A stretch of 64,000 nucleotides of DNA from Haladaptatus caseinilyticus (GTDB lineage: Archaea > Halobacteriota > Halobacteria > Halobacteriales > Haladaptataceae). The stretch's first letter is position 1; each line of letters starts with the position of its first letter. The notes beneath the pieces were generated by a model, which did no database searches, was not told where the DNA came from, and saw only the letters and a list, made by a program, of their open reading frames with translations. The translations under genes and the position numbers were made by a program. The stretch is taken from contig NZ_CP111036.1 in NCBI RefSeq assembly GCF_026248685.1, positions 1,364,001-1,428,000 of the forward strand, given 5' to 3'. Below are positions 1 to 64,000 of the stretch, one piece after another.

Positions 1-1
1 C

Positions 2-433
2 GGGCACGACCGAATGGGCGAAGCAGGGTCGGGCCACTACGTGAAGATGGTCCACAACGGCGTCGAGTACGCGCTAATGCAGACCTATGGTGAAGGGTTC
101 GAACTCCTCCACGAAGGTCGCTACGACCTCGACCTGGAGGACGTCGCCAGAACGTGGAACAACGGCGCGGTCATTCGTTCGTGGCTCCTCGAACTCTGTG
201 AAGAAGCGTTCCGCGAGGAGGGAACCGACCTGGGCGACGTGGCGGACCACGTCGCGGGCGGTTCGACCGGGACGTGGACGGTGCAGGAAGCGCTCGAACA
301 GGAGGTTCCAGTCCCACTCATCTATCAGGCGCTCGGCGAACGGTTCGATAGTCGGTCCGACGGTCGGTTCTCACGGCGGCTCGCAAACCGCCTCCGGTAC
401 GGTTTCGGTCGGCACGAAGTGAAACGCGAGTAA
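2..433 (+). CDS. gnd: 6-phosphogluconate dehydrogenase, C-terminal part (cut by window start)
   Basis: The visible 144 codons are the helical C-terminal half of a 6-phosphogluconate dehydrogenase, which oxidatively decarboxylates 6-phosphogluconate to ribulose 5-phosphate in the cytoplasm (oxidative pentose phosphate route). The sequence shows GAGH-like GSGHYVKMVHNGVEYAL, the substrate and catalytic segment whose lysine and His-Asn pair are invariant in the family. It then has the IRSWLLEL segment and the short archaeal/YqeC-type tail. The Rossmann N-terminus lies outside the window, so the reading frame is open from the first base and the ATG at 14 is internal. The next gene is convergent. 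Identification is secure; the NAD versus NADP preference cannot be judged without the N-terminus. Confidence 0.87.
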   Translation, partial: GHDRMGEAGSGHYVKMVHNGVEYALMQTYGEGFELLHEGRYDLDLEDVARTWNNGAVIRSWLLELCEEAFREEGTDLGDVADHVAGGSTGTWTVQEALEQEVPVPLIYQALGERFDSRSDGRFSRRLANRLRYGFGRHEVKRE

Positions 434-496
434 ATCGATTTGTTGATTCGGTTTTAGCAGTTTTTGCTGCCCGTTCGTCCCCTATCGAATACGAAA

Positions 497-1066
497 CTAC
501 ACCTTCGCAAACGCACAGAAATCGTCCCCGCGGTCCCCGGTTCGAACCTCGTCGAATCCCGCGTCTGCGAGCAGTTTTGGCAGTTCGTCTTTCGATTGCC
601 CGGAGTGATGCGTAAAGGCGACCGCAACGGTTCCGTCGGGTTTTACGACGCGACGCAACTCCCGCAGTCCGGCCACGGCGTCGGGCCATACCTGCATGGA
701 GTTCATCGTCATCGCGGCGTCGAAAACGCAGTCTTCCGACGGTACGTCGTCCGCGAACCCGTAACGCAATTCAACCCGCCCATCTCCAATCGCCGCCGCG
801 TTTCGTTTCCGCGCTTGTTCGACCATTTCCGGGGACGCGTCGATACCGGCGACGAAGCCGTCCGGGACTGCTTCGGCCAAGCGTTCTGCACCGACACCCG
901 GGCCGAAACCGACCTCCAAAACGCGGTCATCCGGTTCGAGGTCGAGATCGGCGATAACCCACGCCGCGAACTCCCCTTTCGACCGAGACATCAGTTTTCC
1001 ACCGAGTCGTCCGAGCAGGCCGTTCGGGCGGCCGAATGTTCTGTGGAGGAGAGTGTCGAGGAACAT
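497..1066 (-). CDS. Class I SAM-dependent methyltransferase
   Basis: This encodes a cytoplasmic protein of 189 residues. The chosen start (MFLDTLLHRTFGRP) matches the usual compact N-terminus; a longer frame reaching 1117 would run into the promoter of the divergent ferredoxin gene. Motif I (VLEVGFGPG) binds S-adenosylmethionine, followed by the acidic loop (GIDASPEMV) that holds the ribose, and motif IV/post-I segments (FDAAMTMNSMQVW). This is the UbiE/Methyltransf_11 type. The substrate is unknown; such small enzymes act on lipids, quinones or small molecules. It is divergent from the ferredoxin at 1158, with about 90 bases between starts. Confidence 0.8.
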   Translation of the reverse strand: MFLDTLLHRTFGRPNGLLGRLGGKLMSRSKGEFAAWVIADLDLEPDDRVLEVGFGPGVGAERLAEAVPDGFVAGIDASPEMVEQARKRNAAAIGDGRVELRYGFADDVPSEDCVFDAAMTMNSMQVWPDAVAGLRELRRVVKPDGTVAVAFTHHSGQSKDELPKLLADAGFDEVRTGDRGDDFCAFAKV

Positions 1067-1157
1067 ATGTTCCACGATGCAGTGGGCGACCCTAACTCCT
1101 CGCCTCACTCGCGTCAATCACAATGCTGTTAAACCACCGTTCCGTAGCTTCCGCCAT

Positions 1158-1733
1158 ATGGTAAACGAACTGGGTCTGGGACTCGGGCTACTGCTTACGC
1201 TCACCGCAGTGGCTCTGCACTTCGCCAAGGGAACCGAATGGCGCACTGCGGACGACATCTCCCAAGAAGTGCTCGACCGCCGTGCGGCGAGTGTCCCCGA
1301 AACCGACTTCCCCGAACCGATGAACCGCTCCATCGGTGGTGGCGGTGGGGTCGCCGTCGGTGCCGGTGCTGAAGGCGAACTCGAAGGCGAGGAAGGCGAG
1401 GAAGAAGACGCTGGCTTTGACCCCGAGGCGATTCCGGAGGACGAAGTCGAATACTTCGAAGTCGAATACGTCAAGGAAGGTTCGACCATCGAAGTCGCCA
1501 GCAACGAGACGATTCTCGAAGCGGGCGAAGAGGAAGGCTGGGACCTCCCGTACTCCTGTCGCGCAGGGTCGTGTCTCTCCTGTGGTGCGAAAATCGCCGA
1601 CGGAGAACCGGACGATATCGTCCACAGCAACAACGACACGCTCAGCGACGACGAACTGGAAAAGGGATACTTCCTCTCCTGTACCGCCTATCCGCAGGCA
1701 GATATCAGCGTCGAGACGAACGAAACGCCGTAA
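1158..1733 (+). CDS. Membrane-anchored 2Fe-2S ferredoxin
   Basis: The protein has 191 residues. An N-terminal hydrophobic helix (about residues 1-20, MVNELGLGLGLLLTL...) is followed by a glycine- and acid-rich linker. A plant-type [2Fe-2S] domain comes last, with cluster cysteines in CRAGSCLSC and a distant FLSC cysteine. The domain resembles halobacterial ferredoxins, which are electron carriers for 2-oxoacid oxidoreductases, but those are soluble, so this one probably serves a membrane partner. I start at 1158 because the upstream in-frame ATG at 1053 would add 35 residues of non-haloarchaeal composition overlapping the divergent methyltransferase. The electron partner is not indicated by neighbours. 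Confidence 0.85.
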   Translation: MVNELGLGLGLLLTLTAVALHFAKGTEWRTADDISQEVLDRRAASVPETDFPEPMNRSIGGGGGVAVGAGAEGELEGEEGEEEDAGFDPEAIPEDEVEYFEVEYVKEGSTIEVASNETILEAGEEEGWDLPYSCRAGSCLSCGAKIADGEPDDIVHSNNDTLSDDELEKGYFLSCTAYPQADISVETNETP

Positions 1734-1954
1734 TCCATTCACTGCGATTGTTTTCGCTTTTCAGCATCCGTTCTGTCAGCCGGAGTGATACCCTTGTTTC
1801 AAAAATAGTTGCTATCGCGCAATACGAATCATCCGGAACCGTGGCCCCGAACCTCCCTGCAACGAATCGGACCCGCGACGGCGTAACAATTCATCGCGTC
1901 CGCCGAATGATTTCCTGAGAAAGACGTATATCGCCGAATATGTAATAAAACATC

Positions 1955-2143
1955 ATGCCAGAAGGATACGTCTGTGACGAGTGCGGTGACTTTCTTACAG
2001 TCAAGCCCCACTCCTTGTTTCGAGTTGGTCCGGGGGGACGGGAACAAGACCGGGAGTTCACGTTCTGTGAGGACTGCGCGCCGAAAATCGTCAAGGAACA
2101 CGGATGGTCAATTCCGAGCAGAGGGGACGGAAACGCAGGATAG
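1955..2143 (+). CDS. Small zinc-finger protein (62 aa)
   Basis: This is a 62-residue acidic protein with two CxxC knuckles, CDEC near residue 7 and CEDC near residue 38, as in the many small zinc-ribbon proteins of haloarchaea. The chain between the knuckles (about 27 residues) is basic and glycine-rich. An AT-rich stretch (ATATGTAATAAAAC) just before the ATG is the likely promoter, placing transcription start close to the start codon. The function is unknown; related microproteins act in nucleic-acid binding or signalling. It is a real gene rather than noise because the four cysteines are evenly paired and the composition is haloarchaeal. Confidence 0.7.
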   Translation: MPEGYVCDECGDFLTVKPHSLFRVGPGGREQDREFTFCEDCAPKIVKEHGWSIPSRGDGNAG

Positions 2144-2198
2144 GAAGTGCTACACGGGCCAGCTTTTTCGTGAACGGACAGATCGGGATTGATGTACG

Positions 2199-2594
2199 CT
2201 ACCAATGATTTACCCCTGATTCTCGCAATCGCTTCTCACGCCAACAGGTGATCTCTAGTTCGTTCCCGTCCGGGTCGGAAAAGTAGATACTCGTGTCGGT
2301 TTTCCGTACGTCTCTATTCCGCTTTTCCAGTCGATCGATCACTTCACCGAGATATTCCTCCGGGGCGTTGAACGCGATATGCCGGGGGCTCGTATCGGTA
2401 CGAGATTCCTCATCAACACGGGCGAGATTGAGTCCCTGCCCCTGTCCGAGGTTCAGCCAATGGTAGTCGTCGATGTCCGGATCACGACGATCGACCGACC
2501 GCAAACCCAGCACGTCCCGATAAAACGAAACCGCTCGTCGAAGGTCGGACACGGGCAGTGCGACGTGGTCGAAGCCCTGGATCGAGTGTGTCAT
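2199..2594 (-). CDS. VOC superfamily protein (glyoxalase/dioxygenase fold)
   Basis: The protein has 131 residues, the length of a single-domain vicinal-oxygen-chelate protein made of two beta-alpha-beta-beta-beta modules. It opens with GFDHVALPVSDLRRAVSFY, the classic start with the first metal-ligand histidine. It continues with FYRDVLGLR, a central HIAF segment giving a second histidine, and ends with YFSDPDGNELEITCW, whose glutamate is the usual metal ligand. These ligands suggest an active metalloenzyme: glyoxalase I-like, fosfomycin-resistance-like or extradiol dioxygenase-like. The substrate cannot be assigned. It is convergent with the small zinc-finger gene and transcribed alone. Confidence 0.85.
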   Translation of the reverse strand: MTHSIQGFDHVALPVSDLRRAVSFYRDVLGLRSVDRRDPDIDDYHWLNLGQGQGLNLARVDEESRTDTSPRHIAFNAPEEYLGEVIDRLEKRNRDVRKTDTSIYFSDPDGNELEITCWREKRLRESGVNHW

Positions 2595-2720
2595 GCGAGA
2601 GAATGATGTCCGTTTCGAGTAAATGTTATCCCTTGTTGATCGCTAAAACCGAGTGTAACCCCTCCCTACCCCAACCGCAGCCAGTGATTACTTAACACGT
2701 TTGACTCCCATTGAAATAGT

Positions 2721-2882
2721 ATGTTCTTCCAGCATCACGTGTCGGAATATGCCGTTCGCGACCCTGCCGACCTCCCCAAAGTTCGCCAAAGTTCGAACGG
2801 CGAATGGATTGCTGAGGACGCAAACGGACGGTCCGCACGGGGACAGACACCTGCCGCCGCAATCGCGACGCTCACGAAATAG
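2721..2882 (+). CDS. Small hypothetical protein (53 aa)
   Basis: A short open frame beginning MFFQHHVSEYAVRD and ending ...AAAIATLTK. The second half (NGEWIAEDANGRSARGQTP then an alanine-rich helix) resembles the one-sheet plus helix layout of small HicB-like or DUF-type proteins, in which a strand pair is followed by a helix starting TPxAA. The composition is haloarchaeal. It ends 18 bases before the convergent amidohydrolase gene, and an AT-rich tract (TTGAAATAGTATG) precedes the ATG. No toxin-like partner gene is adjacent, so an antitoxin role is not supported. Existence is likely, function unknown. Confidence 0.5.
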   Translation: MFFQHHVSEYAVRDPADLPKVRQSSNGEWIAEDANGRSARGQTPAAAIATLTK

Positions 2883-2900
2883 CGGCGTCGAGAGACGACA

Positions 2901-4220
2901 TTAGAACACGCCGGCTTCCGGAGCCACGTCGAGTCCTGCCGCGATTTCGTTCGCCTCTGCTCGAATCGCATCGGCGTCAGCGGCGAGCACTTCGCCATTT
3001 TGCTGTAGTACCTCTCCGGCGACCATCGTGAATTCCACGTCATCGCCATGTGCTCCGAAGACTGCGTGCGAGAGTGGATCGTAGAGCGGGGTTGCACGGG
3101 TCACGTCGGTCGTCAAGCCGATGATGTCGGCCTTCCATCCTCCCTTCAGTTTTCCGACGCGGTCGAACCCGGCAGCGCGAGCGCCGTTTATCGTCGCCAT
3201 TTCGAAAATCGTTCCGGTCGGCGCAGCCTGTGCGTCGAGTTCGTTTACCCGCTGTAGAAGACTGGCGTGTCGCATTTCCGTGAAGGGGTCGAGCGTGTTG
3301 TTGCACGGCGGTCCATCGTTGCCGAGGGCAACGTTCACGCCGCGGTCCAGATAGTCGATGACGGGCGCGATTCCACTGGCGAGTTTCATGTTCGATGAGG
3401 GGCAGTAGGTGACGTGCGTGCCCGTCTCCGCGAGGACCTCGCGCTCGGATTCGTCAGTCCAGACGCAGTGGGCGAGCACCACGTCGTCGCCCGTCAGTCC
3501 TACTTCGTCCAGCCAATGGATGTTCCGATGGCCAGTTTCGGTTTCGACGGTGCTGATTTCGTCTCGATTCTCGCTTGCATGGGTGTGAATTCGAACACCG
3601 TCGTACTCGTCCGTGAGTCGGCGCGCGCCTCTGAGACATTCTTCGGTGCAAGAAACGGCAAACCGCGGCGTGACGGCGTACTGAACCCGGCCATCGTTCG
3701 CACCATGATACTGCCGGATGAGTCGCTCCGTCGCCGCCAATCCTGCATCGGTCCCTTCGTGGAGACCGTACGGGGCGCGTTGGTCCATCAGGACCTTTCC
3801 GAGTCGGCCGCGGATTCCCATCTCTACTGCGGCGTCGAAGGCCCGGTCCGCGTATCGAACTGAAAGATGGTCGATACACGTCGTCGTTCCACTCTCGATG
3901 AGTTCGAGGTAACCGAGTCGTGCAGCGGCGTACATCTCCTCCGGACCGAGATTCGCTTCCATGGGCAGCACGTATTCGAACAGCCAATCGAGCAGTTCGG
4001 CGTCGTCCGCGATACCACGCCCGAGGCTCTGCACCGAGTGGACGTGCCCACCGACGAGACCGGGTAATAAAAGATCGTACTCGTCTACTTCATGTGCGGG
4101 ATAGCGGTCGAGCAGTTCGACACGCTCACCGACGGCCTCGATCGTGTCGGCGCGAACGACGACAGCCCCATCCTCGATAATCGTCGTCGCGTCGGCGACG
4201 ACTGTTCCAGTCAGTATCAT
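2901..4220 (-). CDS. Amidohydrolase, adenosine/SAH/5'-deoxyadenosine deaminase family
   Basis: The protein has 439 residues, the typical length of the MtaD/DadD/TrzA branch of metal-dependent amidohydrolases. Metal ligands are visible in order: HVH after GLVGG (about residue 62), HTHASE with the catalytic glutamate-containing helix, a further His in VLAHCVWTD, and the aspartate in LGNDGPPCN. The TYCPSSNMKLASGIAP stretch is characteristic of enzymes deaminating S-adenosylhomocysteine, methylthioadenosine or 5'-deoxyadenosine, releasing ammonia. The start MILTGTVV follows family practice; the longer frame to 4313 adds 31 atypical residues across the divergent promoter. Substrate choice within the family is not resolvable by eye. 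Confidence 0.85.
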   Translation of the reverse strand: MILTGTVVADATTIIEDGAVVVRADTIEAVGERVELLDRYPAHEVDEYDLLLPGLVGGHVHSVQSLGRGIADDAELLDWLFEYVLPMEANLGPEEMYAAARLGYLELIESGTTTCIDHLSVRYADRAFDAAVEMGIRGRLGKVLMDQRAPYGLHEGTDAGLAATERLIRQYHGANDGRVQYAVTPRFAVSCTEECLRGARRLTDEYDGVRIHTHASENRDEISTVETETGHRNIHWLDEVGLTGDDVVLAHCVWTDESEREVLAETGTHVTYCPSSNMKLASGIAPVIDYLDRGVNVALGNDGPPCNNTLDPFTEMRHASLLQRVNELDAQAAPTGTIFEMATINGARAAGFDRVGKLKGGWKADIIGLTTDVTRATPLYDPLSHAVFGAHGDDVEFTMVAGEVLQQNGEVLAADADAIRAEANEIAAGLDVAPEAGVF

Positions 4221-4365
4221 ATCTCTCGCTTCGTACCGTCTCCACTGGTGGGCGTCACGGTGATGAGTACTTCGATTCGCTCGCTCGAATCCTCTATTGA
4301 GGAATGATCCCAAACGATAACAACATAGATTAAACTATACGATTACGACCAAAATACGTCCGTGA

Positions 4366-6486
4366 ATGCGAACACTGTTACCAATACTCTTCGCGCTGTG
4401 TCTGGTTACCGGTGCGGTCGCTCCAACCCTCGCCACAGCATCGATACCCGAATCGTACGACGGTTCGACACTGAATGCCTCGTCGAACACCTCGGACACC
4501 GGTTCAAACACACCAAATGCACAGCCGTCTTCGACGACACTCACGATTCTTTCGTACAACGACATCCAGACTGCCGCCGTGGAGAACGGGACGTTTCCGC
4601 GGATGGCAACGCTCATCGAGCGTCGAAGGGCGGCCCACGACAATCCCACCGTCGTCCTCGGTGGTGGTGACGAAGTCAGCCCCCACTCGTTGTCACCGCT
4701 AACGACGTGGAAAACTCCTGTCAAAGGTTTGAACGTCATCGCCCCCGACGCGGAAGTCATCGGGAATCACGATTTGGACTACGGGTTCGAAGCCGTCGAA
4801 AACTTCTCCGCGGAATCCGAGTTTCCGTGGCTCATGGCGAACATCGAGGATTCCGAGACGGGCGATCCGATTCCAGGGACGAAACCCTACACGGTCATCG
4901 AGCGCGACGGCGTGAAGGTCGGTGTCATTGGACTTGCAGACGAGAAAATCAGGTCGAAGACTGCAGTTGACTTCGATGAAGAAGGCTACGAACTGACCGA
5001 GTACGCCGAAACCGGAACGGAGTACGCGACGATGCTCAAGGAGGAGAAAAACGTCGATGCGGTCGTCGTTCTCGGCCACTTCGGCGTTCCAGTCGCGAAA
5101 GACCTCGCGAATCGGACGGGGAACGTCGATGCCATCGTCGTCGGCGACGACGAGGTCGAATATCCCCCTGACGTGACCAGCGGGACGGTCATCATGGAGG
5201 CGGAAGCACGTGCCGAACACGTCGCGGAAGCGAACCTCACGATCCAAAACGGCGAAGTCGTCGGCTGGGACGGTCGGCTATTGAACGTGACCGACGCCAA
5301 TCCGAAAAACGAGACGCTGTCGCGAATTATTACCGAAGACCGCGGTGACGTTCTCTCGCGTTTCGTCGGAAGATCCGAGGTCGAACTCGACGCCCGATTC
5401 GCCTCGAACTATCACGACGAGACGGCCTACGGCAACCTCATTACCGATGCCTTCCGCGAAGAAACCGGTGCCGACGTGGCCCTAACGAACGCCGGTGGCA
5501 TTCGTTCGAACAGTATCTACGGCCCCGGCAACATCACCGCCGGAGACGTGTACAACGCGCTCCCCTTCCGTAACTCGTTGGTGACGGTCGAACTTTCCGG
5601 TGCGGAACTGAAGGAACTGCTCGCCAGTCAAATCGTCACGCTCGAAAGCGAGGAGGGGAGGCGGTACGGGCAGGAGTCCAAACTGCAAGCCAGTGGCGTT
5701 CACTACGAGTGGAACGGCCATGCCGCTACGCCGCCAGCGGAACGCATTCAGGACGTGTGGGTCAACGGTGAACCACTGTCCGAGGACGGGACGTACACCG
5801 TCACGGTCAACTCCTATATGGTTGGCTGGGACGGCGTCCTCGCGAACGCGACGCGTATCAGCAGTACGAAGAAACTCTACGGAACGGTCACGTTGGAGTA
5901 CATCGAGGAACACAGTCCGGTCGCCCCCGAGAAAACGAACCGAATCCGACGGGTCGATGCGAACGGCGGTGTATCCGCGGTAACGCTCGACGGTGAAGGA
6001 GACGTGACGGTCACGTTCGACGCACCCGACAACGCGACCGCGGTCGTGGACGGAACCTACTATGCCATGTGCGGTTGCGGCGGTACCGTTTCGGCCGAAC
6101 ATGTGACTCTCGACGAGGGCTCGTTGATGGTCACCTTCGACGACACCGAACTCCGCTCGCTCGTGCTCGACGCCGATACCGGTCTACAGGTGTACGGACA
6201 GTATATCGATTCACAGTACGACGGCAAGCGGTCGTACTTCGACCACTCCGTGTTCAACGGACGACTCGATTCGTCCGTCGAGTACGAGACGACCACGACT
6301 GAACCCGGAACGACGACGATTGCAAAAACGACCGAATTTGGGCAGACAACCGTAGGAACGACCGAATTCGGTCGAACGCAAACGACTAACGGAACCACCA
6401 CCGGAACGACCGGCCAACCCGGATTCGGAATCGGAGTGGCAGTCGTCGCGCTTGCGGGTGCGATGTTCGCACTGCAGAGGGATTGA
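4366..6486 (+). CDS. Secreted 5'-nucleotidase/2',3'-cyclic phosphodiesterase with PGF-CTERM tail
   Basis: The protein has 706 residues. It carries a Sec-type signal peptide (MRTLLPILFALCLVTGAVAPTLA), then a calcineurin-like metallophosphatase domain with LSYNDIQ, GGGDE, GNHDLDYG and GHFG metal motifs. A UshA-type 5'-nucleotidase C-terminal domain follows (NAGGIRS, PFRNSLVTVELSG). After about residue 640 a threonine-rich, probably glycosylated linker leads to PGFGIGVAVVALAGAMF and a short charged end. This is a PGF-CTERM signal, which archaeosortase ArtA cuts before lipid attachment. It should therefore release phosphate and nucleosides from extracellular nucleotides while anchored at the cell surface. 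The first metal motif reads YNDIQ rather than the common NDxH, so its first ligand is altered. It is divergent from the deaminase-like gene, which also handles nucleosides. Confidence 0.9.
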   Translation: MRTLLPILFALCLVTGAVAPTLATASIPESYDGSTLNASSNTSDTGSNTPNAQPSSTTLTILSYNDIQTAAVENGTFPRMATLIERRRAAHDNPTVVLGGGDEVSPHSLSPLTTWKTPVKGLNVIAPDAEVIGNHDLDYGFEAVENFSAESEFPWLMANIEDSETGDPIPGTKPYTVIERDGVKVGVIGLADEKIRSKTAVDFDEEGYELTEYAETGTEYATMLKEEKNVDAVVVLGHFGVPVAKDLANRTGNVDAIVVGDDEVEYPPDVTSGTVIMEAEARAEHVAEANLTIQNGEVVGWDGRLLNVTDANPKNETLSRIITEDRGDVLSRFVGRSEVELDARFASNYHDETAYGNLITDAFREETGADVALTNAGGIRSNSIYGPGNITAGDVYNALPFRNSLVTVELSGAELKELLASQIVTLESEEGRRYGQESKLQASGVHYEWNGHAATPPAERIQDVWVNGEPLSEDGTYTVTVNSYMVGWDGVLANATRISSTKKLYGTVTLEYIEEHSPVAPEKTNRIRRVDANGGVSAVTLDGEGDVTVTFDAPDNATAVVDGTYYAMCGCGGTVSAEHVTLDEGSLMVTFDDTELRSLVLDADTGLQVYGQYIDSQYDGKRSYFDHSVFNGRLDSSVEYETTTTEPGTTTIAKTTEFGQTTVGTTEFGRTQTTNGTTTGTTGQPGFGIGVAVVALAGAMFALQRD

Positions 6487-6702
6487 ACGAGCATCCGAAA
6501 TCGTCGAGTTTCACGCTCCTGGATATCACTGCCGGTGCTTTCATCGCCGATTAATCCCTGTTTCAGCGTGTTTAGGATGTGTTTAATGGCCGTTTCCGCC
6601 GCCGTTCGGGACCTCCAATACCGTTCCGTTTTCGTGGCGGATATTGCCACCTGATTTCAGAGTCGAAATATTGAAACGGTACTATTTCGTTTCGAAGGTA
6701 CG

Positions 6703-8127
6703 ATGAATAGCACACAGCCCAGCAGTTCTATCACGGAAGGTGGGCTGGTGCGACCGATGTTCGAACTCGCGTGGCCCATCGTCGTTATCCAGCTTCTCCA
6801 GGTGACGTACAACGTTGCAGACACCTTCTGGTTGGGGCGACTGTCGTCCGACGCGGTCGGCGCGATGAGTGTCGCGTTCCCGCTCATTTTCTTCCTCATC
6901 TCCATCGCGGGCGGGTTTACGACCGCTGGAAGCATCCTCGTCGCCCAGTACACCGGTGCCGATAGCGAAGGGTCGGCGGGGAAGGTCGCCGGCCAAATTC
7001 TGTCGTTCGTGGCACTTCTCTCGGTTATTTTGGGGATTCTCGGGTTTTTTCTCACCGAGCCAATGCTCACGTTGATGCCCTCGCAGGCCGCGACGACGGA
7101 CGATATAATCCCGCTCGCCCGCGACTACATGGAGGTGTTCTTCCTCGGTCTGCCGTTCCTGTTCGGCTTTTTCGTCTTCTCCTCGTTGATGCGAGGCTAC
7201 GGCAACACCCGAACGCCCATGCGAATCATGTTCGTCAGCGTCGTCATCAACGTCGTCCTCGACCCGATTCTCATCTTCGGGGTGGGACCTATCGAGGGAA
7301 TCGGAATCAAAGGTGCTGCACTCGCGACCATCTCTGCACGGGCGATTGCGACCGTGCTCGGCCTCTATGTCCTGTTCGTCGCTCGTGCCGGACCGGACGT
7401 TCAAATCGACGACCTCGTGCCCGACCTCAGCTACATCTGGGACATCGTTCGTATCGGGACGCCGAGTGCCCTCGAACAGTCCACCAGTGCGATGGCGATG
7501 ATTACGCTGACGGCGATGGTCGTCCAGTTCGCCCCGCCCGTTGTCAGTGCTTACGGACTCGGTAATCGTCTCGCTTCGCTGGTGTTTCTTCCGGCGATGG
7601 GACTCGGCCGTGCGACGAACACGATGGTCGGACAGAACCTCGGTGCCGAGAAACCCGGGCGAGCAGAACGAGCCGTTTGGCTCGCGGCAAAAGTCGGGAC
7701 CGTGGTAATGCTCGTCGTTGCGATAGTTGCGGCACTGTTTCCGGAACCGATCGTCGGCGTCTTTATGGCGACAGGGTCGCCGGAAGCCGAAATGACCATC
7801 GAGTTCGGAAGCGACTATCTCCGGATTCGCTCGGTCGAGTTCGCGTTCATGGCACTACTGCAAGTGCTCTTAGGGGCGTACCGTGGGGCCGGGAACACGA
7901 AGACGGCGATGGCGTTCTCGATGGTGACGTTGTGGCTCGGTCGGGTCCCCGTCGTGTACTATCTGGCATTCGTCCGGGACATGGGTCCGTCCGGAATCTG
8001 GTTCGGAATGGCCATCGGAAACGTCGTCGGGGCGATTACTGCCGCGCTCTGGTTTACTCGAGGGACGTGGAAACAGACCGTTATCGAGGATTCGTCGGTT
8101 GCGATTACGGATGGCGAAGGCGACTGA
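6703..8127 (+). CDS. MATE family efflux transporter
   Basis: A polytopic membrane protein of 474 residues with about 12 hydrophobic segments in two halves, the NorM/DinF layout. It begins with a short polar end followed by MFELAWPIVVIQLLQVTYNV, the typical MATE first helix, and carries the repeat-signature segments QYTGADSEGSAGK and GQNLGAEKPGRAERAV at equivalent places in both halves. MATE proteins expel drugs or metabolites in exchange for Na+ or H+; in a halophile Na+ coupling is likely by inference. The neighbours do not indicate the substrate. A TATA-like GAAATATTGAAACGG lies upstream. Confidence 0.9.
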   Translation: MNSTQPSSSITEGGLVRPMFELAWPIVVIQLLQVTYNVADTFWLGRLSSDAVGAMSVAFPLIFFLISIAGGFTTAGSILVAQYTGADSEGSAGKVAGQILSFVALLSVILGILGFFLTEPMLTLMPSQAATTDDIIPLARDYMEVFFLGLPFLFGFFVFSSLMRGYGNTRTPMRIMFVSVVINVVLDPILIFGVGPIEGIGIKGAALATISARAIATVLGLYVLFVARAGPDVQIDDLVPDLSYIWDIVRIGTPSALEQSTSAMAMITLTAMVVQFAPPVVSAYGLGNRLASLVFLPAMGLGRATNTMVGQNLGAEKPGRAERAVWLAAKVGTVVMLVVAIVAALFPEPIVGVFMATGSPEAEMTIEFGSDYLRIRSVEFAFMALLQVLLGAYRGAGNTKTAMAFSMVTLWLGRVPVVYYLAFVRDMGPSGIWFGMAIGNVVGAITAALWFTRGTWKQTVIEDSSVAITDGEGD

Positions 8128-8287
8128 TTTACTGCTCTGGAGGTTTAAGCGTGCCATAATAAAATGAGTAGAACTGGTAGGGGTCACCAATGAGTCTGGC
8201 GAGCGTCGCAAAACGGGTGCTATCTGAAACCTGTTCGACGACTGTAATGAAACGCGCTGGCCGAAACTGTATCCCAGGTGAGACACG

Positions 8288-9919
8288 ATGAGCAACGTAG
8301 ATGTCCTCCTCATCGGCATCGATGCGGGCTGTCTGCCAGTTTTCGAACGCCTCTACGAAGACGACGTTATCCCGAACATCCGTTCTATCTGTGAGGATGG
8401 CGCGTCGGCTCCGTTGGAGTCCCAGATGCCACCGTGGACGCCGAGTGCGTGGCCATCGCTGTACACCGGCGTCAATCCCGGCAAACACGGCGTTTGTGGA
8501 TTCGTCGCCTACGATGGATACGACTTCCACGTGGTGAGCGGAAACGACGTAGAAGAACACTCGATATGGTCGCTCCTCGATAAACACGGCAAATCGAGCG
8601 TCGTCGTCAATGTGCCGGTGACCCATCCACCGAACGAGATCGACGGTGCGGTCATTCCGGGATTCATCGGTCCGGAGAACCCACGATGTTATCCCGATGG
8701 GCTGTTGGACGAGGTTCGTGAGGAAATCGGCGGCTATCGGGTGTATCCCAACTACTCGCGTGGCGACACCAGATTCTCCGACGCGGAGAAGATGGACGAG
8801 TATACGAACCTCGTGCGAATGCGCGGTGAAGCGTTCCGCTACCTCGCGGATAAGCACAGCCCCGACTTCGGATTCGTCCAGTTCCAGAAGACGGATACCG
8901 TTTTTCACGAGTTCGACGGCGACTGGGACAAGGTAAAAACCGTCTACGAGGAGACGGACAGACAGGTCGGCGAGATACTCGACGAGTGCGACCCGAACAC
9001 GGTCCTCATCGCCAGCGACCACGGGATGGGTCCATACGACAAATACGAGTTCCGCGTCAACGAGTTTCTTCGGGACGAGGGCTACGTGAAGGCGCGAAAA
9101 GGTGGAAAGGGGATGCCGTCGTGGAACCCGATTCAGGAGGAACTTCGTGAGGGCAAAGACACCAAGACGTGGGAACCGAACACCTTCGAGCGACTGGCCG
9201 CAAAGATGGCCGAGTTCGGGTTCACTGCCCACCGCATCAGGACCGGTCTGGAGAAGGTCGGTCTCGCCGAAATCGCCAAACAGTACGCGCCGAAAAACGT
9301 CGCCCGAACCGGCAACGAGCAGGTCGATTTCCCGAAATCGACCGCGTACATGCGCGCTCGAACCGAGTTGGGTGTTCGAATCAACTTACGAGGGCGCGAA
9401 CCGGAGGGAATCGTACCCCCCGACAAATACGACGAGGTTCGAGACGAACTGATAGAAAAGCTCAGTGCCGTCGAAACCCCGGATGGCGAACCGATATTCG
9501 GTGAAGTCGCGCCCCGTGAGAAATATTTCCACGGAAAGAACGCGGACAACGCCCCTGACATCGTAACGATTCCGAACGAGATGGGACAGTTCCTCTCCGC
9601 ACAGCTGCTTGGGGACTACTTCGCACCGCCGACGGAACCGTGGAACCACAAACTGGAGGGCGTCGTCGCCGCGAAAGGGCAGGGAATCGACCGAGACGGA
9701 ATGCCGACGAAGGCGCACCTCTTCGACGTGGCTCCGACGATCATGTCCATCTTCGGAATCCCGTACAGCGACCGAATGGACGGGTCCGTGATTCCGTTCG
9801 CCGAGGACATCGGCGCACAGAGCTATCCGGAGTACGAGGAGGACGACGACGTCTCCATGAACAGTGAAGACGAAGCGGGCGTCGAAGAGCGGTTGGCCGA
9901 CCTCGGCTACATGCAGTAG
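8288..9919 (+). CDS. Alkaline-phosphatase-superfamily phosphodiesterase/nucleotide pyrophosphatase
   Basis: The protein has 543 residues without a signal peptide. The metal site of the type I phosphodiesterase/nucleotide pyrophosphatase family is visible: an N-terminal aspartate in LLIGIDAG, the nucleophile loop TPSAWPSLYTGVNPGKHGV (Ser/Thr), IASDHGMGPY with paired Asp-His, and a C-terminal His in the LFDVAPTIMSIFGIP region. It resembles haloarchaeal AP-superfamily enzymes proposed to act on phosphodiesters or phosphonate-like substrates in the cytoplasm. The substrate is unknown. A purine-rich AGGTGAG lies 7 bases before the ATG. A 33-codon frame upstream (8190-8291) overlaps its start by the sequence ATGA. 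Confidence 0.8.
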   Translation: MSNVDVLLIGIDAGCLPVFERLYEDDVIPNIRSICEDGASAPLESQMPPWTPSAWPSLYTGVNPGKHGVCGFVAYDGYDFHVVSGNDVEEHSIWSLLDKHGKSSVVVNVPVTHPPNEIDGAVIPGFIGPENPRCYPDGLLDEVREEIGGYRVYPNYSRGDTRFSDAEKMDEYTNLVRMRGEAFRYLADKHSPDFGFVQFQKTDTVFHEFDGDWDKVKTVYEETDRQVGEILDECDPNTVLIASDHGMGPYDKYEFRVNEFLRDEGYVKARKGGKGMPSWNPIQEELREGKDTKTWEPNTFERLAAKMAEFGFTAHRIRTGLEKVGLAEIAKQYAPKNVARTGNEQVDFPKSTAYMRARTELGVRINLRGREPEGIVPPDKYDEVRDELIEKLSAVETPDGEPIFGEVAPREKYFHGKNADNAPDIVTIPNEMGQFLSAQLLGDYFAPPTEPWNHKLEGVVAAKGQGIDRDGMPTKAHLFDVAPTIMSIFGIPYSDRMDGSVIPFAEDIGAQSYPEYEEDDDVSMNSEDEAGVEERLADLGYMQ

Positions 9920-10001
9920 CTCCCTCCCGGGGGAACGGTCGTCTTCCGTACCGGCCCATCCGCTTATTCGGCGTGGCCTCGAACGCGTTCGAGGGGGTTT
10001 C

Positions 10002-11507
10002 ATGAACGAGAACGAGTTACCGGGCACGGATGCATCACTTTGGTTAGAGACGACGCCATCGACCGACTTTCAGCCATTGGCCGAGGATAAACGGGTCGAT
10101 GTCGCGGTCGTCGGGGGTGGTATCGCCGGTCTGTCCATCGCCATGGAACTCACGGACGCCGGAAAATCGGTTGCCGTACTCGAAGCGAAGCGGATAGCGT
10201 CCGGTGTTACTGCCCGAACGACGGCCAAGGTGACGAGCCAACACGGGCTCGTTTACGACGAGTTGACATCGAAGTTCGGCCGCGAAAAGGCGCGTCAGTA
10301 CGCGGATGCGAACGAGGCAGCCATCGAAATCGTCGCCGACAGAGCCGACCGAATAGAGTGTGATCTTCGAAGGGTACCGGCGTACACCTTCGTCAACGAC
10401 GAAAACGACCGAAACCGGGTTCGAAGGGAGGTGAACGCCGCCCGAAACGTCGGCCTCCCGGCCTCGTTCGTCGAGAGGATTCCACAGATACCTGCTGCCG
10501 TAGCCGCGGTTCGATTCGACGACCAAGCGCAGTTTCATCCCCGGAAGTATCTGCTCGGCCTCGCCGACGAGGTTTCGCACGACGGTTGCGACGTGTTCGA
10601 AGGGACGACGGTAACGGGGGTAACGCCGGGTTCGCCCTGCGAAGTCGAAACCGCACGCGGTACCGTGCTCGCCGACGACGTCGTTCTCGCGACTCACTTC
10701 CCGATAACTGACCCTGCGGGATACTTCGCCCGAATGTATCCGAAACAATCGTACGTGGTGGCCGTTCGAACGCGGGACCCGGCGCCGGATGGGATGTTCT
10801 ATCGGACCGGAACGCCGTACTTCTCCGCCCGGTCGCACGAAATCGACGGCGAGTCGGTCGTCCTCGTCGGCGGTCAGAACCACAAGACCGGGCAGGGCGG
10901 TTCGACTACGGAGCGGTACCGAGCGGTCGAACGCGAGGCGAGAAACCACTTCGACGTTGACGAGGTCGTTTTCCGTTGGTCGACGCAAGACTACCGGTCG
11001 GTAGACGGCGTACCGTTCATCGGTCCCATCGCACCGTGGCGAGAGCACGTGTACGTTGCGACCGGGTTCGGCGGGTGGGGAATGACGACCGGCGTCGTAG
11101 CGGGTCGAATCCTCGCGGAGGAGATCGCTGGAACGGGCAGCGAGTGGGCCGACGTGTTCGACCCCGGACGGTTGCCGCCGCTCTCGAACGCAACGTCGTT
11201 CGTCGAGGAGAACACGAACGCCGGAAAACAGTTCGTGGCGGATTGGACGACCAAACCGCACGCAACCACGGAACCACTACCACCGGGTAATGCGCGGATC
11301 GTTCGTGAAAATGGCAGCGCAATCGCCGAGTATCGGGACGAAAACGACGAACTCCATCGCGTTTCGGCAGTCTGTACCCACCTCAAATGTCTCGTGAAGT
11401 GGAACGACGCGGAGGAAACGTGGGACTGTCCGTGTCATGGCTCACGATTCGACTGCGACGGGTCGGTTCTCGACGGTCCAGCGGTTCGTGACCTCCCAAA
11501 GCGATAG
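10002..11507 (+). CDS. FAD-dependent oxidoreductase with C-terminal Rieske 2Fe-2S domain
   Basis: The protein has 501 residues and two parts. Residues 1 to about 390 form a DAO-type flavoprotein: VAVVGGGIAGLSIAMEL is the FAD-binding dinucleotide fold, then DVVLATHFP and ATGFGGWGMTTG near its end. Residues about 410-500 form a Rieske domain with CTHLKCLVKWN and CPCHGSRFDCDG, giving the Cys-His / Cys-His ligands of a 2Fe-2S cluster. Such fusions pass electrons between the cluster and the flavin. They occur in bacteria and archaea as predicted amine or glycine-betaine-like oxidases, but the substrate is unproven. I use the ATG at 10002; the frame is open to 9864 only because it overlaps the previous gene. 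Confidence 0.88.
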   Translation: MNENELPGTDASLWLETTPSTDFQPLAEDKRVDVAVVGGGIAGLSIAMELTDAGKSVAVLEAKRIASGVTARTTAKVTSQHGLVYDELTSKFGREKARQYADANEAAIEIVADRADRIECDLRRVPAYTFVNDENDRNRVRREVNAARNVGLPASFVERIPQIPAAVAAVRFDDQAQFHPRKYLLGLADEVSHDGCDVFEGTTVTGVTPGSPCEVETARGTVLADDVVLATHFPITDPAGYFARMYPKQSYVVAVRTRDPAPDGMFYRTGTPYFSARSHEIDGESVVLVGGQNHKTGQGGSTTERYRAVEREARNHFDVDEVVFRWSTQDYRSVDGVPFIGPIAPWREHVYVATGFGGWGMTTGVVAGRILAEEIAGTGSEWADVFDPGRLPPLSNATSFVEENTNAGKQFVADWTTKPHATTEPLPPGNARIVRENGSAIAEYRDENDELHRVSAVCTHLKCLVKWNDAEETWDCPCHGSRFDCDGSVLDGPAVRDLPKR

Positions 11508-11757
11508 CGTCGCAGTCGGGTGATCGTACTAGATCTCGGGGAGATAGCGCCCAAGATGCTACGTCACGAACGCCCTCGTCGTATCGCAATCTGTGGTTTC
11601 GTGATGTGCCATCCGCTTTCGTATCCATCGGCGTGTCGAAATCCGCTGTCCCTCTCATTCGTTGTCCTCCATTCGATTACACCGTCGTCAGGGTGATCAA
11701 ATCGGGTACAGATGGCTACAAACTCGAAAATCGAAATATGGAGATGCCTATCGGCTC

Positions 11758-13004
11758 TCACCACTGCGTCAGCGCCTTGGCGCCATGCGAATACGACAGC
11801 ACGCCGAAGAAGGTCAGGACGCCGGAAATAGACGTCAGTCCGCCCACGTAGAACACCCACTGGATGCCGGGACCGGTCATCAGGATGCCCGCCAGAATCG
11901 GGGCGAGGATGCTACCGGGTCGCCAAACTAACTCCCGGATTCCGAAGCTGCTGGCCACGCCTGCTCCGTCCGCACCTTCGTCCGCGAACAACGCCATGCT
12001 GGCTGTTCGCGGAAACTGTCCGCGACGCCGAGTAGTGCGTTGAGGAAGACGAGCGGCAGGAAAGCGGGCGAGAGTTCGCCGAGGGTGGGGAACAGTGCGG
12101 GCAGCCCGAGCACCGTTCCAATCGCGGGCGCAAACGGAATACAGAGCGCGACGAGTCCGTACATACCCCCGCCGACGAATACGAACAGGGCGCGGCCGTA
12201 CTGGTCGGAGAGTCGCCCCGTGTGGGGCTGAAACAGCATGTTCATGAATTTCTCCGAGATGAGCACGACGCTGACCGCGAGCGCCGCGTAGGCCAGTCCA
12301 CCCCTCGAAGCCTCCAGCCCCGCATACACGACGACCCAGTTTCGGACCATCGTCACCGCGACGGCGTACTGCGACCGGAAACTCGTCAGCGTCAGGAGTT
12401 TGCGGTTGAGCGCCAAGTTGGAGAACGGAAATCCCTCGATTCGTGTTCCGTCGCGTTCGACGAATAACAGTACACCGAGCGAAGCTGGAATCAACAGGGC
12501 AACGATGACGCCGAAAACCACGTCAAATCCGTATCGAGCGTACAGCATGGCAGCGGAAATCGACCCGAGGATGGACGCGGCGAACCGCGCCGCGTTGGCT
12601 TTTCCAATGTGGTTCGCGCGTGTGTCTGCCGACGAGAGTTCACCGACCAACGAGAGCGTGATGAGGCCGGTACCGGTGATGGCGATGCCTTGCAGCGCCC
12701 GCGCCGCGATGAAGCCCCAACTACTCTCCACGAAGGGGAACGCGGCGTACGATAGAACCGACAGCGCGAAGCTCCCGAGCAGGACGGTTCGTTTGTCGTA
12801 TCGGTCACCCGCCCACGCCATCGGAACGACGACGACGGTCTGTGCTGCGGTGAGTCCGGAAACGAACAACCCGACGACGACGCCCGATTGGGGGTCGAGG
12901 ATGTTGAGGTACTCCGGCAGAAGCGTCGCCAGCGTAATGAAACCGAACCCCGTGGCGAACCGCGTGAGATAGAGCGCGTAGAATTGGACTCGAGTTCGGT
13001 GCAC
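11758..13004 (-). pseudogene. MFS transporter with single-base frameshift
   Basis: Two overlapping frames together make one 12-helix major facilitator protein of about 415 residues. The N-terminal part (13004 down to about 12005) runs MHRTRVQFYALYLTRFATGFG to FLNALLGVADSFRE. The continuation, in another frame from about 12003 down to 11758, reads PASMALFADEGADGAGVASSF and ends with the last two helices. The signature GDRYDKRTVL is the loop 2-3 motif. Exactly one base is missing, most likely in the codon after the DSFRE glutamate near 12004-12005. Without it the transporter would lose its last helices. This may be a true inactivating mutation or a sequencing error. The substrate is unknown. 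Confidence 0.8.
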
Positions 13005-13061
13005 GGTCTTCCCTGCGAAGAAACGCGGAAAAACCCTTTCGTTTCGAAATAGATGTGCTGG

Positions 13062-14801
13062 TCAGTCGTCCGCACTTGCCGTCGGTCGATTGGCGAACGC
13101 ATTTCTTGTCTCCGAAGAGAGCCGATTGACGATCGCTCGACCATCCCGCTCCCGCTCGATCAATCCGTCCGCTTCCAGTCGTTTTAGGTGGTGCGTAACG
13201 GTGCTTGGATCGCGTCCCAGTTCGTCGGCCAGTTCGCCACCGGAGGCTGGTTCCCTGCGGGCGACCGCATCGAGCACCGCCGCAGTCGGCCCGTCGGCTA
13301 ACGCGGCGGCCAGTTCGACTCCCTCGTCGTCGGGATAAAACCGGCGCTTGCCGCGCAATTTCGCTCCTGTTATCATCTTCTCTCGCTCCAACACCCGGAG
13401 ATGATGCCGAATCGTCGAGAGCGACACGCTCATCCGTTCGTCTAACTCCGAGAGGTACAACCCCGGCGTTCGCTCGATTCGAGCGAACAGGTCCTGCCGT
13501 ACCTCATGCTCCAACGGATCGGAATCGTCGTATCGGCTATATCGATACATCGTCATAAATCGCCAGAGTCGGGGGGTCCCCTTTCCCGTACTGACGGGTG
13601 CGACCGACGCCGCACCCGAGTTTATCGTCAGCGCGGTTACATCCGGGAGGTGACTGGCGACGCCCATTACGAGCGCTGCACCGGCAAGTCCCGCGGCTTC
13701 GACTGGTTTCGGAATCGATTCTTCCGACGGGTATCGCTGGCGTGCGTTCGTTTTCGACGGAGTCCCGTCGGCGCTATCCAGTTCACCGCCTGCGTCCGCC
13801 GTTTCATCCGTTGCTCCCAACGACTCACTGTCCGATTCCGTCCGCTTACCATCCGCTCTTGCGTCGCCTGTTTCACGCTGGTTTGCCGACGCGGGTTGTT
13901 GTCCGACTGTTTCCGCGGTCACTGCTTCGTTGCCGCTCTCTGCGACGCGTTCCTTTGCGGTTTCGGCTGCATTCGTGGCGCCGTCCATCCCCGACTTGGT
14001 ACGTCCCTGGCGCTGAATCCCTGTATCCGCCGTTTCATCGGTGTGGTCATCTCTCGACTTCGAGACCGTTTCCGCCCCGGCCGAATCCCTCTGACCAGTC
14101 GATGGAGCTGACTTTGGAACGTTTTTCGGCGTAGTCACACCCCCTTCGGGTGATGGCTGCTCGACCGCCCCGGTTCGGTCGTCGTCCGTTCGTGCCATCG
14201 CAGTCGTCTGACCTGCTTCGGGATCGGGGGAATCGACCGCACCGCTTGTTGTCGTGGCATCCTCGACGGACTCGCCCGTATTTCCGATGGGATTTCCAAT
14301 CGAAGCTTCCGTCGTTTCCGTGGTATTCGGGACGGATGGTCCGCCGTTGTTGGCTGTCCCATCAGTCGAGTTCGAACCGATATCGGTGACGCCGTCCCCG
14401 GAGTCCGTGATTTGATTTGTCCCGTCCGTCGGGTCGGAAACGGGTTCGGTCACGTCGTCGGTCGAATCCTCGGGCGTATCCGTAGTCGTATCAACACCGG
14501 TCGAAGGAGTGTCCGAAACGGTGTTCGTTGCGTCTCCGACCATACCACTGTTAGATTCCGCTGTCGTCGTCACTGGCGTCGGTGTCGTCGTTTTCGCACT
14601 CGTCGCAGCAACAGTCGTACTCGGGATCGTTTCGGCGCTCCCCGTCGCGGATATCGTTGTTGCCGATTCGGCACTCATGGTGTTCGTGCTGTCCAATGCC
14701 GCTCCGCTCGTCCCGCCACCCGGAATCGCAAGGGCCATGCTCGGCAAGCAAAGTAATGCGGCGAGCAGTACCACAACGGGCCGGTCGATAGATACGGCCA
14801 T
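13062..14801 (-). CDS. Membrane-anchored winged-helix regulator with long Ser/Thr-rich extracellular part
   Basis: The protein has 579 residues: a signal-type hydrophobic segment (about 5-26), roughly 330 residues rich in Thr, Ser, Glu, Asp and Gly with low complexity, a second hydrophobic helix (about 367-390), and two winged-helix domains (about 425-490 and 500-570). The helix-turn-helix parts include SLSTIRHHLRVLEREK and DPSTVTHHLKRLEADG, the ArsR/MarR-like family. The order implies an outer disordered stalk, one membrane pass and a cytosolic DNA-binding tail. This is an inference from sequence; haloarchaeal membrane-bound HTH proteins of this type are known but uncharacterised. It is divergent from the subtilase at 14940 with 138 bases between starts, so it may control the export operon. 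Low-complexity length may vary. Confidence 0.78.
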   Translation of the reverse strand: MAVSIDRPVVVLLAALLCLPSMALAIPGGGTSGAALDSTNTMSAESATTISATGSAETIPSTTVAATSAKTTTPTPVTTTAESNSGMVGDATNTVSDTPSTGVDTTTDTPEDSTDDVTEPVSDPTDGTNQITDSGDGVTDIGSNSTDGTANNGGPSVPNTTETTEASIGNPIGNTGESVEDATTTSGAVDSPDPEAGQTTAMARTDDDRTGAVEQPSPEGGVTTPKNVPKSAPSTGQRDSAGAETVSKSRDDHTDETADTGIQRQGRTKSGMDGATNAAETAKERVAESGNEAVTAETVGQQPASANQRETGDARADGKRTESDSESLGATDETADAGGELDSADGTPSKTNARQRYPSEESIPKPVEAAGLAGAALVMGVASHLPDVTALTINSGAASVAPVSTGKGTPRLWRFMTMYRYSRYDDSDPLEHEVRQDLFARIERTPGLYLSELDERMSVSLSTIRHHLRVLEREKMITGAKLRGKRRFYPDDEGVELAAALADGPTAAVLDAVARREPASGGELADELGRDPSTVTHHLKRLEADGLIERERDGRAIVNRLSSETRNAFANRPTASADD

Positions 14802-14939
14802 CCCCTCCTCTGTCCTCAGATATCATACACCGTTCCAGATATTTAGTGCTGACTGTCGTTATCCCAACTATTTGCTCCGTTTGGACGTTTGGATGGTTTT
14901 GTCACAATCTCTTTTCAGTGGGTAGTTCTCCCATGGTGT

Positions 14940-17741
14940 ATGGGAACAGAGCATTCTCAAGATGATTGTACTAATGAACTTTCTCGACGAACATTTCTCG
15001 CAGCGAGCGGCGCTCTCGCCGGAGCAGGCTTCCTCTCGACCGGCGATGTAACCGCGAATGGCTCGTTCGACGACCGATTTTCGAACTGGCGGGTGAGGGA
15101 AGCGACGCACGCATGGGACCGTGGTTATCGCGGTCGAACCGACCGAACGATCGGCTTGACCGACAGCGGCATCGATTCGCGTCATCCCGATCTCGGTCCG
15201 TGGAACGGCGTTCGAGCAGTCGCCCGCGACGGCGAACTTCTCATCACGAAGGACGCCCCCGACGCCGTCAACCGAGTCGAACTCACGACGTCGGAATCCT
15301 TCTCCGGCTCGATCGGCCCCGGTACGTTCGCCGCACCGGAGACGAAACGCCACGCCTTCGTCGTGCCCGACGGTGCGGACGAGATTCAGGCAACCTGCGC
15401 GTGGTCGCCGGAGAACGTCCAGGGCGAAGGCGAAGATCTCGAATTCTATATCGAAGACGCATCGGGGGAACGCGTCGCCAGCTCTGCAACCGCGGAAAAC
15501 CCTGAAACGCTCACGGTGGGTTTGACTCCCGGCAACGAGTATACGTTCGTCGTCGAAACGTACCTGAACGCCACCGCTGACTACGAAATCACGGGCGACT
15601 ACTATCGATATGAGGGGTCGCTTACGCCCTACAGTGGGAGTGTCTTCCCGTCAGGTAACGTGACCCCGGACACCCCGAAAGTCGTCGGCTGGTACGACTC
15701 CGGTAGTCGTTACGGAAGCTACGCCAAACCGCGGGACGAGAATGGCCACGGGACACACGTCACGTCCATCATGGCTGGCTCCGGTATCGCCAGCGCGGTT
15801 GACCCGGATACGGTAACCGAAGACGAACCCCAGACGACGTTGACACTCGGTGAGACGCTCTCCTACGAAGTCGATGCACGCCCGGACCGCGGCATTTTCG
15901 GCGGCGCATACGGCGACGGCATCGAAATCATCATCGAGGGCCCGAACGGACAGGAACTCGGCTCCTCGAAGGTGCTCTCGGATACGAGCGAGTGGGACAA
16001 CAACGTCGCGGAAGCCCATACCGTCCACCAGTCCGGTACCGCGACCTACACCGTCTACGTCCGCCCTGCGGAAGGCGAATCGGCCTCGACCGGGACCGTC
16101 GATTCCGTGAGCGTCGGCGCGTTCTTCGGTGAGGACGAGTCGGTCGGTGACCGACTCGCAAGTGGTGACCGTTCCGTCCACGCCGGGATCGCACCCAATT
16201 CGAGCGTCGTCGGATTACAGGGTCTCGGCGGTGCGACCGCCGACCTCGCACGACACGCCGAGACGTTTGCCGACCGGTTCAACATGCGTGTCGTCAACAT
16301 GTCGTGGGGGTACGTCGGCGGCGCACCACTCGGCGCGGCGGGGGGGCTGCTGGCCGAAGATCCATCGATTATCAAGGATATCGCGTCTGCGGGCATCCTC
16401 GTCTCCGCTGCCGCAGGTAACGCCGGAACGCCGGCCAACGGAAACGGTGCGCCGAACGTCGCCGACGAGACCATTTCGGTCGTGGCGACCGGCCCGCTCG
16501 ACGGTATCGCGGCGTACTCCAGCGGAGGTCTCGGAGCATACGACGAAGACTCGGACACGGTCTACCGCAAACCGGACGTAACCGCTCCCGGCGGAACCGT
16601 CACCGACCTCGCGCGGGCGGCGAAGAAAGGCATCGCCGCCGACCCCGAGAGCGAGCAGCCACCCATCCGTGATTACACGGGCAAAGCTGGCACGAGCATG
16701 GCCGCACCGTACGTCTCTGGGATTTCGGGACTCGTCGCGGAGGCGATGGAAAGCGACGACGCGCCGAGCGCGATTCGACTCTCGTCGCCGGATGATGCAG
16801 GGTTGGAGGACGTGTATCTGCTCAAACAGGCCATCCTCGCGACTGCCTCGGAAACCGCGTTCACTGCGGCACCCTACCATCGAACGGAGGGACCGACCTA
16901 CGATTTCGGTTCTCGTGACCCCTACGAGGGCTACGGTCGGGCCAACGTCGGAACGGCAATCGACGCCGTGTCCCGAGACATTACCGGTGTTTCGAGCGAC
17001 ACCATCGGGCTGAACGTCCCCGAAGACGAGCGCGCCTTCGCTGGCTACGTCGAAGCAGGGCCGGGAACCGTCGAAGTCGACGTGTCCTTCAGCCACCTGT
17101 CTGGCGGTAACAAGGGCATAGCGAAAGGTAACCCCCATATCGACCTGTTCGTGTACGACGCAGAAAATCCGTCCACGAACGGCGAACCGAACATCCTCGC
17201 TCGAACGCAGGGACTGACGGGAGACGCTTCCCTCACCGTCTCTCTCGGTCGGAACAGTGGCCAGAACGTGTTGTACGTCGTCGGCAAACTCGTCAACGTT
17301 CCCGGTGCCGTCAACGGCAACGACGTGCAGGCGCATTTCGACGTGAACGTGACGGCCAAGGACGGCTTCTTCGTGGATGGTACGCGCGAGAACGATGCCA
17401 CCGTCTTTACCGGCGGCCAGACGAACCAGGTGAACCTCTCGGTCGACCCGTCCGAAACTTCGCAGGTTCGCGACGTGGTGCCGACCGAGTGGACCGTTCT
17501 GACGGAATACTCCGACGATGTCGCTCGTGTCGAAGATGTGGGCGACGTACAGCACGTCTACTTCGAAAACGACGCGACCGCCGATCAGCAGACAGAGTTC
17601 ACCTACTTCGTTGAGGCACCCGACTCGCTGGCCGAATCCGGCGAATACACCTTCGGTTCCCTGCAAGTGAACCCCGGTTCGTCGTGGGTGGACGTGAGCG
17701 GAACGAACGACACGCTGGTTGTCGTCGGTGCCAGCTCATAA
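14940..17741 (+). CDS. Tat-exported subtilase (S8) with inserted beta domains and shared C-terminal module
   Basis: The protein has 933 residues. Tat signal: SRRTFLAASGALAGAGF at about 15-31. Peptidase S8 triad: Asp75 (TDSGIDSRHPDL), His270 (GHGTHVTS), Ser586 (GTSMAAPY), with the oxyanion Asn in AAAGNAGTP. Unlike its neighbours it has no inhibitor-type propeptide; the catalytic domain follows the signal almost at once. A PPC-like beta domain (FSGSIGPGTF..., about 120-220) sits between the Asp and His, and a second beta-sandwich between His and Ser. The last ~120 residues carry the FTGGQTNQV / VRDVVPTEWTV / FVEAPDS / YTFGS module shared through this operon. It should degrade proteins outside the cell. 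It is first gene of the row; the next starts 10 bases later. The start at 14940 is chosen because it places the Tat motif normally. Confidence 0.9.
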   Translation: MGTEHSQDDCTNELSRRTFLAASGALAGAGFLSTGDVTANGSFDDRFSNWRVREATHAWDRGYRGRTDRTIGLTDSGIDSRHPDLGPWNGVRAVARDGELLITKDAPDAVNRVELTTSESFSGSIGPGTFAAPETKRHAFVVPDGADEIQATCAWSPENVQGEGEDLEFYIEDASGERVASSATAENPETLTVGLTPGNEYTFVVETYLNATADYEITGDYYRYEGSLTPYSGSVFPSGNVTPDTPKVVGWYDSGSRYGSYAKPRDENGHGTHVTSIMAGSGIASAVDPDTVTEDEPQTTLTLGETLSYEVDARPDRGIFGGAYGDGIEIIIEGPNGQELGSSKVLSDTSEWDNNVAEAHTVHQSGTATYTVYVRPAEGESASTGTVDSVSVGAFFGEDESVGDRLASGDRSVHAGIAPNSSVVGLQGLGGATADLARHAETFADRFNMRVVNMSWGYVGGAPLGAAGGLLAEDPSIIKDIASAGILVSAAAGNAGTPANGNGAPNVADETISVVATGPLDGIAAYSSGGLGAYDEDSDTVYRKPDVTAPGGTVTDLARAAKKGIAADPESEQPPIRDYTGKAGTSMAAPYVSGISGLVAEAMESDDAPSAIRLSSPDDAGLEDVYLLKQAILATASETAFTAAPYHRTEGPTYDFGSRDPYEGYGRANVGTAIDAVSRDITGVSSDTIGLNVPEDERAFAGYVEAGPGTVEVDVSFSHLSGGNKGIAKGNPHIDLFVYDAENPSTNGEPNILARTQGLTGDASLTVSLGRNSGQNVLYVVGKLVNVPGAVNGNDVQAHFDVNVTAKDGFFVDGTRENDATVFTGGQTNQVNLSVDPSETSQVRDVVPTEWTVLTEYSDDVARVEDVGDVQHVYFENDATADQQTEFTYFVEAPDSLAESGEYTFGSLQVNPGSSWVDVSGTNDTLVVVGASS

Positions 17742-17751
17742 GGTGAGTATC

Positions 17752-19956
17752 ATGACAGAAAACCAACTTAGCAGACGGAACGTACTGAAAGCGACCGGCG
17801 TGCTGGGTGCGACAGCTGTCGCACCGTGGACGACGAGCGCTGCGACGGTAGACGACGCGCTGGACACGTCCGGTGGACTTCAAGAAGTCCTCGTTGTCTT
17901 CGAAACGAACGACGACGTCGACCACCTTCGCCGCCTCAACCTCGCCGAGGGCTACTACAAGTTCTCGGTCCTCCCGATTGGCTACAGCCTGCTCACGGGC
18001 GGCCAAATCGAGACGGTCGCGTCGTGGAGCGACGTGCGGGCTGTGCAGAAGAACGTCGAACTGGAGTATCACAACGACGACGCCCGCGAGACGACCGGTG
18101 TATCGACGGTACAAGAGGAGCGATTCTACACCGGTGAGAGCGTCCACGCGGTCGCCATCGACTCCGGAGTCGATGGCGACCATCCGGACCTCGAAAACAA
18201 CCTGCAACACAACTTCCGATTCGTTGATCCCCTCGACAGGGAGACGATGTGGGTCGATGCCGGTCCCGCCGACACCGCGAGTATGGGTCACGGCACGCAC
18301 GTCAGTGGTTCCATCGCGGGCGACGGGACGAAGAGTGACGGTGCCTATCGCGGGATGGCACCGGACGCCGATCTCACCGTTTACTCGACTGATGCGGTCG
18401 CCGCCCTGCTCCAAGTCGTCGGTGCGTACGACGACATGATAGACCGACAGCGCGCCGGGAAACACGACGTACAAGTCGTGAACAACTCCTACGGACCGTC
18501 CAGCGGGAACGACGCCGATTACAATCCGAACGGCGCGCTCGAGGTTGCGACATGGATGGCGTTCGAGGAGGGCATTCTCCCGGTGTTCTCGGCGGGCAAC
18601 TCCGGTCCGGATACGAACACGCTAAGCAACTACGCCAAGGGACCACACATCCTCGCTTCCGCCGCCACCGATGACCACATGACGGTCACTGATTTCTCCT
18701 CCCGGGGGCGAAAACCCGGCTACGACGGTGGTGGCGAGGGGGCACAGTACGACCGCGAGGCTGCCTACGCTAACCTCCGGGACTTGTACGCGAAAGGATA
18801 CGAGAACAGACCGGTCGTCGGCGAGACGACCTACTCCGGCACGGTTGGTCCCGGCGTAACCGACAGTACGACCGGAGTCTCGGCGGGCGAGAGTGTCTAC
18901 GAGGAATGGGTCGCTCCCGACGACGCGGGGTATGTCGAGATAACCGTTTCGTGGACGCCACAAGGTGAGGACGTGGACGTGTATCTCCACGAGGGGGCAG
19001 AAGACGGCCCCGTCGTCGCCAGTGGAGCATCCCTCAACAATCCGGAGGAACTTGCAGGTACCATCTCGCCGGGGACAACCTACTACCTCGAACTGAAGCC
19101 GTACACCGTCGTCGTGGCGGATTACTCTGCTGACGTGACCGCTCGAAAAGCGCTCCCGGCGGGAGAGCGACCGTCCGGTCCGTACGGCCTCTACCGAACC
19201 AGCGTCGGAACGCCCGGTGATTTGGTCATGAGTACGCTTGCACCCGACGACCCGCTGCAGACGTATCCCACCGGTTTCGCGGGACGACCGGAACAACAAG
19301 GAACTGACGTGTGGTACGGTCGGCTCTCGGGAACGAGTATGTCCGGTCCGGTACTGGCTGGAATCGTCGCGCTCGTCTACGACGCCTATTACCAGACTCA
19401 CGGCGAGTTCCCCGACCCCATGGACGCTATCAACCTCGTGGAGGCCACTGCCCACGATGCCCGGGACGACCACGCGCCGTGGAACATCGGGGCCGGATTC
19501 GCGGATGCGGACGCTGCCGTCGCCCTTGCGGAATCGGGCGACGTTCCGTCCTTCGACGATGTATCGCTCGCGGTCGATGGAAAAACGACTGATCCCGTCT
19601 TCACTGCTGACGGCACGCGAGCGGACGATGGCAGTACGTTCACGGCCGGGCAGACGAATCGGGTCGATGTGACAGTCGATTCGGCCAGCGAGCAGGTGGC
19701 CGTTCGTGATCGGGTTCCGTTCGATTGGGACGTGGTCGGCGGCGACGCACACACCGTCTATACCGACGACGGTGCACGGTACGTCGAGTTCACCGACCCG
19801 GCGTCGGTGGGCGAGACGCGAACCTACTTCATCGAGGCACCGGATTCGACCGGCCAGTACGAGTTCGGCCCGGCGGAAGCGCGTCCTGCTGATGCTGGCG
19901 CGTTCCGGACGCTGACCGGGAGCGAGGCGAACACCGTCGTCGGGGAGCAAACCTGA
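17752..19956 (+). CDS. Tat-exported subtilase (S8) with propeptide, PPC insert and shared C-terminal module
   Basis: The protein has 734 residues. Tat signal LSRRNVLKATGVLGATAV; then an I9-like propeptide (about 43-115, LQEVLVVFETND to VELEYHNDDARE) that would inhibit and fold the enzyme. Triad Asp137 (AIDSGVDGDHPDL), His180 (GHGTHVSG), Ser529 (GTSMSGPV); oxyanion Asn in VFSAGNSGP. A PPC-like beta domain (YSGTVGPGVTD...) is inserted before the serine. The C-terminal module starts near residue 616 (FTAGQTNRVDVTV) and ends TVVGEQT. GGTGAG, a Shine-Dalgarno-like sequence, lies 5 bases before the ATG at 17752, which decides the start over an upstream frame. The gene is 10 bases after the previous one, so the two are co-transcribed. 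Confidence 0.9.
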   Translation: MTENQLSRRNVLKATGVLGATAVAPWTTSAATVDDALDTSGGLQEVLVVFETNDDVDHLRRLNLAEGYYKFSVLPIGYSLLTGGQIETVASWSDVRAVQKNVELEYHNDDARETTGVSTVQEERFYTGESVHAVAIDSGVDGDHPDLENNLQHNFRFVDPLDRETMWVDAGPADTASMGHGTHVSGSIAGDGTKSDGAYRGMAPDADLTVYSTDAVAALLQVVGAYDDMIDRQRAGKHDVQVVNNSYGPSSGNDADYNPNGALEVATWMAFEEGILPVFSAGNSGPDTNTLSNYAKGPHILASAATDDHMTVTDFSSRGRKPGYDGGGEGAQYDREAAYANLRDLYAKGYENRPVVGETTYSGTVGPGVTDSTTGVSAGESVYEEWVAPDDAGYVEITVSWTPQGEDVDVYLHEGAEDGPVVASGASLNNPEELAGTISPGTTYYLELKPYTVVVADYSADVTARKALPAGERPSGPYGLYRTSVGTPGDLVMSTLAPDDPLQTYPTGFAGRPEQQGTDVWYGRLSGTSMSGPVLAGIVALVYDAYYQTHGEFPDPMDAINLVEATAHDARDDHAPWNIGAGFADADAAVALAESGDVPSFDDVSLAVDGKTTDPVFTADGTRADDGSTFTAGQTNRVDVTVDSASEQVAVRDRVPFDWDVVGGDAHTVYTDDGARYVEFTDPASVGETRTYFIEAPDSTGQYEFGPAEARPADAGAFRTLTGSEANTVVGEQT

Positions 19957-19966
19957 GGTGAGCGAG

Positions 19967-22198
19967 ATGACGGAACCTCCATTCCCCGGACTCGACCGTC
20001 GAACCGTCCTTCGCGGCGTCGGTGCCGTCGCGGCCGGGTCGATGCTCACCCATCCTGTGCAGGCGAGTTCCGAGACGACCATCATCGACGACGAACTCGA
20101 CCTCTCGACTCCAGGCCCCCACGAAGTGCTCGTCGTCTTCGACGCGCGTGAATCGATGGATCGGTTAACCGACCTCGACCTCCCGAAAGGGAAACACGAG
20201 TACTCCGTGCTTCCCATCACTTACACGGCGCTGTCGAGCGATGCGATTCGCACCGCAGCCGGATGGGATGACGTTCGTCGGATCCGGAAGGCCGTCGAAC
20301 TGGCGTATCACAACGACGACTCACGCGATGCGATGGGCGTCGATGTAGTCCAGCAAGAACTCGGCTACGACGGGTCGAGTGTCGATGCTGTCGTCATCGA
20401 TTCCGGGTTCAGCGGGCCGCATCCGGACTTCGAGGGCCGACTCGAATCCAACTGGCAGTGGGTGGACAACCCGCTCGGGACGCGGGACCCCGACTGGCTG
20501 AACCTCGGTGCGGAGGGCGATACCGACGACTTGGGCCACGGCACCCACTGCGCCGGGATCGTCGCGGGTGACGGTTCGGCCAGCGACGGGAGATACAAAG
20601 GCATGGCTCCCGGGGCGCGCCTCTCGGTCTACTCGGTGAATCAGGCGGTCTACCTGCCGTACGTGGTGGGTGCGTGGGATCATGTGCTTTCCCGCGCGGA
20701 CGACCCAAACGACGACTTCGACCCGGCAGTCGTTTCGAACTCCTACGGTGTCGCCCGGGACGTTCGATACAATCCGAACGATCCGGTGAACATCGCTACG
20801 TGGGAGGCGTTCGTCCGGGGCATCGTTCCGGTGTTCTCGGCGGGTAACAGCGGCCCGGAGGCCGACACGCTTTCGCGCTTCGCCAAGGCACCACACGTCC
20901 TCTGTGTGAGCGCGACTCGCGACGACAAACACGTTACGGGCTTTTCATCGCGGGGTCGAACCCCGGACGAGAATCGAGAAACCAACTACGACCGCAAGAA
21001 GGCACTCTGGAACCTCGTCCGTTTCCACGCCGCGATGACCGACTGGCAGTATGTCGTTGATGTCGGGACGTGGGAAGGGACGGTCGGCCCCGCCGCGGAT
21101 AATGGGACGGCTGGCACCGACGCATCGACGGAAAGCGAGTTCCACGAATGGAACTCCCCGCCGAACGCGGACACGTTGGAACTCGCGCTCGATGTCACGC
21201 CCGAAGGTGAGCAGGTGCGGGTTTCCATTCGTGAGGGAAGCAAGGACGGAACCGTCATTGCACAGATGGGCGAAGAACCCGTCCATCAACACCGGACACT
21301 GACGACCGACATAGACGGTGGGACGACCTACTGGGTCGAGGTCGAGCCGATGATTTCAGTCGCCGTCGAGTACACCCTCGACTACGAATCTCACGAAACG
21401 GTTCCCGGCGAACCGGTGAAACAGCGACCGGTCGGTCTCTATCGTTCGTCGGTAGGCACACCCGGCGACATGGTGATGAGCACGCTCGGACCGACTGACC
21501 CACTCGATGCCTATGGAGCTGACACTGAACCCTACTACGGGCCGATGAGTGGCACCTCGATGTCCTGTCCGGCCGCCGCAGGCGTCTGTACCCTCATCAT
21601 CGATGCGGCCCGAAAGAACGGTCATGACCCATCCCCCATCGACGTCATCAACACTATCGAGGCGACTGCCCGTGACGTTCACAAAAGCTACACGCCGTGG
21701 AACATCGGCTCCGGCTTCGTCGATGCTCTGTCCGCCGTGAAGCGTGCCGAGTCAGGCGATTTCGCACGATTTAGCGAGACGACGCTTACAGACCCCGATA
21801 CGCCGACAGCGCTCACGGTGACCGGTTCGCGCTCGGACGACGGGTCGGCGTTCACCGGTGGCCAGACGGATCAGGTGGACATCTCCGTACGTTCCGTATC
21901 GTACGTCGCGACAGTGCGCGATACGATTCCGGCCGAATGGACCGTCGATGCCGACTACGGCGACGTGGAGCGCGTCGAAACTGCAGGTGACGTAAAACAC
22001 GTCTTCCTCGGGTCGGTCGCACCGACAGACGGTGAGGTAACTCGTACCTACTTCGCGGAAGCACCGGACGACACGAGCGACACCGGCCAATACACGTTCG
22101 GCCCGGCCGAAGCCGAGTCGGCGAAGACGGACGACGATTGGATCGCATTCGGCGGGACGGAAACGAACACGGTCGTCGGCGAGGATTCGAACGCCTGA
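19967..22198 (+). CDS. Tat-exported subtilase (S8), paralogue of the preceding gene
   Basis: The protein has 743 residues and the same plan as its neighbour: Tat signal LDRRTVLRGVGAVAAGSML, propeptide (HEVLVVFDARES to ELAYHNDDSRD), triad Asp145 (VIDSGFSGPHPDF), His191 (GHGTHCAG), Ser531 (GTSMSCPA), oxyanion Asn (VFSAGNSGPE), and an inserted PPC-like domain (WEGTVGPAADNG...). The module is at about 612-743 (FTGGQTDQVDISV, VRDTIPAEWTV, YFAEAPDD, YTFGPAE). The start ATG at 19967 is preceded by GAGGTGAGCGAG, giving the same ribosome-binding layout as the gene before; an alternative GTG at 19958 lies inside that signal and is unlikely. Clear sequence likeness to the previous gene points to tandem duplication. 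Confidence 0.9.
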   Translation: MTEPPFPGLDRRTVLRGVGAVAAGSMLTHPVQASSETTIIDDELDLSTPGPHEVLVVFDARESMDRLTDLDLPKGKHEYSVLPITYTALSSDAIRTAAGWDDVRRIRKAVELAYHNDDSRDAMGVDVVQQELGYDGSSVDAVVIDSGFSGPHPDFEGRLESNWQWVDNPLGTRDPDWLNLGAEGDTDDLGHGTHCAGIVAGDGSASDGRYKGMAPGARLSVYSVNQAVYLPYVVGAWDHVLSRADDPNDDFDPAVVSNSYGVARDVRYNPNDPVNIATWEAFVRGIVPVFSAGNSGPEADTLSRFAKAPHVLCVSATRDDKHVTGFSSRGRTPDENRETNYDRKKALWNLVRFHAAMTDWQYVVDVGTWEGTVGPAADNGTAGTDASTESEFHEWNSPPNADTLELALDVTPEGEQVRVSIREGSKDGTVIAQMGEEPVHQHRTLTTDIDGGTTYWVEVEPMISVAVEYTLDYESHETVPGEPVKQRPVGLYRSSVGTPGDMVMSTLGPTDPLDAYGADTEPYYGPMSGTSMSCPAAAGVCTLIIDAARKNGHDPSPIDVINTIEATARDVHKSYTPWNIGSGFVDALSAVKRAESGDFARFSETTLTDPDTPTALTVTGSRSDDGSAFTGGQTDQVDISVRSVSYVATVRDTIPAEWTVDADYGDVERVETAGDVKHVFLGSVAPTDGEVTRTYFAEAPDDTSDTGQYTFGPAEAESAKTDDDWIAFGGTETNTVVGEDSNA

Positions 22199-22250
22199 TG
22201 TAAAAACTACCAACAACCAAACTAAGATTTAAACTTCTTCATATCTAATT

Positions 22251-22597
22251 ATGGTTGATGATGGTATGCGCTTGAATAACATCGATCGTAGAACAGTCCT
22301 TCAGTGCTCGACACAACGAGATTCAGGGCGCTTGCGGCCGATGCGGCAACGGCGGTCACCGCTACAACTGACACTCGTTTCGACGCTGATAGGACGTCCG
22401 TCTACTTTACGCAGACTGTATTCGAAGATCGCCGGACGGGATATACCTGCTTCGCGGAAACGCCGTCCACCGCAGCAAAGGCGAACAGCTACTCGTTCGG
22501 CCCAGTTCGGGGCTACCCCACTGACGGTCCTGTGTGGGTCGGCGCTACCGGGTCAACGAACGAAACCACCGTTCTTGCCGTTTCGACTACCACATGA
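22251..22597 (+). pseudogene. Remnant of a Tat-exported protein carrying the shared module
   Basis: The beginning (MRLNNIDRRTVLQCST) is a Tat signal start like that of the preceding gene. Within about 60 bases the frame is lost, and from about 22320 another frame reads VYFTQTVFEDRRTGYTCFAE, then YSFGPVRGY and TTVLAVSTTT. That is the second half of the C-terminal module (compare TRTYFIEAP, YEFGPAE, NTVVGE). The whole catalytic part is missing, so an internal deletion and frameshift have left the two ends. A TTTAAAC box at 22228 stands before it. Its last codon overlaps the start of the carboxypeptidase gene by ATGA, so the original reading order of the operon is still visible. Confidence 0.7.
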
Positions 22598-25500
22598 CAA
22601 ACGAAAATTCATCGTTCGATAGCACAGGTATCACACGACGCGACTTCGCACGACTCGCAACCGCGACGACGGGCGCACTCGCACTTCCCGGTGCGGCGGA
22701 GGCGAAACTGACATCGGGGAAGATGACCGCCCGCTACCAGTATACCGTCAACCATACTGAGGACAAGTACGCTGTCGCAACACTCATCGAATTCACGAGT
22801 GATGCAGGCTTCGGCGACCTCGACACGCTCGATGTCGAGTACCGACGGACGACGAACCCCAAACCGGCTGCACACGCTCATCTCACGACGGCTGAGGTCG
22901 GCGATGTCCTCGACATCCCTGCAGCAGAACGACTTAGTCACTCACCCGGGTCGAACCCGTTCTGGCGGCTCGGCGAGTATCCGCTGGGTGTCTTCCCGGA
23001 ACCCAAGGAGTCCACTGGGTTCATCGACTACGAGCAGATGGTCGATGGTCTCGAGCACCTCGAATCGCAGCATCCCGACCGGCTGAAGTTCTACTCAATC
23101 GGGGAATCTCCCGGGCACTACAACTACGTCACCGGCGAGGACGACCCGAAGGACATCCACGTCGCCGAGCTGACCAACAACGTCAACGACGCGGCGTCGT
23201 TCGAGGGCAAGGAGAAGGTGATGTTCAGCCTCTCGCTGCATGGCCTCGAACGCGCCGGTGCGGAGGCCGGATCGCGGTTCATCGAGGACGTCCTCTCCGG
23301 CGAGGACAGCGATATCGCCGACTTGCTCGACGACCTGGTCATCGTTTTCGTCTATTCGAACGCCGACGGTTGGGTCGCCAAGCATCCACAGTACGAGAGC
23401 GGTTGGCAGCTGCTCGGTCCGGAGGGCGGTGCGCCCGTCGTCCCGTTCTACGAGCGGGGCAACGACGGCGTTTACGACACGAATCGGCAGGCACCGTCGG
23501 TGGGTTTCATCAACCCTGGCCATTACCCGGGTGAGCCGTTAGGCGCGAACCTCACGGACGACGAACCCGGCATCGACAGTGACGTTCCCGACTATGCCGC
23601 CGAACGCGTCCCCGACCAGATGGCCATTATCGAGCACTTCCGGGAGTACGAGAACCTCAACTACGGCGCCGACCTCCACGGGGCGCTGACCTCCTCGAAG
23701 TTCGTGCTCGGCCTCATCAGCCAGGACCAGTTCGACCACGGCCAACTACATGAACTCTACCAGTTCAACCGTACCATCGACGAGACCCTCGAACCGGCGC
23801 TCTCGAAGTGGAACACGCTGGCGGACGCTCAGCAGCGACTCACCGGCGAGCTGAACCCGAAAGCGCTCGGCTTCGAAACGCTCCCCGAGCAGGCGTTCGA
23901 TTACGCCGGAATCTGGGACACCATCCACTACACCGTCTCGGGGGGCGTCCTCGATTGGATGAGTCATCCCGAGGAGCTCGGCGGTCTCGGGATGACGACG
24001 ATGGACTTCGAAATGGCATACTCGCACATGATCGGGTCGAACGTCTACGACCCGGAACTCGTCGATATGCAAGTGTTGGGATAACGACACTGCCATCAAA
24101 ACCATCTCACAGTACGTCACCGAGACCACGACGGCGGATATCGAGACCGGCGGTGCCTCCACCGCGTACGTCACCTCGGATGCGCTGACGCGTTCGTCGT
24201 CCGAACTCTCGTTCGTCGAAAACCCCGGCACGGGTTTCGTCGAGATGGACGAGGACGAGCACTTCGAGGGGACGCTCGGTCCCGGAACGACAGCCACGCC
24301 TGCCTACGCTCGCCACGAATTCACGGCCGTCGCGGACGCCGACCGCCTCGAAGCCAGTCTCTCGTGGACGCCACCCGGACAAGACCTCGAGTTCTATGTC
24401 GAGGATACGGACGGCAACCGCGTCGCCGTCTCGGCGACGGGCGATAACCCTGAAACCATACAGATGAGCGCCGAGGCCGGACAGACCTATACGTTCATCG
24501 CCGAGACGTACGCCAACGCGGCAGCCGACTACAGCATCGACGCGACCTACTTCACCTACGGTCAGAAGGAGACGAGTCGCGAGATGGACGAGCAGTCCTC
24601 GCTCCTCGGCCCCGACGAGGTAACGGAGTTCTACCGGAGCGTCCGCGAGGACGTGGACTCCCTTTCGGTGTCGATGGCCTCTCAGCCCGGCACCATGCAT
24701 GCCGTGACGCTGACGAATCCGAACGGTGACGTGGTCCGCAGTCACGATCCGACCGTCGGCAAGGGTGGTGCGAACGCCGCCGTCGGTACCCCCGAATTCG
24801 TCGTCCGTAATCCCGCTGCGGGCGAGTGGACCGTCGAGGTTCGGAACCTGATGGCGTCGAAGCGGGCGGGCACGAAGGTCCAATTCGGTACCCTGCAGAG
24901 TGACGAGGCGAACCCCGATCCCGTCGACGCACTGGGCTATCAGCAGCGCGACTATGACGTGTCTCCGTTCGCCTTCTTCGAGGATTACGCCGCTTTCGCC
25001 GACGCACCCGTGGACGCGCTCACGGTCGCCGACGTGAAGGCCGGTGCCCACCTCGGCTACGACAACCTCGTCGTCATTCACGACGACGCCATCAGCGACG
25101 CTTCGTACATCGATTCGCTCGACGACTTCGTCGCCGCCGACGGTAACCTCGTCCTCACCGACGACGGCGTCCGTCTGCTCGCCCCGATGGACAACGAGTA
25201 CGCCACCGATATCGCGGACCCGGATATCGGCCACGAACGGTTCTACATCGCCCATCTCGAACAGCGATATCCCGGTCACGAACTGTTGGAAGGGACCCGT
25301 CCCATCCAGAAACAGCTCTGGAAGATCGTCCCGATGGGCTATTCGACGAGCAACGAGGCCCCGATGCGTCTCGTGAACCGTGACGCCTTCGACGCCGCCG
25401 GGGGTACCATCGCCGGCGAGACGGCCGGGAAGGTGAGCGCGGGGTCGCTCACCGGCGGCCGTAGCGACGGTACCGGAATCCACGTCATCGGAAGCCTGCT

Positions 25501-26035
25501 CCCCCCAGCGAACCAAGGGAACCTTCACCCGTTCGGCCTGCTGGACTACACCGTCTCGTTCTTGGGTCACACCATGCTGACGAACGCGCTCGGATACCAG
25601 CAGACCCGCTACGTCAACGGACAACAGGTTTCGACGTTTGGCGACATCGACTCGTTCAGCGTGGATCCCTCCGTGACCGCGACGCGCGACGACGACGGTG
25701 ACCTGTTCACCGGCGGTCAGACGAATCAAATCGACATCGCGGTTAGCGGGAACGCCGATGTTCTCGTCCGCGACCGTCTACCCAGCGAGTGGTCCGTCGT
25801 CGGTGGCGATGCTCACACTACTCACGTCGAAGACGACACACGGTTCGTGGAGTTCACCGAGTCGGTCGAAGACGGCACTCGAACCTACCTCGCGGAAGCA
25901 CCGTCGTCATTGGCCGGGACACAGACGTACGAATTCGGTCCGATAGAGTACAGTCTCGACGGCGGACAGAACTGGATAGCGATTCCGGACACGACGGACA
26001 GAAACAACGTACTCGGCGCGGATACGAGCCTCTGA
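22594..26035 (+). pseudogene. Tat-exported M14 zinc carboxypeptidase, split by frameshift, with PPC and shared modules
   Basis: Two frames form one protein of about 1145 residues. Part 1 (22594-24084, 496 aa) has a Tat signal (ITRRDFARLATATTGALAL) and an M14 zinc carboxypeptidase domain: zinc ligands His216 and Glu219 in HGLERAGAE, His362 in GADLHGALTS, and a likely catalytic Glu473 in MDFEMAYSH. Its stop at 24082 is premature: the +1 frame continues without break as NDTAIKTISQYVTETTTADI and on through PPC (FEGTLGPGTTATP...), a beta/alpha region and the shared module (FTGGQTNQIDIAV, VRDRLPSEWSV, YLAEAPSS, YEFGPIEYS). One extra base near 24076 explains the break. A separate ATG at 24245 exists but has no signal peptide. 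Part 1 alone could still be exported and active without its tail. Confidence 0.85.
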
Positions 26036-26063
26036 AACGCACGACAACACACACCTACCAACC

Positions 26064-28007
26064 ATGTCAGACGACACAGCACACGATATCGACAGTACGG
26101 CTAGCTCCAACCACTTCGACCGACGGCGATTCCTCCGCCTTTCGGCCACTACGTCCGGTGCGCTCGCGTTCGGCGCTGGCCGTTCCAGCGCCCACAGTTA
26201 TGGCGACGGTTCCGGAACCCAGGCGAGCGGCAGTCACGACCACACGAATCCATCGATCCACCAGCAATCGGAGCGAGCGGAGCTGCTCGATTACCACAGC
26301 CTCGGAGGCGTCGGCGCGTCGAGCAACAGCGGCCGACCTGAGGACCCCCATTACGGCGCGATTACTGAACTCCACGTTCACGGCGACTACGCATACGCCG
26401 GTATCTTCTCGTCGGACGACCCAACGAACGACCGCGGGATGGCGATTCTCGATATTCACCAGTTCAACGACGCCGAAACGCTAGCGGAAGCGCGCGATGC
26501 CGAACTCTCCGTGCTCGGATTCGTCCGGAACGACGACCCGGCATCCGCCGTGATGGATATCCGAATCAGCGACGACGGGAAGTACGTCTTTCTGTCGAAA
26601 CAGCCCTACACTGCGCTGTTCAACGAAACGGACCCGACACCGGGAACCGACGGCGGTTCGAACGACCCGACTGCCGGGTCGGTCGTCGCAGTGAACGTCG
26701 AGGATCCCGGAAACCCCAGCGTCGTCGGTTCGTACAACGGCTGGTCCACCGGGTCGCACAACACCAGTTATCACCGTATCGATGGCGAGGAGTACCTCTT
26801 CGCGTGCAAGGACCTAAATGATGGCACAGCGGGGCTGTACGTTCTTCAGTTCGATCGGACGACGGGACAGCTCACTCTCGTAAATCGATGGACAGCGAGC
26901 GGGGCCACTGGTGGGTTGGATTACATCCACGACATCACGGTTCAAAACGACCCCAGGACCGGAACTCCGACGGGGTATCTCTCCTACTGGGACAATGGCC
27001 TCCGTATTCTCGATCTCTCCGACCCGACGAACATCGTCGAACTCTCCGTCTTCGAAATGAACTCGGCACACTTCGCAGAACCTGCACCGACGCTTCTCGA
27101 CGGTAAACGCGTCGTCGTCGTCGGACAGGAAATTCCCAGCGTCGAGAACGGATCGAGCGGCAAGCTCTATTTGCTCGACGCGGACGGCATTGAGGATGGT
27201 GAAAGCCCGGCCCAACTGGACATGTGGGAATGGAAAACCAACACCACGTTCGACAACTTCACGCTCAGTCCGCACAACTTCGACGTGACTGAAGACGGAT
27301 GGGTACATCTCGGACATTACCACGGTGGAATCCGCTTCCTCGACATCGACACCGACGGTTGGTTGCTCCGTGAAGACGGCTTTTATCTTCCAAACCAGAA
27401 CGTTCCAGAAGAGTCGAAGATGCAGGGCTTGAACGAGGCGACTCCGTTTACGTGGTGTGCGGTCGAGCAGAACGGCGTCACCTACGCCGCCGACATCAAC
27501 ACCGGAGTGTACGCGGTTCACCACGATTTCGTTCCCCTCAGAAACGATTCCGGCTCGGACATCCACGTCACTGCCGAGCGAAGCGACGATGGGTCTAGCT
27601 TCACTGGTGGGCAAACCGACCAAATCGATATCACCATCGCTGCAGACGAGTCAGTTCGCGTCCGCGACAGACTTCCGCGCGAATGGGGGATCGTCACGGG
27701 TGACCCGCACCAGACGTACATCGAAGGCGGCGATCGATATATCGAATTCGACGGTAGGGTCGAAGGAAACGACCGAACCTATCTCGTTGAGGCTCCGAAC
27801 GGGGTGGACGAAACGGGCACATACGCGTTCGGCCCGATCGAGTATAGCCTGGACGGCGATACGTGGTATCCACTACCGGGAACGACGGAAGAGAACTCGG
27901 TAGTCGCGGCCAGTACGGCGGGTGTGCTCGGAGTCGCCATAACCGGGAGCGGACTCTATCGATTCCGTTCGAAGCTGAGCGAACTGCTCGGCGACGAGAA
28001 ACAATAG
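26064..28007 (+). CDS. Tat-exported LVIVD-type beta-propeller protein with shared module and C-terminal membrane helix
   Basis: The protein has 647 residues. Tat signal FDRRRFLRLSATTSGALAFG; a short His/Ser-rich stretch; then a beta-propeller built from LVIVD-like repeats (GMAILDIHQFND, VVAVNVEDPGNPSVVGSY, LRILDLSDPTNIVELSVF, IRFLDIDTDGW) spanning about 80-495. No catalytic motif is seen, so it probably binds or scaffolds. The shared module lies at about 505-615 (FTGGQTDQIDITI, VRDRLPREWGI, YLVEAPN, YAFGPIEYSLDG). Unlike the peptidases, it then has a hydrophobic segment (VVAASTAGVLGVAITGSGLY) and a basic end (RFRSKLSELLGDEKQ), consistent with membrane anchoring. It begins 28 bases after the carboxypeptidase and closes the row. 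Confidence 0.82.
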   Translation: MSDDTAHDIDSTASSNHFDRRRFLRLSATTSGALAFGAGRSSAHSYGDGSGTQASGSHDHTNPSIHQQSERAELLDYHSLGGVGASSNSGRPEDPHYGAITELHVHGDYAYAGIFSSDDPTNDRGMAILDIHQFNDAETLAEARDAELSVLGFVRNDDPASAVMDIRISDDGKYVFLSKQPYTALFNETDPTPGTDGGSNDPTAGSVVAVNVEDPGNPSVVGSYNGWSTGSHNTSYHRIDGEEYLFACKDLNDGTAGLYVLQFDRTTGQLTLVNRWTASGATGGLDYIHDITVQNDPRTGTPTGYLSYWDNGLRILDLSDPTNIVELSVFEMNSAHFAEPAPTLLDGKRVVVVGQEIPSVENGSSGKLYLLDADGIEDGESPAQLDMWEWKTNTTFDNFTLSPHNFDVTEDGWVHLGHYHGGIRFLDIDTDGWLLREDGFYLPNQNVPEESKMQGLNEATPFTWCAVEQNGVTYAADINTGVYAVHHDFVPLRNDSGSDIHVTAERSDDGSSFTGGQTDQIDITIAADESVRVRDRLPREWGIVTGDPHQTYIEGGDRYIEFDGRVEGNDRTYLVEAPNGVDETGTYAFGPIEYSLDGDTWYPLPGTTEENSVVAASTAGVLGVAITGSGLYRFRSKLSELLGDEKQ

Positions 28008-28104
28008 CCGTCGGAAAACAAACCGTCAGTTTCGGTCGTGATACATCGCCACCGGAAACCCTTCCGACCCCATTTCGGAGGGTACGGATAGTCGCCGGAA
28101 CCCG

Positions 28105-28473
28105 TCACCTAGATTCGCTAACGAGTTCCTCGGAATCTATCCAGTCCGGCCACGCCTCACCGTCATCGAACCCTGCTTTCTCGGTGACGTGACCGTGTTC
28201 GTAGTCGAAGTTGATAACGCCGAAATCAGCGAGTTTTGGCAGGTGTACGTGATACAACGAGATTTCTACGTTTTCCTTGTCTCGGGCGGTTATTTCACCG
28301 CCGTATTCCGCGACGATGAGCTCGTCTACGAGCTCCGACATCGAAACTGGCATCTCCCGATCGTCGAGCAGTGCGAGGATAGTTCGTCGGTAGGGGTGAC
28401 CGAACAGGTCGTACGGTCGTTCCTGGTTGCTCGTGACCTCCCCGAAGTTTCGATCGTTGGTTTGGCTCATCAT
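28105..28473 (-). CDS. DUF7344-like winged-helix protein (paralogue 1)
   Basis: The protein has 122 residues. A winged-helix core (RPYDLFGHPYRRTILALLDD, MSELVDELIV, ISLYHVHLPKLADFGVINFD) matches the haloarchaeal HTH group annotated DUF7344: an opening YDLxxHPxRR, then HLPxLxxxGVIxFD as helix and wing. It is close to the next gene on the same strand, so the two are duplicates. It starts ATGATG, as does its paralogue, preceded by a palindrome 44 bases away. It probably binds DNA as a dimer. It is convergent with the beta-propeller gene and lies at the end of the exported-hydrolase island, so its targets could be there, which is inference only. Confidence 0.8.
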   Translation of the reverse strand: MMSQTNDRNFGEVTSNQERPYDLFGHPYRRTILALLDDREMPVSMSELVDELIVAEYGGEITARDKENVEISLYHVHLPKLADFGVINFDYEHGHVTEKAGFDDGEAWPDWIDSEELVSESR

Positions 28474-28517
28474 TGGCGGACGGATGAGGATAGACAGTAT
28501 TTCATTATCATTCCGAT

Positions 28518-28533
28518 GCCTACGTGTGTAGGC
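28518..28533. promoter_or_regulatory. Palindromic operator-like element upstream of HTH paralogue 1
   Basis: GCCTAC-GTGT-GTAGGC is a perfect 6-bp inverted repeat with a 4-base spacer, 44 bases upstream of the ATG at 28473. A matching element (28158-type core, GCCTAC-N4-GTAGGT) sits at exactly the same distance before the paralogous gene at 29113. The half-site symmetry fits a dimeric winged-helix protein, so auto- or cross-regulation is plausible. Confidence 0.6.
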
Positions 28534-28744
28534 ACGGATTCCGCCATATCAATCGGGTGCCGAGGTACTTCGGTACGCCTCTCGACAAATCCATTTCCGG
28601 TGCGAGAATGTGACTGCCGATTTGTACAACCAATATTCGAGGGGACGTCGCCCCGTCGTCCCGGTTTTGTACTGTGAAAATGATCACCCCGAATGCGAAC
28701 GTGGTGTATGCCGTTCAAGGCGCGTCCATCAAAAAGTTGGGTGT

Positions 28745-29113
28745 TTAATCCGACCCGCCCGAGAGCCCCCCTGATTCGGCGATGCTCGAGTCGAGCCACC
28801 CCACATCGGGAATCGATTTCGGCGCGACTACGTCGGTTTCCGTATCGAACTCCACCACACCGTGGTCTGCCAACATCGGCAGGTGAATGTGGTAGAGTTC
28901 GAGTTCTATCCGTCGGCGGTCACGTTCGGTCGCCTCCCCGTTGTACTCCGTGACGAGCAACTCGTCGCACAGTTTGGAGATGGTAGTCGAACTCTCTCGT
29001 CCCTCAAGTTGGGCGATAACGGCCCGTCTGTGCGGGTGCTTGAGGAGGTCGTACGCTCCCCCATATGGGTTTGCTTCGTCAGTTCGCTCTGGTTTGTCGG
29101 TGTTGTCCATCAT
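28745..29113 (-). CDS. DUF7344-like winged-helix protein (paralogue 2)
   Basis: The protein has 122 residues, from MMDNTDKPERT to the end. A winged-helix core (YDLLKHPHRRAVIAQLEGRE, ISKLCDELLV, ELYHIHLPMLADHGVVEFD) aligns along its whole length with the gene at 28105. The second acidic half of the wing differs. Although a frame is open further upstream to 29224, the doubled ATG at 29108-29113 matches the start of its paralogue in context (TCCACCAATGATG versus TCCGCCAATGATG) and is preferred. It is 135 bases downstream of the bat-type regulator on the same strand, with its own palindrome between, so separate transcription is possible. Confidence 0.8.
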   Translation of the reverse strand: MMDNTDKPERTDEANPYGGAYDLLKHPHRRAVIAQLEGRESSTTISKLCDELLVTEYNGEATERDRRRIELELYHIHLPMLADHGVVEFDTETDVVAPKSIPDVGWLDSSIAESGGLSGGSD

Positions 29114-29157
29114 TGGTGGACAATCCGTCGTAGGCTGTCGGACGACCTTTTCGTTGA

Positions 29158-29173
29158 GCCTACGGGCGTAGGT
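29158..29173. promoter_or_regulatory. Palindromic operator-like element upstream of HTH paralogue 2
   Basis: GCCTAC-GGGC-GTAGGT is a near-perfect inverted repeat (one mismatch at the outer pair) with a 4-base spacer. It ends 44 bases before the ATG at 29113, exactly as the related element precedes paralogue 1. The arms are the same sequence in both places while the surrounding 44 bases differ, which argues for selection on the arms rather than recent duplication of the whole region. Confidence 0.6.
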
Positions 29174-29248
29174 ATCCCTCTTTGAGGATATCAACACCGA
29201 CCCAACGCATGTCGGGCTCCGCATCGTCGTCTCTCGAAAATCGGTCGA

Positions 29249-31324
29249 TTAGACACCGAGCAGTTCGGTGAACACCTTCTTGATCGCTTTTCGATGGTGT
29301 TGGTGGAACGTGGCCGTCGAGACGCCGAGGGAATCGGCAACCTCCTCGGCGGTGTTCTTGCGCGGCCAGTCGTAGTATCCCGCGAAGTACGCAACCTCGA
29401 CGGCGGCTTTTTGTCGTTCGGTCAGCGCTTCCTCTATGGCGGTTCGGTGCTTCGACAGCGCTCGCTGTTCGCGCTTGATCTCTCGTTTGCCGACGAGCCT
29501 CGACTCCGGATAGACGGCGGAAATTTCTTCGGCAAACGCTCGCACGTCGGCGTCCGGTGCGACTTCGATTCGAACCCTTCCCTCCCCGTCGGAGGCAGTC
29601 GCTTCGCTGATAATCGCACCGCGTTCGATGAGGGCGCGAAGCACCGACGTCTCCTGAAACGTCATCTCGAATCGACCTTCGTCTTTCGCGTCTTCGATGA
29701 CCCTGACGCGATGCACCGGCGGTAGCGCCAGCAACTCCTCCTTTATGTCTGCAGGGTGTACTCCAGTTGCGGTGCAGTACATCAGCAGCCCGTCCGCACC
29801 CGAGACGACGCGCTCGATGGTGAACGTACACTCGTACTCCGCCGATAGTGGGACCAAGAATGCATCAGTTTCCGAAAGGTCGAACTCCAGTTCGAGAGCC
29901 GTTTGACTGAACAGCAACTCCCGCGTCTGAAGGGTGTTTATGGCATTTCCAATCGTTTCACCCAACTCCTCTAGAATCGAGATTTCGTCGGCCGTCATCG
30001 TTCTTTCGAGCGACCTGAGCGACAACACCGCGTAGACCATCTCGTCATGGACGAGCGGAATCGAGATGTGCATGCTCACCGAATGCCTCATTGCGAACCG
30101 ACGGAGTTCGTCATTTAGTTCCGATTCGTCTCCCATGTCCTTGATCACGACCAATTCACCGGTCTCGAACGCGTCTTTCATCGGTGATCCGGATGTCGCG
30201 GCGTTGTTCAACTCGACGAACTCCTGAACTGCTTCCGGTTTCCCTCCCGCTTGCGCCTGTATCTCGATGTTCGTGTTCGAACTCCCGCGTTCGACGACGA
30301 CCCCTACGTCGTATAGCTCCGTTTTTGCCAACGCGTCACACACCGCTTCGTACATCTGTTGCCGCGTCACCGCCTGCACGAGAGCCCGGTCAACCGACCG
30401 AATGATCGTGTTCGTCTCGTTCAACGATTCGAGCGACCGGCGTCTGCTGTCCAGTTCCGATTCGCGTTCGTGTCGTTCGATAGCGGTCGCGAGAATGTTC
30501 GCGATACTCTGGACGAACTGTACGTCGTGGTCCTCGTATTCTCGCGAAACGGTTGTGTGCGTTCCGAGTATTCCCCAGGGTTCCTCGACGGTTCCGATGA
30601 TGACGCTGATTCCACCGCGAACACCGTGATTGTGAAGCAGTTCCGGGCCACTGAACCGCGTTTCGGTTCGTAAATCGTTGACGACGACGGGTTTCGAGGA
30701 GAGCAACGTGTACCCGGCCTGTGAATCGAGGTGTGTGGGGACTGTCGCTGACCCGACGAGTCCGGCTTGCCAACCGACACCCGCTCGGAGCGTCAATGCT
30801 TTCCCGTCCCGGTGGAGGTCGAGCACCTTGCAGTACTCGTGGTCGATCAACTCGGCGATGAGTTCCGTCGCCTCCCGAAAGAGCAAATCTAGGTCGCTAC
30901 GTGCCAGCGCGTTCTGTCCGAATTCCGCGACTGCGCGCTGCTGGCGAAGTTGTTCGTCGCGCTCGCGCTCGCTCCGCTTTTCTTCGGCTACGTCTCGAAA
31001 ATGCACGAGCAGACCTTCTTCTCCCGGGAGCGCTCGTACTCGATACCAACCACGAGTGCCGTCCGGACGGTATTCGAACGACCGACTTTCCCCCGTCGTC
31101 ATGGCGTCCCGTAGTTCGGATTCGAAGCGTGTTCCGACGAGGTCCGGAAGTGACTCCCAAATCGTCTTCCCGAGCAGTGAGTCCGCGGCGATACCCGTCC
31201 GTTCCACGATTTGGTCGTTCACGTGCGTAAACTGCCATTCGTCGTCGAGGCCGACGAGTTCCTCGCCGAGACTGTCTAAGAGTTCGAACTCGTCGAACAC
31301 CGAGGTGAGGGTCCGTCCACTCAT
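29249..31324 (-). CDS. PAS-GAF-GAF bat-like HTH-10 transcriptional regulator
   Basis: The protein has 691 residues, start MSGRTLTSVFDEF. Order: a PAS domain (about 10-120, DEWQFTHVNDQIVERTG), a GAF domain (about 140-290), a second GAF (about 320-460), a bacterio-opsin-activator-type domain (ELEFDLSETDAFLVPLSAEY), and a C-terminal HTH-10 (ALTERQKAAVEVAYFAGYYDWPRKNTAEEVADSLGVSTATFHQHHRKA). This is the bat family, which in Halobacterium activates the bop gene under low oxygen or light. No histidine kinase domain is present, so the sensors act on the HTH directly. The signal is unknown. It lies behind the hydrolase island but on the opposite strand. Confidence 0.88.
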   Translation of the reverse strand: MSGRTLTSVFDEFELLDSLGEELVGLDDEWQFTHVNDQIVERTGIAADSLLGKTIWESLPDLVGTRFESELRDAMTTGESRSFEYRPDGTRGWYRVRALPGEEGLLVHFRDVAEEKRSERERDEQLRQQRAVAEFGQNALARSDLDLLFREATELIAELIDHEYCKVLDLHRDGKALTLRAGVGWQAGLVGSATVPTHLDSQAGYTLLSSKPVVVNDLRTETRFSGPELLHNHGVRGGISVIIGTVEEPWGILGTHTTVSREYEDHDVQFVQSIANILATAIERHERESELDSRRRSLESLNETNTIIRSVDRALVQAVTRQQMYEAVCDALAKTELYDVGVVVERGSSNTNIEIQAQAGGKPEAVQEFVELNNAATSGSPMKDAFETGELVVIKDMGDESELNDELRRFAMRHSVSMHISIPLVHDEMVYAVLSLRSLERTMTADEISILEELGETIGNAINTLQTRELLFSQTALELEFDLSETDAFLVPLSAEYECTFTIERVVSGADGLLMYCTATGVHPADIKEELLALPPVHRVRVIEDAKDEGRFEMTFQETSVLRALIERGAIISEATASDGEGRVRIEVAPDADVRAFAEEISAVYPESRLVGKREIKREQRALSKHRTAIEEALTERQKAAVEVAYFAGYYDWPRKNTAEEVADSLGVSTATFHQHHRKAIKKVFTELLGV

Positions 31325-31437
31325 GGTTTCCCCTGCATTGTTGAACCCATGATACCCACTTCTACTCGGACGGTGGTTGCCAACCGAGATAACCATTTCT
31401 CGGCGTTGGTCACACGACCTGCGAACAGTACGCGGTG

Positions 31438-31548
31438 CTACCGATTTGCATCGTCTCGACAGTCCGCACAGAGACCGTCTTCGAGATATACGTCAAGCAT
31501 CTGTTCGCCACAGCTATCGCATGCTTCAAGTACGTCTGAAGAGCTCAC
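31438..31548 (-). CDS. 36-residue zinc-ribbon microprotein
   Basis: A very short frame opened by GTG codes for 36 residues, with CDSC at residues 10-13 and CADC at 27-30, 13 residues between the pairs. Paired CxxC knuckles with an acidic linker (GEQMLDVYLEDGL) and a basic end (RDDANR) match the small zinc-ribbon proteins found across haloarchaea. No in-frame ATG lies upstream, so the GTG start is the best choice. An AT-rich GATTATTTTTG lies about 30 bases before it. It sits between the bat-like gene and the short subtilase on the same strand. The function is unknown; the frame is supported by the cysteine pattern only. Confidence 0.5.
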   Translation of the reverse strand: MSSSDVLEACDSCGEQMLDVYLEDGLCADCRDDANR

Positions 31549-31618
31549 GTCACTTCGACCGACTATGGCTCCCCGACAAAAATAATCGTGTCGGTTGCAG
31601 TGGTGGGATGGACCGATT

Positions 31619-33052
31619 TCAGTAGTTTACGAGGTTCACGTCGCTGTACGTCCCCATGTTCCCGTTCTCCGCACGAGTCACGGCGGACTGGGCGTTCACG
31701 AACCCGGAGCCGATGTTCCACGGCGTGTAGCTACTGAGTGCGTCCTCGGCTTCCGCCGAGACGGTATTCAGCAACTCGGCGGGCGTCGGCGACCCGCTGT
31801 TGTTCCGTCGGTACGCATCGACGACGAGCGTGGCAATTCCGGCCACTGCCGGACAGGCCATGCTCGTTCCGCTGATGCTGGCGTACCATAAGTCGGTGTC
31901 GCCGCCCGAAACGTTGAGCGGGTCGGTCGGGTCCATCGTACTGACGATGGCGTTGCCGGGCGCGCCGACGCCGGGTCGGTAGACGCCGAGCGGGCCGGAC
32001 GGTGACCCACCGTTTCGGTACTGCTCCAAGTTGTCGAGGGCCGTCTTGCGGTCCCAATTGCTCGGGTCCGCGCTCTGTTTCCGCCCGCGCGAAGAGAAGT
32101 TTGTGACCTTCTTGTTGTCTTTCGTTGCGGCGACGCCAAGCACGTTCGGTGCTTTGGCATACTGGTTGAGCGTGTTCGTCTGCGGTCCGGAGTTCCCTGC
32201 CGCGAACACTGGGAGGAGGCCCTGTGTCCACGCTTCCCACGTGGCAACGTTCAGTGCATCGTCCGGGTTAAACGCCTCGCCGTTCGAGGAACCGTAAGAG
32301 TTCGAGACGATGGAGATGTCTGTTTCACCCGCCTGCTGACGCGCGAGCAGGTGGTCGAACGCCGCGACCGGTTTCACGATGAGTAGGGTCAGCCCCGCCG
32401 AGTAGACGGTGAGGTCGGCGTCCGGTGCCATCCCCCTGTACTGGCCGTCGCTCTGCGTTCCATCACCTGCGACGGTGCCGGAACAGTGTGTTCCGTGTCC
32501 GTTGTCGTCGGTGTCCAAGTCACCGGCACGAACCCACAATGTCGGTGAGCCGAGCGGGTTACCTGCCCACCGCCAGTTCGCGACGAGACTCGAATCGAGG
32601 TCGGGATGATCGCCGTCCACACCCGAGTCGATAACTGCGGTGTGAACGCCGTCTCCCGTGTAGCCACTCGATTGGACTTCGGAAACCTGCGTTACCTCCC
32701 GTGTGTCGTCGTTGTAGTAGTCGAGTTCGACGTTCTTCTGGACGTACCGGACGGAATCCCAGTTGGCAACCGTGTTCAACTGACCGACCGATAGCTCGGT
32801 GTAGCCGATTGGGAGTACCTCGAACTTGTGGTAACCGTTCGTGAGATCTAGCGTGTCCAACAGATCGACATCGTCGTTGCTGTCGAATACGACGAGGGAT
32901 TGCTGTAGCGCATTCGTCGCGAGGTCGAACGCACTGTCAATAATCCCCTCACCCGCACTCGCAGTCCCGCTAAATGGTATTGCCGACGCGACCGCTGCCG
33001 CGCCAGTTGCTTTCAGGAATCGCCGCCTACCTTGTGGTTGGTTGTCAACCAT
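31619..33052 (-). CDS. Tat-exported halolysin-like subtilase without C-terminal module
   Basis: The protein has 477 residues. Tat signal GRRRFLKATGAAAVASAIPF; propeptide (LQQSLVVFDSNDD to VELDYYNDDTRE); S8 triad Asp142 (VIDSGVDGDHPDL), His186 (GHGTHCSG), Ser397 (GTSMACPA), oxyanion Asn287 (VFAAGNSGPQ). It is closely related to the two propeptide-bearing subtilases at 17752 and 19967, but has no PPC-like insert before the serine and no shared C-terminal module: it ends SAVTRAENGNMGTYSDVNLVNY, where those proteins go on. It is on the opposite strand and has its own AT-rich promoter (ATTACATCTAATAAAC). It is the only subtilase here free of the module. Confidence 0.92.
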   Translation of the reverse strand: MVDNQPQGRRRFLKATGAAAVASAIPFSGTASAGEGIIDSAFDLATNALQQSLVVFDSNDDVDLLDTLDLTNGYHKFEVLPIGYTELSVGQLNTVANWDSVRYVQKNVELDYYNDDTREVTQVSEVQSSGYTGDGVHTAVIDSGVDGDHPDLDSSLVANWRWAGNPLGSPTLWVRAGDLDTDDNGHGTHCSGTVAGDGTQSDGQYRGMAPDADLTVYSAGLTLLIVKPVAAFDHLLARQQAGETDISIVSNSYGSSNGEAFNPDDALNVATWEAWTQGLLPVFAAGNSGPQTNTLNQYAKAPNVLGVAATKDNKKVTNFSSRGRKQSADPSNWDRKTALDNLEQYRNGGSPSGPLGVYRPGVGAPGNAIVSTMDPTDPLNVSGGDTDLWYASISGTSMACPAVAGIATLVVDAYRRNNSGSPTPAELLNTVSAEAEDALSSYTPWNIGSGFVNAQSAVTRAENGNMGTYSDVNLVNY

Positions 33053-33166
33053 CCTATTATCGACATTACATCTAATAAACTAAAGAGTTTCCGCTTCCAA
33101 TTGAAATGTGTTTCTACGTGTAATGTTCGGAAAAAGATGAAAAATGATCTCCTTTTCGAGTCGCTC

Positions 33167-33658
33167 TTATGGTATCGGCTCGGTATTCTCGCCCTGATAA
33201 TCGCCGTCGTAGGTTTCCTCGTGATTCGCCTCACTGAGGACGAGTTGTGCGATTCGTGCTCCTCGTTCGAGTTCGATGTCGTGATGGACTTGAAGTAGTC
33301 CCTCGCCTTTGCCTTCGTAGCCTGCATCCCACACCGCGGTGTTGAGCATGCAGGAGTTGCGCATGAGCGACGACCGCGGGTAGATGTAACCGACGTGTCC
33401 GTCCGGAATTCGAACCGTTTCGCCGTACTGGACGATGTATGCGCCTCTCGGGAGGTAGTACGTTTCCGGAACGTTTTCGCCGACCTGCTCCGATTCGATC
33501 CGTTGACGGTCGCCGATCTCCTTTTCCTCTCGGCCGATTCGACCGGAATCACGCTGTTCGTAAACGACTTCCAGTGTCAGATCGACCCCGTTGGGCTGAA
33601 TCTGCTCATCTGTGGTTTCCGCAATGTGCTCTGCAACGAACGTTCCACTCCGGAACAT
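33167..33658 (-). CDS. dut: dUTPase/dCTP deaminase-family nucleotide hydrolase
   Basis: The protein has 163 residues of the dUTPase trimer fold. Family motifs: PNGVDLTL (motif near residue 23), VGYIYPRSSLMRNSCMLNTAV (nucleotide-binding serine and uracil pocket), WDAGYEGKGEGLLQVHH and RIAQLVLSEA. It resembles archaeal dUTPases annotated dut or dcd, which remove dUTP to dUMP and pyrophosphate, or deaminate dCTP. The PRSSLMRN segment and GYEG loop are in both groups; the lack of a typical dCTP-deaminase catalytic Glu pattern could not be checked by eye. It is divergent from aconitase. The C-terminus is acidic and polar. Confidence 0.85.
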   Translation of the reverse strand: MFRSGTFVAEHIAETTDEQIQPNGVDLTLEVVYEQRDSGRIGREEKEIGDRQRIESEQVGENVPETYYLPRGAYIVQYGETVRIPDGHVGYIYPRSSLMRNSCMLNTAVWDAGYEGKGEGLLQVHHDIELERGARIAQLVLSEANHEETYDGDYQGENTEPIP

Positions 33659-33804
33659 ACACCTCCTTCAGTTCTACCCGTAAAAATCGTGTCGAATCAT
33701 TGGCTCGGTTGTTCCTTGTTGGCACACTTTTGCCCCTGTTTTCGAAAGAATTGCCACACCAGATGCGGATTTACCACGATTGATGAAAAATGAAACGCGC
33801 GGGA

Positions 33805-33810
33805 TTTATA
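33805..33810 (+). promoter_or_regulatory. TATA box of the aconitase gene
   Basis: TTTATA (in GGGATTTATAACTCC) begins 33 bases before the ATG of acn at 33838. At this spacing transcription would start near the ATG, giving a leaderless or nearly leaderless mRNA, usual for haloarchaea. Confidence 0.6.
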
Positions 33811-33837
33811 ACTCCGGAGAGTCGATATCCGTCCGAT

Positions 33838-35817
33838 ATGGGACAAACACTGACGGAAAAGATTCTCGACGACCACCTCGTCGAGGGCGAACTCGAAACC
33901 GGTGAGGAAATCGGAATCGAGATCGACCAAGTTCTCACACAGGACACGACTGGAACCCTCGTCTGGCTCCAGTTCGAGGCGCTCGACATGGACGAGGTCC
34001 AGACCGAGGTCGCCGCGCAGTACTGTGACCACCAGACGTACCAGTTCGACTTCAAGAACACGGACGACCACCGATTCCTTCGCTCGGCGGCAGGCACGTT
34101 CGGCGCACACTACTCCCGCCCCGGCAACGGTATCTGTCACAACGTCCACAAGGAGAACTTCGCCGCACCCGGCAAGACGATGCTCGGTTCGGACTCCCAC
34201 ACGCCAACCCCCGGCGGACTTGGTGAACTCGCGATCGGTTCCGGCGGTCTCGACGTCGCGGTCGCTATGGGTGGCGGCCCGTACTACATCGAGATGCCCG
34301 AAATCGTCAGCGTCCGACTCGAAGGCGAACTCCCGGAATGGGCAACTGCCAAGGACGTTATCCTCGAGATGCTCCGTCGCTTCTCCGTGAAAGGCGGCGT
34401 CGGCAAAATCTTCGAATACACCGGCCCAGGCGTCGAAACACTCACCGTCCCCGAGCGAACGACCATCACGAACATGGGGACGGAACTCGGCGCGACGACT
34501 TCCATCTTCCCAACCGACGAGGAGACGAAAGATTGGCTCTCCCGACTCGGCCGTGAGGACGAGTACGTCGAACTCACGCCCGACGACGATGCGGAGTACG
34601 ACGACGAAGTCGTCATCGACCTCTCCGACCTCGAACCGCTCATCGCGAAGCCGTCGATGCCGGACAACGTCGTTCCCGTCCGTGAAGTCGCCGGTGAATC
34701 CGTCGATCAGGTGATCCTCGGTTCCTGTACGAACGGTGGCTACGAGGACATCCTCCCCGCCGCGAAGATGCTCGAAGGTCGTACGGTCGACCGAAAAACC
34801 GACCTCATCGTCGCACCCGGTTCCAAACAGGCCTCCGAGATGCTCGCCCGTGAGGGCTGGGTCGCGGAGATGATGGCGGCTGGCGTCAACTTCTCCGAGG
34901 CGACCTGTGGTGCCTGTATCGGTATCGGCCACGTTCCGGCATCCGACTCCGTCTCACTCCGAACCTTCAACCGCAACTTCGAGGGTCGGTCCGGTATCGA
35001 AGACGACTCGGTGTACCTCTGCTCGCCGGAAGTCGCCACGGCGGCGGCGATCAAGGGCGAAATCATCGACCCACGCGACCTCGCCGACGAACTCGGTGAC
35101 CTCGACGCACCGGGCATCGAAATGGGCGACCAGTACGGCAGTAGTGCCGACGACCCGGACCTCATCTCGCCCGACGAGGCCGTGGACGACGACCTCATCA
35201 AAGGTCCGAACATCGGCGACGTTCCACTGAAGGACGAACTCGAATCCGACCTCGAAGGTCCGGCCCTGCTCAAGATGCAGGACAACATCACGACCGACCA
35301 CATCATCCCTGCGACGCAGGACATCCTGATGTATCGGTCGAACATCCCAAAACTCTCCGAGTTCACCCTCTCGCGCGTTGACGACTCGTTCGCACAGCGC
35401 GCACTCGACGCCGACGGCGGATTCCTCGTCGCTGGTGAGAACTACGGCCAGGGTAGCTCCCGCGAACACGCGGCACTGTGCCCGATGTTCCTCGGTGTTG
35501 AAGGTGTTCTCGCACAGAGCTTCGCCCGCATCCACAAGGCGAACCTCTTCAACTTCGGTCTGCTCCCCCTCGAAATCGACGCGGACGATTACGAGAAGAT
35601 CGAGCAGGGCGACGACATCGAAGTCGTTGACGACGTTGCGGAAGCAGTTCGTTCCGGTCAGGAGGAGTTCACGGTTCGCGTGAACGACGACTGGGAACTC
35701 ACCGCAACCCTCGACGCCTCCGAACGCGAGCGTCGTATTCTCGCCGACGGTGGCAAGCTCTCGCACACGAAGAAGCAGGCCGAGTCCGGCGACAGCGCGG
35801 CACCTGCTGACGACTAG
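33838..35817 (+). CDS. acn: Aconitate hydratase
   Basis: The protein has 659 residues and the aconitase family order. 4Fe-4S cysteines appear in LGSCTNGGYED and in EATCGACIGIGH. Active-site segments include HKENFAAPGKTMLGSDSHTPT, QDNITTDHIIPA, and the swivel-domain ENYGQGSSREHAAL near the C-terminus. It isomerises citrate to isocitrate in the TCA cycle. The length fits the prokaryotic AcnA-like single-chain form common in haloarchaea. The start chosen is MGQTLTEKI; an upstream in-frame ATG at 33790 precedes the TATA box and is excluded. The gene stands alone, followed by a strong inverted repeat. Confidence 0.95.
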   Translation: MGQTLTEKILDDHLVEGELETGEEIGIEIDQVLTQDTTGTLVWLQFEALDMDEVQTEVAAQYCDHQTYQFDFKNTDDHRFLRSAAGTFGAHYSRPGNGICHNVHKENFAAPGKTMLGSDSHTPTPGGLGELAIGSGGLDVAVAMGGGPYYIEMPEIVSVRLEGELPEWATAKDVILEMLRRFSVKGGVGKIFEYTGPGVETLTVPERTTITNMGTELGATTSIFPTDEETKDWLSRLGREDEYVELTPDDDAEYDDEVVIDLSDLEPLIAKPSMPDNVVPVREVAGESVDQVILGSCTNGGYEDILPAAKMLEGRTVDRKTDLIVAPGSKQASEMLAREGWVAEMMAAGVNFSEATCGACIGIGHVPASDSVSLRTFNRNFEGRSGIEDDSVYLCSPEVATAAAIKGEIIDPRDLADELGDLDAPGIEMGDQYGSSADDPDLISPDEAVDDDLIKGPNIGDVPLKDELESDLEGPALLKMQDNITTDHIIPATQDILMYRSNIPKLSEFTLSRVDDSFAQRALDADGGFLVAGENYGQGSSREHAALCPMFLGVEGVLAQSFARIHKANLFNFGLLPLEIDADDYEKIEQGDDIEVVDDVAEAVRSGQEEFTVRVNDDWELTATLDASERERRILADGGKLSHTKKQAESGDSAAPADD

Positions 35818-35833
35818 AACCCACCTTTCAGCA

Positions 35834-35890
35834 ACCACCTTTTACGACGGTCGAGAGACGAAGAGCGGCGCGACCGTCGTAAAAGGTGGT
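35834..35890. repeat. Perfect 20-bp inverted repeat between acn and rimI
   Basis: The left arm ACCACCTTTTACGACGGTCG (35834-35853) and the right arm (35871-35890) are perfectly complementary, with a 17-base purine-rich loop. The right arm ends 9 bases before the rimI ATG. The same left-arm sequence recurs with one base changed at 37836. It could fold into a hairpin ending aconitase transcription, or be a dispersed palindromic element. Confidence 0.75.
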
Positions 35891-35899
35891 ATTTTAGGT

Positions 35900-36391
35900 A
35901 TGCGTGTCGAACCCTCATTTGTGACGACCACGGCGAGCGAAGCGAATACGCCAACTATCCGGCCCGCCGAAGACGCGGATTTACTCGCCATCTTCCGCAT
36001 CGAGAAGGCGTCGTTCAGCCAGCCGTGGCCGTTTTCGGCGTTCCAGCGCTATGTCGGTAAGCCGACGTTCCTCGTGGCGGTTGATGACTCGAAAGTTCTC
36101 GGCTACGTCGTCGCTGATATGGTCCCGAATCACGGCCGAGCACTCGGTCACATCAAAGATATCGCGGTGCATCCCGCCCGACGCGGGGAAGGTATCGGAC
36201 GGACGTTACTCGAACGCGCGCTCAACGGCCTCCGGGCACAAGGTGTCCACTCCGTCAAACTGGAGGTACGCCAGAGCAACGAAACGGCGATTTCGCTCTA
36301 TCAGGAGTTCGGCTTTCGATACCTTCGGACGGTGCCTCGCTACTACGGCGACGGAGAGAACGCACTCGTGATGATCGTCGAACTCGATTGA
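35900..36391 (+). CDS. rimI: RimI-like N-terminal protein acetyltransferase (GNAT)
   Basis: The protein has 163 residues. The GNAT acetyl-CoA site is clear: IKDIAVHPARRGEGIGRTLLERAL holds the Q/RxxGxG/A loop. The RimI-typical opening is IFRIEKASFSQPWPFSAF, and the C-terminus FRYLRTVPRYYGDGENALVMI is that of ribosomal-protein S18 alanine acetyltransferases. In archaea the homologue acetylates protein N-termini broadly. I start at ATG 35900 (MRVEPSFV), since earlier in-frame codons lie inside the aconitase gene and the inverted repeat. Only 9 bases separate the hairpin from the start, so the transcript leader is short. Confidence 0.88.
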   Translation: MRVEPSFVTTTASEANTPTIRPAEDADLLAIFRIEKASFSQPWPFSAFQRYVGKPTFLVAVDDSKVLGYVVADMVPNHGRALGHIKDIAVHPARRGEGIGRTLLERALNGLRAQGVHSVKLEVRQSNETAISLYQEFGFRYLRTVPRYYGDGENALVMIVELD

Positions 36392-36439
36392 CCCGCCCGA
36401 ACTGAACCGTTTTTCCGTCTGCGTTTCGTAGGGCGCGAC

Positions 36440-36901
36440 ATGGGATTTGCGTGTCCGGTCTGTGCGACGCCTCAGTCCGATGGGAAGCACCTCGCTAACC
36501 ACCTCGCGTTCGCCGCCATTCTCGGAGACGACGAACACGAAACGTGGTTGGACGAGCATGCACCGGGATGGAGCGAGGAGAGTCCGGACGAACTCGCGTC
36601 CCGCGTCACGGAGTACGCGTCGGAAGAGGAGTATCCCCAGATGTTCGAGGATACGGTTCACGACCACAGTCACCATCATCACGGTCAGCAGGAACTCGAT
36701 CAACACGGTCACGGCCAGCACGGCCATGGATTGGAGACCGAGCTGCAGCAAGCGGGAGGATACGGACGGGACGCAAATCTGGGCGCACAAGCCCAGTCCA
36801 TCATGAACGAAGCGCGTCGGATGACTGAAGCGATGCTGGACGACGAGGAGTTGGGGGACGATGATGCCGGAGACGGGGAGGACGAGGGCGAAAACGAGTA
36901 G
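36440..36901 (+). CDS. DUF5810-like protein, His-rich
   Basis: The protein has 153 residues. It starts MGFACPVCATPQSDGKHLANHLAFAA, a CxxC-x(~10)-HxxxH zinc-finger-like pattern, then HETWLDEHAPGW. Residues about 70-100 hold many histidines in HDHSHHHHGQQELDQHGHGQHGHG, which could bind metal. The end is strongly acidic. This is the family annotated as DUF5810 in haloarchaea, always with a DUF5809 protein next door, as here. No function is known. The pair follows rimI, and DUF5809 starts 25 bases after the stop, so the three may be co-transcribed. Confidence 0.75.
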   Translation: MGFACPVCATPQSDGKHLANHLAFAAILGDDEHETWLDEHAPGWSEESPDELASRVTEYASEEEYPQMFEDTVHDHSHHHHGQQELDQHGHGQHGHGLETELQQAGGYGRDANLGAQAQSIMNEARRMTEAMLDDEELGDDDAGDGEDEGENE

Positions 36902-36925
36902 TCCCCGGCCCGAGAAGCACTGGGT

Positions 36926-37339
36926 ATGGAAACTCACGGGATTTTCGCCCCGTCGGACGAGACGGAGGCGCGCGAACAGTACGAGACCGTCGGCCCGTCG
37001 GCCCAAACCGTCGTCAGGGAGTCGGCGAAGGCCATGGATTTCGACCGAGAGGAGTACGGCGAGCGTGTGACTAGTGACGTGGTCGAAACTGCACGGGACG
37101 CCCTTTTTGCTTCACTTCTAAAAATTTCGACTGGAACACGCGAGGAGTTCGAAGACGCGATACCGGACACGTTCGACGTTCACGAGGAGGGTAGTGAGAA
37201 CGTGGAAAACGTTGCGTGGCATATCGCACCTGCCGTAGAATCCGTTATTGCGGCCACGTATCACGAGAAGGAACGAGCGGCGGTCGCAACCCTCCAGCGA
37301 ATCGCCTTTGGTCGCATCTACCGGGATATCGTTCAGTAA
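36926..37339 (+). CDS. DUF5809-like protein
   Basis: The protein has 137 residues, acidic and all-helical in appearance. It opens METHGIFAPSDETEAREQYETV, followed by VVRESAKAMDFDREEYGERV and ending with FGRIYRDIVQ. No cysteines, no catalytic motif. It is the partner family of the preceding DUF5810-like gene; the two are neighbours in many haloarchaea, which supports a shared but unknown role. It is convergent with the DtxR-type regulator, with 17 bases between stops. Confidence 0.75.
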   Translation: METHGIFAPSDETEAREQYETVGPSAQTVVRESAKAMDFDREEYGERVTSDVVETARDALFASLLKISTGTREEFEDAIPDTFDVHEEGSENVENVAWHIAPAVESVIAATYHEKERAAVATLQRIAFGRIYRDIVQ

Positions 37340-37356
37340 CACCGGTCGTTCGAAAA

Positions 37357-37791
37357 TCAGGTATCGCCACGCACGTCGTCACAGCACTCGCTGTACTCGG
37401 TTTGAGGCGCACTGCACTGTCCAGCACACGGGTGATTGATTAGTTCGCGAAGTCGCGCCGCAACCTCGTCGGAGAGCGCCTGTCCCATTTCGCGTGCTTC
37501 CTCGGGGCTCTCGATTTCGAGGTCGTCGGCGAGGAAGTTCTCTGCGAGGCAGTGTTTCCACATCACTTCGCGGGCCGTCTCCTCACCTTCGTCCGTGAGC
37601 GTCGCACCCTTGTACTTCTCGTAGGTTGCGAGGTCGCGCGACTCGAGCGCGGTGAGCATTTCGGTGACGCTGGCGGCACTCACGTCGAGGGCAGTCGCCA
37701 GTTCGCCGGTTTTCGCCGGGCGACCGGTGCTCTCGCTCACGAGATGTATCGTGCTGAGGTAGCGCCCGACACTCGCGGAAACCTCACTCAT
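37357..37791 (-). CDS. DtxR/MntR-family metal-dependent repressor
   Basis: The protein has 144 residues, with an N-terminal winged helix (YLSTIHLVSESTGRPAKTGELATALDVSAASVTEMLTAL, 8-46) and a dimerisation/metal-binding part (GEETAREVMWKHCLAENFL). It ends with a Cys-rich tail (HPCAGQCSAPQTEYSECCDD) of five cysteines, unusual for the short DtxR/MntR branch. The tail may form or sense an extra metal site. Family members repress Fe or Mn uptake genes when metal is plentiful. A palindrome at its own promoter suggests autoregulation. The target metal is not decidable. Confidence 0.85.
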   Translation of the reverse strand: MSEVSASVGRYLSTIHLVSESTGRPAKTGELATALDVSAASVTEMLTALESRDLATYEKYKGATLTDEGEETAREVMWKHCLAENFLADDLEIESPEEAREMGQALSDEVAARLRELINHPCAGQCSAPQTEYSECCDDVRGDT

Positions 37792-37796
37792 CGTCT

Positions 37797-37806
37797 ACAC
37801 ATGTGT
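37797..37806. promoter_or_regulatory. Palindromic operator at the DtxR-type gene start
   Basis: ACACATGTGT is a perfect 10-base palindrome 5 bases upstream of the ATG at 37791 and lies between it and the TATA-like GATTTATGCC (37815-37824). A repressor bound here would cover the transcription start of a leaderless mRNA. The DtxR product is the natural candidate. Confidence 0.55.
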
Positions 37807-37835
37807 GCAGGACAGGCATAAATCCATCCCTCAAG

Positions 37836-37913
37836 ACCACCTTTTACCACGGTCGAGCGGCAGGGCCAGTGCGAATCGCACTGGCCCTGCCCGTCTCCCG
37901 TAAAAGCTGGACC
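37836..37913. repeat. Nested inverted repeat, relative of the acn-rimI element
   Basis: The outer left arm ACCACCTTTTACCACGGTCG differs by one base from the 35834 arm; the outer right arm (CCGTAAAAGCTGGACC) is a diverged partner. Inside is a 15-bp perfect hairpin, GGCAGGGCCAGTGCG (37859-37873) and its complement (37877-37891) with a 3-base loop. It lies between the divergent DtxR and NUDIX genes. An internal extra hairpin makes it a composite of the first element. Confidence 0.7.
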
Positions 37914-38035
37914 AAAAAACTCTTCCCTCATTTCGCTCTGCTCCGTTCGGTCGTTGGCCCACTCGCTCGTCGCGTTGCTCCTCACTCGCGGAGAGAACAC
38001 TCATCATCTCACACCCCCACGACCCAACCTTCCGA

Positions 38036-38042
38036 TTTTAAG
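38036..38042 (+). promoter_or_regulatory. TATA-like box of the NUDIX operon
   Basis: TTTTAAG lies 31 bases before the ATG at 38067, the usual place for a leaderless haloarchaeal promoter. It drives the two tandem NUDIX genes and possibly rhodanese. Confidence 0.5.
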
Positions 38043-38066
38043 CCCCTTCCGTAACATTTCACGACT

Positions 38067-38618
38067 ATGACTGACGACTGGCGTGACCACGACTGGCCGG
38101 TGCTCGAATCGGAAGTCGAGTACGAAACCGGCTGGTATACGGGCGGCTACGACCTCGTGGAGCAACCCGACGGGACGACGAAGAAATATTACTGGGCCGA
38201 ACTCCCACCAGCAGTCGTCGTACTGGCGGTTGCGGGCGACGACATCGTCTTCGTCGAGCAGTATCGACCCGCGATTCGAGAAGCCTGCTTGGAGTGTCCC
38301 GCCGGAATCGTCGAGGATGGCGAATCCTACACCACCGCGGGGGCACGGGAACTCCGGGAGGAAACGGGGTTCGACGCGAACAACCTCGCACTGCTTGAAA
38401 CGTTTTGGGTTGCGACGGGCGTCCTCCGCCACGAACGCGGTATCGTCTTCGCCGACGGATTGACGCCGACCGACCAAAACTTGGACGACAACGAGTTCCT
38501 CTCGGTCCGATCGATACCGGTCGAGGACGCTCTCGACGCGGCCCGTGAGGCTCCCGCAAACGACGCAACTATCGAGGCGCTGCTCCTCGCCAGCGAGGCC
38601 GGTTTCATCGACGGATGA
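38067..38618 (+). CDS. NUDIX hydrolase, ADP-ribose pyrophosphatase-like (first of tandem pair)
   Basis: The protein has 183 residues. Its NUDIX box is GIVEDGESYTTAGARELREETGF (residues 80-102), with RELREE binding Mg2+. It opens with a beta-rich section in which aspartate and glutamate are abundant (VLESEVEYETGWYTGGYDLV). The family cleaves nucleoside diphosphate-linked compounds, typically ADP-ribose, to AMP and sugar phosphate. It ends with the 4-base overlap ATGA onto the next NUDIX gene, with which it shares about one third of its residues by eye. That makes a tandem duplication. Confidence 0.88.
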   Translation: MTDDWRDHDWPVLESEVEYETGWYTGGYDLVEQPDGTTKKYYWAELPPAVVVLAVAGDDIVFVEQYRPAIREACLECPAGIVEDGESYTTAGARELREETGFDANNLALLETFWVATGVLRHERGIVFADGLTPTDQNLDDNEFLSVRSIPVEDALDAAREAPANDATIEALLLASEAGFIDG

Positions 38619-39133
38619 ACTGGAAACGTCGCGCGCGACGGGGTATCACGCTGCTCGGCCACGCCGTGGGATACGATTCCCTCGAACGTCCCGATGGAAA
38701 GCACGTTCGTCGTCTCTGGTTCGACCCGCCGGACTCGGTGGCAATCGTGGCCCGCTCGGGAGATGAACTCGTGCTTATCGAGGAGTACCGCCCACGACTC
38801 GGGGAACGGGTGCTCTCCTGCCCTGCGGGACGGCGCGACCCCAGAGAATCCTACGAACGCGCCGCCAAACGCGAACTTCGCGAGGAAACGGGTTACGAAG
38901 CCGAACACGTCGAACTCCTCGAAACGTACTATCCGACGGCAGGAATGCGAAAACGACGAGCCGTCGTCTTCGCCGATGATCTCACGCCGGGAGCGCAACG
39001 CCTCGAACCTGACGAGTTCATCGAGGTACGGACGGTTCCAGTCGAGGACGCTCTCGATGTCGTCCGTTCCGGCACGACCTGTGGGTGGTCGCTTCCGCCT
39101 TTGCTGCTCGCCGAAGAAGCAGGACTGCTTTGA
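38615..39133 (+). CDS. NUDIX hydrolase, ADP-ribose pyrophosphatase-like (second of tandem pair)
   Basis: The protein has 172 residues, with the NUDIX box GRRDPRESYERAAKRELREETGY (residues 72-94), RELREE intact. The beginning is basic (MNWKRRARRGITLLG) instead of the acidic opening of its partner, so the two may differ in partner or substrate. The start is fixed by the ATGA overlap with the preceding gene, a sign of translational coupling. Segments VVFADDLTPGAQRLEPDEFIEV and IVFADGLTPTDQNLDDNEF in the partner match closely. Both probably hydrolyse ADP-ribose-type substrates. Confidence 0.88.
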   Translation: MNWKRRARRGITLLGHAVGYDSLERPDGKHVRRLWFDPPDSVAIVARSGDELVLIEEYRPRLGERVLSCPAGRRDPRESYERAAKRELREETGYEAEHVELLETYYPTAGMRKRRAVVFADDLTPGAQRLEPDEFIEVRTVPVEDALDVVRSGTTCGWSLPPLLLAEEAGLL

Positions 39134-39194
39134 CCGATTTTCGACCGGAAGAGGACCGGGTCGCTTATTCCGTCGGCGTTCATATGTCGTCCCG

Positions 39195-39542
39195 ATGGAC
39201 GGGGAAATCTCCACGGACGACGTTCACGAACTCATAGAGACTAACGCTGACGTGCGCATCGTTGATATTCGGCCACAGTCGCAGTTCGAACGCGGCCATA
39301 TTCCCGGTAGCGAAAATATCCCGTTTCACACGCTTCCACAACGTGTTTCCGAGTTGGACGATGCCGACCGCGTCGTCACCGTCTGCCCCCTCGGAAAATC
39401 GAGCGTGCAGGCCGCCCGACTCATCAGTTCGTATGAGGGTGTACCGGCGGACGCTCACGTCGAAAGTATGGCCGGTGGCTTAGAAGAGTGGGACCACGAA
39501 CTCGAATCGGTCAACAGTCCCGAGTCCGACGCACCGTTTTAG
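39195..39542 (+). CDS. Rhodanese-like sulfurtransferase domain protein
   Basis: The protein has 115 residues and one rhodanese domain. It starts MDGEISTDDVHELI, with DIRPQSQFERGHIPGSENI (CH2A region) and the active-site loop VCPLGKSS with Cys64. The cysteine can take up sulfur as a persulfide and pass it on, for example to thiocarboxylates or tRNA-thiolation proteins. The start is ATG 39195. It lies 61 bases after the NUDIX pair on the same strand. A single-domain length is normal for haloarchaea. Confidence 0.88.
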   Translation: MDGEISTDDVHELIETNADVRIVDIRPQSQFERGHIPGSENIPFHTLPQRVSELDDADRVVTVCPLGKSSVQAARLISSYEGVPADAHVESMAGGLEEWDHELESVNSPESDAPF

Positions 39543-39660
39543 ATTGCATCGCTCGTCGAGTTCGGCCGTAGCCGTCACGATACCTCTCTCGGGGGTATAA
39601 ATGGCCTCGATCCGTTTGAGGCCGCTCTCTCAAAACTCGAGGGTCAACTACTGATACTCG

Positions 39661-39978
<318 letters not shown>

Positions 39979-40019
39979 CTATTAAACAGTGTCGGGTATG
40001 TTGCCATGTCAGGTGGTAT

Positions 40020-42260
40020 TTATCCACTTGGTTTCCGACGTCGTGACCCTCGAACGATGTCATTTACGAGCGACACCGCTTCGTCCGCGTGTTCTCGACT
40101 CACGTCGCCTGCATACCGCGCTCGTTCGTACAACGATCCGACACGTTGTGCCCGGTCGTCCACGCCGACGTGCGAAAGTGCAGCGAGATATTCGCGTGGC
40201 GTTTCACCTGTACGTCGTGTCCGATGTTTTCGAGAGAGGTGATACTCCAGCCGGCCGAAAGCACGTTCGACGTCCGTTTCGGGGTTGTCGCGTGGTTGCC
40301 AACGCACCCACACCGCTCGATATGCCCGCTGGAGCACGCCACTCCGTCTCGCCGTGAGCAGCAGTCCAGTGACCAACAATCCACCGTACAACAGCTGTTC
40401 CCTCGACGGCATACTGAATGGAATCTCACTCCCACCACTCACCGACGCGTTCGCCGTCGTTTCGGTCGATGTTGCCACGCTCGTTCCGCCGCCGATTGGA
40501 TTCGGCTGATTTTGGGGGTCGGGTTGCGGACCGTCGATTTCGCTGCTCGTCGAGTTCTCTTCGTCCGTCGTCGTGGTTGTGGTCGTTGTCGTCGTAGTTT
40601 CTGTCGGTTCGGGCGTCCACGATCCGTTCTCGCTCCCAGCGACGTCGATTCGCGTTTCGTCGTTCGCTCGCGCTTCCTCGACCATTTCATCCTCCGCGGC
40701 CGACCGTGGGTCACTCGGCGTCGGGTCGAACCGAACCCAGCCAGTGTTGGGGAAGTACACTTCTACCCATGCGTGTGAGTCGAGACCTCTGACGACCCAT
40801 TCGTCCTCGGAGACGCGTTGTCCCGAGGTGTACCCGGTGACGAACCGTGCTGGAATTCCCTGCGTCCGAAGCATCGTGACCATCGACGTGGCGTAGTACA
40901 CACAGTACCCCTTCTCCATGTCGAAAACGAACGAATCGGCGACGTCCCCTTTCGGCTTCTCGACGTCGAGTGAGTACCGTTTGTTCTCTTCAAGCCACGA
41001 TTCGACGATGGCTGCCTTCTCGTACGGGGTATCCGCCTCGGCGGTAATCCGATTCGTCTTTTCTTCTAACCGGTCCGGCGTTGTTCCGGGCAACTGCGTG
41101 TACTGTCGTTTCAGCCCCGTCGGGTAGTCGGTTCCGGCATCCCGCAACTCGTCCATATTTTTCGTGGGAACACGACTGACGACGCTGTACGTCTGGTCTC
41201 TCGTCAGCGCGCTTTTCGGTGACAATCCGCCGACGCTACTGATCCGCGTTTTTTCCCTTGCGTTGCCGATGACTCGTACCGGCTTCCATGCCGCGGGCAT
41301 CGCGCTGACGCGGTCCGCCTCGACGGTAACCGTTTGTCGCACTTCGTAGGAACTTCCCGGTGGCGGAGACTGGTCGTCGTATGGGCGACTGCTGCCGGTG
41401 CGAACCCAGTCGCTGCCAGTGTAGCGGTCGTACGACCCGACTTTCCAGTAGCCCCCATGGTTCGCTGTTACGGTGTACTGGACCTTCGGCGAGAGTTCGA
41501 TGCTCCCCTGCACCGCGACGCGCTGATCGTTGCTGATGAGTCCACCACTCCCCCCAGTGCCACTCCCGCCACTCGGGAGAATCGGACTCGCGCTCCCGCC
41601 CGGAACGACGCTAATCGTCGTCGAGAGGAGTACCATCGCGACCAAAGCCACAGCCAACACGTCCATCTGTGCGACGGTGCCGCCGTACCGGGACATCGTC
41701 CCGAAGGCGACGATACCGAGTGCGCCGACCATCCCGATGAGGGTCACGAACGCTCCCGCGTCACCGGTGAGGACGAAGAAACCGAGTACTGCTCCGCCGC
41801 TCGCCGCGGCGAGACCGTACCGCCGTCGGAAAACGAGATACCACGGAACGAAGACGGCACCCGGTGCGACGCTCAGCGCCCACGTCTCTATCTCGCGCAT
41901 CATCTCCACTGACAACCCAGTCAGCAGTGCGACGGTGTCGGCGATGATGCGACTCGACTGGGACAGGGTGAGATACGCCCCGGGAACCGTCGCATAGTAA
42001 CTGAACAGGCCAATGGTGAGTAAAACCGCGCCGAAGACGAACGCTGTCCATGCTGGAAGCTTCCGTGCGAGCAACATCGCTCCGACGAGCGACCCTGCGA
42101 CCAGCAACAACAAATCGTCCGCCGCGCTGACGACGTTCGTGATGCGATACAGGATGCTCAGATACGACCAAATGAGCACTGCGGTCGACGAGACGGCAAG
42201 CCAGTGATACGGAATCGTTACCCCGCCTAACTGCAGGTGGTCGTCCTGCATCGTGCTCAT
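40020..42260 (-). CDS. TgpA-like membrane transglutaminase-domain protein
   Basis: The protein has 746 residues. The first ~210 hold about 6-7 membrane helices, then an outer transglutaminase-like domain. Its Cys is in KGYCVYYATSMVTMLRTQGIP, the His in LDSHAWVEVYFP and the Asp in GWVRFDPTP, the catalytic triad. A threonine-rich linker (TETTTTTTTTTTT) leads to a last helix and a DUF4129-like cytosolic tail. The family is always near MoxR AAA and DUF58 genes, as here, where the three overlap or abut in one operon. Such sets are thought to process or assemble surface proteins; the reaction is unknown. ATGA overlaps the end of DUF58. Confidence 0.85.
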   Translation of the reverse strand: MSTMQDDHLQLGGVTIPYHWLAVSSTAVLIWSYLSILYRITNVVSAADDLLLLVAGSLVGAMLLARKLPAWTAFVFGAVLLTIGLFSYYATVPGAYLTLSQSSRIIADTVALLTGLSVEMMREIETWALSVAPGAVFVPWYLVFRRRYGLAAASGGAVLGFFVLTGDAGAFVTLIGMVGALGIVAFGTMSRYGGTVAQMDVLAVALVAMVLLSTTISVVPGGSASPILPSGGSGTGGSGGLISNDQRVAVQGSIELSPKVQYTVTANHGGYWKVGSYDRYTGSDWVRTGSSRPYDDQSPPPGSSYEVRQTVTVEADRVSAMPAAWKPVRVIGNAREKTRISSVGGLSPKSALTRDQTYSVVSRVPTKNMDELRDAGTDYPTGLKRQYTQLPGTTPDRLEEKTNRITAEADTPYEKAAIVESWLEENKRYSLDVEKPKGDVADSFVFDMEKGYCVYYATSMVTMLRTQGIPARFVTGYTSGQRVSEDEWVVRGLDSHAWVEVYFPNTGWVRFDPTPSDPRSAAEDEMVEEARANDETRIDVAGSENGSWTPEPTETTTTTTTTTTTDEENSTSSEIDGPQPDPQNQPNPIGGGTSVATSTETTANASVSGGSEIPFSMPSREQLLYGGLLVTGLLLTARRSGVLQRAYRAVWVRWQPRDNPETDVERAFGRLEYHLSRKHRTRRTGETPREYLAALSHVGVDDRAQRVGSLYERARYAGDVSREHADEAVSLVNDIVRGSRRRKPSG

Positions 42261-43312
42261 CGCGAGTTACCTCGTTCGGTGTGCATGTTTTCCCGTTCGT
42301 TCGTTCCACCATCCGCGCGTGCTGCCCGTCGCGACTGTGCCCCGCTCGCAGCGAATTCGTCGAACGACATCGTTCGACCAGCGAACCGAACTTCGACATC
42401 TTCGCGCCCGGTTGACCCACGGATTACGATGTCTCCTCGTCCCCGTTCGCGTTCGTGAACGCGCCCGCTTTCCATGTGGGCGAGTTGTGTGAGGATGTCG
42501 GTCTGCTGCGTGTCGCCGAAATCGGGTGCGATTCGCCCTTCTGGCGTCGTTACCCCGACGGAGATGTCCGCATCGAGCAATGCCGATGCGATGCTCGCTG
42601 TCGCATCCGCAACAGTATCGACGCGACCAGCGTCGGCTTCCGCGGTGATTTCGATCTGCTGACGCTCCTTTCCCGTCTCGAACTCTTTGATGAGCAAATC
42701 GTCCGCCGGTCGTTTTGCGCTCGATTTCCAGTGTACGTCACGAAGTGGGTCGCCGCGCTGATACTCGCGCAGTTGGTCGAACTCGCGATGGAGCGAAACA
42801 CCGAGGTCCTCTTCGAGCGCTGTGGCGGTTTCGAGTCCGTCTACCGGACGTATTTGTGGGAAGACGAGTATTGATTCACGCACCTGATGGGTGAACGGTC
42901 GTCGAAACAGGCCGAATACGTCCTCGCCGACGACTCGCACCGGGCCGATAGTTTGGTCGCCGCGTTCTGTGAGACGAACGTCGAATTCGACAGCCGTGTC
43001 TCCGATACTGGTTTCGACCGATTCTCCCGCGTATTCGAGTCCATCACCGAAGTCCAACGAAACCCGTCCGGCGAACGGGTCGGGTGCGGAAAAATCGAGC
43101 GAGACGGTCGCCTCGTCGCCGCGGAATCCCACGCTCGGGGCCGAAACGTCGAGGTTCGGATGGCTGGTTCGTTTCAGCTGGACGTATCCGACGACCAGCG
43201 CGACTAAAATTGGGCCGACGACGGCGTTCAACGACCGCGCACCGAAGAAAAACGCCAGTCCGATTCCGAGGGCTCCGACGAGGAGAAATCCCAGTCCACG
43301 TCGCGTCAACAT
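42257..43312 (-). CDS. DUF58 domain protein (VWA-like, MoxR partner)
   Basis: The protein has 351 residues: two hydrophobic helices at the start (GLGFLLVGALGIGLAFFFGARSL, VVGPILVALVVGYV), a beta-rich section, then the DUF58 region with FDQLREYQRGDPLRDVHWKSSAKR, the family hallmark. It normally pairs with a MoxR ATPase as a chaperone couple acting on a target. The start is ATG 43312, one base after the stop of moxR; the longer frame runs into moxR. Its last codons overlap the transglutaminase start. Membrane attachment by the N-terminal helices, with the DUF58 part in the cytosol, is predicted. Confidence 0.88.
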   Translation of the reverse strand: MLTRRGLGFLLVGALGIGLAFFFGARSLNAVVGPILVALVVGYVQLKRTSHPNLDVSAPSVGFRGDEATVSLDFSAPDPFAGRVSLDFGDGLEYAGESVETSIGDTAVEFDVRLTERGDQTIGPVRVVGEDVFGLFRRPFTHQVRESILVFPQIRPVDGLETATALEEDLGVSLHREFDQLREYQRGDPLRDVHWKSSAKRPADDLLIKEFETGKERQQIEITAEADAGRVDTVADATASIASALLDADISVGVTTPEGRIAPDFGDTQQTDILTQLAHMESGRVHERERGRGDIVIRGSTGREDVEVRFAGRTMSFDEFAASGAQSRRAARADGGTNERENMHTERGNSR

Positions 43313-43313
43313 C

Positions 43314-44312
43314 TCATTCCACCGGAACGTTATCGAGGGCGGCTTCGATGACGGCTTTCCCTTCGTCGCCGCCCATCGTGCCGGAATTAGCGCGGACACG
43401 ATGGGCCAACACCGTTTCGGCTTCTAACTTGACGTCGTCGGGAACGACGTACTCGCGGCCTTCGAGGACGGCCCGCGCTTGTGCGGCACGGAGGACGGTA
43501 ATCGATCCGCGGGGACTCACGCCGAGTTGGCCATGGTCGCGGGTGTAGTTCGCCAGTCGGGTGACGTAATCACGTACCGGTTCCCGAACCGTCACCTGCG
43601 ATACGGTTGCCTGTGCTCGTCGGATGTCGCTGGCGCTCGCGACCGGGTCGAGTCTGCGAATCGGATGTTCGCCAACGACCCTACGGAGCACTTCGGATTC
43701 GTCTTCCGGGTTCGGATAGCCCAGGGAGAGTTTCTTCATGAACCGGTCTATCTCCGCGACGGGGAGTTCGTAGGTTCGGTCCTGGTCGATGGCGTTTTGT
43801 GTGGCGATGACGGTAAACGGACTCGGCACGTCGTGGGTCGTTCCGTCGATAGTGACCTGCTCTTCTTCCATCGCTTCCAGCAGGGCGGCCTGCGTTTTGG
43901 GCGGTGCACGGTTGATTTCGTCCGCGAGAACGACGTTGCCGAAAATCGGGCCGGGCTGAAACTCGAACTCCCGGCTTTGCTGATTGAAGATGTTGACTCC
44001 GGTTACGTCCGACGGAAGCAGGTCCGGCGTGAACTGTACGCGCTTGAACGAACAATCGACGGAACGGGCCAATGACCGTGCTAGCATCGTTTTCCCGACG
44101 CCCGGAACGTCTTCGAGTAACAAATGTCCGCGTGCAAGAATTGTCGTCAAGATATGTTGGGCGGCATCGTGTTGGCCGACGATGACGTGTTCGATATTGT
44201 CGATGATCCGTTGGGTCAAATCCGCCGCATCTTCGATCGAGAGTGGGTCTGCAAATTCGTCTGTCGGTCGTTCCACGGAGGTTGGCTCGGGGTCTTTGTT
44301 AGCTTCCTTCAT
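43314..44312 (-). CDS. MoxR-family AAA ATPase
   Basis: The protein has 332 residues. Walker A GVGKTMLARSLA and Walker B LADEINRAPPKTQAAL are clear, followed by the sensor I region FTVIATQNAIDQDRTYELP and a C-terminal lid domain ending in the RANSGTMGGDEGKAVIEA part. MoxR ATPases act as chaperones that insert metals or build complexes, with a VWA or DUF58 partner. This is the first gene of the three-gene moxR-DUF58-TgpA unit, with a TATA box at 44366. It has 28 acidic residues in the first stretch, as usual for halophiles. Confidence 0.92.
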   Translation of the reverse strand: MKEANKDPEPTSVERPTDEFADPLSIEDAADLTQRIIDNIEHVIVGQHDAAQHILTTILARGHLLLEDVPGVGKTMLARSLARSVDCSFKRVQFTPDLLPSDVTGVNIFNQQSREFEFQPGPIFGNVVLADEINRAPPKTQAALLEAMEEEQVTIDGTTHDVPSPFTVIATQNAIDQDRTYELPVAEIDRFMKKLSLGYPNPEDESEVLRRVVGEHPIRRLDPVASASDIRRAQATVSQVTVREPVRDYVTRLANYTRDHGQLGVSPRGSITVLRAAQARAVLEGREYVVPDDVKLEAETVLAHRVRANSGTMGGDEGKAVIEAALDNVPVE

Positions 44313-44365
44313 GCTCTAAATGCAGCGGTTGGGTCTGAGGAGTTCGGATTTCGCTTTGGAGACGC

Positions 44366-44371
44366 TATAAA
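44366..44371 (-). promoter_or_regulatory. TATA box of the moxR operon
   Basis: TTTATA on the minus strand (read from 44371 in GCATTTTATAGCG) lies 53 bases before the ATG at 44312, so the transcript would have a leader of about 25 to 30 bases. Confidence 0.45.
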
Positions 44372-44633
44372 ATGCGTCCCCTCGTTACACGTAGTAGGGA
44401 GACATACCTTTGTAACTTTTGTCGCTACTCAAAGAGTAGATTGACTTACTGTTGAATACTTTGTGGATTGGTGTTTACCGTATCACGACATGTGGCTGGT
44501 CGTGCCTTCGAGTTGTTTGTTACTTGACCTTCGACGAAATCGCTCGGCATCTCAACGAGCCACTGTTGGAGTGCGCCTTTTTCGGATTCAAACGAGCCTC
44601 CCGCAAGAATACATCCTTCTCGTCCAGTACCCG
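44372..44633. other. Intergenic region without a convincing gene
   Basis: This stretch is AT-richer than its surroundings and lies between the moxR promoter and a zinc-ribbon gene. One 64-codon frame (44446-44640, minus) spans it, but its product lacks the acidic composition of this genome, carries no motif and overlaps the 3' end of the zinc-ribbon gene. I see no RNA gene. Confidence 0.5.
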
Positions 44634-44993
44634 CTACCACTCTTTACAGTTCGCACAAACCATTCCGCCCTCGTCCCGCCATCGTGCTTTGACCGATTCA
44701 CCACAGCACTCGCAGAGCGCCCCGGTTGGCGTCCAATCGTACGTCGCACTAGCCGGTTCGGTTTCGGTGTCGAAATCGACCGATGATTCGGCGCCGTCCG
44801 AGTCGAGGTCGTTTTTCGCTTCGGAACCGGTTTTCTGCTCGTTGGCTTCGGATTTCGTGACCGACTCGGCGGTTTCCTCGGTGTTCTCGTCGTCGCTGTC
44901 GGCCTGTTCAGTGGAGTTCGCTTTCTCGTCGGACTCGGCTTCCGCCTCGTCCGTCTTCGCCCCGAAGTCGGCCAGTGAGGTATCCCGCGACAC
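44634..44993 (-). CDS. DUF7573-like protein with acidic stretch and C-terminal zinc ribbon
   Basis: The protein has 119 residues. The first ~80 are very acidic and low-complexity (many Glu, Asp, Ser, Thr, Ala), so disordered. The last 35 contain four cysteines in CECCGESVKARW and MVCANCKEW, a zinc ribbon. The short N-terminal peptide RDTSLADFG is the conserved lead of the haloarchaeal family annotated DUF7573. A soluble adaptor or nucleic-acid-binding role is possible but unproven. It is transcribed away from the small membrane-protein gene at 45066. Confidence 0.7.
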   Translation of the reverse strand: MSRDTSLADFGAKTDEAEAESDEKANSTEQADSDDENTEETAESVTKSEANEQKTGSEAKNDLDSDGAESSVDFDTETEPASATYDWTPTGALCECCGESVKARWRDEGGMVCANCKEW

Positions 44994-45065
44994 GTGTCTG
45001 CCTACGAATCGCCCCTTCGTAAGCGTGACGGAGAAACCAAGTACCCTCGGTCCTGAGAACTACCT

Positions 45066-45272
45066 ATGGTAAATCCCGTCCACGACATCACGGAAATGAT
45101 TCGGCTGTTTACCGAAGTCGCAACGGCGTTCCCCACCTCCGCGATACTGCTCCTCTTCGGAGCGCTTCTCGTCGGCGTTTCGGTGCTCGTCTTCGGAATC
45201 CTCACGCTCGGCGGACTCGGTTCGGCTATCGTCCCAGACACGTCCGGTCGAGGGCCCCAGCGACAAGGCTAA
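45066..45272 (+). CDS. Small single-pass membrane protein (68 aa)
   Basis: The protein has 68 residues: an amphipathic start (MVNPVHDITEMIRLFTEVATAF), then one long hydrophobic segment (SAILLLFGALLVGVSVLVFGILTLGGLGSAIV) and a short polar end. The first helix could lie along the membrane. It overlaps the 3' end of the F420-enzyme gene on the other strand by 47 bases. Similar short proteins are common in haloarchaea without known function. Confidence 0.6.
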   Translation: MVNPVHDITEMIRLFTEVATAFPTSAILLLFGALLVGVSVLVFGILTLGGLGSAIVPDTSGRGPQRQG

Positions 45273-46203
45273 TCGGGTTGCCGGGTCCGAGTGGAGACCC
45301 GGCGACGAAACTGTCCGCGTAGTCGAGCACCGCGTCGATTCGGTCGCCCACCGTCTCCGGCGTTCCGGCGATACAGAAGGCATCTATCATCTCGGGTGTC
45401 ACCGCCTCGAACGCCGAGGTGAACTCTCCTGCCCCGATTTTCTCCCCGATTTTCTCGGCGCGTTTGTGGTCGATATCGTGTCGCTCCAATACCGGCTTTG
45501 CCGAGCCGCCAGCGATGAACGCGACCGGTGGGCGGGCGGCCTCGCGTGCTTCGTCACCGTCTTCGGCGACGCTCACGCTGGCATATGCCGCGAAATCGAA
45601 CTCGCCGCGGTGGTCGGGTCGCTCGGCCAACCCCTCCGAAATTCGTTCGTCCGCCCACGCGAAATCGCGGGGATGTGCGGCGTTGACCAACGCACCGTCA
45701 GCGTGTTTTGCGCTCATCCGAAGCATATGTGGCCCCTGTGCCCCGACGTAAACCGGTATCTCGCCGCCGTCGTAGTTCAGGCCCGCATCCTCCGCAACGA
45801 AGGTTCCATCGTGGGTTACGCGCTCGCCACCCCAGAGTCGTTTCGAGACTTTCATCGTCTCCAGTACGCGTCGGAGCGGTTTCTCGCGCTCGATGCCGAG
45901 GTTTCGGAGGGTCGAACGGTCGCCCGCTCCCAATCCGAAAACCCCGCGGCCGTCGCTCGCTTCGTCGATGGTTGCGACTTGTGACGCGAGAGTGACAGGA
46001 TGCGTCTCATAGGGGTTGACGACACCCGGCCCGAGTCGGATGTCGTCGGTCTCCGCCGCGATTTGGGACAGCACGGTGAAGGGGTCCCGGTTGTTGTAGT
46101 GACTGCTAGCGAACAGCGTATCGAAGCCCTCCGTTTCGGCCCGCACGCCGAGTTCGACCAGGTCCGGAACCGGGTGTTCGGGCGTGAGTTCAATCCCGCG
46201 CAA
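45226..46203 (-). CDS. mer: F420-dependent LLM oxidoreductase, Mer-like methylene-tetrahydrofolate/pterin reductase
   Basis: The protein has 325 residues and the bacterial-luciferase-like (LLM) fold of F420 enzymes: RGIELTPEHPVPDLVELGV, FASSHYNNRDPFTVLSQIA, RLGPGVVNPYETHP, GLGAGDRSTLRNLGIER and YVGAQGPHM. This set is the Mer group, which reduces the methylene-tetrahydropterin C1 unit with F420H2; haloarchaeal members are thought to act on tetrahydrofolate. No ATG fits the N-terminus. The best start is TTG at 46203, giving MRGIEL..., and it lies inside the last 14 bases of cofE. The longer frame to 46326 is antisense-like. Adjacent cofE makes F420 polyglutamate, so the pair makes sense. Confidence 0.85.
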   Translation of the reverse strand: MRGIELTPEHPVPDLVELGVRAETEGFDTLFASSHYNNRDPFTVLSQIAAETDDIRLGPGVVNPYETHPVTLASQVATIDEASDGRGVFGLGAGDRSTLRNLGIEREKPLRRVLETMKVSKRLWGGERVTHDGTFVAEDAGLNYDGGEIPVYVGAQGPHMLRMSAKHADGALVNAAHPRDFAWADERISEGLAERPDHRGEFDFAAYASVSVAEDGDEAREAARPPVAFIAGGSAKPVLERHDIDHKRAEKIGEKIGAGEFTSAFEAVTPEMIDAFCIAGTPETVGDRIDAVLDYADSFVAGSPLGPGNPISLVAGALDRTCLGR

Positions 46204-46951
46204 ACTGCCACCCCCGGAGCGCTTGCCGGACGAAATCACCATCGACTGCCCGAAAGAGGTTGTCGCTTCCTTCGTGGTTGCCGAACTCCCAATCGCGGAC
46301 GACGACGACCGGCAGGCCGTCGTCACCCTCGCCGCTCACGAGGTTCGCGGCCGATGCGAGTTCGTCCACAACTGATTCGACCGTCACTTCGAGTTCGTGC
46401 CCATCCCTGTCGCGTTCGCCCCGCCAGTCACGGCTTGCGGGCATCCCGGCCCAGCCGAGTGCGACACCGCGTTGCCCGTGCCGGAACGGTCTTCCACAGG
46501 TGTCCGTAACGACGACCGGAACGTCCTGCGAGAGTGCCGAGCGAATTCGCTCGGCACTCTCGGTCGGTCGCTTCGGAAGCAGGAGTAGGTCCGCATTCCC
46601 CGTGTTCGAGCGGTCGATGCCCGCATTGACACCGATGTGGCCAAATCGTGTCGCGGTGAGCAGGAAGGGTGCGTCCATGATGATCTCGGTACTCTCTTCG
46701 AGCACGGCCTGTGCGAATCTGGGGTCTTTCTCCTCGCCCGAAATCTCGCCGAGGCGGGTCGCGAGTTCCTCCGCTCGTGGACTCGCGGGAAAGTCCGCGA
46801 GGGTTGCAACACGACCCTCCGCCTTCGAGACGATGGTGCTCGCCACCACTAACACGTCGCCGGGTTCGAGGTTCACTCGTTCCTCTACGAGTTCGGCGAT
46901 ATCGTCGCCGGGTTCGACCTCCGGAATCCCCGGGACCGCGAAAACGTTCAT
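46190..46951 (-). CDS. cofE: Coenzyme F420-0:L-glutamate ligase
   Basis: The protein has 253 residues. Family segments: VEERVNLEPGDVLVVASTIVSKAEGR (GTP/metal site), IIMDAPFLLTATRFGHIGVNAGID, and VVVTDTCGRPFRHGQRGVALGWAG. It adds gamma-linked glutamates to F420-0 with GTP, making the working cofactor in the cytoplasm. It is upstream of and overlaps mer, so the enzyme and its cofactor step are co-produced. Archaeal cofE is single-domain, as here; the bacterial fused FbiB reductase part is absent. Confidence 0.92.
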   Translation of the reverse strand: MNVFAVPGIPEVEPGDDIAELVEERVNLEPGDVLVVASTIVSKAEGRVATLADFPASPRAEELATRLGEISGEEKDPRFAQAVLEESTEIIMDAPFLLTATRFGHIGVNAGIDRSNTGNADLLLLPKRPTESAERIRSALSQDVPVVVTDTCGRPFRHGQRGVALGWAGMPASRDWRGERDRDGHELEVTVESVVDELASAANLVSGEGDDGLPVVVVRDWEFGNHEGSDNLFRAVDGDFVRQALRGWQFARD

Positions 46952-47004
46952 GCTTGAGCGTTGGAGTGCCCGAATAAAAACCCGTCCGAAACGTGCAAAT
47001 CCCG

Positions 47005-47514
47005 TCAGCTTTCGTGTGCCTGTACGGTTAGGCTCCCGTCTTCGACGGTTGCCACGAGCATCGTCGCTTTTCGAGCGGGGGCGGCCCCCGTCGCACTTCC
47101 CGGATTGAGCAGGCGCACGCCGTCGATTTCCTCGTCCATCACTCGATGAGTATGTCCTGCAACACCGACGACCGCCCCGTTTTCGACGGTCCCAGCGGTT
47201 TCACGGACGGTTTTCGCGACCCGTTTTCGATACCCCCGTTTCGGCCCTGTCCCGTGTGTCACGACGAACGTAACGCCGTCGAGTTCACGGGTCGCTAGTT
47301 CCGGCAGGCGAAGCGAACGTGGGTCGGTGTTCCCGGCGACCGCGGTGAGGTTGCCATCCGTCAGTTCCCCCACCGAGGCCAGTGCGTCCGCCGAGTCGAA
47401 ATCCCCCGCGTGAATCGTGTAATCCGCGCGCTGGATTCGAGTTCGAACCCAGTCGGGGAGACGGTTTGCACGGGTAGGTATGTGCGTGTCACTGATGATG
47501 GCGACTTGGAGCAT
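47005..47514 (-). CDS. YfcE/MJ0936-type metallophosphoesterase
   Basis: The protein has 169 residues, a single calcineurin-like phosphoesterase domain. Metal motifs are seen in order: ISDTHIP, HAGDFDS, AVAGNTDPRS, FVVTHGTGPKRG and VVGVAGHTHRV. This YfcE-like group hydrolyses small phosphodiesters in the cytoplasm; natural substrates are unknown. It is downstream of cofE on the same strand (53 bases) and could be co-transcribed, without clear functional link. Confidence 0.88.
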   Translation of the reverse strand: MLQVAIISDTHIPTRANRLPDWVRTRIQRADYTIHAGDFDSADALASVGELTDGNLTAVAGNTDPRSLRLPELATRELDGVTFVVTHGTGPKRGYRKRVAKTVRETAGTVENGAVVGVAGHTHRVMDEEIDGVRLLNPGSATGAAPARKATMLVATVEDGSLTVQAHES

Positions 47515-47600
47515 GATCGTCGTTTGTATGTGCTGATAGAAAAGCGTTGGAGCGTCCGTTCCACCGGAACGCTTTTTTATTCAGTTCGGGTGGGTTCGAT

Positions 47601-48716
47601 ATGGACCGCGGTTTCCATCGCCGCGAATTTCTCCGTGCTACCGGCGCTGGTTTGTTGGCACTGGGGAGTGGGTGTAACACGCTTCGAGCGAACTTACGTT
47701 GGTCGATCGAGTTGGACGGGTCGCCGGCACGCGCCGTGGACGTGTCCAACGACGGATTCGTAGTGGCGTCCACGCTGGTGGCGGATGGCGAACTCGGCTT
47801 CGCTCACTTCTCGGGAGAATACGAATCGCTCGCTGACTTCCCGCGAATTACCGCATCGCCAATCAACCACGGAAATCGAGCGTTCGTCGAAGCGGACGGC
47901 GTCGTCCGCAGCGTTCCGTTGAACGGCGGGGAACCAACCCGTCTTCGGACGGAGTACCTCGCCTTCGGCCGCTACTCCCCGCTGATTTCCGACTCGCGGT
48001 TGTACGGCGTCGGCTACAGCGAGCGTATCGAGAAGTACGGCGCGTTTTCGCTGAACCTCGAAACGGAACGACTCGAATGGTTGCATCCATTCGGCCACAC
48101 GCGGTCGTCGGTGGATACCGACGGTAAACGACTCTTCGCCGCGTCACCGACGGGAACCGTTCGAGCGTACAACGCGGCCGACGGTAGGACGGAGTGGCGG
48201 CAGGAAACGGCCGGAAATGCGGTACTCACCCATCACGACGGCACCGTCTTCGTCGCGTCTATGGACGGCGTTACCGCGTTGAGTCCAACCGACGGAACAG
48301 TGCGCTGGCACACCGAAAGCGACTGGATCGGGTCGGTCGGAACGATACCGGAAGCGAACGATTCCACCGTGTACGCCGTTCTCTCGCTCTACTCGAATCA
48401 CGCCCGTAGCCGACTCGCGATGGAGACCTACGTGGTGGCGTACAATCGAACCACTGGTGAGGAGCGATGGCGCAAACGAGCGAGGTTCGGGACGCCGCTC
48501 ACGGCGACGAAAAACGTCGTGGCCTTCGAATCGGTCGAACGGGCCGAGACGTCCGACGGAGAAATGAAACCGCGAGACCGGTTGTCTATCTTCGGCGTCG
48601 GCGGTGGGCGAAAACAGCAGTACGATCTCTCCGAACGGGTGACGATGAAACCCATCCTTCGCGACGGCGTCGTCATCTTCAGCGATGGAAACACCATCGT
48701 CGCCCACGACCGTTGA
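47601..48716 (+). CDS. Tat-exported lipoprotein with PQQ-type beta-propeller
   Basis: The protein has 371 residues. The signal HRREFLRATGAGLLALGSGC has both a twin-arginine motif and a lipobox ending in Cys25, so it is exported folded and lipid-anchored. The rest is a beta-propeller of PQQ-like repeats (TGTVRAYNAADGRTEWRQET, DGVTALSPTDGTVRWHTESD, VVAYNRTTGEERWRKRARF). Such proteins often bind partners rather than PQQ itself. The upstream frame reaching 47547 is ignored because it would put the Tat motif after 28 residues. It is transcribed alone; the next gene starts 57 bases later. Confidence 0.85.
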   Translation: MDRGFHRREFLRATGAGLLALGSGCNTLRANLRWSIELDGSPARAVDVSNDGFVVASTLVADGELGFAHFSGEYESLADFPRITASPINHGNRAFVEADGVVRSVPLNGGEPTRLRTEYLAFGRYSPLISDSRLYGVGYSERIEKYGAFSLNLETERLEWLHPFGHTRSSVDTDGKRLFAASPTGTVRAYNAADGRTEWRQETAGNAVLTHHDGTVFVASMDGVTALSPTDGTVRWHTESDWIGSVGTIPEANDSTVYAVLSLYSNHARSRLAMETYVVAYNRTTGEERWRKRARFGTPLTATKNVVAFESVERAETSDGEMKPRDRLSIFGVGGGRKQQYDLSERVTMKPILRDGVVIFSDGNTIVAHDR

Positions 48717-48773
48717 GTCGATGCCTCACGGTTTTGCCCACAGATTAACCCGTCCTTAGAGCGTCCACATCGT

Positions 48774-50000
48774 ATGGACGAAACCCACGTCGTCACCTGT
48801 TTTCTGCGGAATCGGGGTGACGTACTCCTGCTCCGCCGAAGCGACGAAGTCGGGTCGTATGCTGGCAAGTGGGGCGGCGTCGCCGGACACGCCGAAGGCA
48901 ACCCCGATAGCCTCGCACGCGAAGAAATCGACGAGGAAACTGGCCTGCTCGATGCATGCACGTTCGTTCGGGCGGGTGACCCCTTCGACGTGGAAGACGA
49001 GTCGCTGGGCAAACGTTGGGTCGTTCATCCGTACCTGTTCGACTGCGCGAGTCGCGCGGTCGAATCGGACTGGGAATCGACCGAGGTGGAGTGGGCTTCG
49101 CCGACCGAAATCCTGCGGCGGGAGGTAGTCCCGGAACTCTGGACATCGTACGGGCACGTCGCCCCGACCACGGGATCGGTTGCCGACGACACGACGCACG
49201 GTTCGGCGTCTCTCTCGATTCGGGCCCTCGAAGTCCTCCGCGACAGGGCCGGTCTGTACGCGGTTCGCGGCGGCGACTGGGACGAACTGACCGAACTGGC
49301 GACCGAACTCCGTTCGGCCCGCCCGAGCATGGCCGTCCTCGAAAATCGAGTGAATCGCGTGATGGCCGAATCCGACTCCCCGGAAACGGCGGAACAGGCC
49401 GCTATCGACGCCATTGACCGTGCGTATCGCGTCGATGAAAAGGCAACCGAAACCGGGCGCGAGAAAGTCGCTGACTCGACGGTTTGCACGCTCTCCCGCT
49501 CCGGAACGGTACTCGACGCGCTTCGCGCCGCGAGGCGCGTCTTCGTGGCGGAATCGCGACCGGGGCGTGAGGGGGTCAGCGTTGCGGAAGAACTGGCTGA
49601 CGACACGGACGTAACACTCCACATCGACGCCGCGATAGCACATCTGCTGGCGACAGAAACCATCGATAGCGTGGTCGTCGGCGCTGATGCGGTTCTGCCG
49701 AACGGTGACGTGGTGAACAAGACCGGTACGCGGGCAACGGCAGTCGCGGCACGTTACGAAGACGTGCCGGTGTTCGTCGTCACGGCGACGGACAAGATAC
49801 GCACCGACGCTGACCCTGTGCTGGAATTCGGCACGGCGGAGATGGTGTACGACGGCGACGCACATCTGTCGGTGTCGAACCCGACGTTCGACGTGACGCC
49901 CGGGGAACTGGTCTCGGGTTACGTTACTGAGCGCGGCGTGCTGGACAGCGAGGATATCGGTGCCGTAGCGAAAGAACTGCGCTCGCTCGCGGAGTGGTAG
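48774..50000 (+). CDS. NUDIX domain fused to eIF2B alpha/beta/delta-like domain
   Basis: The protein has 408 residues and two parts. Residues 1-140 form a NUDIX fold; the box (GHAEGNPDSLAREEIDEETGL) keeps the EExxEE core but replaces the first Arg by Glu. Residues about 150-408 form an eIF2B/ribose-1,5-bisphosphate-isomerase-like domain: LSRSGTVLDALR, VFVAESRPGREGVSVAEEL, VVVGADAVLPNGDVVNKTGTRA. The second domain could act on a sugar phosphate and the first on a nucleotide, for example in NAD or AMP recycling; this is inference from the fusion. Such joint proteins occur in haloarchaea. Confidence 0.85.
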   Translation: MDETHVVTCFLRNRGDVLLLRRSDEVGSYAGKWGGVAGHAEGNPDSLAREEIDEETGLLDACTFVRAGDPFDVEDESLGKRWVVHPYLFDCASRAVESDWESTEVEWASPTEILRREVVPELWTSYGHVAPTTGSVADDTTHGSASLSIRALEVLRDRAGLYAVRGGDWDELTELATELRSARPSMAVLENRVNRVMAESDSPETAEQAAIDAIDRAYRVDEKATETGREKVADSTVCTLSRSGTVLDALRAARRVFVAESRPGREGVSVAEELADDTDVTLHIDAAIAHLLATETIDSVVVGADAVLPNGDVVNKTGTRATAVAARYEDVPVFVVTATDKIRTDADPVLEFGTAEMVYDGDAHLSVSNPTFDVTPGELVSGYVTERGVLDSEDIGAVAKELRSLAEW

Positions 50001-50396
50001 TCACCCCGTGTTCGTCCGAAGGTATATGTCGCTCACTACCGGCGTCACGATGTCGGTTGGGATTGCAGTCATCGTCGGCAACCTCACTTCGGACATCTCG
50101 CCCGTGGGAATCGACCGGGTGTGAATCGAGCTAGTTTCGAAATGATACTTGGCCGTCATTCTGCTGGCTGCACGTAAGAGTCAAACCGCTCGGGTGGATA
50201 CACTCGTCCGGGCGGCGGTGACGAAAGTTACCCCCTCCGAGCCCCTTGTGACGAGGATTTTACCCGAGCCGCCCTTCCGTACATCGATGGTGAGTAACAG
50301 GTTTAGCACAGACAAGCTGTGCGATAGCTATCGCTCCTCCCGTGCTCTTCTGCCCCGTTCCGAAGATTCATCCGCACGCCATCGGTAACCACCCGT
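50001..50396. other. Intergenic region with palindromes
   Basis: No convincing gene was found. A 32-codon frame starting at 50026 (MSLTTGVTMSVGIAVIVGN...) is partly hydrophobic and might be a truncated membrane fragment. At 50306-50322 a short hairpin (GCACAG / CTGTGC) overlaps the start of a 14-base palindrome, GCGATAGCTATCGC (50321-50334), 62 bases before the next ATG. This could be regulatory for the hydroxyacid dehydrogenase. Confidence 0.5.
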
Positions 50397-51332
50397 ATGC
50401 AGATTTCCCACCTCGGAATCCACGAGTCGGTCGAGGCCGTCTTCCCACCCGAACGGTTGCACGAGGCGCTTTCGTCCATCGACCCGAACGTCGCGGTGGT
50501 CGGTGACGACCCGACGGAAATCGCGGGCTGTGACGCGGTAGTCACGTTTGCACACTGTGATGCGTTCCTCGATTCGGGGCTTGAATGGATTCACTCGATT
50601 CAGGCGGGTTACGACCGATTCCCGCTTTCCGAATTCGAGGATGCAGGAATCACCCTGACGAACAGCACCGGAATCCACGGTACCAGCGTCGGCGAATCCA
50701 CGCTGGGGATGATGCTCTCCATTTCACGCCGTCTTCACGCGTTTTCTCGCCAACAGATCGACCACGAATGGGACCGTCCCGCGTGGGACGAACCGTTCAC
50801 GCTCCAACACGAACCGCTTTGCGTGGTCGGTCTCGGCACGCTCGGACGGGGAATCGCAAAACGGGCTGACGGGGTCGGGATGCACGTCACAGGCGTCCGG
50901 CGGTCCCCCGAACCGGTCCCACACGTTCGCGAGGTGTATTCGAACGACGACCTCCACGAGGCGATTTCGGAGGCCCGCTTCGTCGCGCTAGCGACGCCGC
51001 TCACCGATGCAACGGAAAAACTGATGGGCGAGGCGGAGTTCGCCATCATGCGCGAGGATGCCTACTTCGTCAACGTCGCCCGCGGAAAATGCGCGGACGA
51101 GGACGCATTGATCGCCGCGTTAGAGGAGGGAGAAATCGCGGGTGCTGCCCTGGACGTGTTCGAGGCGGAACCCCTTCCCGAGAACTCCCCGTTGTGGGAG
51201 ATGGACGGCGTAATCGTGACGCCCCACGCTGCCGCGGCGGAGCGCGATTACTACGAACATATCGCGGAGTTGGTGCGGGAGAACGTCCAACATATCGACG
51301 CCGACGAAGAGATCACGAACCGCGTCGTGTAG
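50397..51332 (+). CDS. D-isomer-specific 2-hydroxyacid dehydrogenase
   Basis: The protein has 311 residues. The NAD-binding loop VVGLGTLGRGIAKRADGVGMHVTGVRRS is clear, as are the catalytic Arg in YFVNVARGKCADED, a Glu in ALDVFEAEPLPENSPLW, and the His in VTPHAAAAERDYY. The family reduces 2-ketoacids or oxidises D-hydroxyacids with NAD(P). Some haloarchaeal members are D-lactate, glyoxylate or phosphoglycerate enzymes. The substrate here is not resolved. It stands alone with a long leader region containing palindromes. Confidence 0.9.
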   Translation: MQISHLGIHESVEAVFPPERLHEALSSIDPNVAVVGDDPTEIAGCDAVVTFAHCDAFLDSGLEWIHSIQAGYDRFPLSEFEDAGITLTNSTGIHGTSVGESTLGMMLSISRRLHAFSRQQIDHEWDRPAWDEPFTLQHEPLCVVGLGTLGRGIAKRADGVGMHVTGVRRSPEPVPHVREVYSNDDLHEAISEARFVALATPLTDATEKLMGEAEFAIMREDAYFVNVARGKCADEDALIAALEEGEIAGAALDVFEAEPLPENSPLWEMDGVIVTPHAAAAERDYYEHIAELVRENVQHIDADEEITNRVV

Positions 51333-51540
51333 ACGGTTCATCGCCGACAGTTCTTCGATAGCGTGGTCTCCGTCGAACCGGCCGTGATATGATATTTTGT
51401 CGATTCGGAACGATACTTTGACAGAAGTTATCATTTAGCAACTTCTAATGTTGTGTGAATTGTAGGTCAACTAGCGCTCGCTGTGGCGGTGAATCGGACA
51501 TGACGGCCGTCAGGATGGGCGTAAAAGACGGGGGAACACA

Positions 51541-52932
51541 ATGGCGACGAAAGCAAGAGACGATGAGGAAACGGCCATCGAACGACTTCGGGAGGGTCTT
51601 CGGGGAACCGTGATTGGCCCGAACGACGCGGGGTACGACGACGAACGCACGATCTATAACGCGATGATCGACAAACGGCCACGGTTGATCGTCCACTGTG
51701 CCAACGTCGGGGATGTGATTTCGACGGTACATTTCGCCCGGGAAAACGACTTCGATACCGCGATACGAAGCGGCGGCCACAGCGGTCCCGGGTTGGGACT
51801 GGTGGACGACGGATTGGTCATCGACCTCTCGGACATGACCGGCATTCATGTCGACCCTGAAGCGAAAACCGTACGAGTCGAACCCGGGTGCACGTGGGGT
51901 GACGTGGATTACGCAACTCACGCCTTCGGCCTCGCAACGGTCAGCGGTGTCATCTCCACGACGGGTGTCAGTGGCCTCACCCTCGGCGGAGGACACGGCT
52001 ATCTGACCCGAAAATACGGCTTGACCATCGACAATCTGCTGAGCGCGGACGTCGTACTGGCAGATGGGCGGTTGGTTCGTGCGAGCGAACACGAAAACGA
52101 AGACCTGTTCTGGGCGCTCCGCGGCGGCGGCGGCAATTTCGGCGTGGTCGTCTCCTTCGAGTATCGATTACATCCGGTAGACACGGTGGTTGCCGGGCCG
52201 CTGTTTTGGCCGATAGACGAACTCGAATCGACGATGCGCTGGTACCGCGAGTGGCTACCGCAGGCACCGGAGGACGTGTACGCGTTCTTTTTAGTTGCCG
52301 AAGTTCCAGGCGACCCCTTCCCGGAGGAGATTCACGGTGAGAACGTCTGTGGACTGATGTGGTGCTGTCTTGGATCGGAATCCGAAGCCGAGGAGATGCT
52401 TCAATCGGCTCGTGATGTCGCCGAACCGCTGTTCGAGCACGTAGGGCCGATGCCCTATCCGGCGCTCCAAAGCTTGTTCGACGACCTCTACCCGCCGGGC
52501 GACCAGTGGTACTGGAAGGGGGATTACGTGCGCGAGCTGACCGATGAAGCCATCGACGTACACGAGCGCTTCAGCGAGGTCCCAACCGCGAAATCGACGA
52601 TGCATCTCTATCCCATCGATGGTGCCGTCCACGAGGTTGCACCGGACGAAACCGCCTGGAACGTTCGCGATGCAACGTGGTCGATGGTCATCGTTGGTGT
52701 CGATTCCGACCCGGCGAACGACGGAAAAATCACCAAATGGGCGCGCGATTACTGGGATGCGCTCCATCCGCACACGGTCGGCGGTTCGTACATCAACTTC
52801 ATGATGGAAGAAGGAGAGGATCGGATTCGAGCCAGCTACGGTGATAACTACGAGCGGTTGCGCGAGGTCAAAGCGGAGTACGACCCCGACAACTTCTTCC
52901 ACGTGAACCAGAACATCGAACCGGCAAACTGA
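51541..52932 (+). CDS. FAD-binding oxidoreductase, berberine-bridge/GlcD-like
   Basis: The protein has 463 residues. The PCMH-type FAD domain shows RSGGHSGPGLGLVDDGLVIDLSDM, in which the His is where FAD is attached covalently in many members, then GVSGLTLGGGHGYLTRKYGLTIDNLLSADVVLADG and FWALRGGGGNFGVVVSFEY. The end (YDPDNFFHVNQNI) is the BBE motif. The second Cys typical of bicovalent plant enzymes is not seen at the usual place. It oxidises alcohols or sugars with oxygen or another acceptor in the cytoplasm; the substrate is unknown. An A/T-rich promoter region lies upstream. Confidence 0.88.
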   Translation: MATKARDDEETAIERLREGLRGTVIGPNDAGYDDERTIYNAMIDKRPRLIVHCANVGDVISTVHFARENDFDTAIRSGGHSGPGLGLVDDGLVIDLSDMTGIHVDPEAKTVRVEPGCTWGDVDYATHAFGLATVSGVISTTGVSGLTLGGGHGYLTRKYGLTIDNLLSADVVLADGRLVRASEHENEDLFWALRGGGGNFGVVVSFEYRLHPVDTVVAGPLFWPIDELESTMRWYREWLPQAPEDVYAFFLVAEVPGDPFPEEIHGENVCGLMWCCLGSESEAEEMLQSARDVAEPLFEHVGPMPYPALQSLFDDLYPPGDQWYWKGDYVRELTDEAIDVHERFSEVPTAKSTMHLYPIDGAVHEVAPDETAWNVRDATWSMVIVGVDSDPANDGKITKWARDYWDALHPHTVGGSYINFMMEEGEDRIRASYGDNYERLREVKAEYDPDNFFHVNQNIEPAN

Positions 52933-52942
52933 GGCTTCGAAC

Positions 52943-52948
52943 TTTTTT
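52943..52948 (+). terminator. T-run after the flavoenzyme gene
   Basis: A run of six T (CTTTTTTG) lies 10 bases after the stop of the flavoenzyme gene, a typical archaeal U-tract terminator. No strong hairpin accompanies it, and none is required in archaea. Confidence 0.45.
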
Positions 52949-53148
52949 GTTCCTTACCACGATGAAGCGTATTGCACCGTTGTCACGATTCGTGCGACTT
53001 CGGTTACTACCGTCCCCCGTCGAGGAGCAGCGGAAAAACGTATTTACTGTCGATTTGAGGGATTCCTGCTCGAAAACCACGACCAAGCGTCGGCAACCCT
53101 ACTATGAAAGGGGGCAAAACTTTCATTGGCAACCCGCCTGTGTAGCAC

Positions 53149-54186
53149 ATGAACCTTCGCGACGCTTTCGACGCCCCTGCATCGGCGATCGTTCTCGCAG
53201 AGGGCGCATTCGGAACCATGGATGGCAAGACGGCGAACGGCGTCGTCATGCACAGCGAACTGTTCGACGCAAAAGCGGTCGTCGACTCGACGCACGCCGG
53301 GGAGGATGCGGGCGACGTTCTCGGCCGAGACGACGTCGAAAACGTCCCAATCGTCACCTCCACTGAGAAAGCCATCGAGCGCTCCCCTGACGCCGAAGCC
53401 CTCGTCATCGGTGTCGCACCTGCTGGTGGTGCGCTGCCGGACGAGTGGGTAGCTGATATCGAAGCGGCGATTCGCGGCGGACTCGACATCGTTTCCGGTC
53501 TTCACGTCTTTCTCTCCGAACAGTCCTCGTGGCAGGATCTCGCGGACGAACACGACGCTCGACTCTTCGACGTACGAAAACCGCCGGAAGAGGACGAACT
53601 TCGGGTCGCGGACGGAACAGTTGACGAGGCCGACGCCGATGTCGTATTGACCGTCGGTACTGACTGTGCTGTCGGCAAGCGAACGACGACCTTCGAACTC
53701 TACCGCGCGGCGACGCGTGCTGGACTGAACGCGGGGTGGGTCGCCACCGGCCAGACGGGAATCATGGTCGGAGCACACCGAGGCGTCGTTATCGACCGCG
53801 TCCCCGCCGATTTTACTTCGGGAGTGGTCGAAGACCTCGTTCATGCGGTCGCACGGGACCACGACATCGTTTTCGTGGAGGGACAGGCCGCGCTCACTCA
53901 TCGTGCGTACTCCGGTGTTACGCTCTCGCTATTGCACGGCGCATGGCCGGATGCCGTCGTACTGGTGGACGACCCCGACCGAGAGGGCCGGACCCACTTC
54001 GAACAGTGGCCCGTCGCGGGCGTCGAGACGGAAATCGACCTCGTGACCGAACTGTCGGACGCGACGGTTGCGGGCGTTTCGACGTGGGCTACCCCCGAGG
54101 AAGCTACCTATCCCGTTCCTGCCGCGAACGTCTACGACGAAAACGGGCCGGAGGACCTGCTCGCGGCAGTTCGGGAGGCATTGTAA
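53149..54186 (+). CDS. dgcN: DUF1611 protein, DgcN-like N-acetyl-D-glutamate synthase
   Basis: The protein has 345 residues. The DUF1611 layout is visible: an N-terminal Rossmann-like domain (VLAEGAFGTMDGKTANGVV) and a C-terminal P-loop-like domain (DVVLTVGTDCAVGKRTTTFEL, WVATGQTGIMVGAHRG, DIVFVEGQAALTHRAY). This family contains DgcN, reported to acetylate D-glutamate before racemisation by DgcA. Here a DgcA-like enolase gene follows with one base between, the same two-gene layout. It therefore probably serves D-amino-acid or related catabolism. The exact donor is inferred. The P-loop form GTDCAVGKRTT is intact. Confidence 0.8.
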   Translation: MNLRDAFDAPASAIVLAEGAFGTMDGKTANGVVMHSELFDAKAVVDSTHAGEDAGDVLGRDDVENVPIVTSTEKAIERSPDAEALVIGVAPAGGALPDEWVADIEAAIRGGLDIVSGLHVFLSEQSSWQDLADEHDARLFDVRKPPEEDELRVADGTVDEADADVVLTVGTDCAVGKRTTTFELYRAATRAGLNAGWVATGQTGIMVGAHRGVVIDRVPADFTSGVVEDLVHAVARDHDIVFVEGQAALTHRAYSGVTLSLLHGAWPDAVVLVDDPDREGRTHFEQWPVAGVETEIDLVTELSDATVAGVSTWATPEEATYPVPAANVYDENGPEDLLAAVREAL

Positions 54187-54187
54187 G

Positions 54188-55237
54188 ATGAACATCGGGC
54201 AGGTAACTGTCTCGCCCCTCGATTTACCCCTCCGTGAACCATTCGAAATCTCGCTCGGCACGCAGCATCACGCGAACAATCTGCTCGTGACGGTCGAAAC
54301 CGAGAACGCCACCGGCTACGGCGAAGGCTCGCCGCTTACGCCAGTCACGGGGGAAACACAGGAAGCGGCGCTCGCGACCGCACGTGCCGCCGTCGAACTG
54401 CTGGAGGGGAAGAATATCGCCGACTATCGGGAACTCGTTTCGGAGGTCCGTACTACGTTCCCCGGAATGGTTTCGGCCCTGTTCGCGGTCGAAACCGCGA
54501 TTGTAGACGCCTACTGCCGGGAGCGAGGGGTTCCCCTCTCCGAGTTGTTCGGCGGGTCACCCGACCCGGTGACGACGGACCTCACGATTCCGATTCTCCC
54601 ACCCGACGAGGCTGCCGACCGCGCAACTCGCGCCGTCGAAGAGGGTTTCGATCATCTAAAAGTGAAAACCGGAACCACGGTCGAACGCGACGTTGCGCGA
54701 GTCGAATCCGTCCACGAGGGGGCGCCGAATGCGGAACTGGCGGTCGATGCGAATCAAGGATGGTCGCCGAAGGAGACCATCCAGTTCGCCGCCGAACTCG
54801 AATCGCGGGGAATCGACTGTTCGCTCATCGAACAACCGGTTCCGGCCGACGACGTGGTCGGTCTCGCCCGCACCCGTGATGCGGTTTCGATTCCAGTTGC
54901 TGCGGACGAGACGGTGTTCACGCCGGAGGACGCGATTCGAGTGGTTCGCGAGGACGCCGCGGACATACTCAACGTCAAACTTGGCAAATCAGGCTTGCTA
55001 GCCGCGCAGGACATCGCGAGCATTGCGGAAGCCGCAAACGTCGAACTGATGGTCGGATGTATGCTCGAAAGCGCAATCGGCATCCATGCGAGCGCGCACC
55101 TCGTGTCCGGAATCGGGTCGTTCTCGCACGTCGATTTGGATGGGAATCGCTTGCTCGCGGACGATGTGGTTGCAACGAATCGGGAGCCAACCATCGACAT
55201 CGGCGGGCCGGGGCACGGAATTACGCCTTCGCGCTGA
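54188..55237 (+). CDS. dgcA: Enolase-superfamily racemase, DgcA-like / dipeptide epimerase
   Basis: The protein has 349 residues of the mandelate-racemase/muconate-lactonizing group. Base lysines are in FDHLKVKTG (KxK) and NVKLGKSG; Mg2+ ligands in LAVDANQ, LIEQPV and VAADETVF. This matches L-Ala-D/L-Glu epimerases and N-acetyl-D-glutamate racemase DgcA. The partner gene upstream, one base away and like dgcN, favours the second. It would interconvert the stereocentre at the alpha carbon. The start at 54188 follows the stop of dgcN directly; the upstream frame is an artefact. Confidence 0.83.
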   Translation: MNIGQVTVSPLDLPLREPFEISLGTQHHANNLLVTVETENATGYGEGSPLTPVTGETQEAALATARAAVELLEGKNIADYRELVSEVRTTFPGMVSALFAVETAIVDAYCRERGVPLSELFGGSPDPVTTDLTIPILPPDEAADRATRAVEEGFDHLKVKTGTTVERDVARVESVHEGAPNAELAVDANQGWSPKETIQFAAELESRGIDCSLIEQPVPADDVVGLARTRDAVSIPVAADETVFTPEDAIRVVREDAADILNVKLGKSGLLAAQDIASIAEAANVELMVGCMLESAIGIHASAHLVSGIGSFSHVDLDGNRLLADDVVATNREPTIDIGGPGHGITPSR

Positions 55238-55461
55238 ACCTGTGTTCTGTGGGGTGACCGAAGTGAGTGATCGAGTTCGCGCCGGCGAAAACAATCGACT
55301 GTCCCGGCCGCGAGAGCGACGACCTCTTTCGCAGGCGCAGTTTGCGCCGTTACGACCTGTCGAGAGTCCCATTACCCGACTTCCCACGCCATTCGATACC
55401 ACGTATCAGACGTGTCAACGTTTGAAAACTCCTTTACCCACGGATGGCCCAATCCGGCCTA

Positions 55462-56655
55462 ATGAGTTACAAAATCGGACTCGTCGGGAAGCCCTCCGTG
55501 GGCAAATCGACGTTTTTCAATGCTGCAACGATGAACGATGTGCCGGAGGGTGCGTACCCTTTCACGACCATCGACCCTTCCGTCGGCGAGGCGTACGTCC
55601 GCGTGGACTGCGCGGCACCCGAATTCGACGAATCGTGTACTCCGAGCGTCGGGTTCTGTGAGGAGGGTACGCGCTATGTTCCGACGAAACTGGTTGACGT
55701 CGCAGGTTTGATACCCGGCGCTCACGAGGGCAACGGTCTCGGCAACCAGTTCCTCACTGACCTAAACGAGGCCGACGTGTTGGTTCACGTCGTGGACTTC
55801 TCGGGTCAGACCGATATCGAAGGTGAACCGACCGAGGGTCACGACCCACGAGAGGACATCGCGTTCCTCGAAAACGAACTCGACATGTGGTATCTGGAGA
55901 TTCTGGAAAAGGGAATCGAGCGCTACCGGTCGGGCTACGACGGCGACGAGAAACACATCGAAATCGACCTCGCCGAACAGATGTCCGCCTTCAAAACGAA
56001 CAAGGACGAAATCAAGCAAATCATCCTCGCGCTCGGACTCGATTTGGACCCCGATACGTGGGACGACGATGACCGCGAGGAACTCGCCCGCGAAATCCGA
56101 AAGCGCACCAAACCGATGGTTATCGCGGCGAACAAGATGGACACGCCCGAGGCGCAGGCGAACTACGATGACATCACGTCCGACCCGGAATACGAACATC
56201 TGACCATCGTTCCGGCCAGTGCACACGCAGAAAAGGCGCTCAAAAACGCGGCTGAACAGGGTGTCATCGACTACGACGCTGGCGACGAGGATTTCGAAAT
56301 CATGGGTGACGTGAGCGACGAACAGGAAGAAGGTCTCTCCCGAATTCGGGAGTTCGTCACCGAATTCGGTGGTACGGGTGTCCAGAAAGCCATCGAAGCG
56401 GCGCTGTTCGACGAACTGAATCTGATGGCTATCTTCCCCGGTTCCGCGAACGGCAGCGCCAGCGAAAAGGGTGTCTTCCGTGACTGCTTCCTTCTCCCCG
56501 GTGGTTCTACCGCCGAGGACTTCGCCTATCACCTGCACAGCGATATCGGCGACGGGTTCCTCCACGGTATCGACTGTCGTAGTAAGCGTCAGATCGGCTC
56601 CAGCACTGAGTTGGATCATCGGTCGGTCGTCGAAATCGTTTCGACGAACCAGTAG
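55462..56655 (+). CDS. ychF: YchF/Ola1-family GTPase/ATPase
   Basis: The protein has 397 residues. It begins SYKIGLVGKPSVGKSTFFNAAT (P-loop), with DVAGLIPGAHEGNGLGNQFL (G3) and AANKMD (G4). A helical domain follows (WYLEILEKGIERYRSG...), and the TGS domain at the end (LMAIFPGSANGSASEKGVFRDCFLLPGG). It is associated with ribosomes and stress in bacteria and eukaryotes, hydrolysing ATP or GTP. The start MSYKIG is preferred over an ATG 18 bases earlier because homologues begin so. The next gene, EngB, is convergent after a long gap. Confidence 0.92.
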   Translation: MSYKIGLVGKPSVGKSTFFNAATMNDVPEGAYPFTTIDPSVGEAYVRVDCAAPEFDESCTPSVGFCEEGTRYVPTKLVDVAGLIPGAHEGNGLGNQFLTDLNEADVLVHVVDFSGQTDIEGEPTEGHDPREDIAFLENELDMWYLEILEKGIERYRSGYDGDEKHIEIDLAEQMSAFKTNKDEIKQIILALGLDLDPDTWDDDDREELAREIRKRTKPMVIAANKMDTPEAQANYDDITSDPEYEHLTIVPASAHAEKALKNAAEQGVIDYDAGDEDFEIMGDVSDEQEEGLSRIREFVTEFGGTGVQKAIEAALFDELNLMAIFPGSANGSASEKGVFRDCFLLPGGSTAEDFAYHLHSDIGDGFLHGIDCRSKRQIGSSTELDHRSVVEIVSTNQ

Positions 56656-57198
56656 GTGGTGAGTTTGTGGCGGTTTCTATAACGTTCCGACACCGCCCAT
56701 ATGCCTCCCCAACCGACTCGCTTCGCTCCCCCCGCACGCTTTTACTCGATTTCTCGGACGAAGTGTCCTCGAAACCCCGCCAGCGCGCGCCACGTCGCTT
56801 GATTACTCGGCCAAAAGGATGCGCCAGCGTATTCGGACGAGCGACGAACGAAGTGAGGCGCGAGTCCAGCCTACGCTGGTGCGGAGGGGTGGGAACACTG
56901 GCGGTGGCGGTTCCTTGATGGATAAAGGGCGAGGAAGCGAAGCGACTGAGGGCCGGGGAAAATTCCCGATTTTCCCAGCCTCGGAAGGGCTTCGCTCTTC
57001 CGGTGGCTTCGTTTGTTGTCGGGACTACCTAGCACCACAGTAGTAATCGAAGGACGAAGCACATTGATTCGTCTCCAACCGATTTTCCAGCGGCCAACGC
57101 CTAACCCTTCACACGTAGGTTTATATGTCAAAAAGCGACCAAACCGGTTAGTGCTCGAAACTAGACGATGGAAAACGATCTCTCCGAACTACCCGCCG
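56656..57198. other. Long convergent intergenic region, no gene seen
   Basis: Between two convergent GTPase genes lie 543 bases without a convincing frame. Purine-rich runs such as GAGCGACGAACGAAGTGAGG and GAGGAAGCGAAGCGACTGAGG recur, of a kind often seen between haloarchaeal genes. The box TTTATATG at 57120 is followed by an ATG at 57125 with only 8 codons, possibly the stump of a lost gene. Translation tries give no family. Confidence 0.5.
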
Positions 57199-57819
57199 TT
57201 ACGAGAAGAATTTGAGCAAATCGTCGCGCTTCTGGTCGTGCAGATGTTCTTTCACCGATTCGTTCAGTGCGTCGATGCTCCCGCGTTTTGCGGTGATCGG
57301 CGCGATGGTATCCTGCCACTGTTTCCACGGCGGGTGCAGTCCGAGTCGGTCACAGAGGTCGTCCAATCGTTCGTCCCTATCATCCACTTTGTCCATCTTG
57401 TTCACCGCGACGACGACGGGAATACCCACGTCTTGAAGGAAATAGAACATCTCCACGTCGTGCGGGATTTCGTCCTCGCCCGAGTGACGGTCGATGATGT
57501 CGATGACGCTCTTGCCATCCACGACGAGCACGCCGAGAAGAATTTCGTCAGCGTTGTCCTCGATGTAGTGTACGATGTCGGTCTTTATCTGTTCCCTGTA
57601 CTCCTCTTCGACGCCGGACATGAACCCGAAGCCCGGAAGGTCAGTGAGCATGAAATCCTCGCTGGCCCAGTCGAAATGGTTCGGTTTGCGCGTCACGCCG
57701 GGTTTGCCACCTGTCTCGAATTTATGCCCCGTCAGTTCGCGCATCAGGGTGGACTTCCCGACGTTCGAGCGCCCGACGAAGACGATTTCAGCATCTCGGT
57801 TGGGTCGATTGTCGAACAT
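57199..57819 (-). CDS. engB: EngB-family GTP-binding protein
   Basis: The protein has 206 residues. G1 [11 protein letters not shown]2 [10 protein letters not shown]3 DLPGFGF and G4 NKMDK are intact. It has a haloarchaeal insert of acidic residues near 100-130 (DNADEILLG...). EngB/YsxC in bacteria helps mature the large ribosomal subunit; archaeal copies are less studied. It is adjacent to another GTPase cluster (YchF, NOG1-like), suggesting a ribosome-related neighbourhood. The start is [12 protein letters not shown]. Confidence 0.92.
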
Positions 57820-57907
57820 ACACGTCTTTCTCCCCGACCGGGCTTAACGGACGTGTTTTCGCACCCGGGCCAGCGATTATATCAATCTGCGAACCCCACC
57901 GGGAACT

Positions 57908-59236
57908 ATGCGACTCTTACAGGTCTCTATCCCGACGGGCGAGCGCGAGGCGGTCGTTCAGACGCTCGAGGCCGAGGGTATCGACTTCTTTCTAACCGAC
58001 GAAACGAGCGGACGCAAATACACCGCCATTGCCACCTTTCCGCTCCCGCCGAACGCCGTGCAACCGGTCATCGACAAACTTCACGATGCTGGGTTGAGCG
58101 ACGATGCACACACGGTCATCATCGACGCCGAAACGGACACGTCTCGACAGTTTCAACAGCTATCAAAACGCTACGACGCCGAAAACGGTGGCGACAGAAT
58201 TGCCCGCGACGAAATCCTCACGCAAGCCAGGGAAATGTCGCCCCGTCTCCAAACGTTCGTCTTCATGACCGTGGTAAGTGCCGTCGTCGCAACGGCGGGA
58301 CTGCTGCTCGACTCACCTGCCGTCGTCGTCGGGTCGATGGTCATCGCCCCACTGGTCGGCCCGGCACTCGGTGCGGGTGTAGGGACGGTCCTCCACGAGC
58401 GCGATCTCTTCCACCGTGGCGTCAAACTCCAACTGCTCGGCGTCGGCACGGCCATCGCCAGTTCGACCCTGTTCGCCCTGCTCGTTCGCCACCTCTTCCT
58501 GTTCCCGCCCAACACGGATATCGTCGCTATTCAGCAGATAAGCGGCCGGTTGACCCCCGACTTCCTGTCGCTCATCGTCGCACTCGGCGCTGGTGCGGCG
58601 GGTATCGTCAGTCTCGCGGCAGGCGTATCGGTCGCCCTCGTGGGTGTGATGATCGCCGCAGCGCTCATCCCGCCCGCCGCGGCGGTCGGCGTCGGTATCG
58701 CATGGGGAGAACCCATGGTCGCACTCGGCGCGAGTGTCCTCGTCTTGGTGAACGTACTGTCGATCAACCTCTCGGCGATCGCGACGCTCCAGTATATGGG
58801 CTACCAACCGCGGAGCTGGTTCAAACTGGAGCGGTCGCGGAAAGAGACGGTTCGACGGGTCGGCGTGCTCGTCCTGGCTCTCGCCGTCCTCTCCGTTTTC
58901 CTCGGTGGTGTGACGTACTCCACGTATCAGGGCGCGCAGTTCGAACAGCAAGCAGATACGACGGTGGTGCAAGTACTCAACCAGTCGCAGTTTCAACAGG
59001 CGGAACAGTTGGATATGGAGGTGCAATATCGGCGTGCGCTCCCGATGGGGAAGGCCACGTATGCGGGTAATCTCCCGTTCCGAAAACCGAGTCGTGTCAC
59101 GGTAACGGTCGGGCGACCCGAAGGAAAGCGCTATCCGAACCTTTCGAATCGCCTCCAAAACAGCATCGAACGCCAAACGGGGCGAGAGGTCGCGGTTCAG
59201 GTTCGATACGTGGAAATAGACGAAACCCCTGCCTGA
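57908..59236 (+). CDS. TIGR00341/DUF389 membrane protein
   Basis: The protein has 442 residues. The first ~80 form a soluble ACT-like part (MRLLQVSIPTGEREAVVQTLEAEG...), then about five to six membrane helices (VVVGSMVIAPLVGPALGAGVG, GAAGIVSLAAGVSVALVGVMIAAALIP, VLVLVNVLSINLSAI), the DUF389 region. The C-terminal ~120 residues are outside (QGAQFEQQADTTVVQVLNQSQFQQ...). Function unknown; the family is widespread in haloarchaea. It is divergent from engB with 88 bases between starts. Confidence 0.85.
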   Translation: MRLLQVSIPTGEREAVVQTLEAEGIDFFLTDETSGRKYTAIATFPLPPNAVQPVIDKLHDAGLSDDAHTVIIDAETDTSRQFQQLSKRYDAENGGDRIARDEILTQAREMSPRLQTFVFMTVVSAVVATAGLLLDSPAVVVGSMVIAPLVGPALGAGVGTVLHERDLFHRGVKLQLLGVGTAIASSTLFALLVRHLFLFPPNTDIVAIQQISGRLTPDFLSLIVALGAGAAGIVSLAAGVSVALVGVMIAAALIPPAAAVGVGIAWGEPMVALGASVLVLVNVLSINLSAIATLQYMGYQPRSWFKLERSRKETVRRVGVLVLALAVLSVFLGGVTYSTYQGAQFEQQADTTVVQVLNQSQFQQAEQLDMEVQYRRALPMGKATYAGNLPFRKPSRVTVTVGRPEGKRYPNLSNRLQNSIERQTGREVAVQVRYVEIDETPA

Positions 59237-59450
59237 GCTATTCGATTGTCGCTATCGTATCTCGTCCTCAGTATAACGTTCACTACTCACAGCGCTTGGA
59301 ATCTACGTTCTCAGTAGTGGACACTGGTACGGAAATGACGGTCGGGTTCAGACGAGTAACGGGTATCTCATGGGTGAGTACAACCGACGGGACGGAAGAA
59401 GCCGTTCGACGGCAGTAGCCGCCGTTTACCAGCAACTGTTGCAGCGTTCG

Positions 59451-60410
59451 TTAGCCGTCGAACGGCAGTTCGGGTTCGTAGCCGATGGCTTCCACGGCGG
59501 CATCGAGGGTTTCCGTGACGTTGTCATCCTCCTCGATGCTCATGTATCGGTCTGCCTCCACGTCGGTTGAGAGGTCGGATTTGTTACAGACCGTGAGCAC
59601 CGGCACGTCACTGAACTGTTTTTCCACGGAATCGCGGAGTTCGAGTTGTGCATCGAGCGGATAGCCACAGTACGCGCTGGCGTCCACCACGAACAGGATG
59701 CAGTCCGCCACGTGGGTGAGTGCCGACACTGCCTGTTTTTCGATGGCGTTCCGCTCGTCTTCGGGTCGGTCGAGCAGACCGGGTGTGTCCACGATTTGGT
59801 ATCTGATGTGGTCGCGCTCGAAGTGGCCGACATGGACCCCCTTGGTCGTAAAGGGGTATTTCGCGATTTCGTTGCGAGCGCGGGTGACATCGTTGACGAA
59901 CGACGATTTCCCGACGTTGGGGTATCCCGCGACGACGACGGTCGGATCGTCGGGGTTGATGTCGGGTAGTTTGCGGAGGTCGTTCCGTGCCTCGCCGACG
60001 CGGTCCAAGTCGTCTTCGACTTCCTCTACGATGTCCGCGAGGCGGGCGAACCCCTGTTTACGAACCTTTCGGGTGTAGTTGATGTCGCCGCGGAGCTTGC
60101 CTTGGTACTCTCGGCCGATTTCTTTCGTCTTTCGCGAGGCCCATTGGATTTCGGAGAGGCTCTGTCGAATCTCGTCTACCTCTACGACGGCGTCCGCGAT
60201 TTCGTAGTAGAACGGGTCTACCTCGCGGAAATCGGGCCATTCGGTGACGACGTTCTGGAGATTGTCCGAAAGGACGTTCGAGGCGGTCTGGAGCATGGAC
60301 TGTTGGGCTTGAATGCCGCTTTTGGCACGGCCTGCCCGTGCTGCCCGCGAGAACGCCTTGTCGATGAGTTCCTCCGACGTGGGCGTCGTCGGTAGGGTCT
60401 CGAAAATCAT
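59451..60410 (-). CDS. NOG1-family GTPase
   Basis: The protein has 319 residues, with the NOG1 N-terminal helical bundle (EELIDKAFSRAARAGRAKSG, about 10-100), then a GTPase domain: G1 GYPNVGKSSF, G2 AKYPFTTKGV, G3 DTPGLLDR and G4 CNKSDL. Eukaryotic NOG1 assembles the 60S subunit, so the archaeal one probably helps ribosome assembly. The start is MIFETLP (60410); an ATG 6 bases earlier (MIMIFE) is equally possible, and the very long frame to 60869 is antisense to the DUF5518 gene. Confidence 0.88.
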   Translation of the reverse strand: MIFETLPTTPTSEELIDKAFSRAARAGRAKSGIQAQQSMLQTASNVLSDNLQNVVTEWPDFREVDPFYYEIADAVVEVDEIRQSLSEIQWASRKTKEIGREYQGKLRGDINYTRKVRKQGFARLADIVEEVEDDLDRVGEARNDLRKLPDINPDDPTVVVAGYPNVGKSSFVNDVTRARNEIAKYPFTTKGVHVGHFERDHIRYQIVDTPGLLDRPEDERNAIEKQAVSALTHVADCILFVVDASAYCGYPLDAQLELRDSVEKQFSDVPVLTVCNKSDLSTDVEADRYMSIEEDDNVTETLDAAVEAIGYEPELPFDG

Positions 60411-60510
60411 GATCATCTGTATGAACTCCCCGCTTAAAAGCGCGTCCATAGCGTCGTTTGCTCCGTTTCGGTGGGAAGCTTTTCTTCGTTGGACGCGTAT
60501 TTGATATCCC

Positions 60511-60876
60511 ATGACCGATTGGTACGCAGTTTTTGTCGGCTTCATCGTCTCCGTTATCGCGGGCGTTGTCGCGTTCGCCGTCCCCGGAATCGGCCACATC
60601 GGTGCCGGACTTATCGGGGGGTTTGCCGCAGGATACGTCGCAGGCGGTAGCATGGCTCGTGGCTTTTGGCACGGGCTGCTCGCGGGGGCGCTCGGCGGAA
60701 TCGTCGTCGCTCTCGTTTTGGGTCTCGCCGGAACTGTCGTCGGTGGATTGGCTGGCGGTCCCGTCGGGTCGTTGTTCGGCGGCATCGGTATCTTCCTCGC
60801 CGCACTCCTCGTCGCATTCATCATGGCACTCGACAGCGCGATCGGCGGTGCCGTCGGTTCACTGCTCAAAAGCTAA
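60511..60876 (+). CDS. DUF5518-like small membrane protein
   Basis: The protein has 121 residues and is almost wholly hydrophobic, with about four membrane helices rich in Gly and Ala (GFIVSVIAGVVAFAVPGIG, HIGAGLIGGFAAGYVAGG, GLLAGALGGIVVALVLGLAG). This is the haloarchaeal family annotated DUF5518, whose role is unknown. It begins 100 bases from the start of the divergent NOG1-like gene. Confidence 0.82.
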   Translation: MTDWYAVFVGFIVSVIAGVVAFAVPGIGHIGAGLIGGFAAGYVAGGSMARGFWHGLLAGALGGIVVALVLGLAGTVVGGLAGGPVGSLFGGIGIFLAALLVAFIMALDSAIGGAVGSLLKS

Positions 60877-60936
60877 CCCGTCGAGCGGAACTTCCGAAAG
60901 GGCAGACGTTTTTTGTTCACAGACCGAACTCCCACC

Positions 60937-61251
60937 ATGGCTACGATCGACGCCGACACACTCCTTCCAGCGGAGCATATTCAACAGGCAGTCGCGTCCG
61001 GGCGCGTCTCGCAGTTGCATCGCGGAGACCGGTATGCGGATGAGGGTGACACCTTCGACATCGACGGCGAGACGTTCGAAGTGGTCGAAGTCACCGAGCG
61101 AAAATTGGGAGACCTAACGGACGAAGATGCGCAGGCGGAAGGCTCGGATGATCTGGATGCGTACCGTGAACGGTTGCAACACGCTCACGATCATTTCGAG
61201 TGGGACGACGATGCGACAGTTTACCGGCATCGCTTCGAACAGGTAGCGTAA
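60937..61251 (+). CDS. ASCH-domain protein
   Basis: The protein has 104 residues. The beta-barrel core of the ASCH domain, related to PUA, is seen in QLHRGDRYADEGDTFDIDGETFEVVEVTERKLGDLTDEDAQAEG. Such small proteins bind RNA or act as nucleic-acid-modifying enzymes. The start ATG at 60937 (MATIDADT) is chosen over the ATG at 60913, which gives a Phe/Thr-rich start. It is 60 bases after the DUF5518 gene on the same strand, and no partner is obvious. Confidence 0.8.
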   Translation: MATIDADTLLPAEHIQQAVASGRVSQLHRGDRYADEGDTFDIDGETFEVVEVTERKLGDLTDEDAQAEGSDDLDAYRERLQHAHDHFEWDDDATVYRHRFEQVA

Positions 61252-61338
61252 GCCTCCACGTCTTTCGCGTATATACGATACGACGAACCCGCATATCCAG
61301 CCCGACTCCTTTTATCCAATCCGGTCGTACCTGTCCCC

Positions 61339-62016
61339 ATGTCAGAGCGCGGAACAACTGCCGCCCAGCAGTTCTACGGGCGGTGGGCACGGCTCTACGA
61401 CTTCCTGGCGTCGGCGACGCCCGGCCTCTCCCAGTTGCGCGGCCGCGCCGTCGACGAACTCGGCCTCGCCTCCGGTGATACGGTCATAGAAATGGGCTGT
61501 GGTACGGGAGCGAACTTTTCACACCTTCGGAAACGCGTCGGACCGAACGGGACCGTTGTCGGTGTCGATTTCACCCGTGGGATGCTTCAGCAAGCGCGTA
61601 ACAGAGTCGAACGAGAGGGGTGGAAGAACGTCCATCTCGTACAGGCTGACGCCGCCGCGTTCGAGCTCCGCGGGGAGGTTGATGCCGTTCTCGCGACGTT
61701 CGTCGTCGGAATGCTCGACGACCCGCATACTACCATCGGACGCTGGCTAGACGGAATCAGTTCGGGTGGTGGACTGGCACTGCTCGATGCAGGCCAGAGC
61801 ACGCATCCGTACTCTTGGCCCGTAAATCAGGCGTTCCGCGGACTGGTCATCGCTTCGACGCCCGGGGGTGGGACGAACTTCGAGAAGCCACCGTGGAACG
61901 TGCTAGACGAAAGGGTCGCGGAAGCACGACGGATGCTATCGGAGCGTACAGTCGAAACAAGCAATAGCGAACACGCACTAGGTATCGTTCGGATTACGGG
62001 TGGAAAAATACCGTAA
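61339..62016 (+). CDS. Class I SAM-dependent methyltransferase
   Basis: The protein has 225 residues. Motif I is VIEMGCGTGANFSHL, with VVGVDFTRGMLQQARNR as the ribose-holding acidic loop and FVVGMLDDPH following. It begins FYGRWARLYDFLASATPG, the opening common to UbiE-like enzymes. It may methylate a lipid or quinone; the substrate is unproven. A TATA-like ATATACG at 61268 precedes it. The HTH gene begins 49 bases later. Confidence 0.85.
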   Translation: MSERGTTAAQQFYGRWARLYDFLASATPGLSQLRGRAVDELGLASGDTVIEMGCGTGANFSHLRKRVGPNGTVVGVDFTRGMLQQARNRVEREGWKNVHLVQADAAAFELRGEVDAVLATFVVGMLDDPHTTIGRWLDGISSGGGLALLDAGQSTHPYSWPVNQAFRGLVIASTPGGGTNFEKPPWNVLDERVAEARRMLSERTVETSNSEHALGIVRITGGKIP

Positions 62017-62065
62017 TATCGGCTGCACCGACCAATCGGGATTGCTCGTAAGGAGACGTTTACAA

Positions 62066-62722
62066 ATGACGACAATAATCAACATCACCGTTCCGCCGAC
62101 CGATTTTCCACTCGGTAGTATCTTCGAGACGTTCTCCGAGGTGGATATCGAACTCGAGCGGGTAATTCCGACGAACCACGCACTCGTTCCCTACTTCTGG
62201 GTCTGGGGAAAAGACGTGGACGATATCGAGGATGCGTTCGAAAGCAACCCCGCGGTTCACTCCATCGAACTCGTCGATACGGTCAAAGACGGAGCACTGT
62301 TCCGAACTGAGTGGAATCTCGATGTGGACGGAATTCTCAAGGGAATCACCAAAACACGATTGGTACTGCTTTCTGCCACCGGTTCGGAGGACCACTGGGA
62401 GTTCGAATTTCGAACGCAAGACCACGAGGGAATGACGGAATTTCAGGACTACTGTGCCGATCACGATATTCCGATCACTATTACTCGAATCTACACTGTC
62501 GCCGAAATGCAAGTGGGGACGCAGTATCGGCTCACTCCGCCACAGGAGTCAGCACTCGTTTCTGCATTCGATGCGGGCTATTTCGACAAACCCCGCGAAG
62601 CGACTCTCGAAGAGGTTTCCGCCGACTTGGAAATCACACGTCAAGCCCTATCCGAACGCCTCCGGCGCGGACATCGAAATCTCATCGCGAATACGCTTAT
62701 TCATCCCCGACGCGAGGAATGA
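62066..62722 (+). CDS. Bat-type HTH-10 regulator (small)
   Basis: The protein has 218 residues. The N-terminal part (about 1-150) is the bacterio-opsin-activator-type domain (FETFSEVDIELERVIPT), and the C-terminal HTH-10 reads LTPPQESALVSAFDAGYFDKPREATLEEVSADLEITRQALSERLRRGHRNLI. There are no PAS or GAF sensors, unlike the large relative at 29249. It probably controls the nearby genes or a distant regulon. A TATA-like GTTTACAA lies just before the ATG at 62066. Confidence 0.85.
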   Translation: MTTIINITVPPTDFPLGSIFETFSEVDIELERVIPTNHALVPYFWVWGKDVDDIEDAFESNPAVHSIELVDTVKDGALFRTEWNLDVDGILKGITKTRLVLLSATGSEDHWEFEFRTQDHEGMTEFQDYCADHDIPITITRIYTVAEMQVGTQYRLTPPQESALVSAFDAGYFDKPREATLEEVSADLEITRQALSERLRRGHRNLIANTLIHPRREE

Positions 62723-62735
62723 ACGACCGCAGAAG

Positions 62736-62744
62736 AATATAAAT
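62736..62744 (+). promoter_or_regulatory. TATA box of the HalOD1 gene
   Basis: AATATAAAT, a good haloarchaeal TATA box. Its centre lies about 25 bases before a GTG at 62766, so transcription would start near there. This bears on the choice of start of the HalOD1 gene. Confidence 0.6.
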
Positions 62745-62798
62745 GCCATACATAATCAATCCACAGTGGCTAATGATTGGCCAGTGAAGGGGTTTGTA

Positions 62799-63083
62799 AT
62801 GGTTTCGAAGCCCCCACTGGACCCCAGAAACGACGGTTCGGAGGACGGAATGACCTCCGAACCGATTTCGAAAGCAATCAGCGACGTAGTTATCCGAGCA
62901 ATTGCTGAGAAAAAAGGCTGTGAACCGGCGAACCTGACGCCACCGCTGTACGATGTTCTGGACCCGGACGCACTCGATGCGATGTATGGACGTTCTTCAC
63001 CACGAACGGTCTTCGAATACGCTGGCTACCAGGTCACTATCCATCCGAACGAATCGATTACGGTCATTGATACGTCCCGGTGA
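62799..63083 (+). CDS. HalOD1-like output-domain protein
   Basis: The protein has 94 residues. The core PISKAISDVVIRAIAEKKGCEPANLTPPLYDVLDPDALDAM and FEYAGYQVTIHPNESITV matches the HalOD1 domain, a haloarchaeal output module also attached to response regulators. The ATG at 62799 is given; a GTG at 62766, where transcription probably begins, would add 11 residues (VANDWPVKGFV) and make a leaderless mRNA, so either is possible. Function: signalling output of unknown kind. It follows a bat-type HTH by 76 bases on the same strand. Confidence 0.8.
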   Translation: MVSKPPLDPRNDGSEDGMTSEPISKAISDVVIRAIAEKKGCEPANLTPPLYDVLDPDALDAMYGRSSPRTVFEYAGYQVTIHPNESITVIDTSR

Positions 63084-63216
63084 ATCGGAGTATGCGACAC
63101 GGTCGGTGGCGACTTTCCTGCGTTTTCGGGGCTTAATCGAATCAGCCGTATTCTGTTGACTCCGCGGGTAGATAAGACGAGTTTGGCGAGGGGAGCCGGG
63201 AAAAGGGAATTCGTGC

Positions 63217-64000
63217 TCAGTCGTCAGCGGGCGACGGACTTCCCGCCATCTCCACGGTTCCACCGACATCCAATTCGTCGAGCGCGACCTGTGCGGCACG
63301 CTTGCCCGACAGCAGCATCGCGCCGAAGGTCGGTCCCATTCGGGTGAGGCCGTACGTCGTCGCCGTGGCGAGGCCGGTTGCAATGAGTCCGTCGTGAACG
63401 GTGCCAGCGTGTTCGACCACTTCGTCCTCGCTCTTCGCGACCCACATCGAATCGTGCCCGGGCGAGTCGTGACCGGGTGCACCGTACTGGCCGTCCTCGG
63501 TCTTGTCCATCCCGGTGTTGTACTCCTTCGCGTGACTGAGACCCGGGGCGTCCAGTACGCCGCGTTCTTGGAGTTTCGAGACGACGACCGCATCGTGACC
63601 CGTCGCGTCGATGACGAGGTCGGATTCGACCGCGATCGGGTCAACACAGGTGAGTTCGCGCGGGAGGGCGTGAACCGGTGTCCAGTTCATCACGATACCG
63701 CCAACGCGGTGGCCTTCGCGAACCACGACGTCGGTAAATTCGGTCATATTCTGTATCTTCGCGCCCGCGGCACAGGCCGATTCGATGAGCGCAGAACAGG
63801 CGTGTGGTCCGTTTGCGACGTACAGTCCCTCGGCTTCGTCCGACTCCTCGTAGGGAACGCCCAACTCGTCGAGGACGGTCTGTGAGGGGTCACGAACCGT
63901 GACCTTATTCATCAGGAAGCCGCCGAGCCAGAAGCCTCCGCCGAGGTAGTTGTTCTTCTCCACGACCATCGTCTGCACCCCACGGTCGGCGAGTTCCTTC
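63217..64000 (-). CDS. thi4: Thi4-family thiazole synthase (5' end cut by window)
   Basis: The visible 261 codons carry the C-terminal two thirds of Thi4: [54 protein letters not shown] and [18 protein letters not shown]. It forms the thiazole part of thiamin from NAD and glycine. A cysteine stands just before VDP, the site where yeast-type Thi4 donates its sulfur, whereas the Methanocaldococcus enzyme has His there, so this is probably the Cys, single-turnover form. The N-terminus lies beyond 64000. No THI-box riboswitch is seen within the window. Confidence 0.9.

Follow-up and report, generated by a model that had tools for sequence, protein, structure and literature searches.

An Ig-like C-terminal module shared by exported enzymes of haloarchaea, with a proposed role in extracellular tethering

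What can a single C-terminal module do for exported proteins whose catalytic folds have nothing in common? The question is raised by a stretch of 64,000 nucleotides from Haladaptatus caseinilyticus (contig NZ_CP111036.1, positions 1,364,001 to 1,428,000; the window, numbered from its first letter). A sequence-only reading had claimed that five exported proteins encoded in the window share a C-terminal module of about 120 residues, and this was borne out: pairwise identities are 33-54% with BLASTP E values of about 1e-19 to 1e-43, and a MAFFT alignment of the five copies has 22 invariant columns. The motifs quoted in that reading were found in the window modules, and the module starts it gave were correct to within about 40 bases.

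The five proteins are encoded in a row on the forward strand. The first, S8A (14940-17741; PF00082, E 5e-30; DSG, HGTH and GTSM motifs), is a Tat-type subtilase with a PPC-like domain (15297-15662) inserted between the catalytic Asp and His, and it carries module copy 1 at its C-terminus (17361-17738; alignment and HMM, E 4.9e-50). The Tat-type subtilase S8B (17752-19956; PF00082, E 3e-29) has its PPC-like domain within the catalytic domain, between His and Ser (18829-19164), and ends in module copy 2 (19594-19953; alignment and HMM, E 1.1e-50). A second subtilase of the S8B type, S8C (19967-22198; PF00082, E 3e-28), is built in the same manner, with the PPC-like domain at 21068-21403, also between His and Ser, and C-terminal module copy 3 at 21806-22195 (alignment and HMM, E 2.4e-49). 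Then come the catalytic part of an M14 zinc carboxypeptidase with a Tat signal (22594-24084; PF00246, E 2e-10) and, in the +1 frame, the remainder of that protein (24085-26035), which holds a PPC-like domain (24260-24574) and module copy 4 (25661-26032; alignment and HMM, E 3.9e-56). The last is a Tat-type, LVIVD/choice-of-anchor-B-like β-propeller protein (26064-28007; PF08309, E 1e-4; TIGR04312, E 1e-8), in which module copy 5 (27555-27914; alignment and HMM, E 2.4e-56) lies between the propeller, as modelled by AlphaFold2, and a C-terminal tail. The statement that all five proteins end with the module needs correcting for the propeller protein, which continues for 30 residues more (27915-28004). 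On the opposite strand, the cluster is adjoined by the gene of a putatively secreted protein in which a long Ser/Thr-rich region is joined to winged-helix-like C-terminal domains (13062-14801), and dCTP-deaminase-like and aconitase genes (33167-35817) flank it. The latter two families are each found beside module clusters in 6 genomes elsewhere, a hint that the site of insertion may be a common one.

The carboxypeptidase had been described as one protein with the module. This is the case in relatives but not in the window, where the catalytic ORF stops at 24084 and the module-bearing ORF is open from 24032 to 26032 in another frame. In tblastn, an intact homologue of 1126 residues (L010) follows the catalytic ORF as far as about 24,087 and, beyond about 24,650, the ORF in the next frame. 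As relatives encode one protein and the intact homologue crosses frames, the window copy is either frameshifted near 24,080 (24,070-24,090) or affected by a sequence error there. Searching the entire genome (4.8 Mb) with the profile returned only the five window modules and a half copy on the forward strand at 22370-22585 (profile positions 53-122, E 1e-7). The half copy sits in a 101-codon ORF in the otherwise non-coding gap between S8C and the carboxypeptidase, is closest to the M14 and S8A modules of relatives, and is probably what is left of a module-bearing gene that has since been lost.

The PPC-like domain is a second domain common to S8A, S8B, S8C and the carboxypeptidase (105-122 residues, 27-48% identity, E 6e-7 to 8e-34), with a point of insertion that differs between S8A and the other two subtilases. 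It bears on the argument that the module is not needed for catalysis because a fourth subtilase does without it. That enzyme, S8D, is of the S8B type (31619-33052, reverse strand; PF00082, E 1e-33) and indeed has no module. As it also lacks the PPC-like domain, it differs by more than the module and makes no clean control. Module-less homologues of the carriers do exist, as described below, and support the view that the basic enzyme architecture can do without the module.

To which family does the module belong? None of the models in Pfam or NCBIfam covers it, in line with the sequence-only reading, which did not recognise it as a named family; only scattered weak matches, for instance to DUF11, NPCBM_assoc and BatD, were obtained among 60 members. 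With Pfam DUF11 (PF01345) itself, none of the 60 modules reached the gathering cut-off and one matched at all (E 0.048). No related sequence was found in the PDB, no match to a cohesin profile or to the type IX secretion C-terminal domain models of the curated Pfam and NCBIfam sets, no match in phages, and no description of the module in the open-licence literature. The proposed Ig-like β-sandwich was supported by structure prediction: AlphaFold2, run with the 60 sequences, gave a β-sandwich with a pLDDT of 93-98 over the module. Foldseek ranked the crystal structure of a CLIPPER (DUF11) domain first in the PDB (9ifr; E 1.2e-6, TM 0.63 by target length), followed by cohesins, TRAP-α and integrin calf domains, and in a library of viral structures a DUF11 protein ranked second. 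The model has the CnaA-like/E-set Ig fold of DUF11/CLIPPER domains, with 9ifr as its best match. In a profile-profile comparison with hhalign, the module matched 21 haloarchaeal DUF11 domains over its full length with a score of 49; as controls, the PPC-like domain reached 11.7, 40 column-shuffled profiles no more than 14.5 and the profile in reverse 21.9. The module profile also matches, with E values of 1e-5 to 7e-11, tandem repeats in proteins exported by other members of the Halobacteriota (L323-L326), and two of these proteins (L323 and L324) pass the DUF11 cut-off, making them intermediate sequences. On the strength of the Foldseek ranking, the profile-profile score above the controls and these intermediates, the module belongs, as judged from profiles and a predicted fold, to the DUF11/CLIPPER superfamily, within which it forms a divergent branch. 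In fold, it is not wholly new.

In CLIPPER domains an isopeptide bond is formed by Lys, Asp and Asn (PMC12617251). The equivalent positions of the module, matched by eye, are occupied by Arg in 57, Asp in 55 and Asn in 41 of the 60 copies, the Asp being that of the VRDxxP motif; Lys makes up 0.9% of all module residues. With Arg where the Lys of CLIPPER would be, the bond was considered and rejected for the module, in which it is unlikely to form. Six polar residues (R9, D11, D12, Q20, T21 and D38) are kept in 92-100% of the 60 copies, whatever the partner enzyme, which suggests a predicted site that is the module's own.

A genome scan with strict peptide patterns gave 53 loci, all haloarchaeal. 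The profile search proposed with the sequence-only reading placed the module in 41 of 391 Halobacteria genomes, three of them marginal (G266, G334 and G367, with E values above 1e-4), and in 24 of 86 genera; two genomes without it come from genera that have it. With at most 10 candidates scored in each genome, counts per genome in this search are lower bounds, and many genomes have only one module (for example G022 and G056, at least one each). Plasmids of Haladaptatus and Halocatena also carry it, and their records name the catalytic part only. In a survey of 98 clusters and the earlier loci, 220 module ORFs with 198 distinct modules were collected. None of the 220 has two copies, the module is C-terminal with few exceptions, and nearly all copies are followed by at most 5 residues before the ORF ends. 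By single-linkage clustering and Pfam, the carriers were assigned to S8A-type subtilases (58), LVIVD propellers (33), S8B-type subtilases (29), M14 carboxypeptidases (28), S15 X-Pro dipeptidyl-peptidases (17), calcineurin-like/purple acid phosphatases (11), with a small number of further types. A Tat-type signal was detected heuristically in 154 of 177 long carriers, as against 82 of 343 neighbouring ORFs.

Homologues that lack the module stop exactly at its N-terminal boundary, as was seen for about 25 M14, about 20 S8B-type and several LVIVD proteins. All S8A homologues found keep it; for S15, a search of 242 genomes with L047 as the query gave no homologue at 1e-50. A tree of 146 module rows, built by a quick method from few columns and with many forks unresolved, requires 25 changes of carrier class, where the minimum is 5 and the mean after shuffling 87; in one starred group, modules from S8A, M14 and S15 proteins stand together. 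The tree thus tracks carrier class much more closely than chance would give, yet well short of perfectly, and is most simply explained by repeated capture of the module or its exchange between carriers. The boundary seen in module-less homologues and the roughly 25 carrier changes together mark the module, on comparative grounds, as a portable add-on. Where an S8C-type subtilase gene adjoins an LVIVD gene, the module is present on both in five cases, on neither in three and on one in a single mixed case (Fisher p 0.048, with categories chosen post hoc and phylogeny ignored). A strict all-or-none gain on such neighbours is suggestive only.

The main exception to ending at the module is the LVIVD class, in which about half of the copies (15 of 33; a filter gave 17, two of which, L107 and L139, are of another type on inspection) have an extra tail in which a stretch of 13-23 uncharged, Gly/Ala-rich residues precedes a basic helix. 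In the window protein the tail (27918-28004) comprises a 14-residue stretch of this kind and a basic amphipathic helix, and its pLDDT is about 50-58. The stretch is short and weakly hydrophobic; membrane insertion is possible, and the tail might serve as a membrane anchor. It was rejected as the general anchor of the module: it occurs almost only on LVIVD proteins and is kept by those that lack the module (L194 and L010). One of the latter, encoded on a plasmid of Haladaptatus pallidirubidus (L010, 10238-11575), has an early frame disruption and adjoins three module-bearing enzymes. The LVIVD propeller proteins contain eight or more invariant His residues, and the best PDB match of the window model is the phosphotriesterase propeller of Sphingobium (5hrm); a role as metalloenzymes, and not simply as propellers for binding, is therefore possible.

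The C-terminal position, the portability, the export route and the partner-independent polar conservation all speak for a function that belongs to the module itself and is exerted outside the cell. The reading favoured here, tentatively and from comparative sequence data, is that it is a DUF11/CLIPPER-like tethering (docking) domain that haloarchaea have added to the C-termini of exported hydrolases. Enzyme and module would leave the cell folded, through the Tat pathway, after which the module would project from the end of the enzyme and hold it at a common extracellular place. Candidates for this place are the cell envelope, its matrix and a complex held together by contacts between modules, and endopeptidases, carboxypeptidase, dipeptidyl-peptidase and phosphoesterase could then act side by side. 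The following observations count against such tethering. Firstly, no gene family fit to be a receptor recurs within about 5 kb on each side of the module clusters (ORFs filtered by codon GC), where the module-less subtilase of the S8D type is the commonest neighbour (18 genomes), followed by a receiver-domain-like regulator (11 genomes). Secondly, the many genomes with a single module show that a complex of many enzymes is not required. Thirdly, H. pallidirubidus (L010) has modules on three enzymes and none on its propeller protein. Fourthly, the likeness of the fold to cohesins, taken up below, is weak.

Binding of a substrate or of some insoluble polymer, a task that accessory domains perform in many secreted hydrolases, is a rather unlikely role for the module, yet one worth weighing. 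Its carriers are hydrolases that act outside the cell and have the PPC-like domain in common as well, and chitin- and cellulose-binding domains (2cwr and 3ndy) are among the Foldseek matches. These matches are weak and generic, however, and a single substrate is hard to name for enzymes that act on chemistries as different as peptides and phosphate esters. That the module serves the folding or salt stability of its own protein, like the C-terminal extension of halolysins, is likewise improbable. For the haloarchaeal subtilase SptA, a strong loss of activity is reported upon removal of the C-terminal extension (PMC3158780), and the retention of the module by every S8A homologue found would fit such a role. 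A private folding aid is hard to reconcile with one module on at least six unrelated folds, with S8B-, M14- and LVIVD-type homologues that exist without it, and with polar residues that are conserved irrespective of the partner enzyme. A tag by which a dedicated machine recognises proteins for export or sorting, as in type IX secretion cargo, would suit an Ig-like C-terminal domain common to unrelated cargo, once per protein, and with a patchy distribution (41 of the 391 genomes), but it is very doubtful given the Tat-type signals already on the carriers, the residues that follow the module in about half of the LVIVD copies, and the finding that no machine gene recurs within about 5 kb of the clusters. 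The data also lend no support to a sortase or pilus dedicated to the module: no sortase-, surface- or pilus-like gene and no secretion gene recurs in these flanks.

The module offers a direct handle on how haloarchaea, with their many Tat-exported folded proteins, keep enzymes near the cell, a matter that is poorly known. A bolder and quite unlikely extension of it is an address-tag system for Tat-exported enzymes, in which a genome that owns a putative receptor would copy the module between neighbouring exported genes and so gather unrelated enzymes on the cell surface as one assembly; if true, this would parallel, in archaea, the type IX cargo domains or the cellulosomes. Irrespective of function, an unnamed portable C-terminal domain occurs in about one-tenth of the haloarchaeal genomes, on exported proteins of six or more kinds, and a family definition could serve to annotate many proteins whose present names go no further than "S8 family serine peptidase" or "M14 family metallopeptidase".

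Several known systems resemble the module in part. In type IX secretion, one Ig-like C-terminal domain is present on many kinds of exported enzymes. The resemblance is one of working logic only, and that system belongs to another phylum. Cohesins of Archaeoglobus (2xdh) and Clostridium (2vo8) have a similar sandwich (E 2e-5 to 1e-4), but at a TM of about 0.5 and 11-13% identity this is a weak likeness of fold only, common to many Ig-like domains, and no dockerin partner is known for the module. Archaeosortase CTERM signals consist of a short motif, a transmembrane helix and a basic end, whereas the module is a folded domain after which most copies end directly; the LVIVD tail has the uncharged stretch and basic end of such signals without a named CTERM motif. 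The DUF11/bMG10-like repeats of L323-L326 have D-x-x-P-x-G-W, TYxYxVxVP and YxF motifs in common with the module; unlike it, they mostly occur as 2-6 tandem copies in non-enzymatic, surface-like proteins, one of which terminates in a PGF-CTERM-like anchor, a point in favour of the tethering reading. With DUF11/CLIPPER (PF01345; 9ifr) the module shares the fold and a full-length profile match, and its Arg in place of Lys is set in a family where the Lys-Asp-Asn triad is not universal. The module can be regarded as a new branch of this known Ig-like superfamily, with a function proposed from sequence and model and an unusual use: where DUF11/CLIPPER domains form tandem stalks, the module stands as one copy at the C-terminus of an enzyme.
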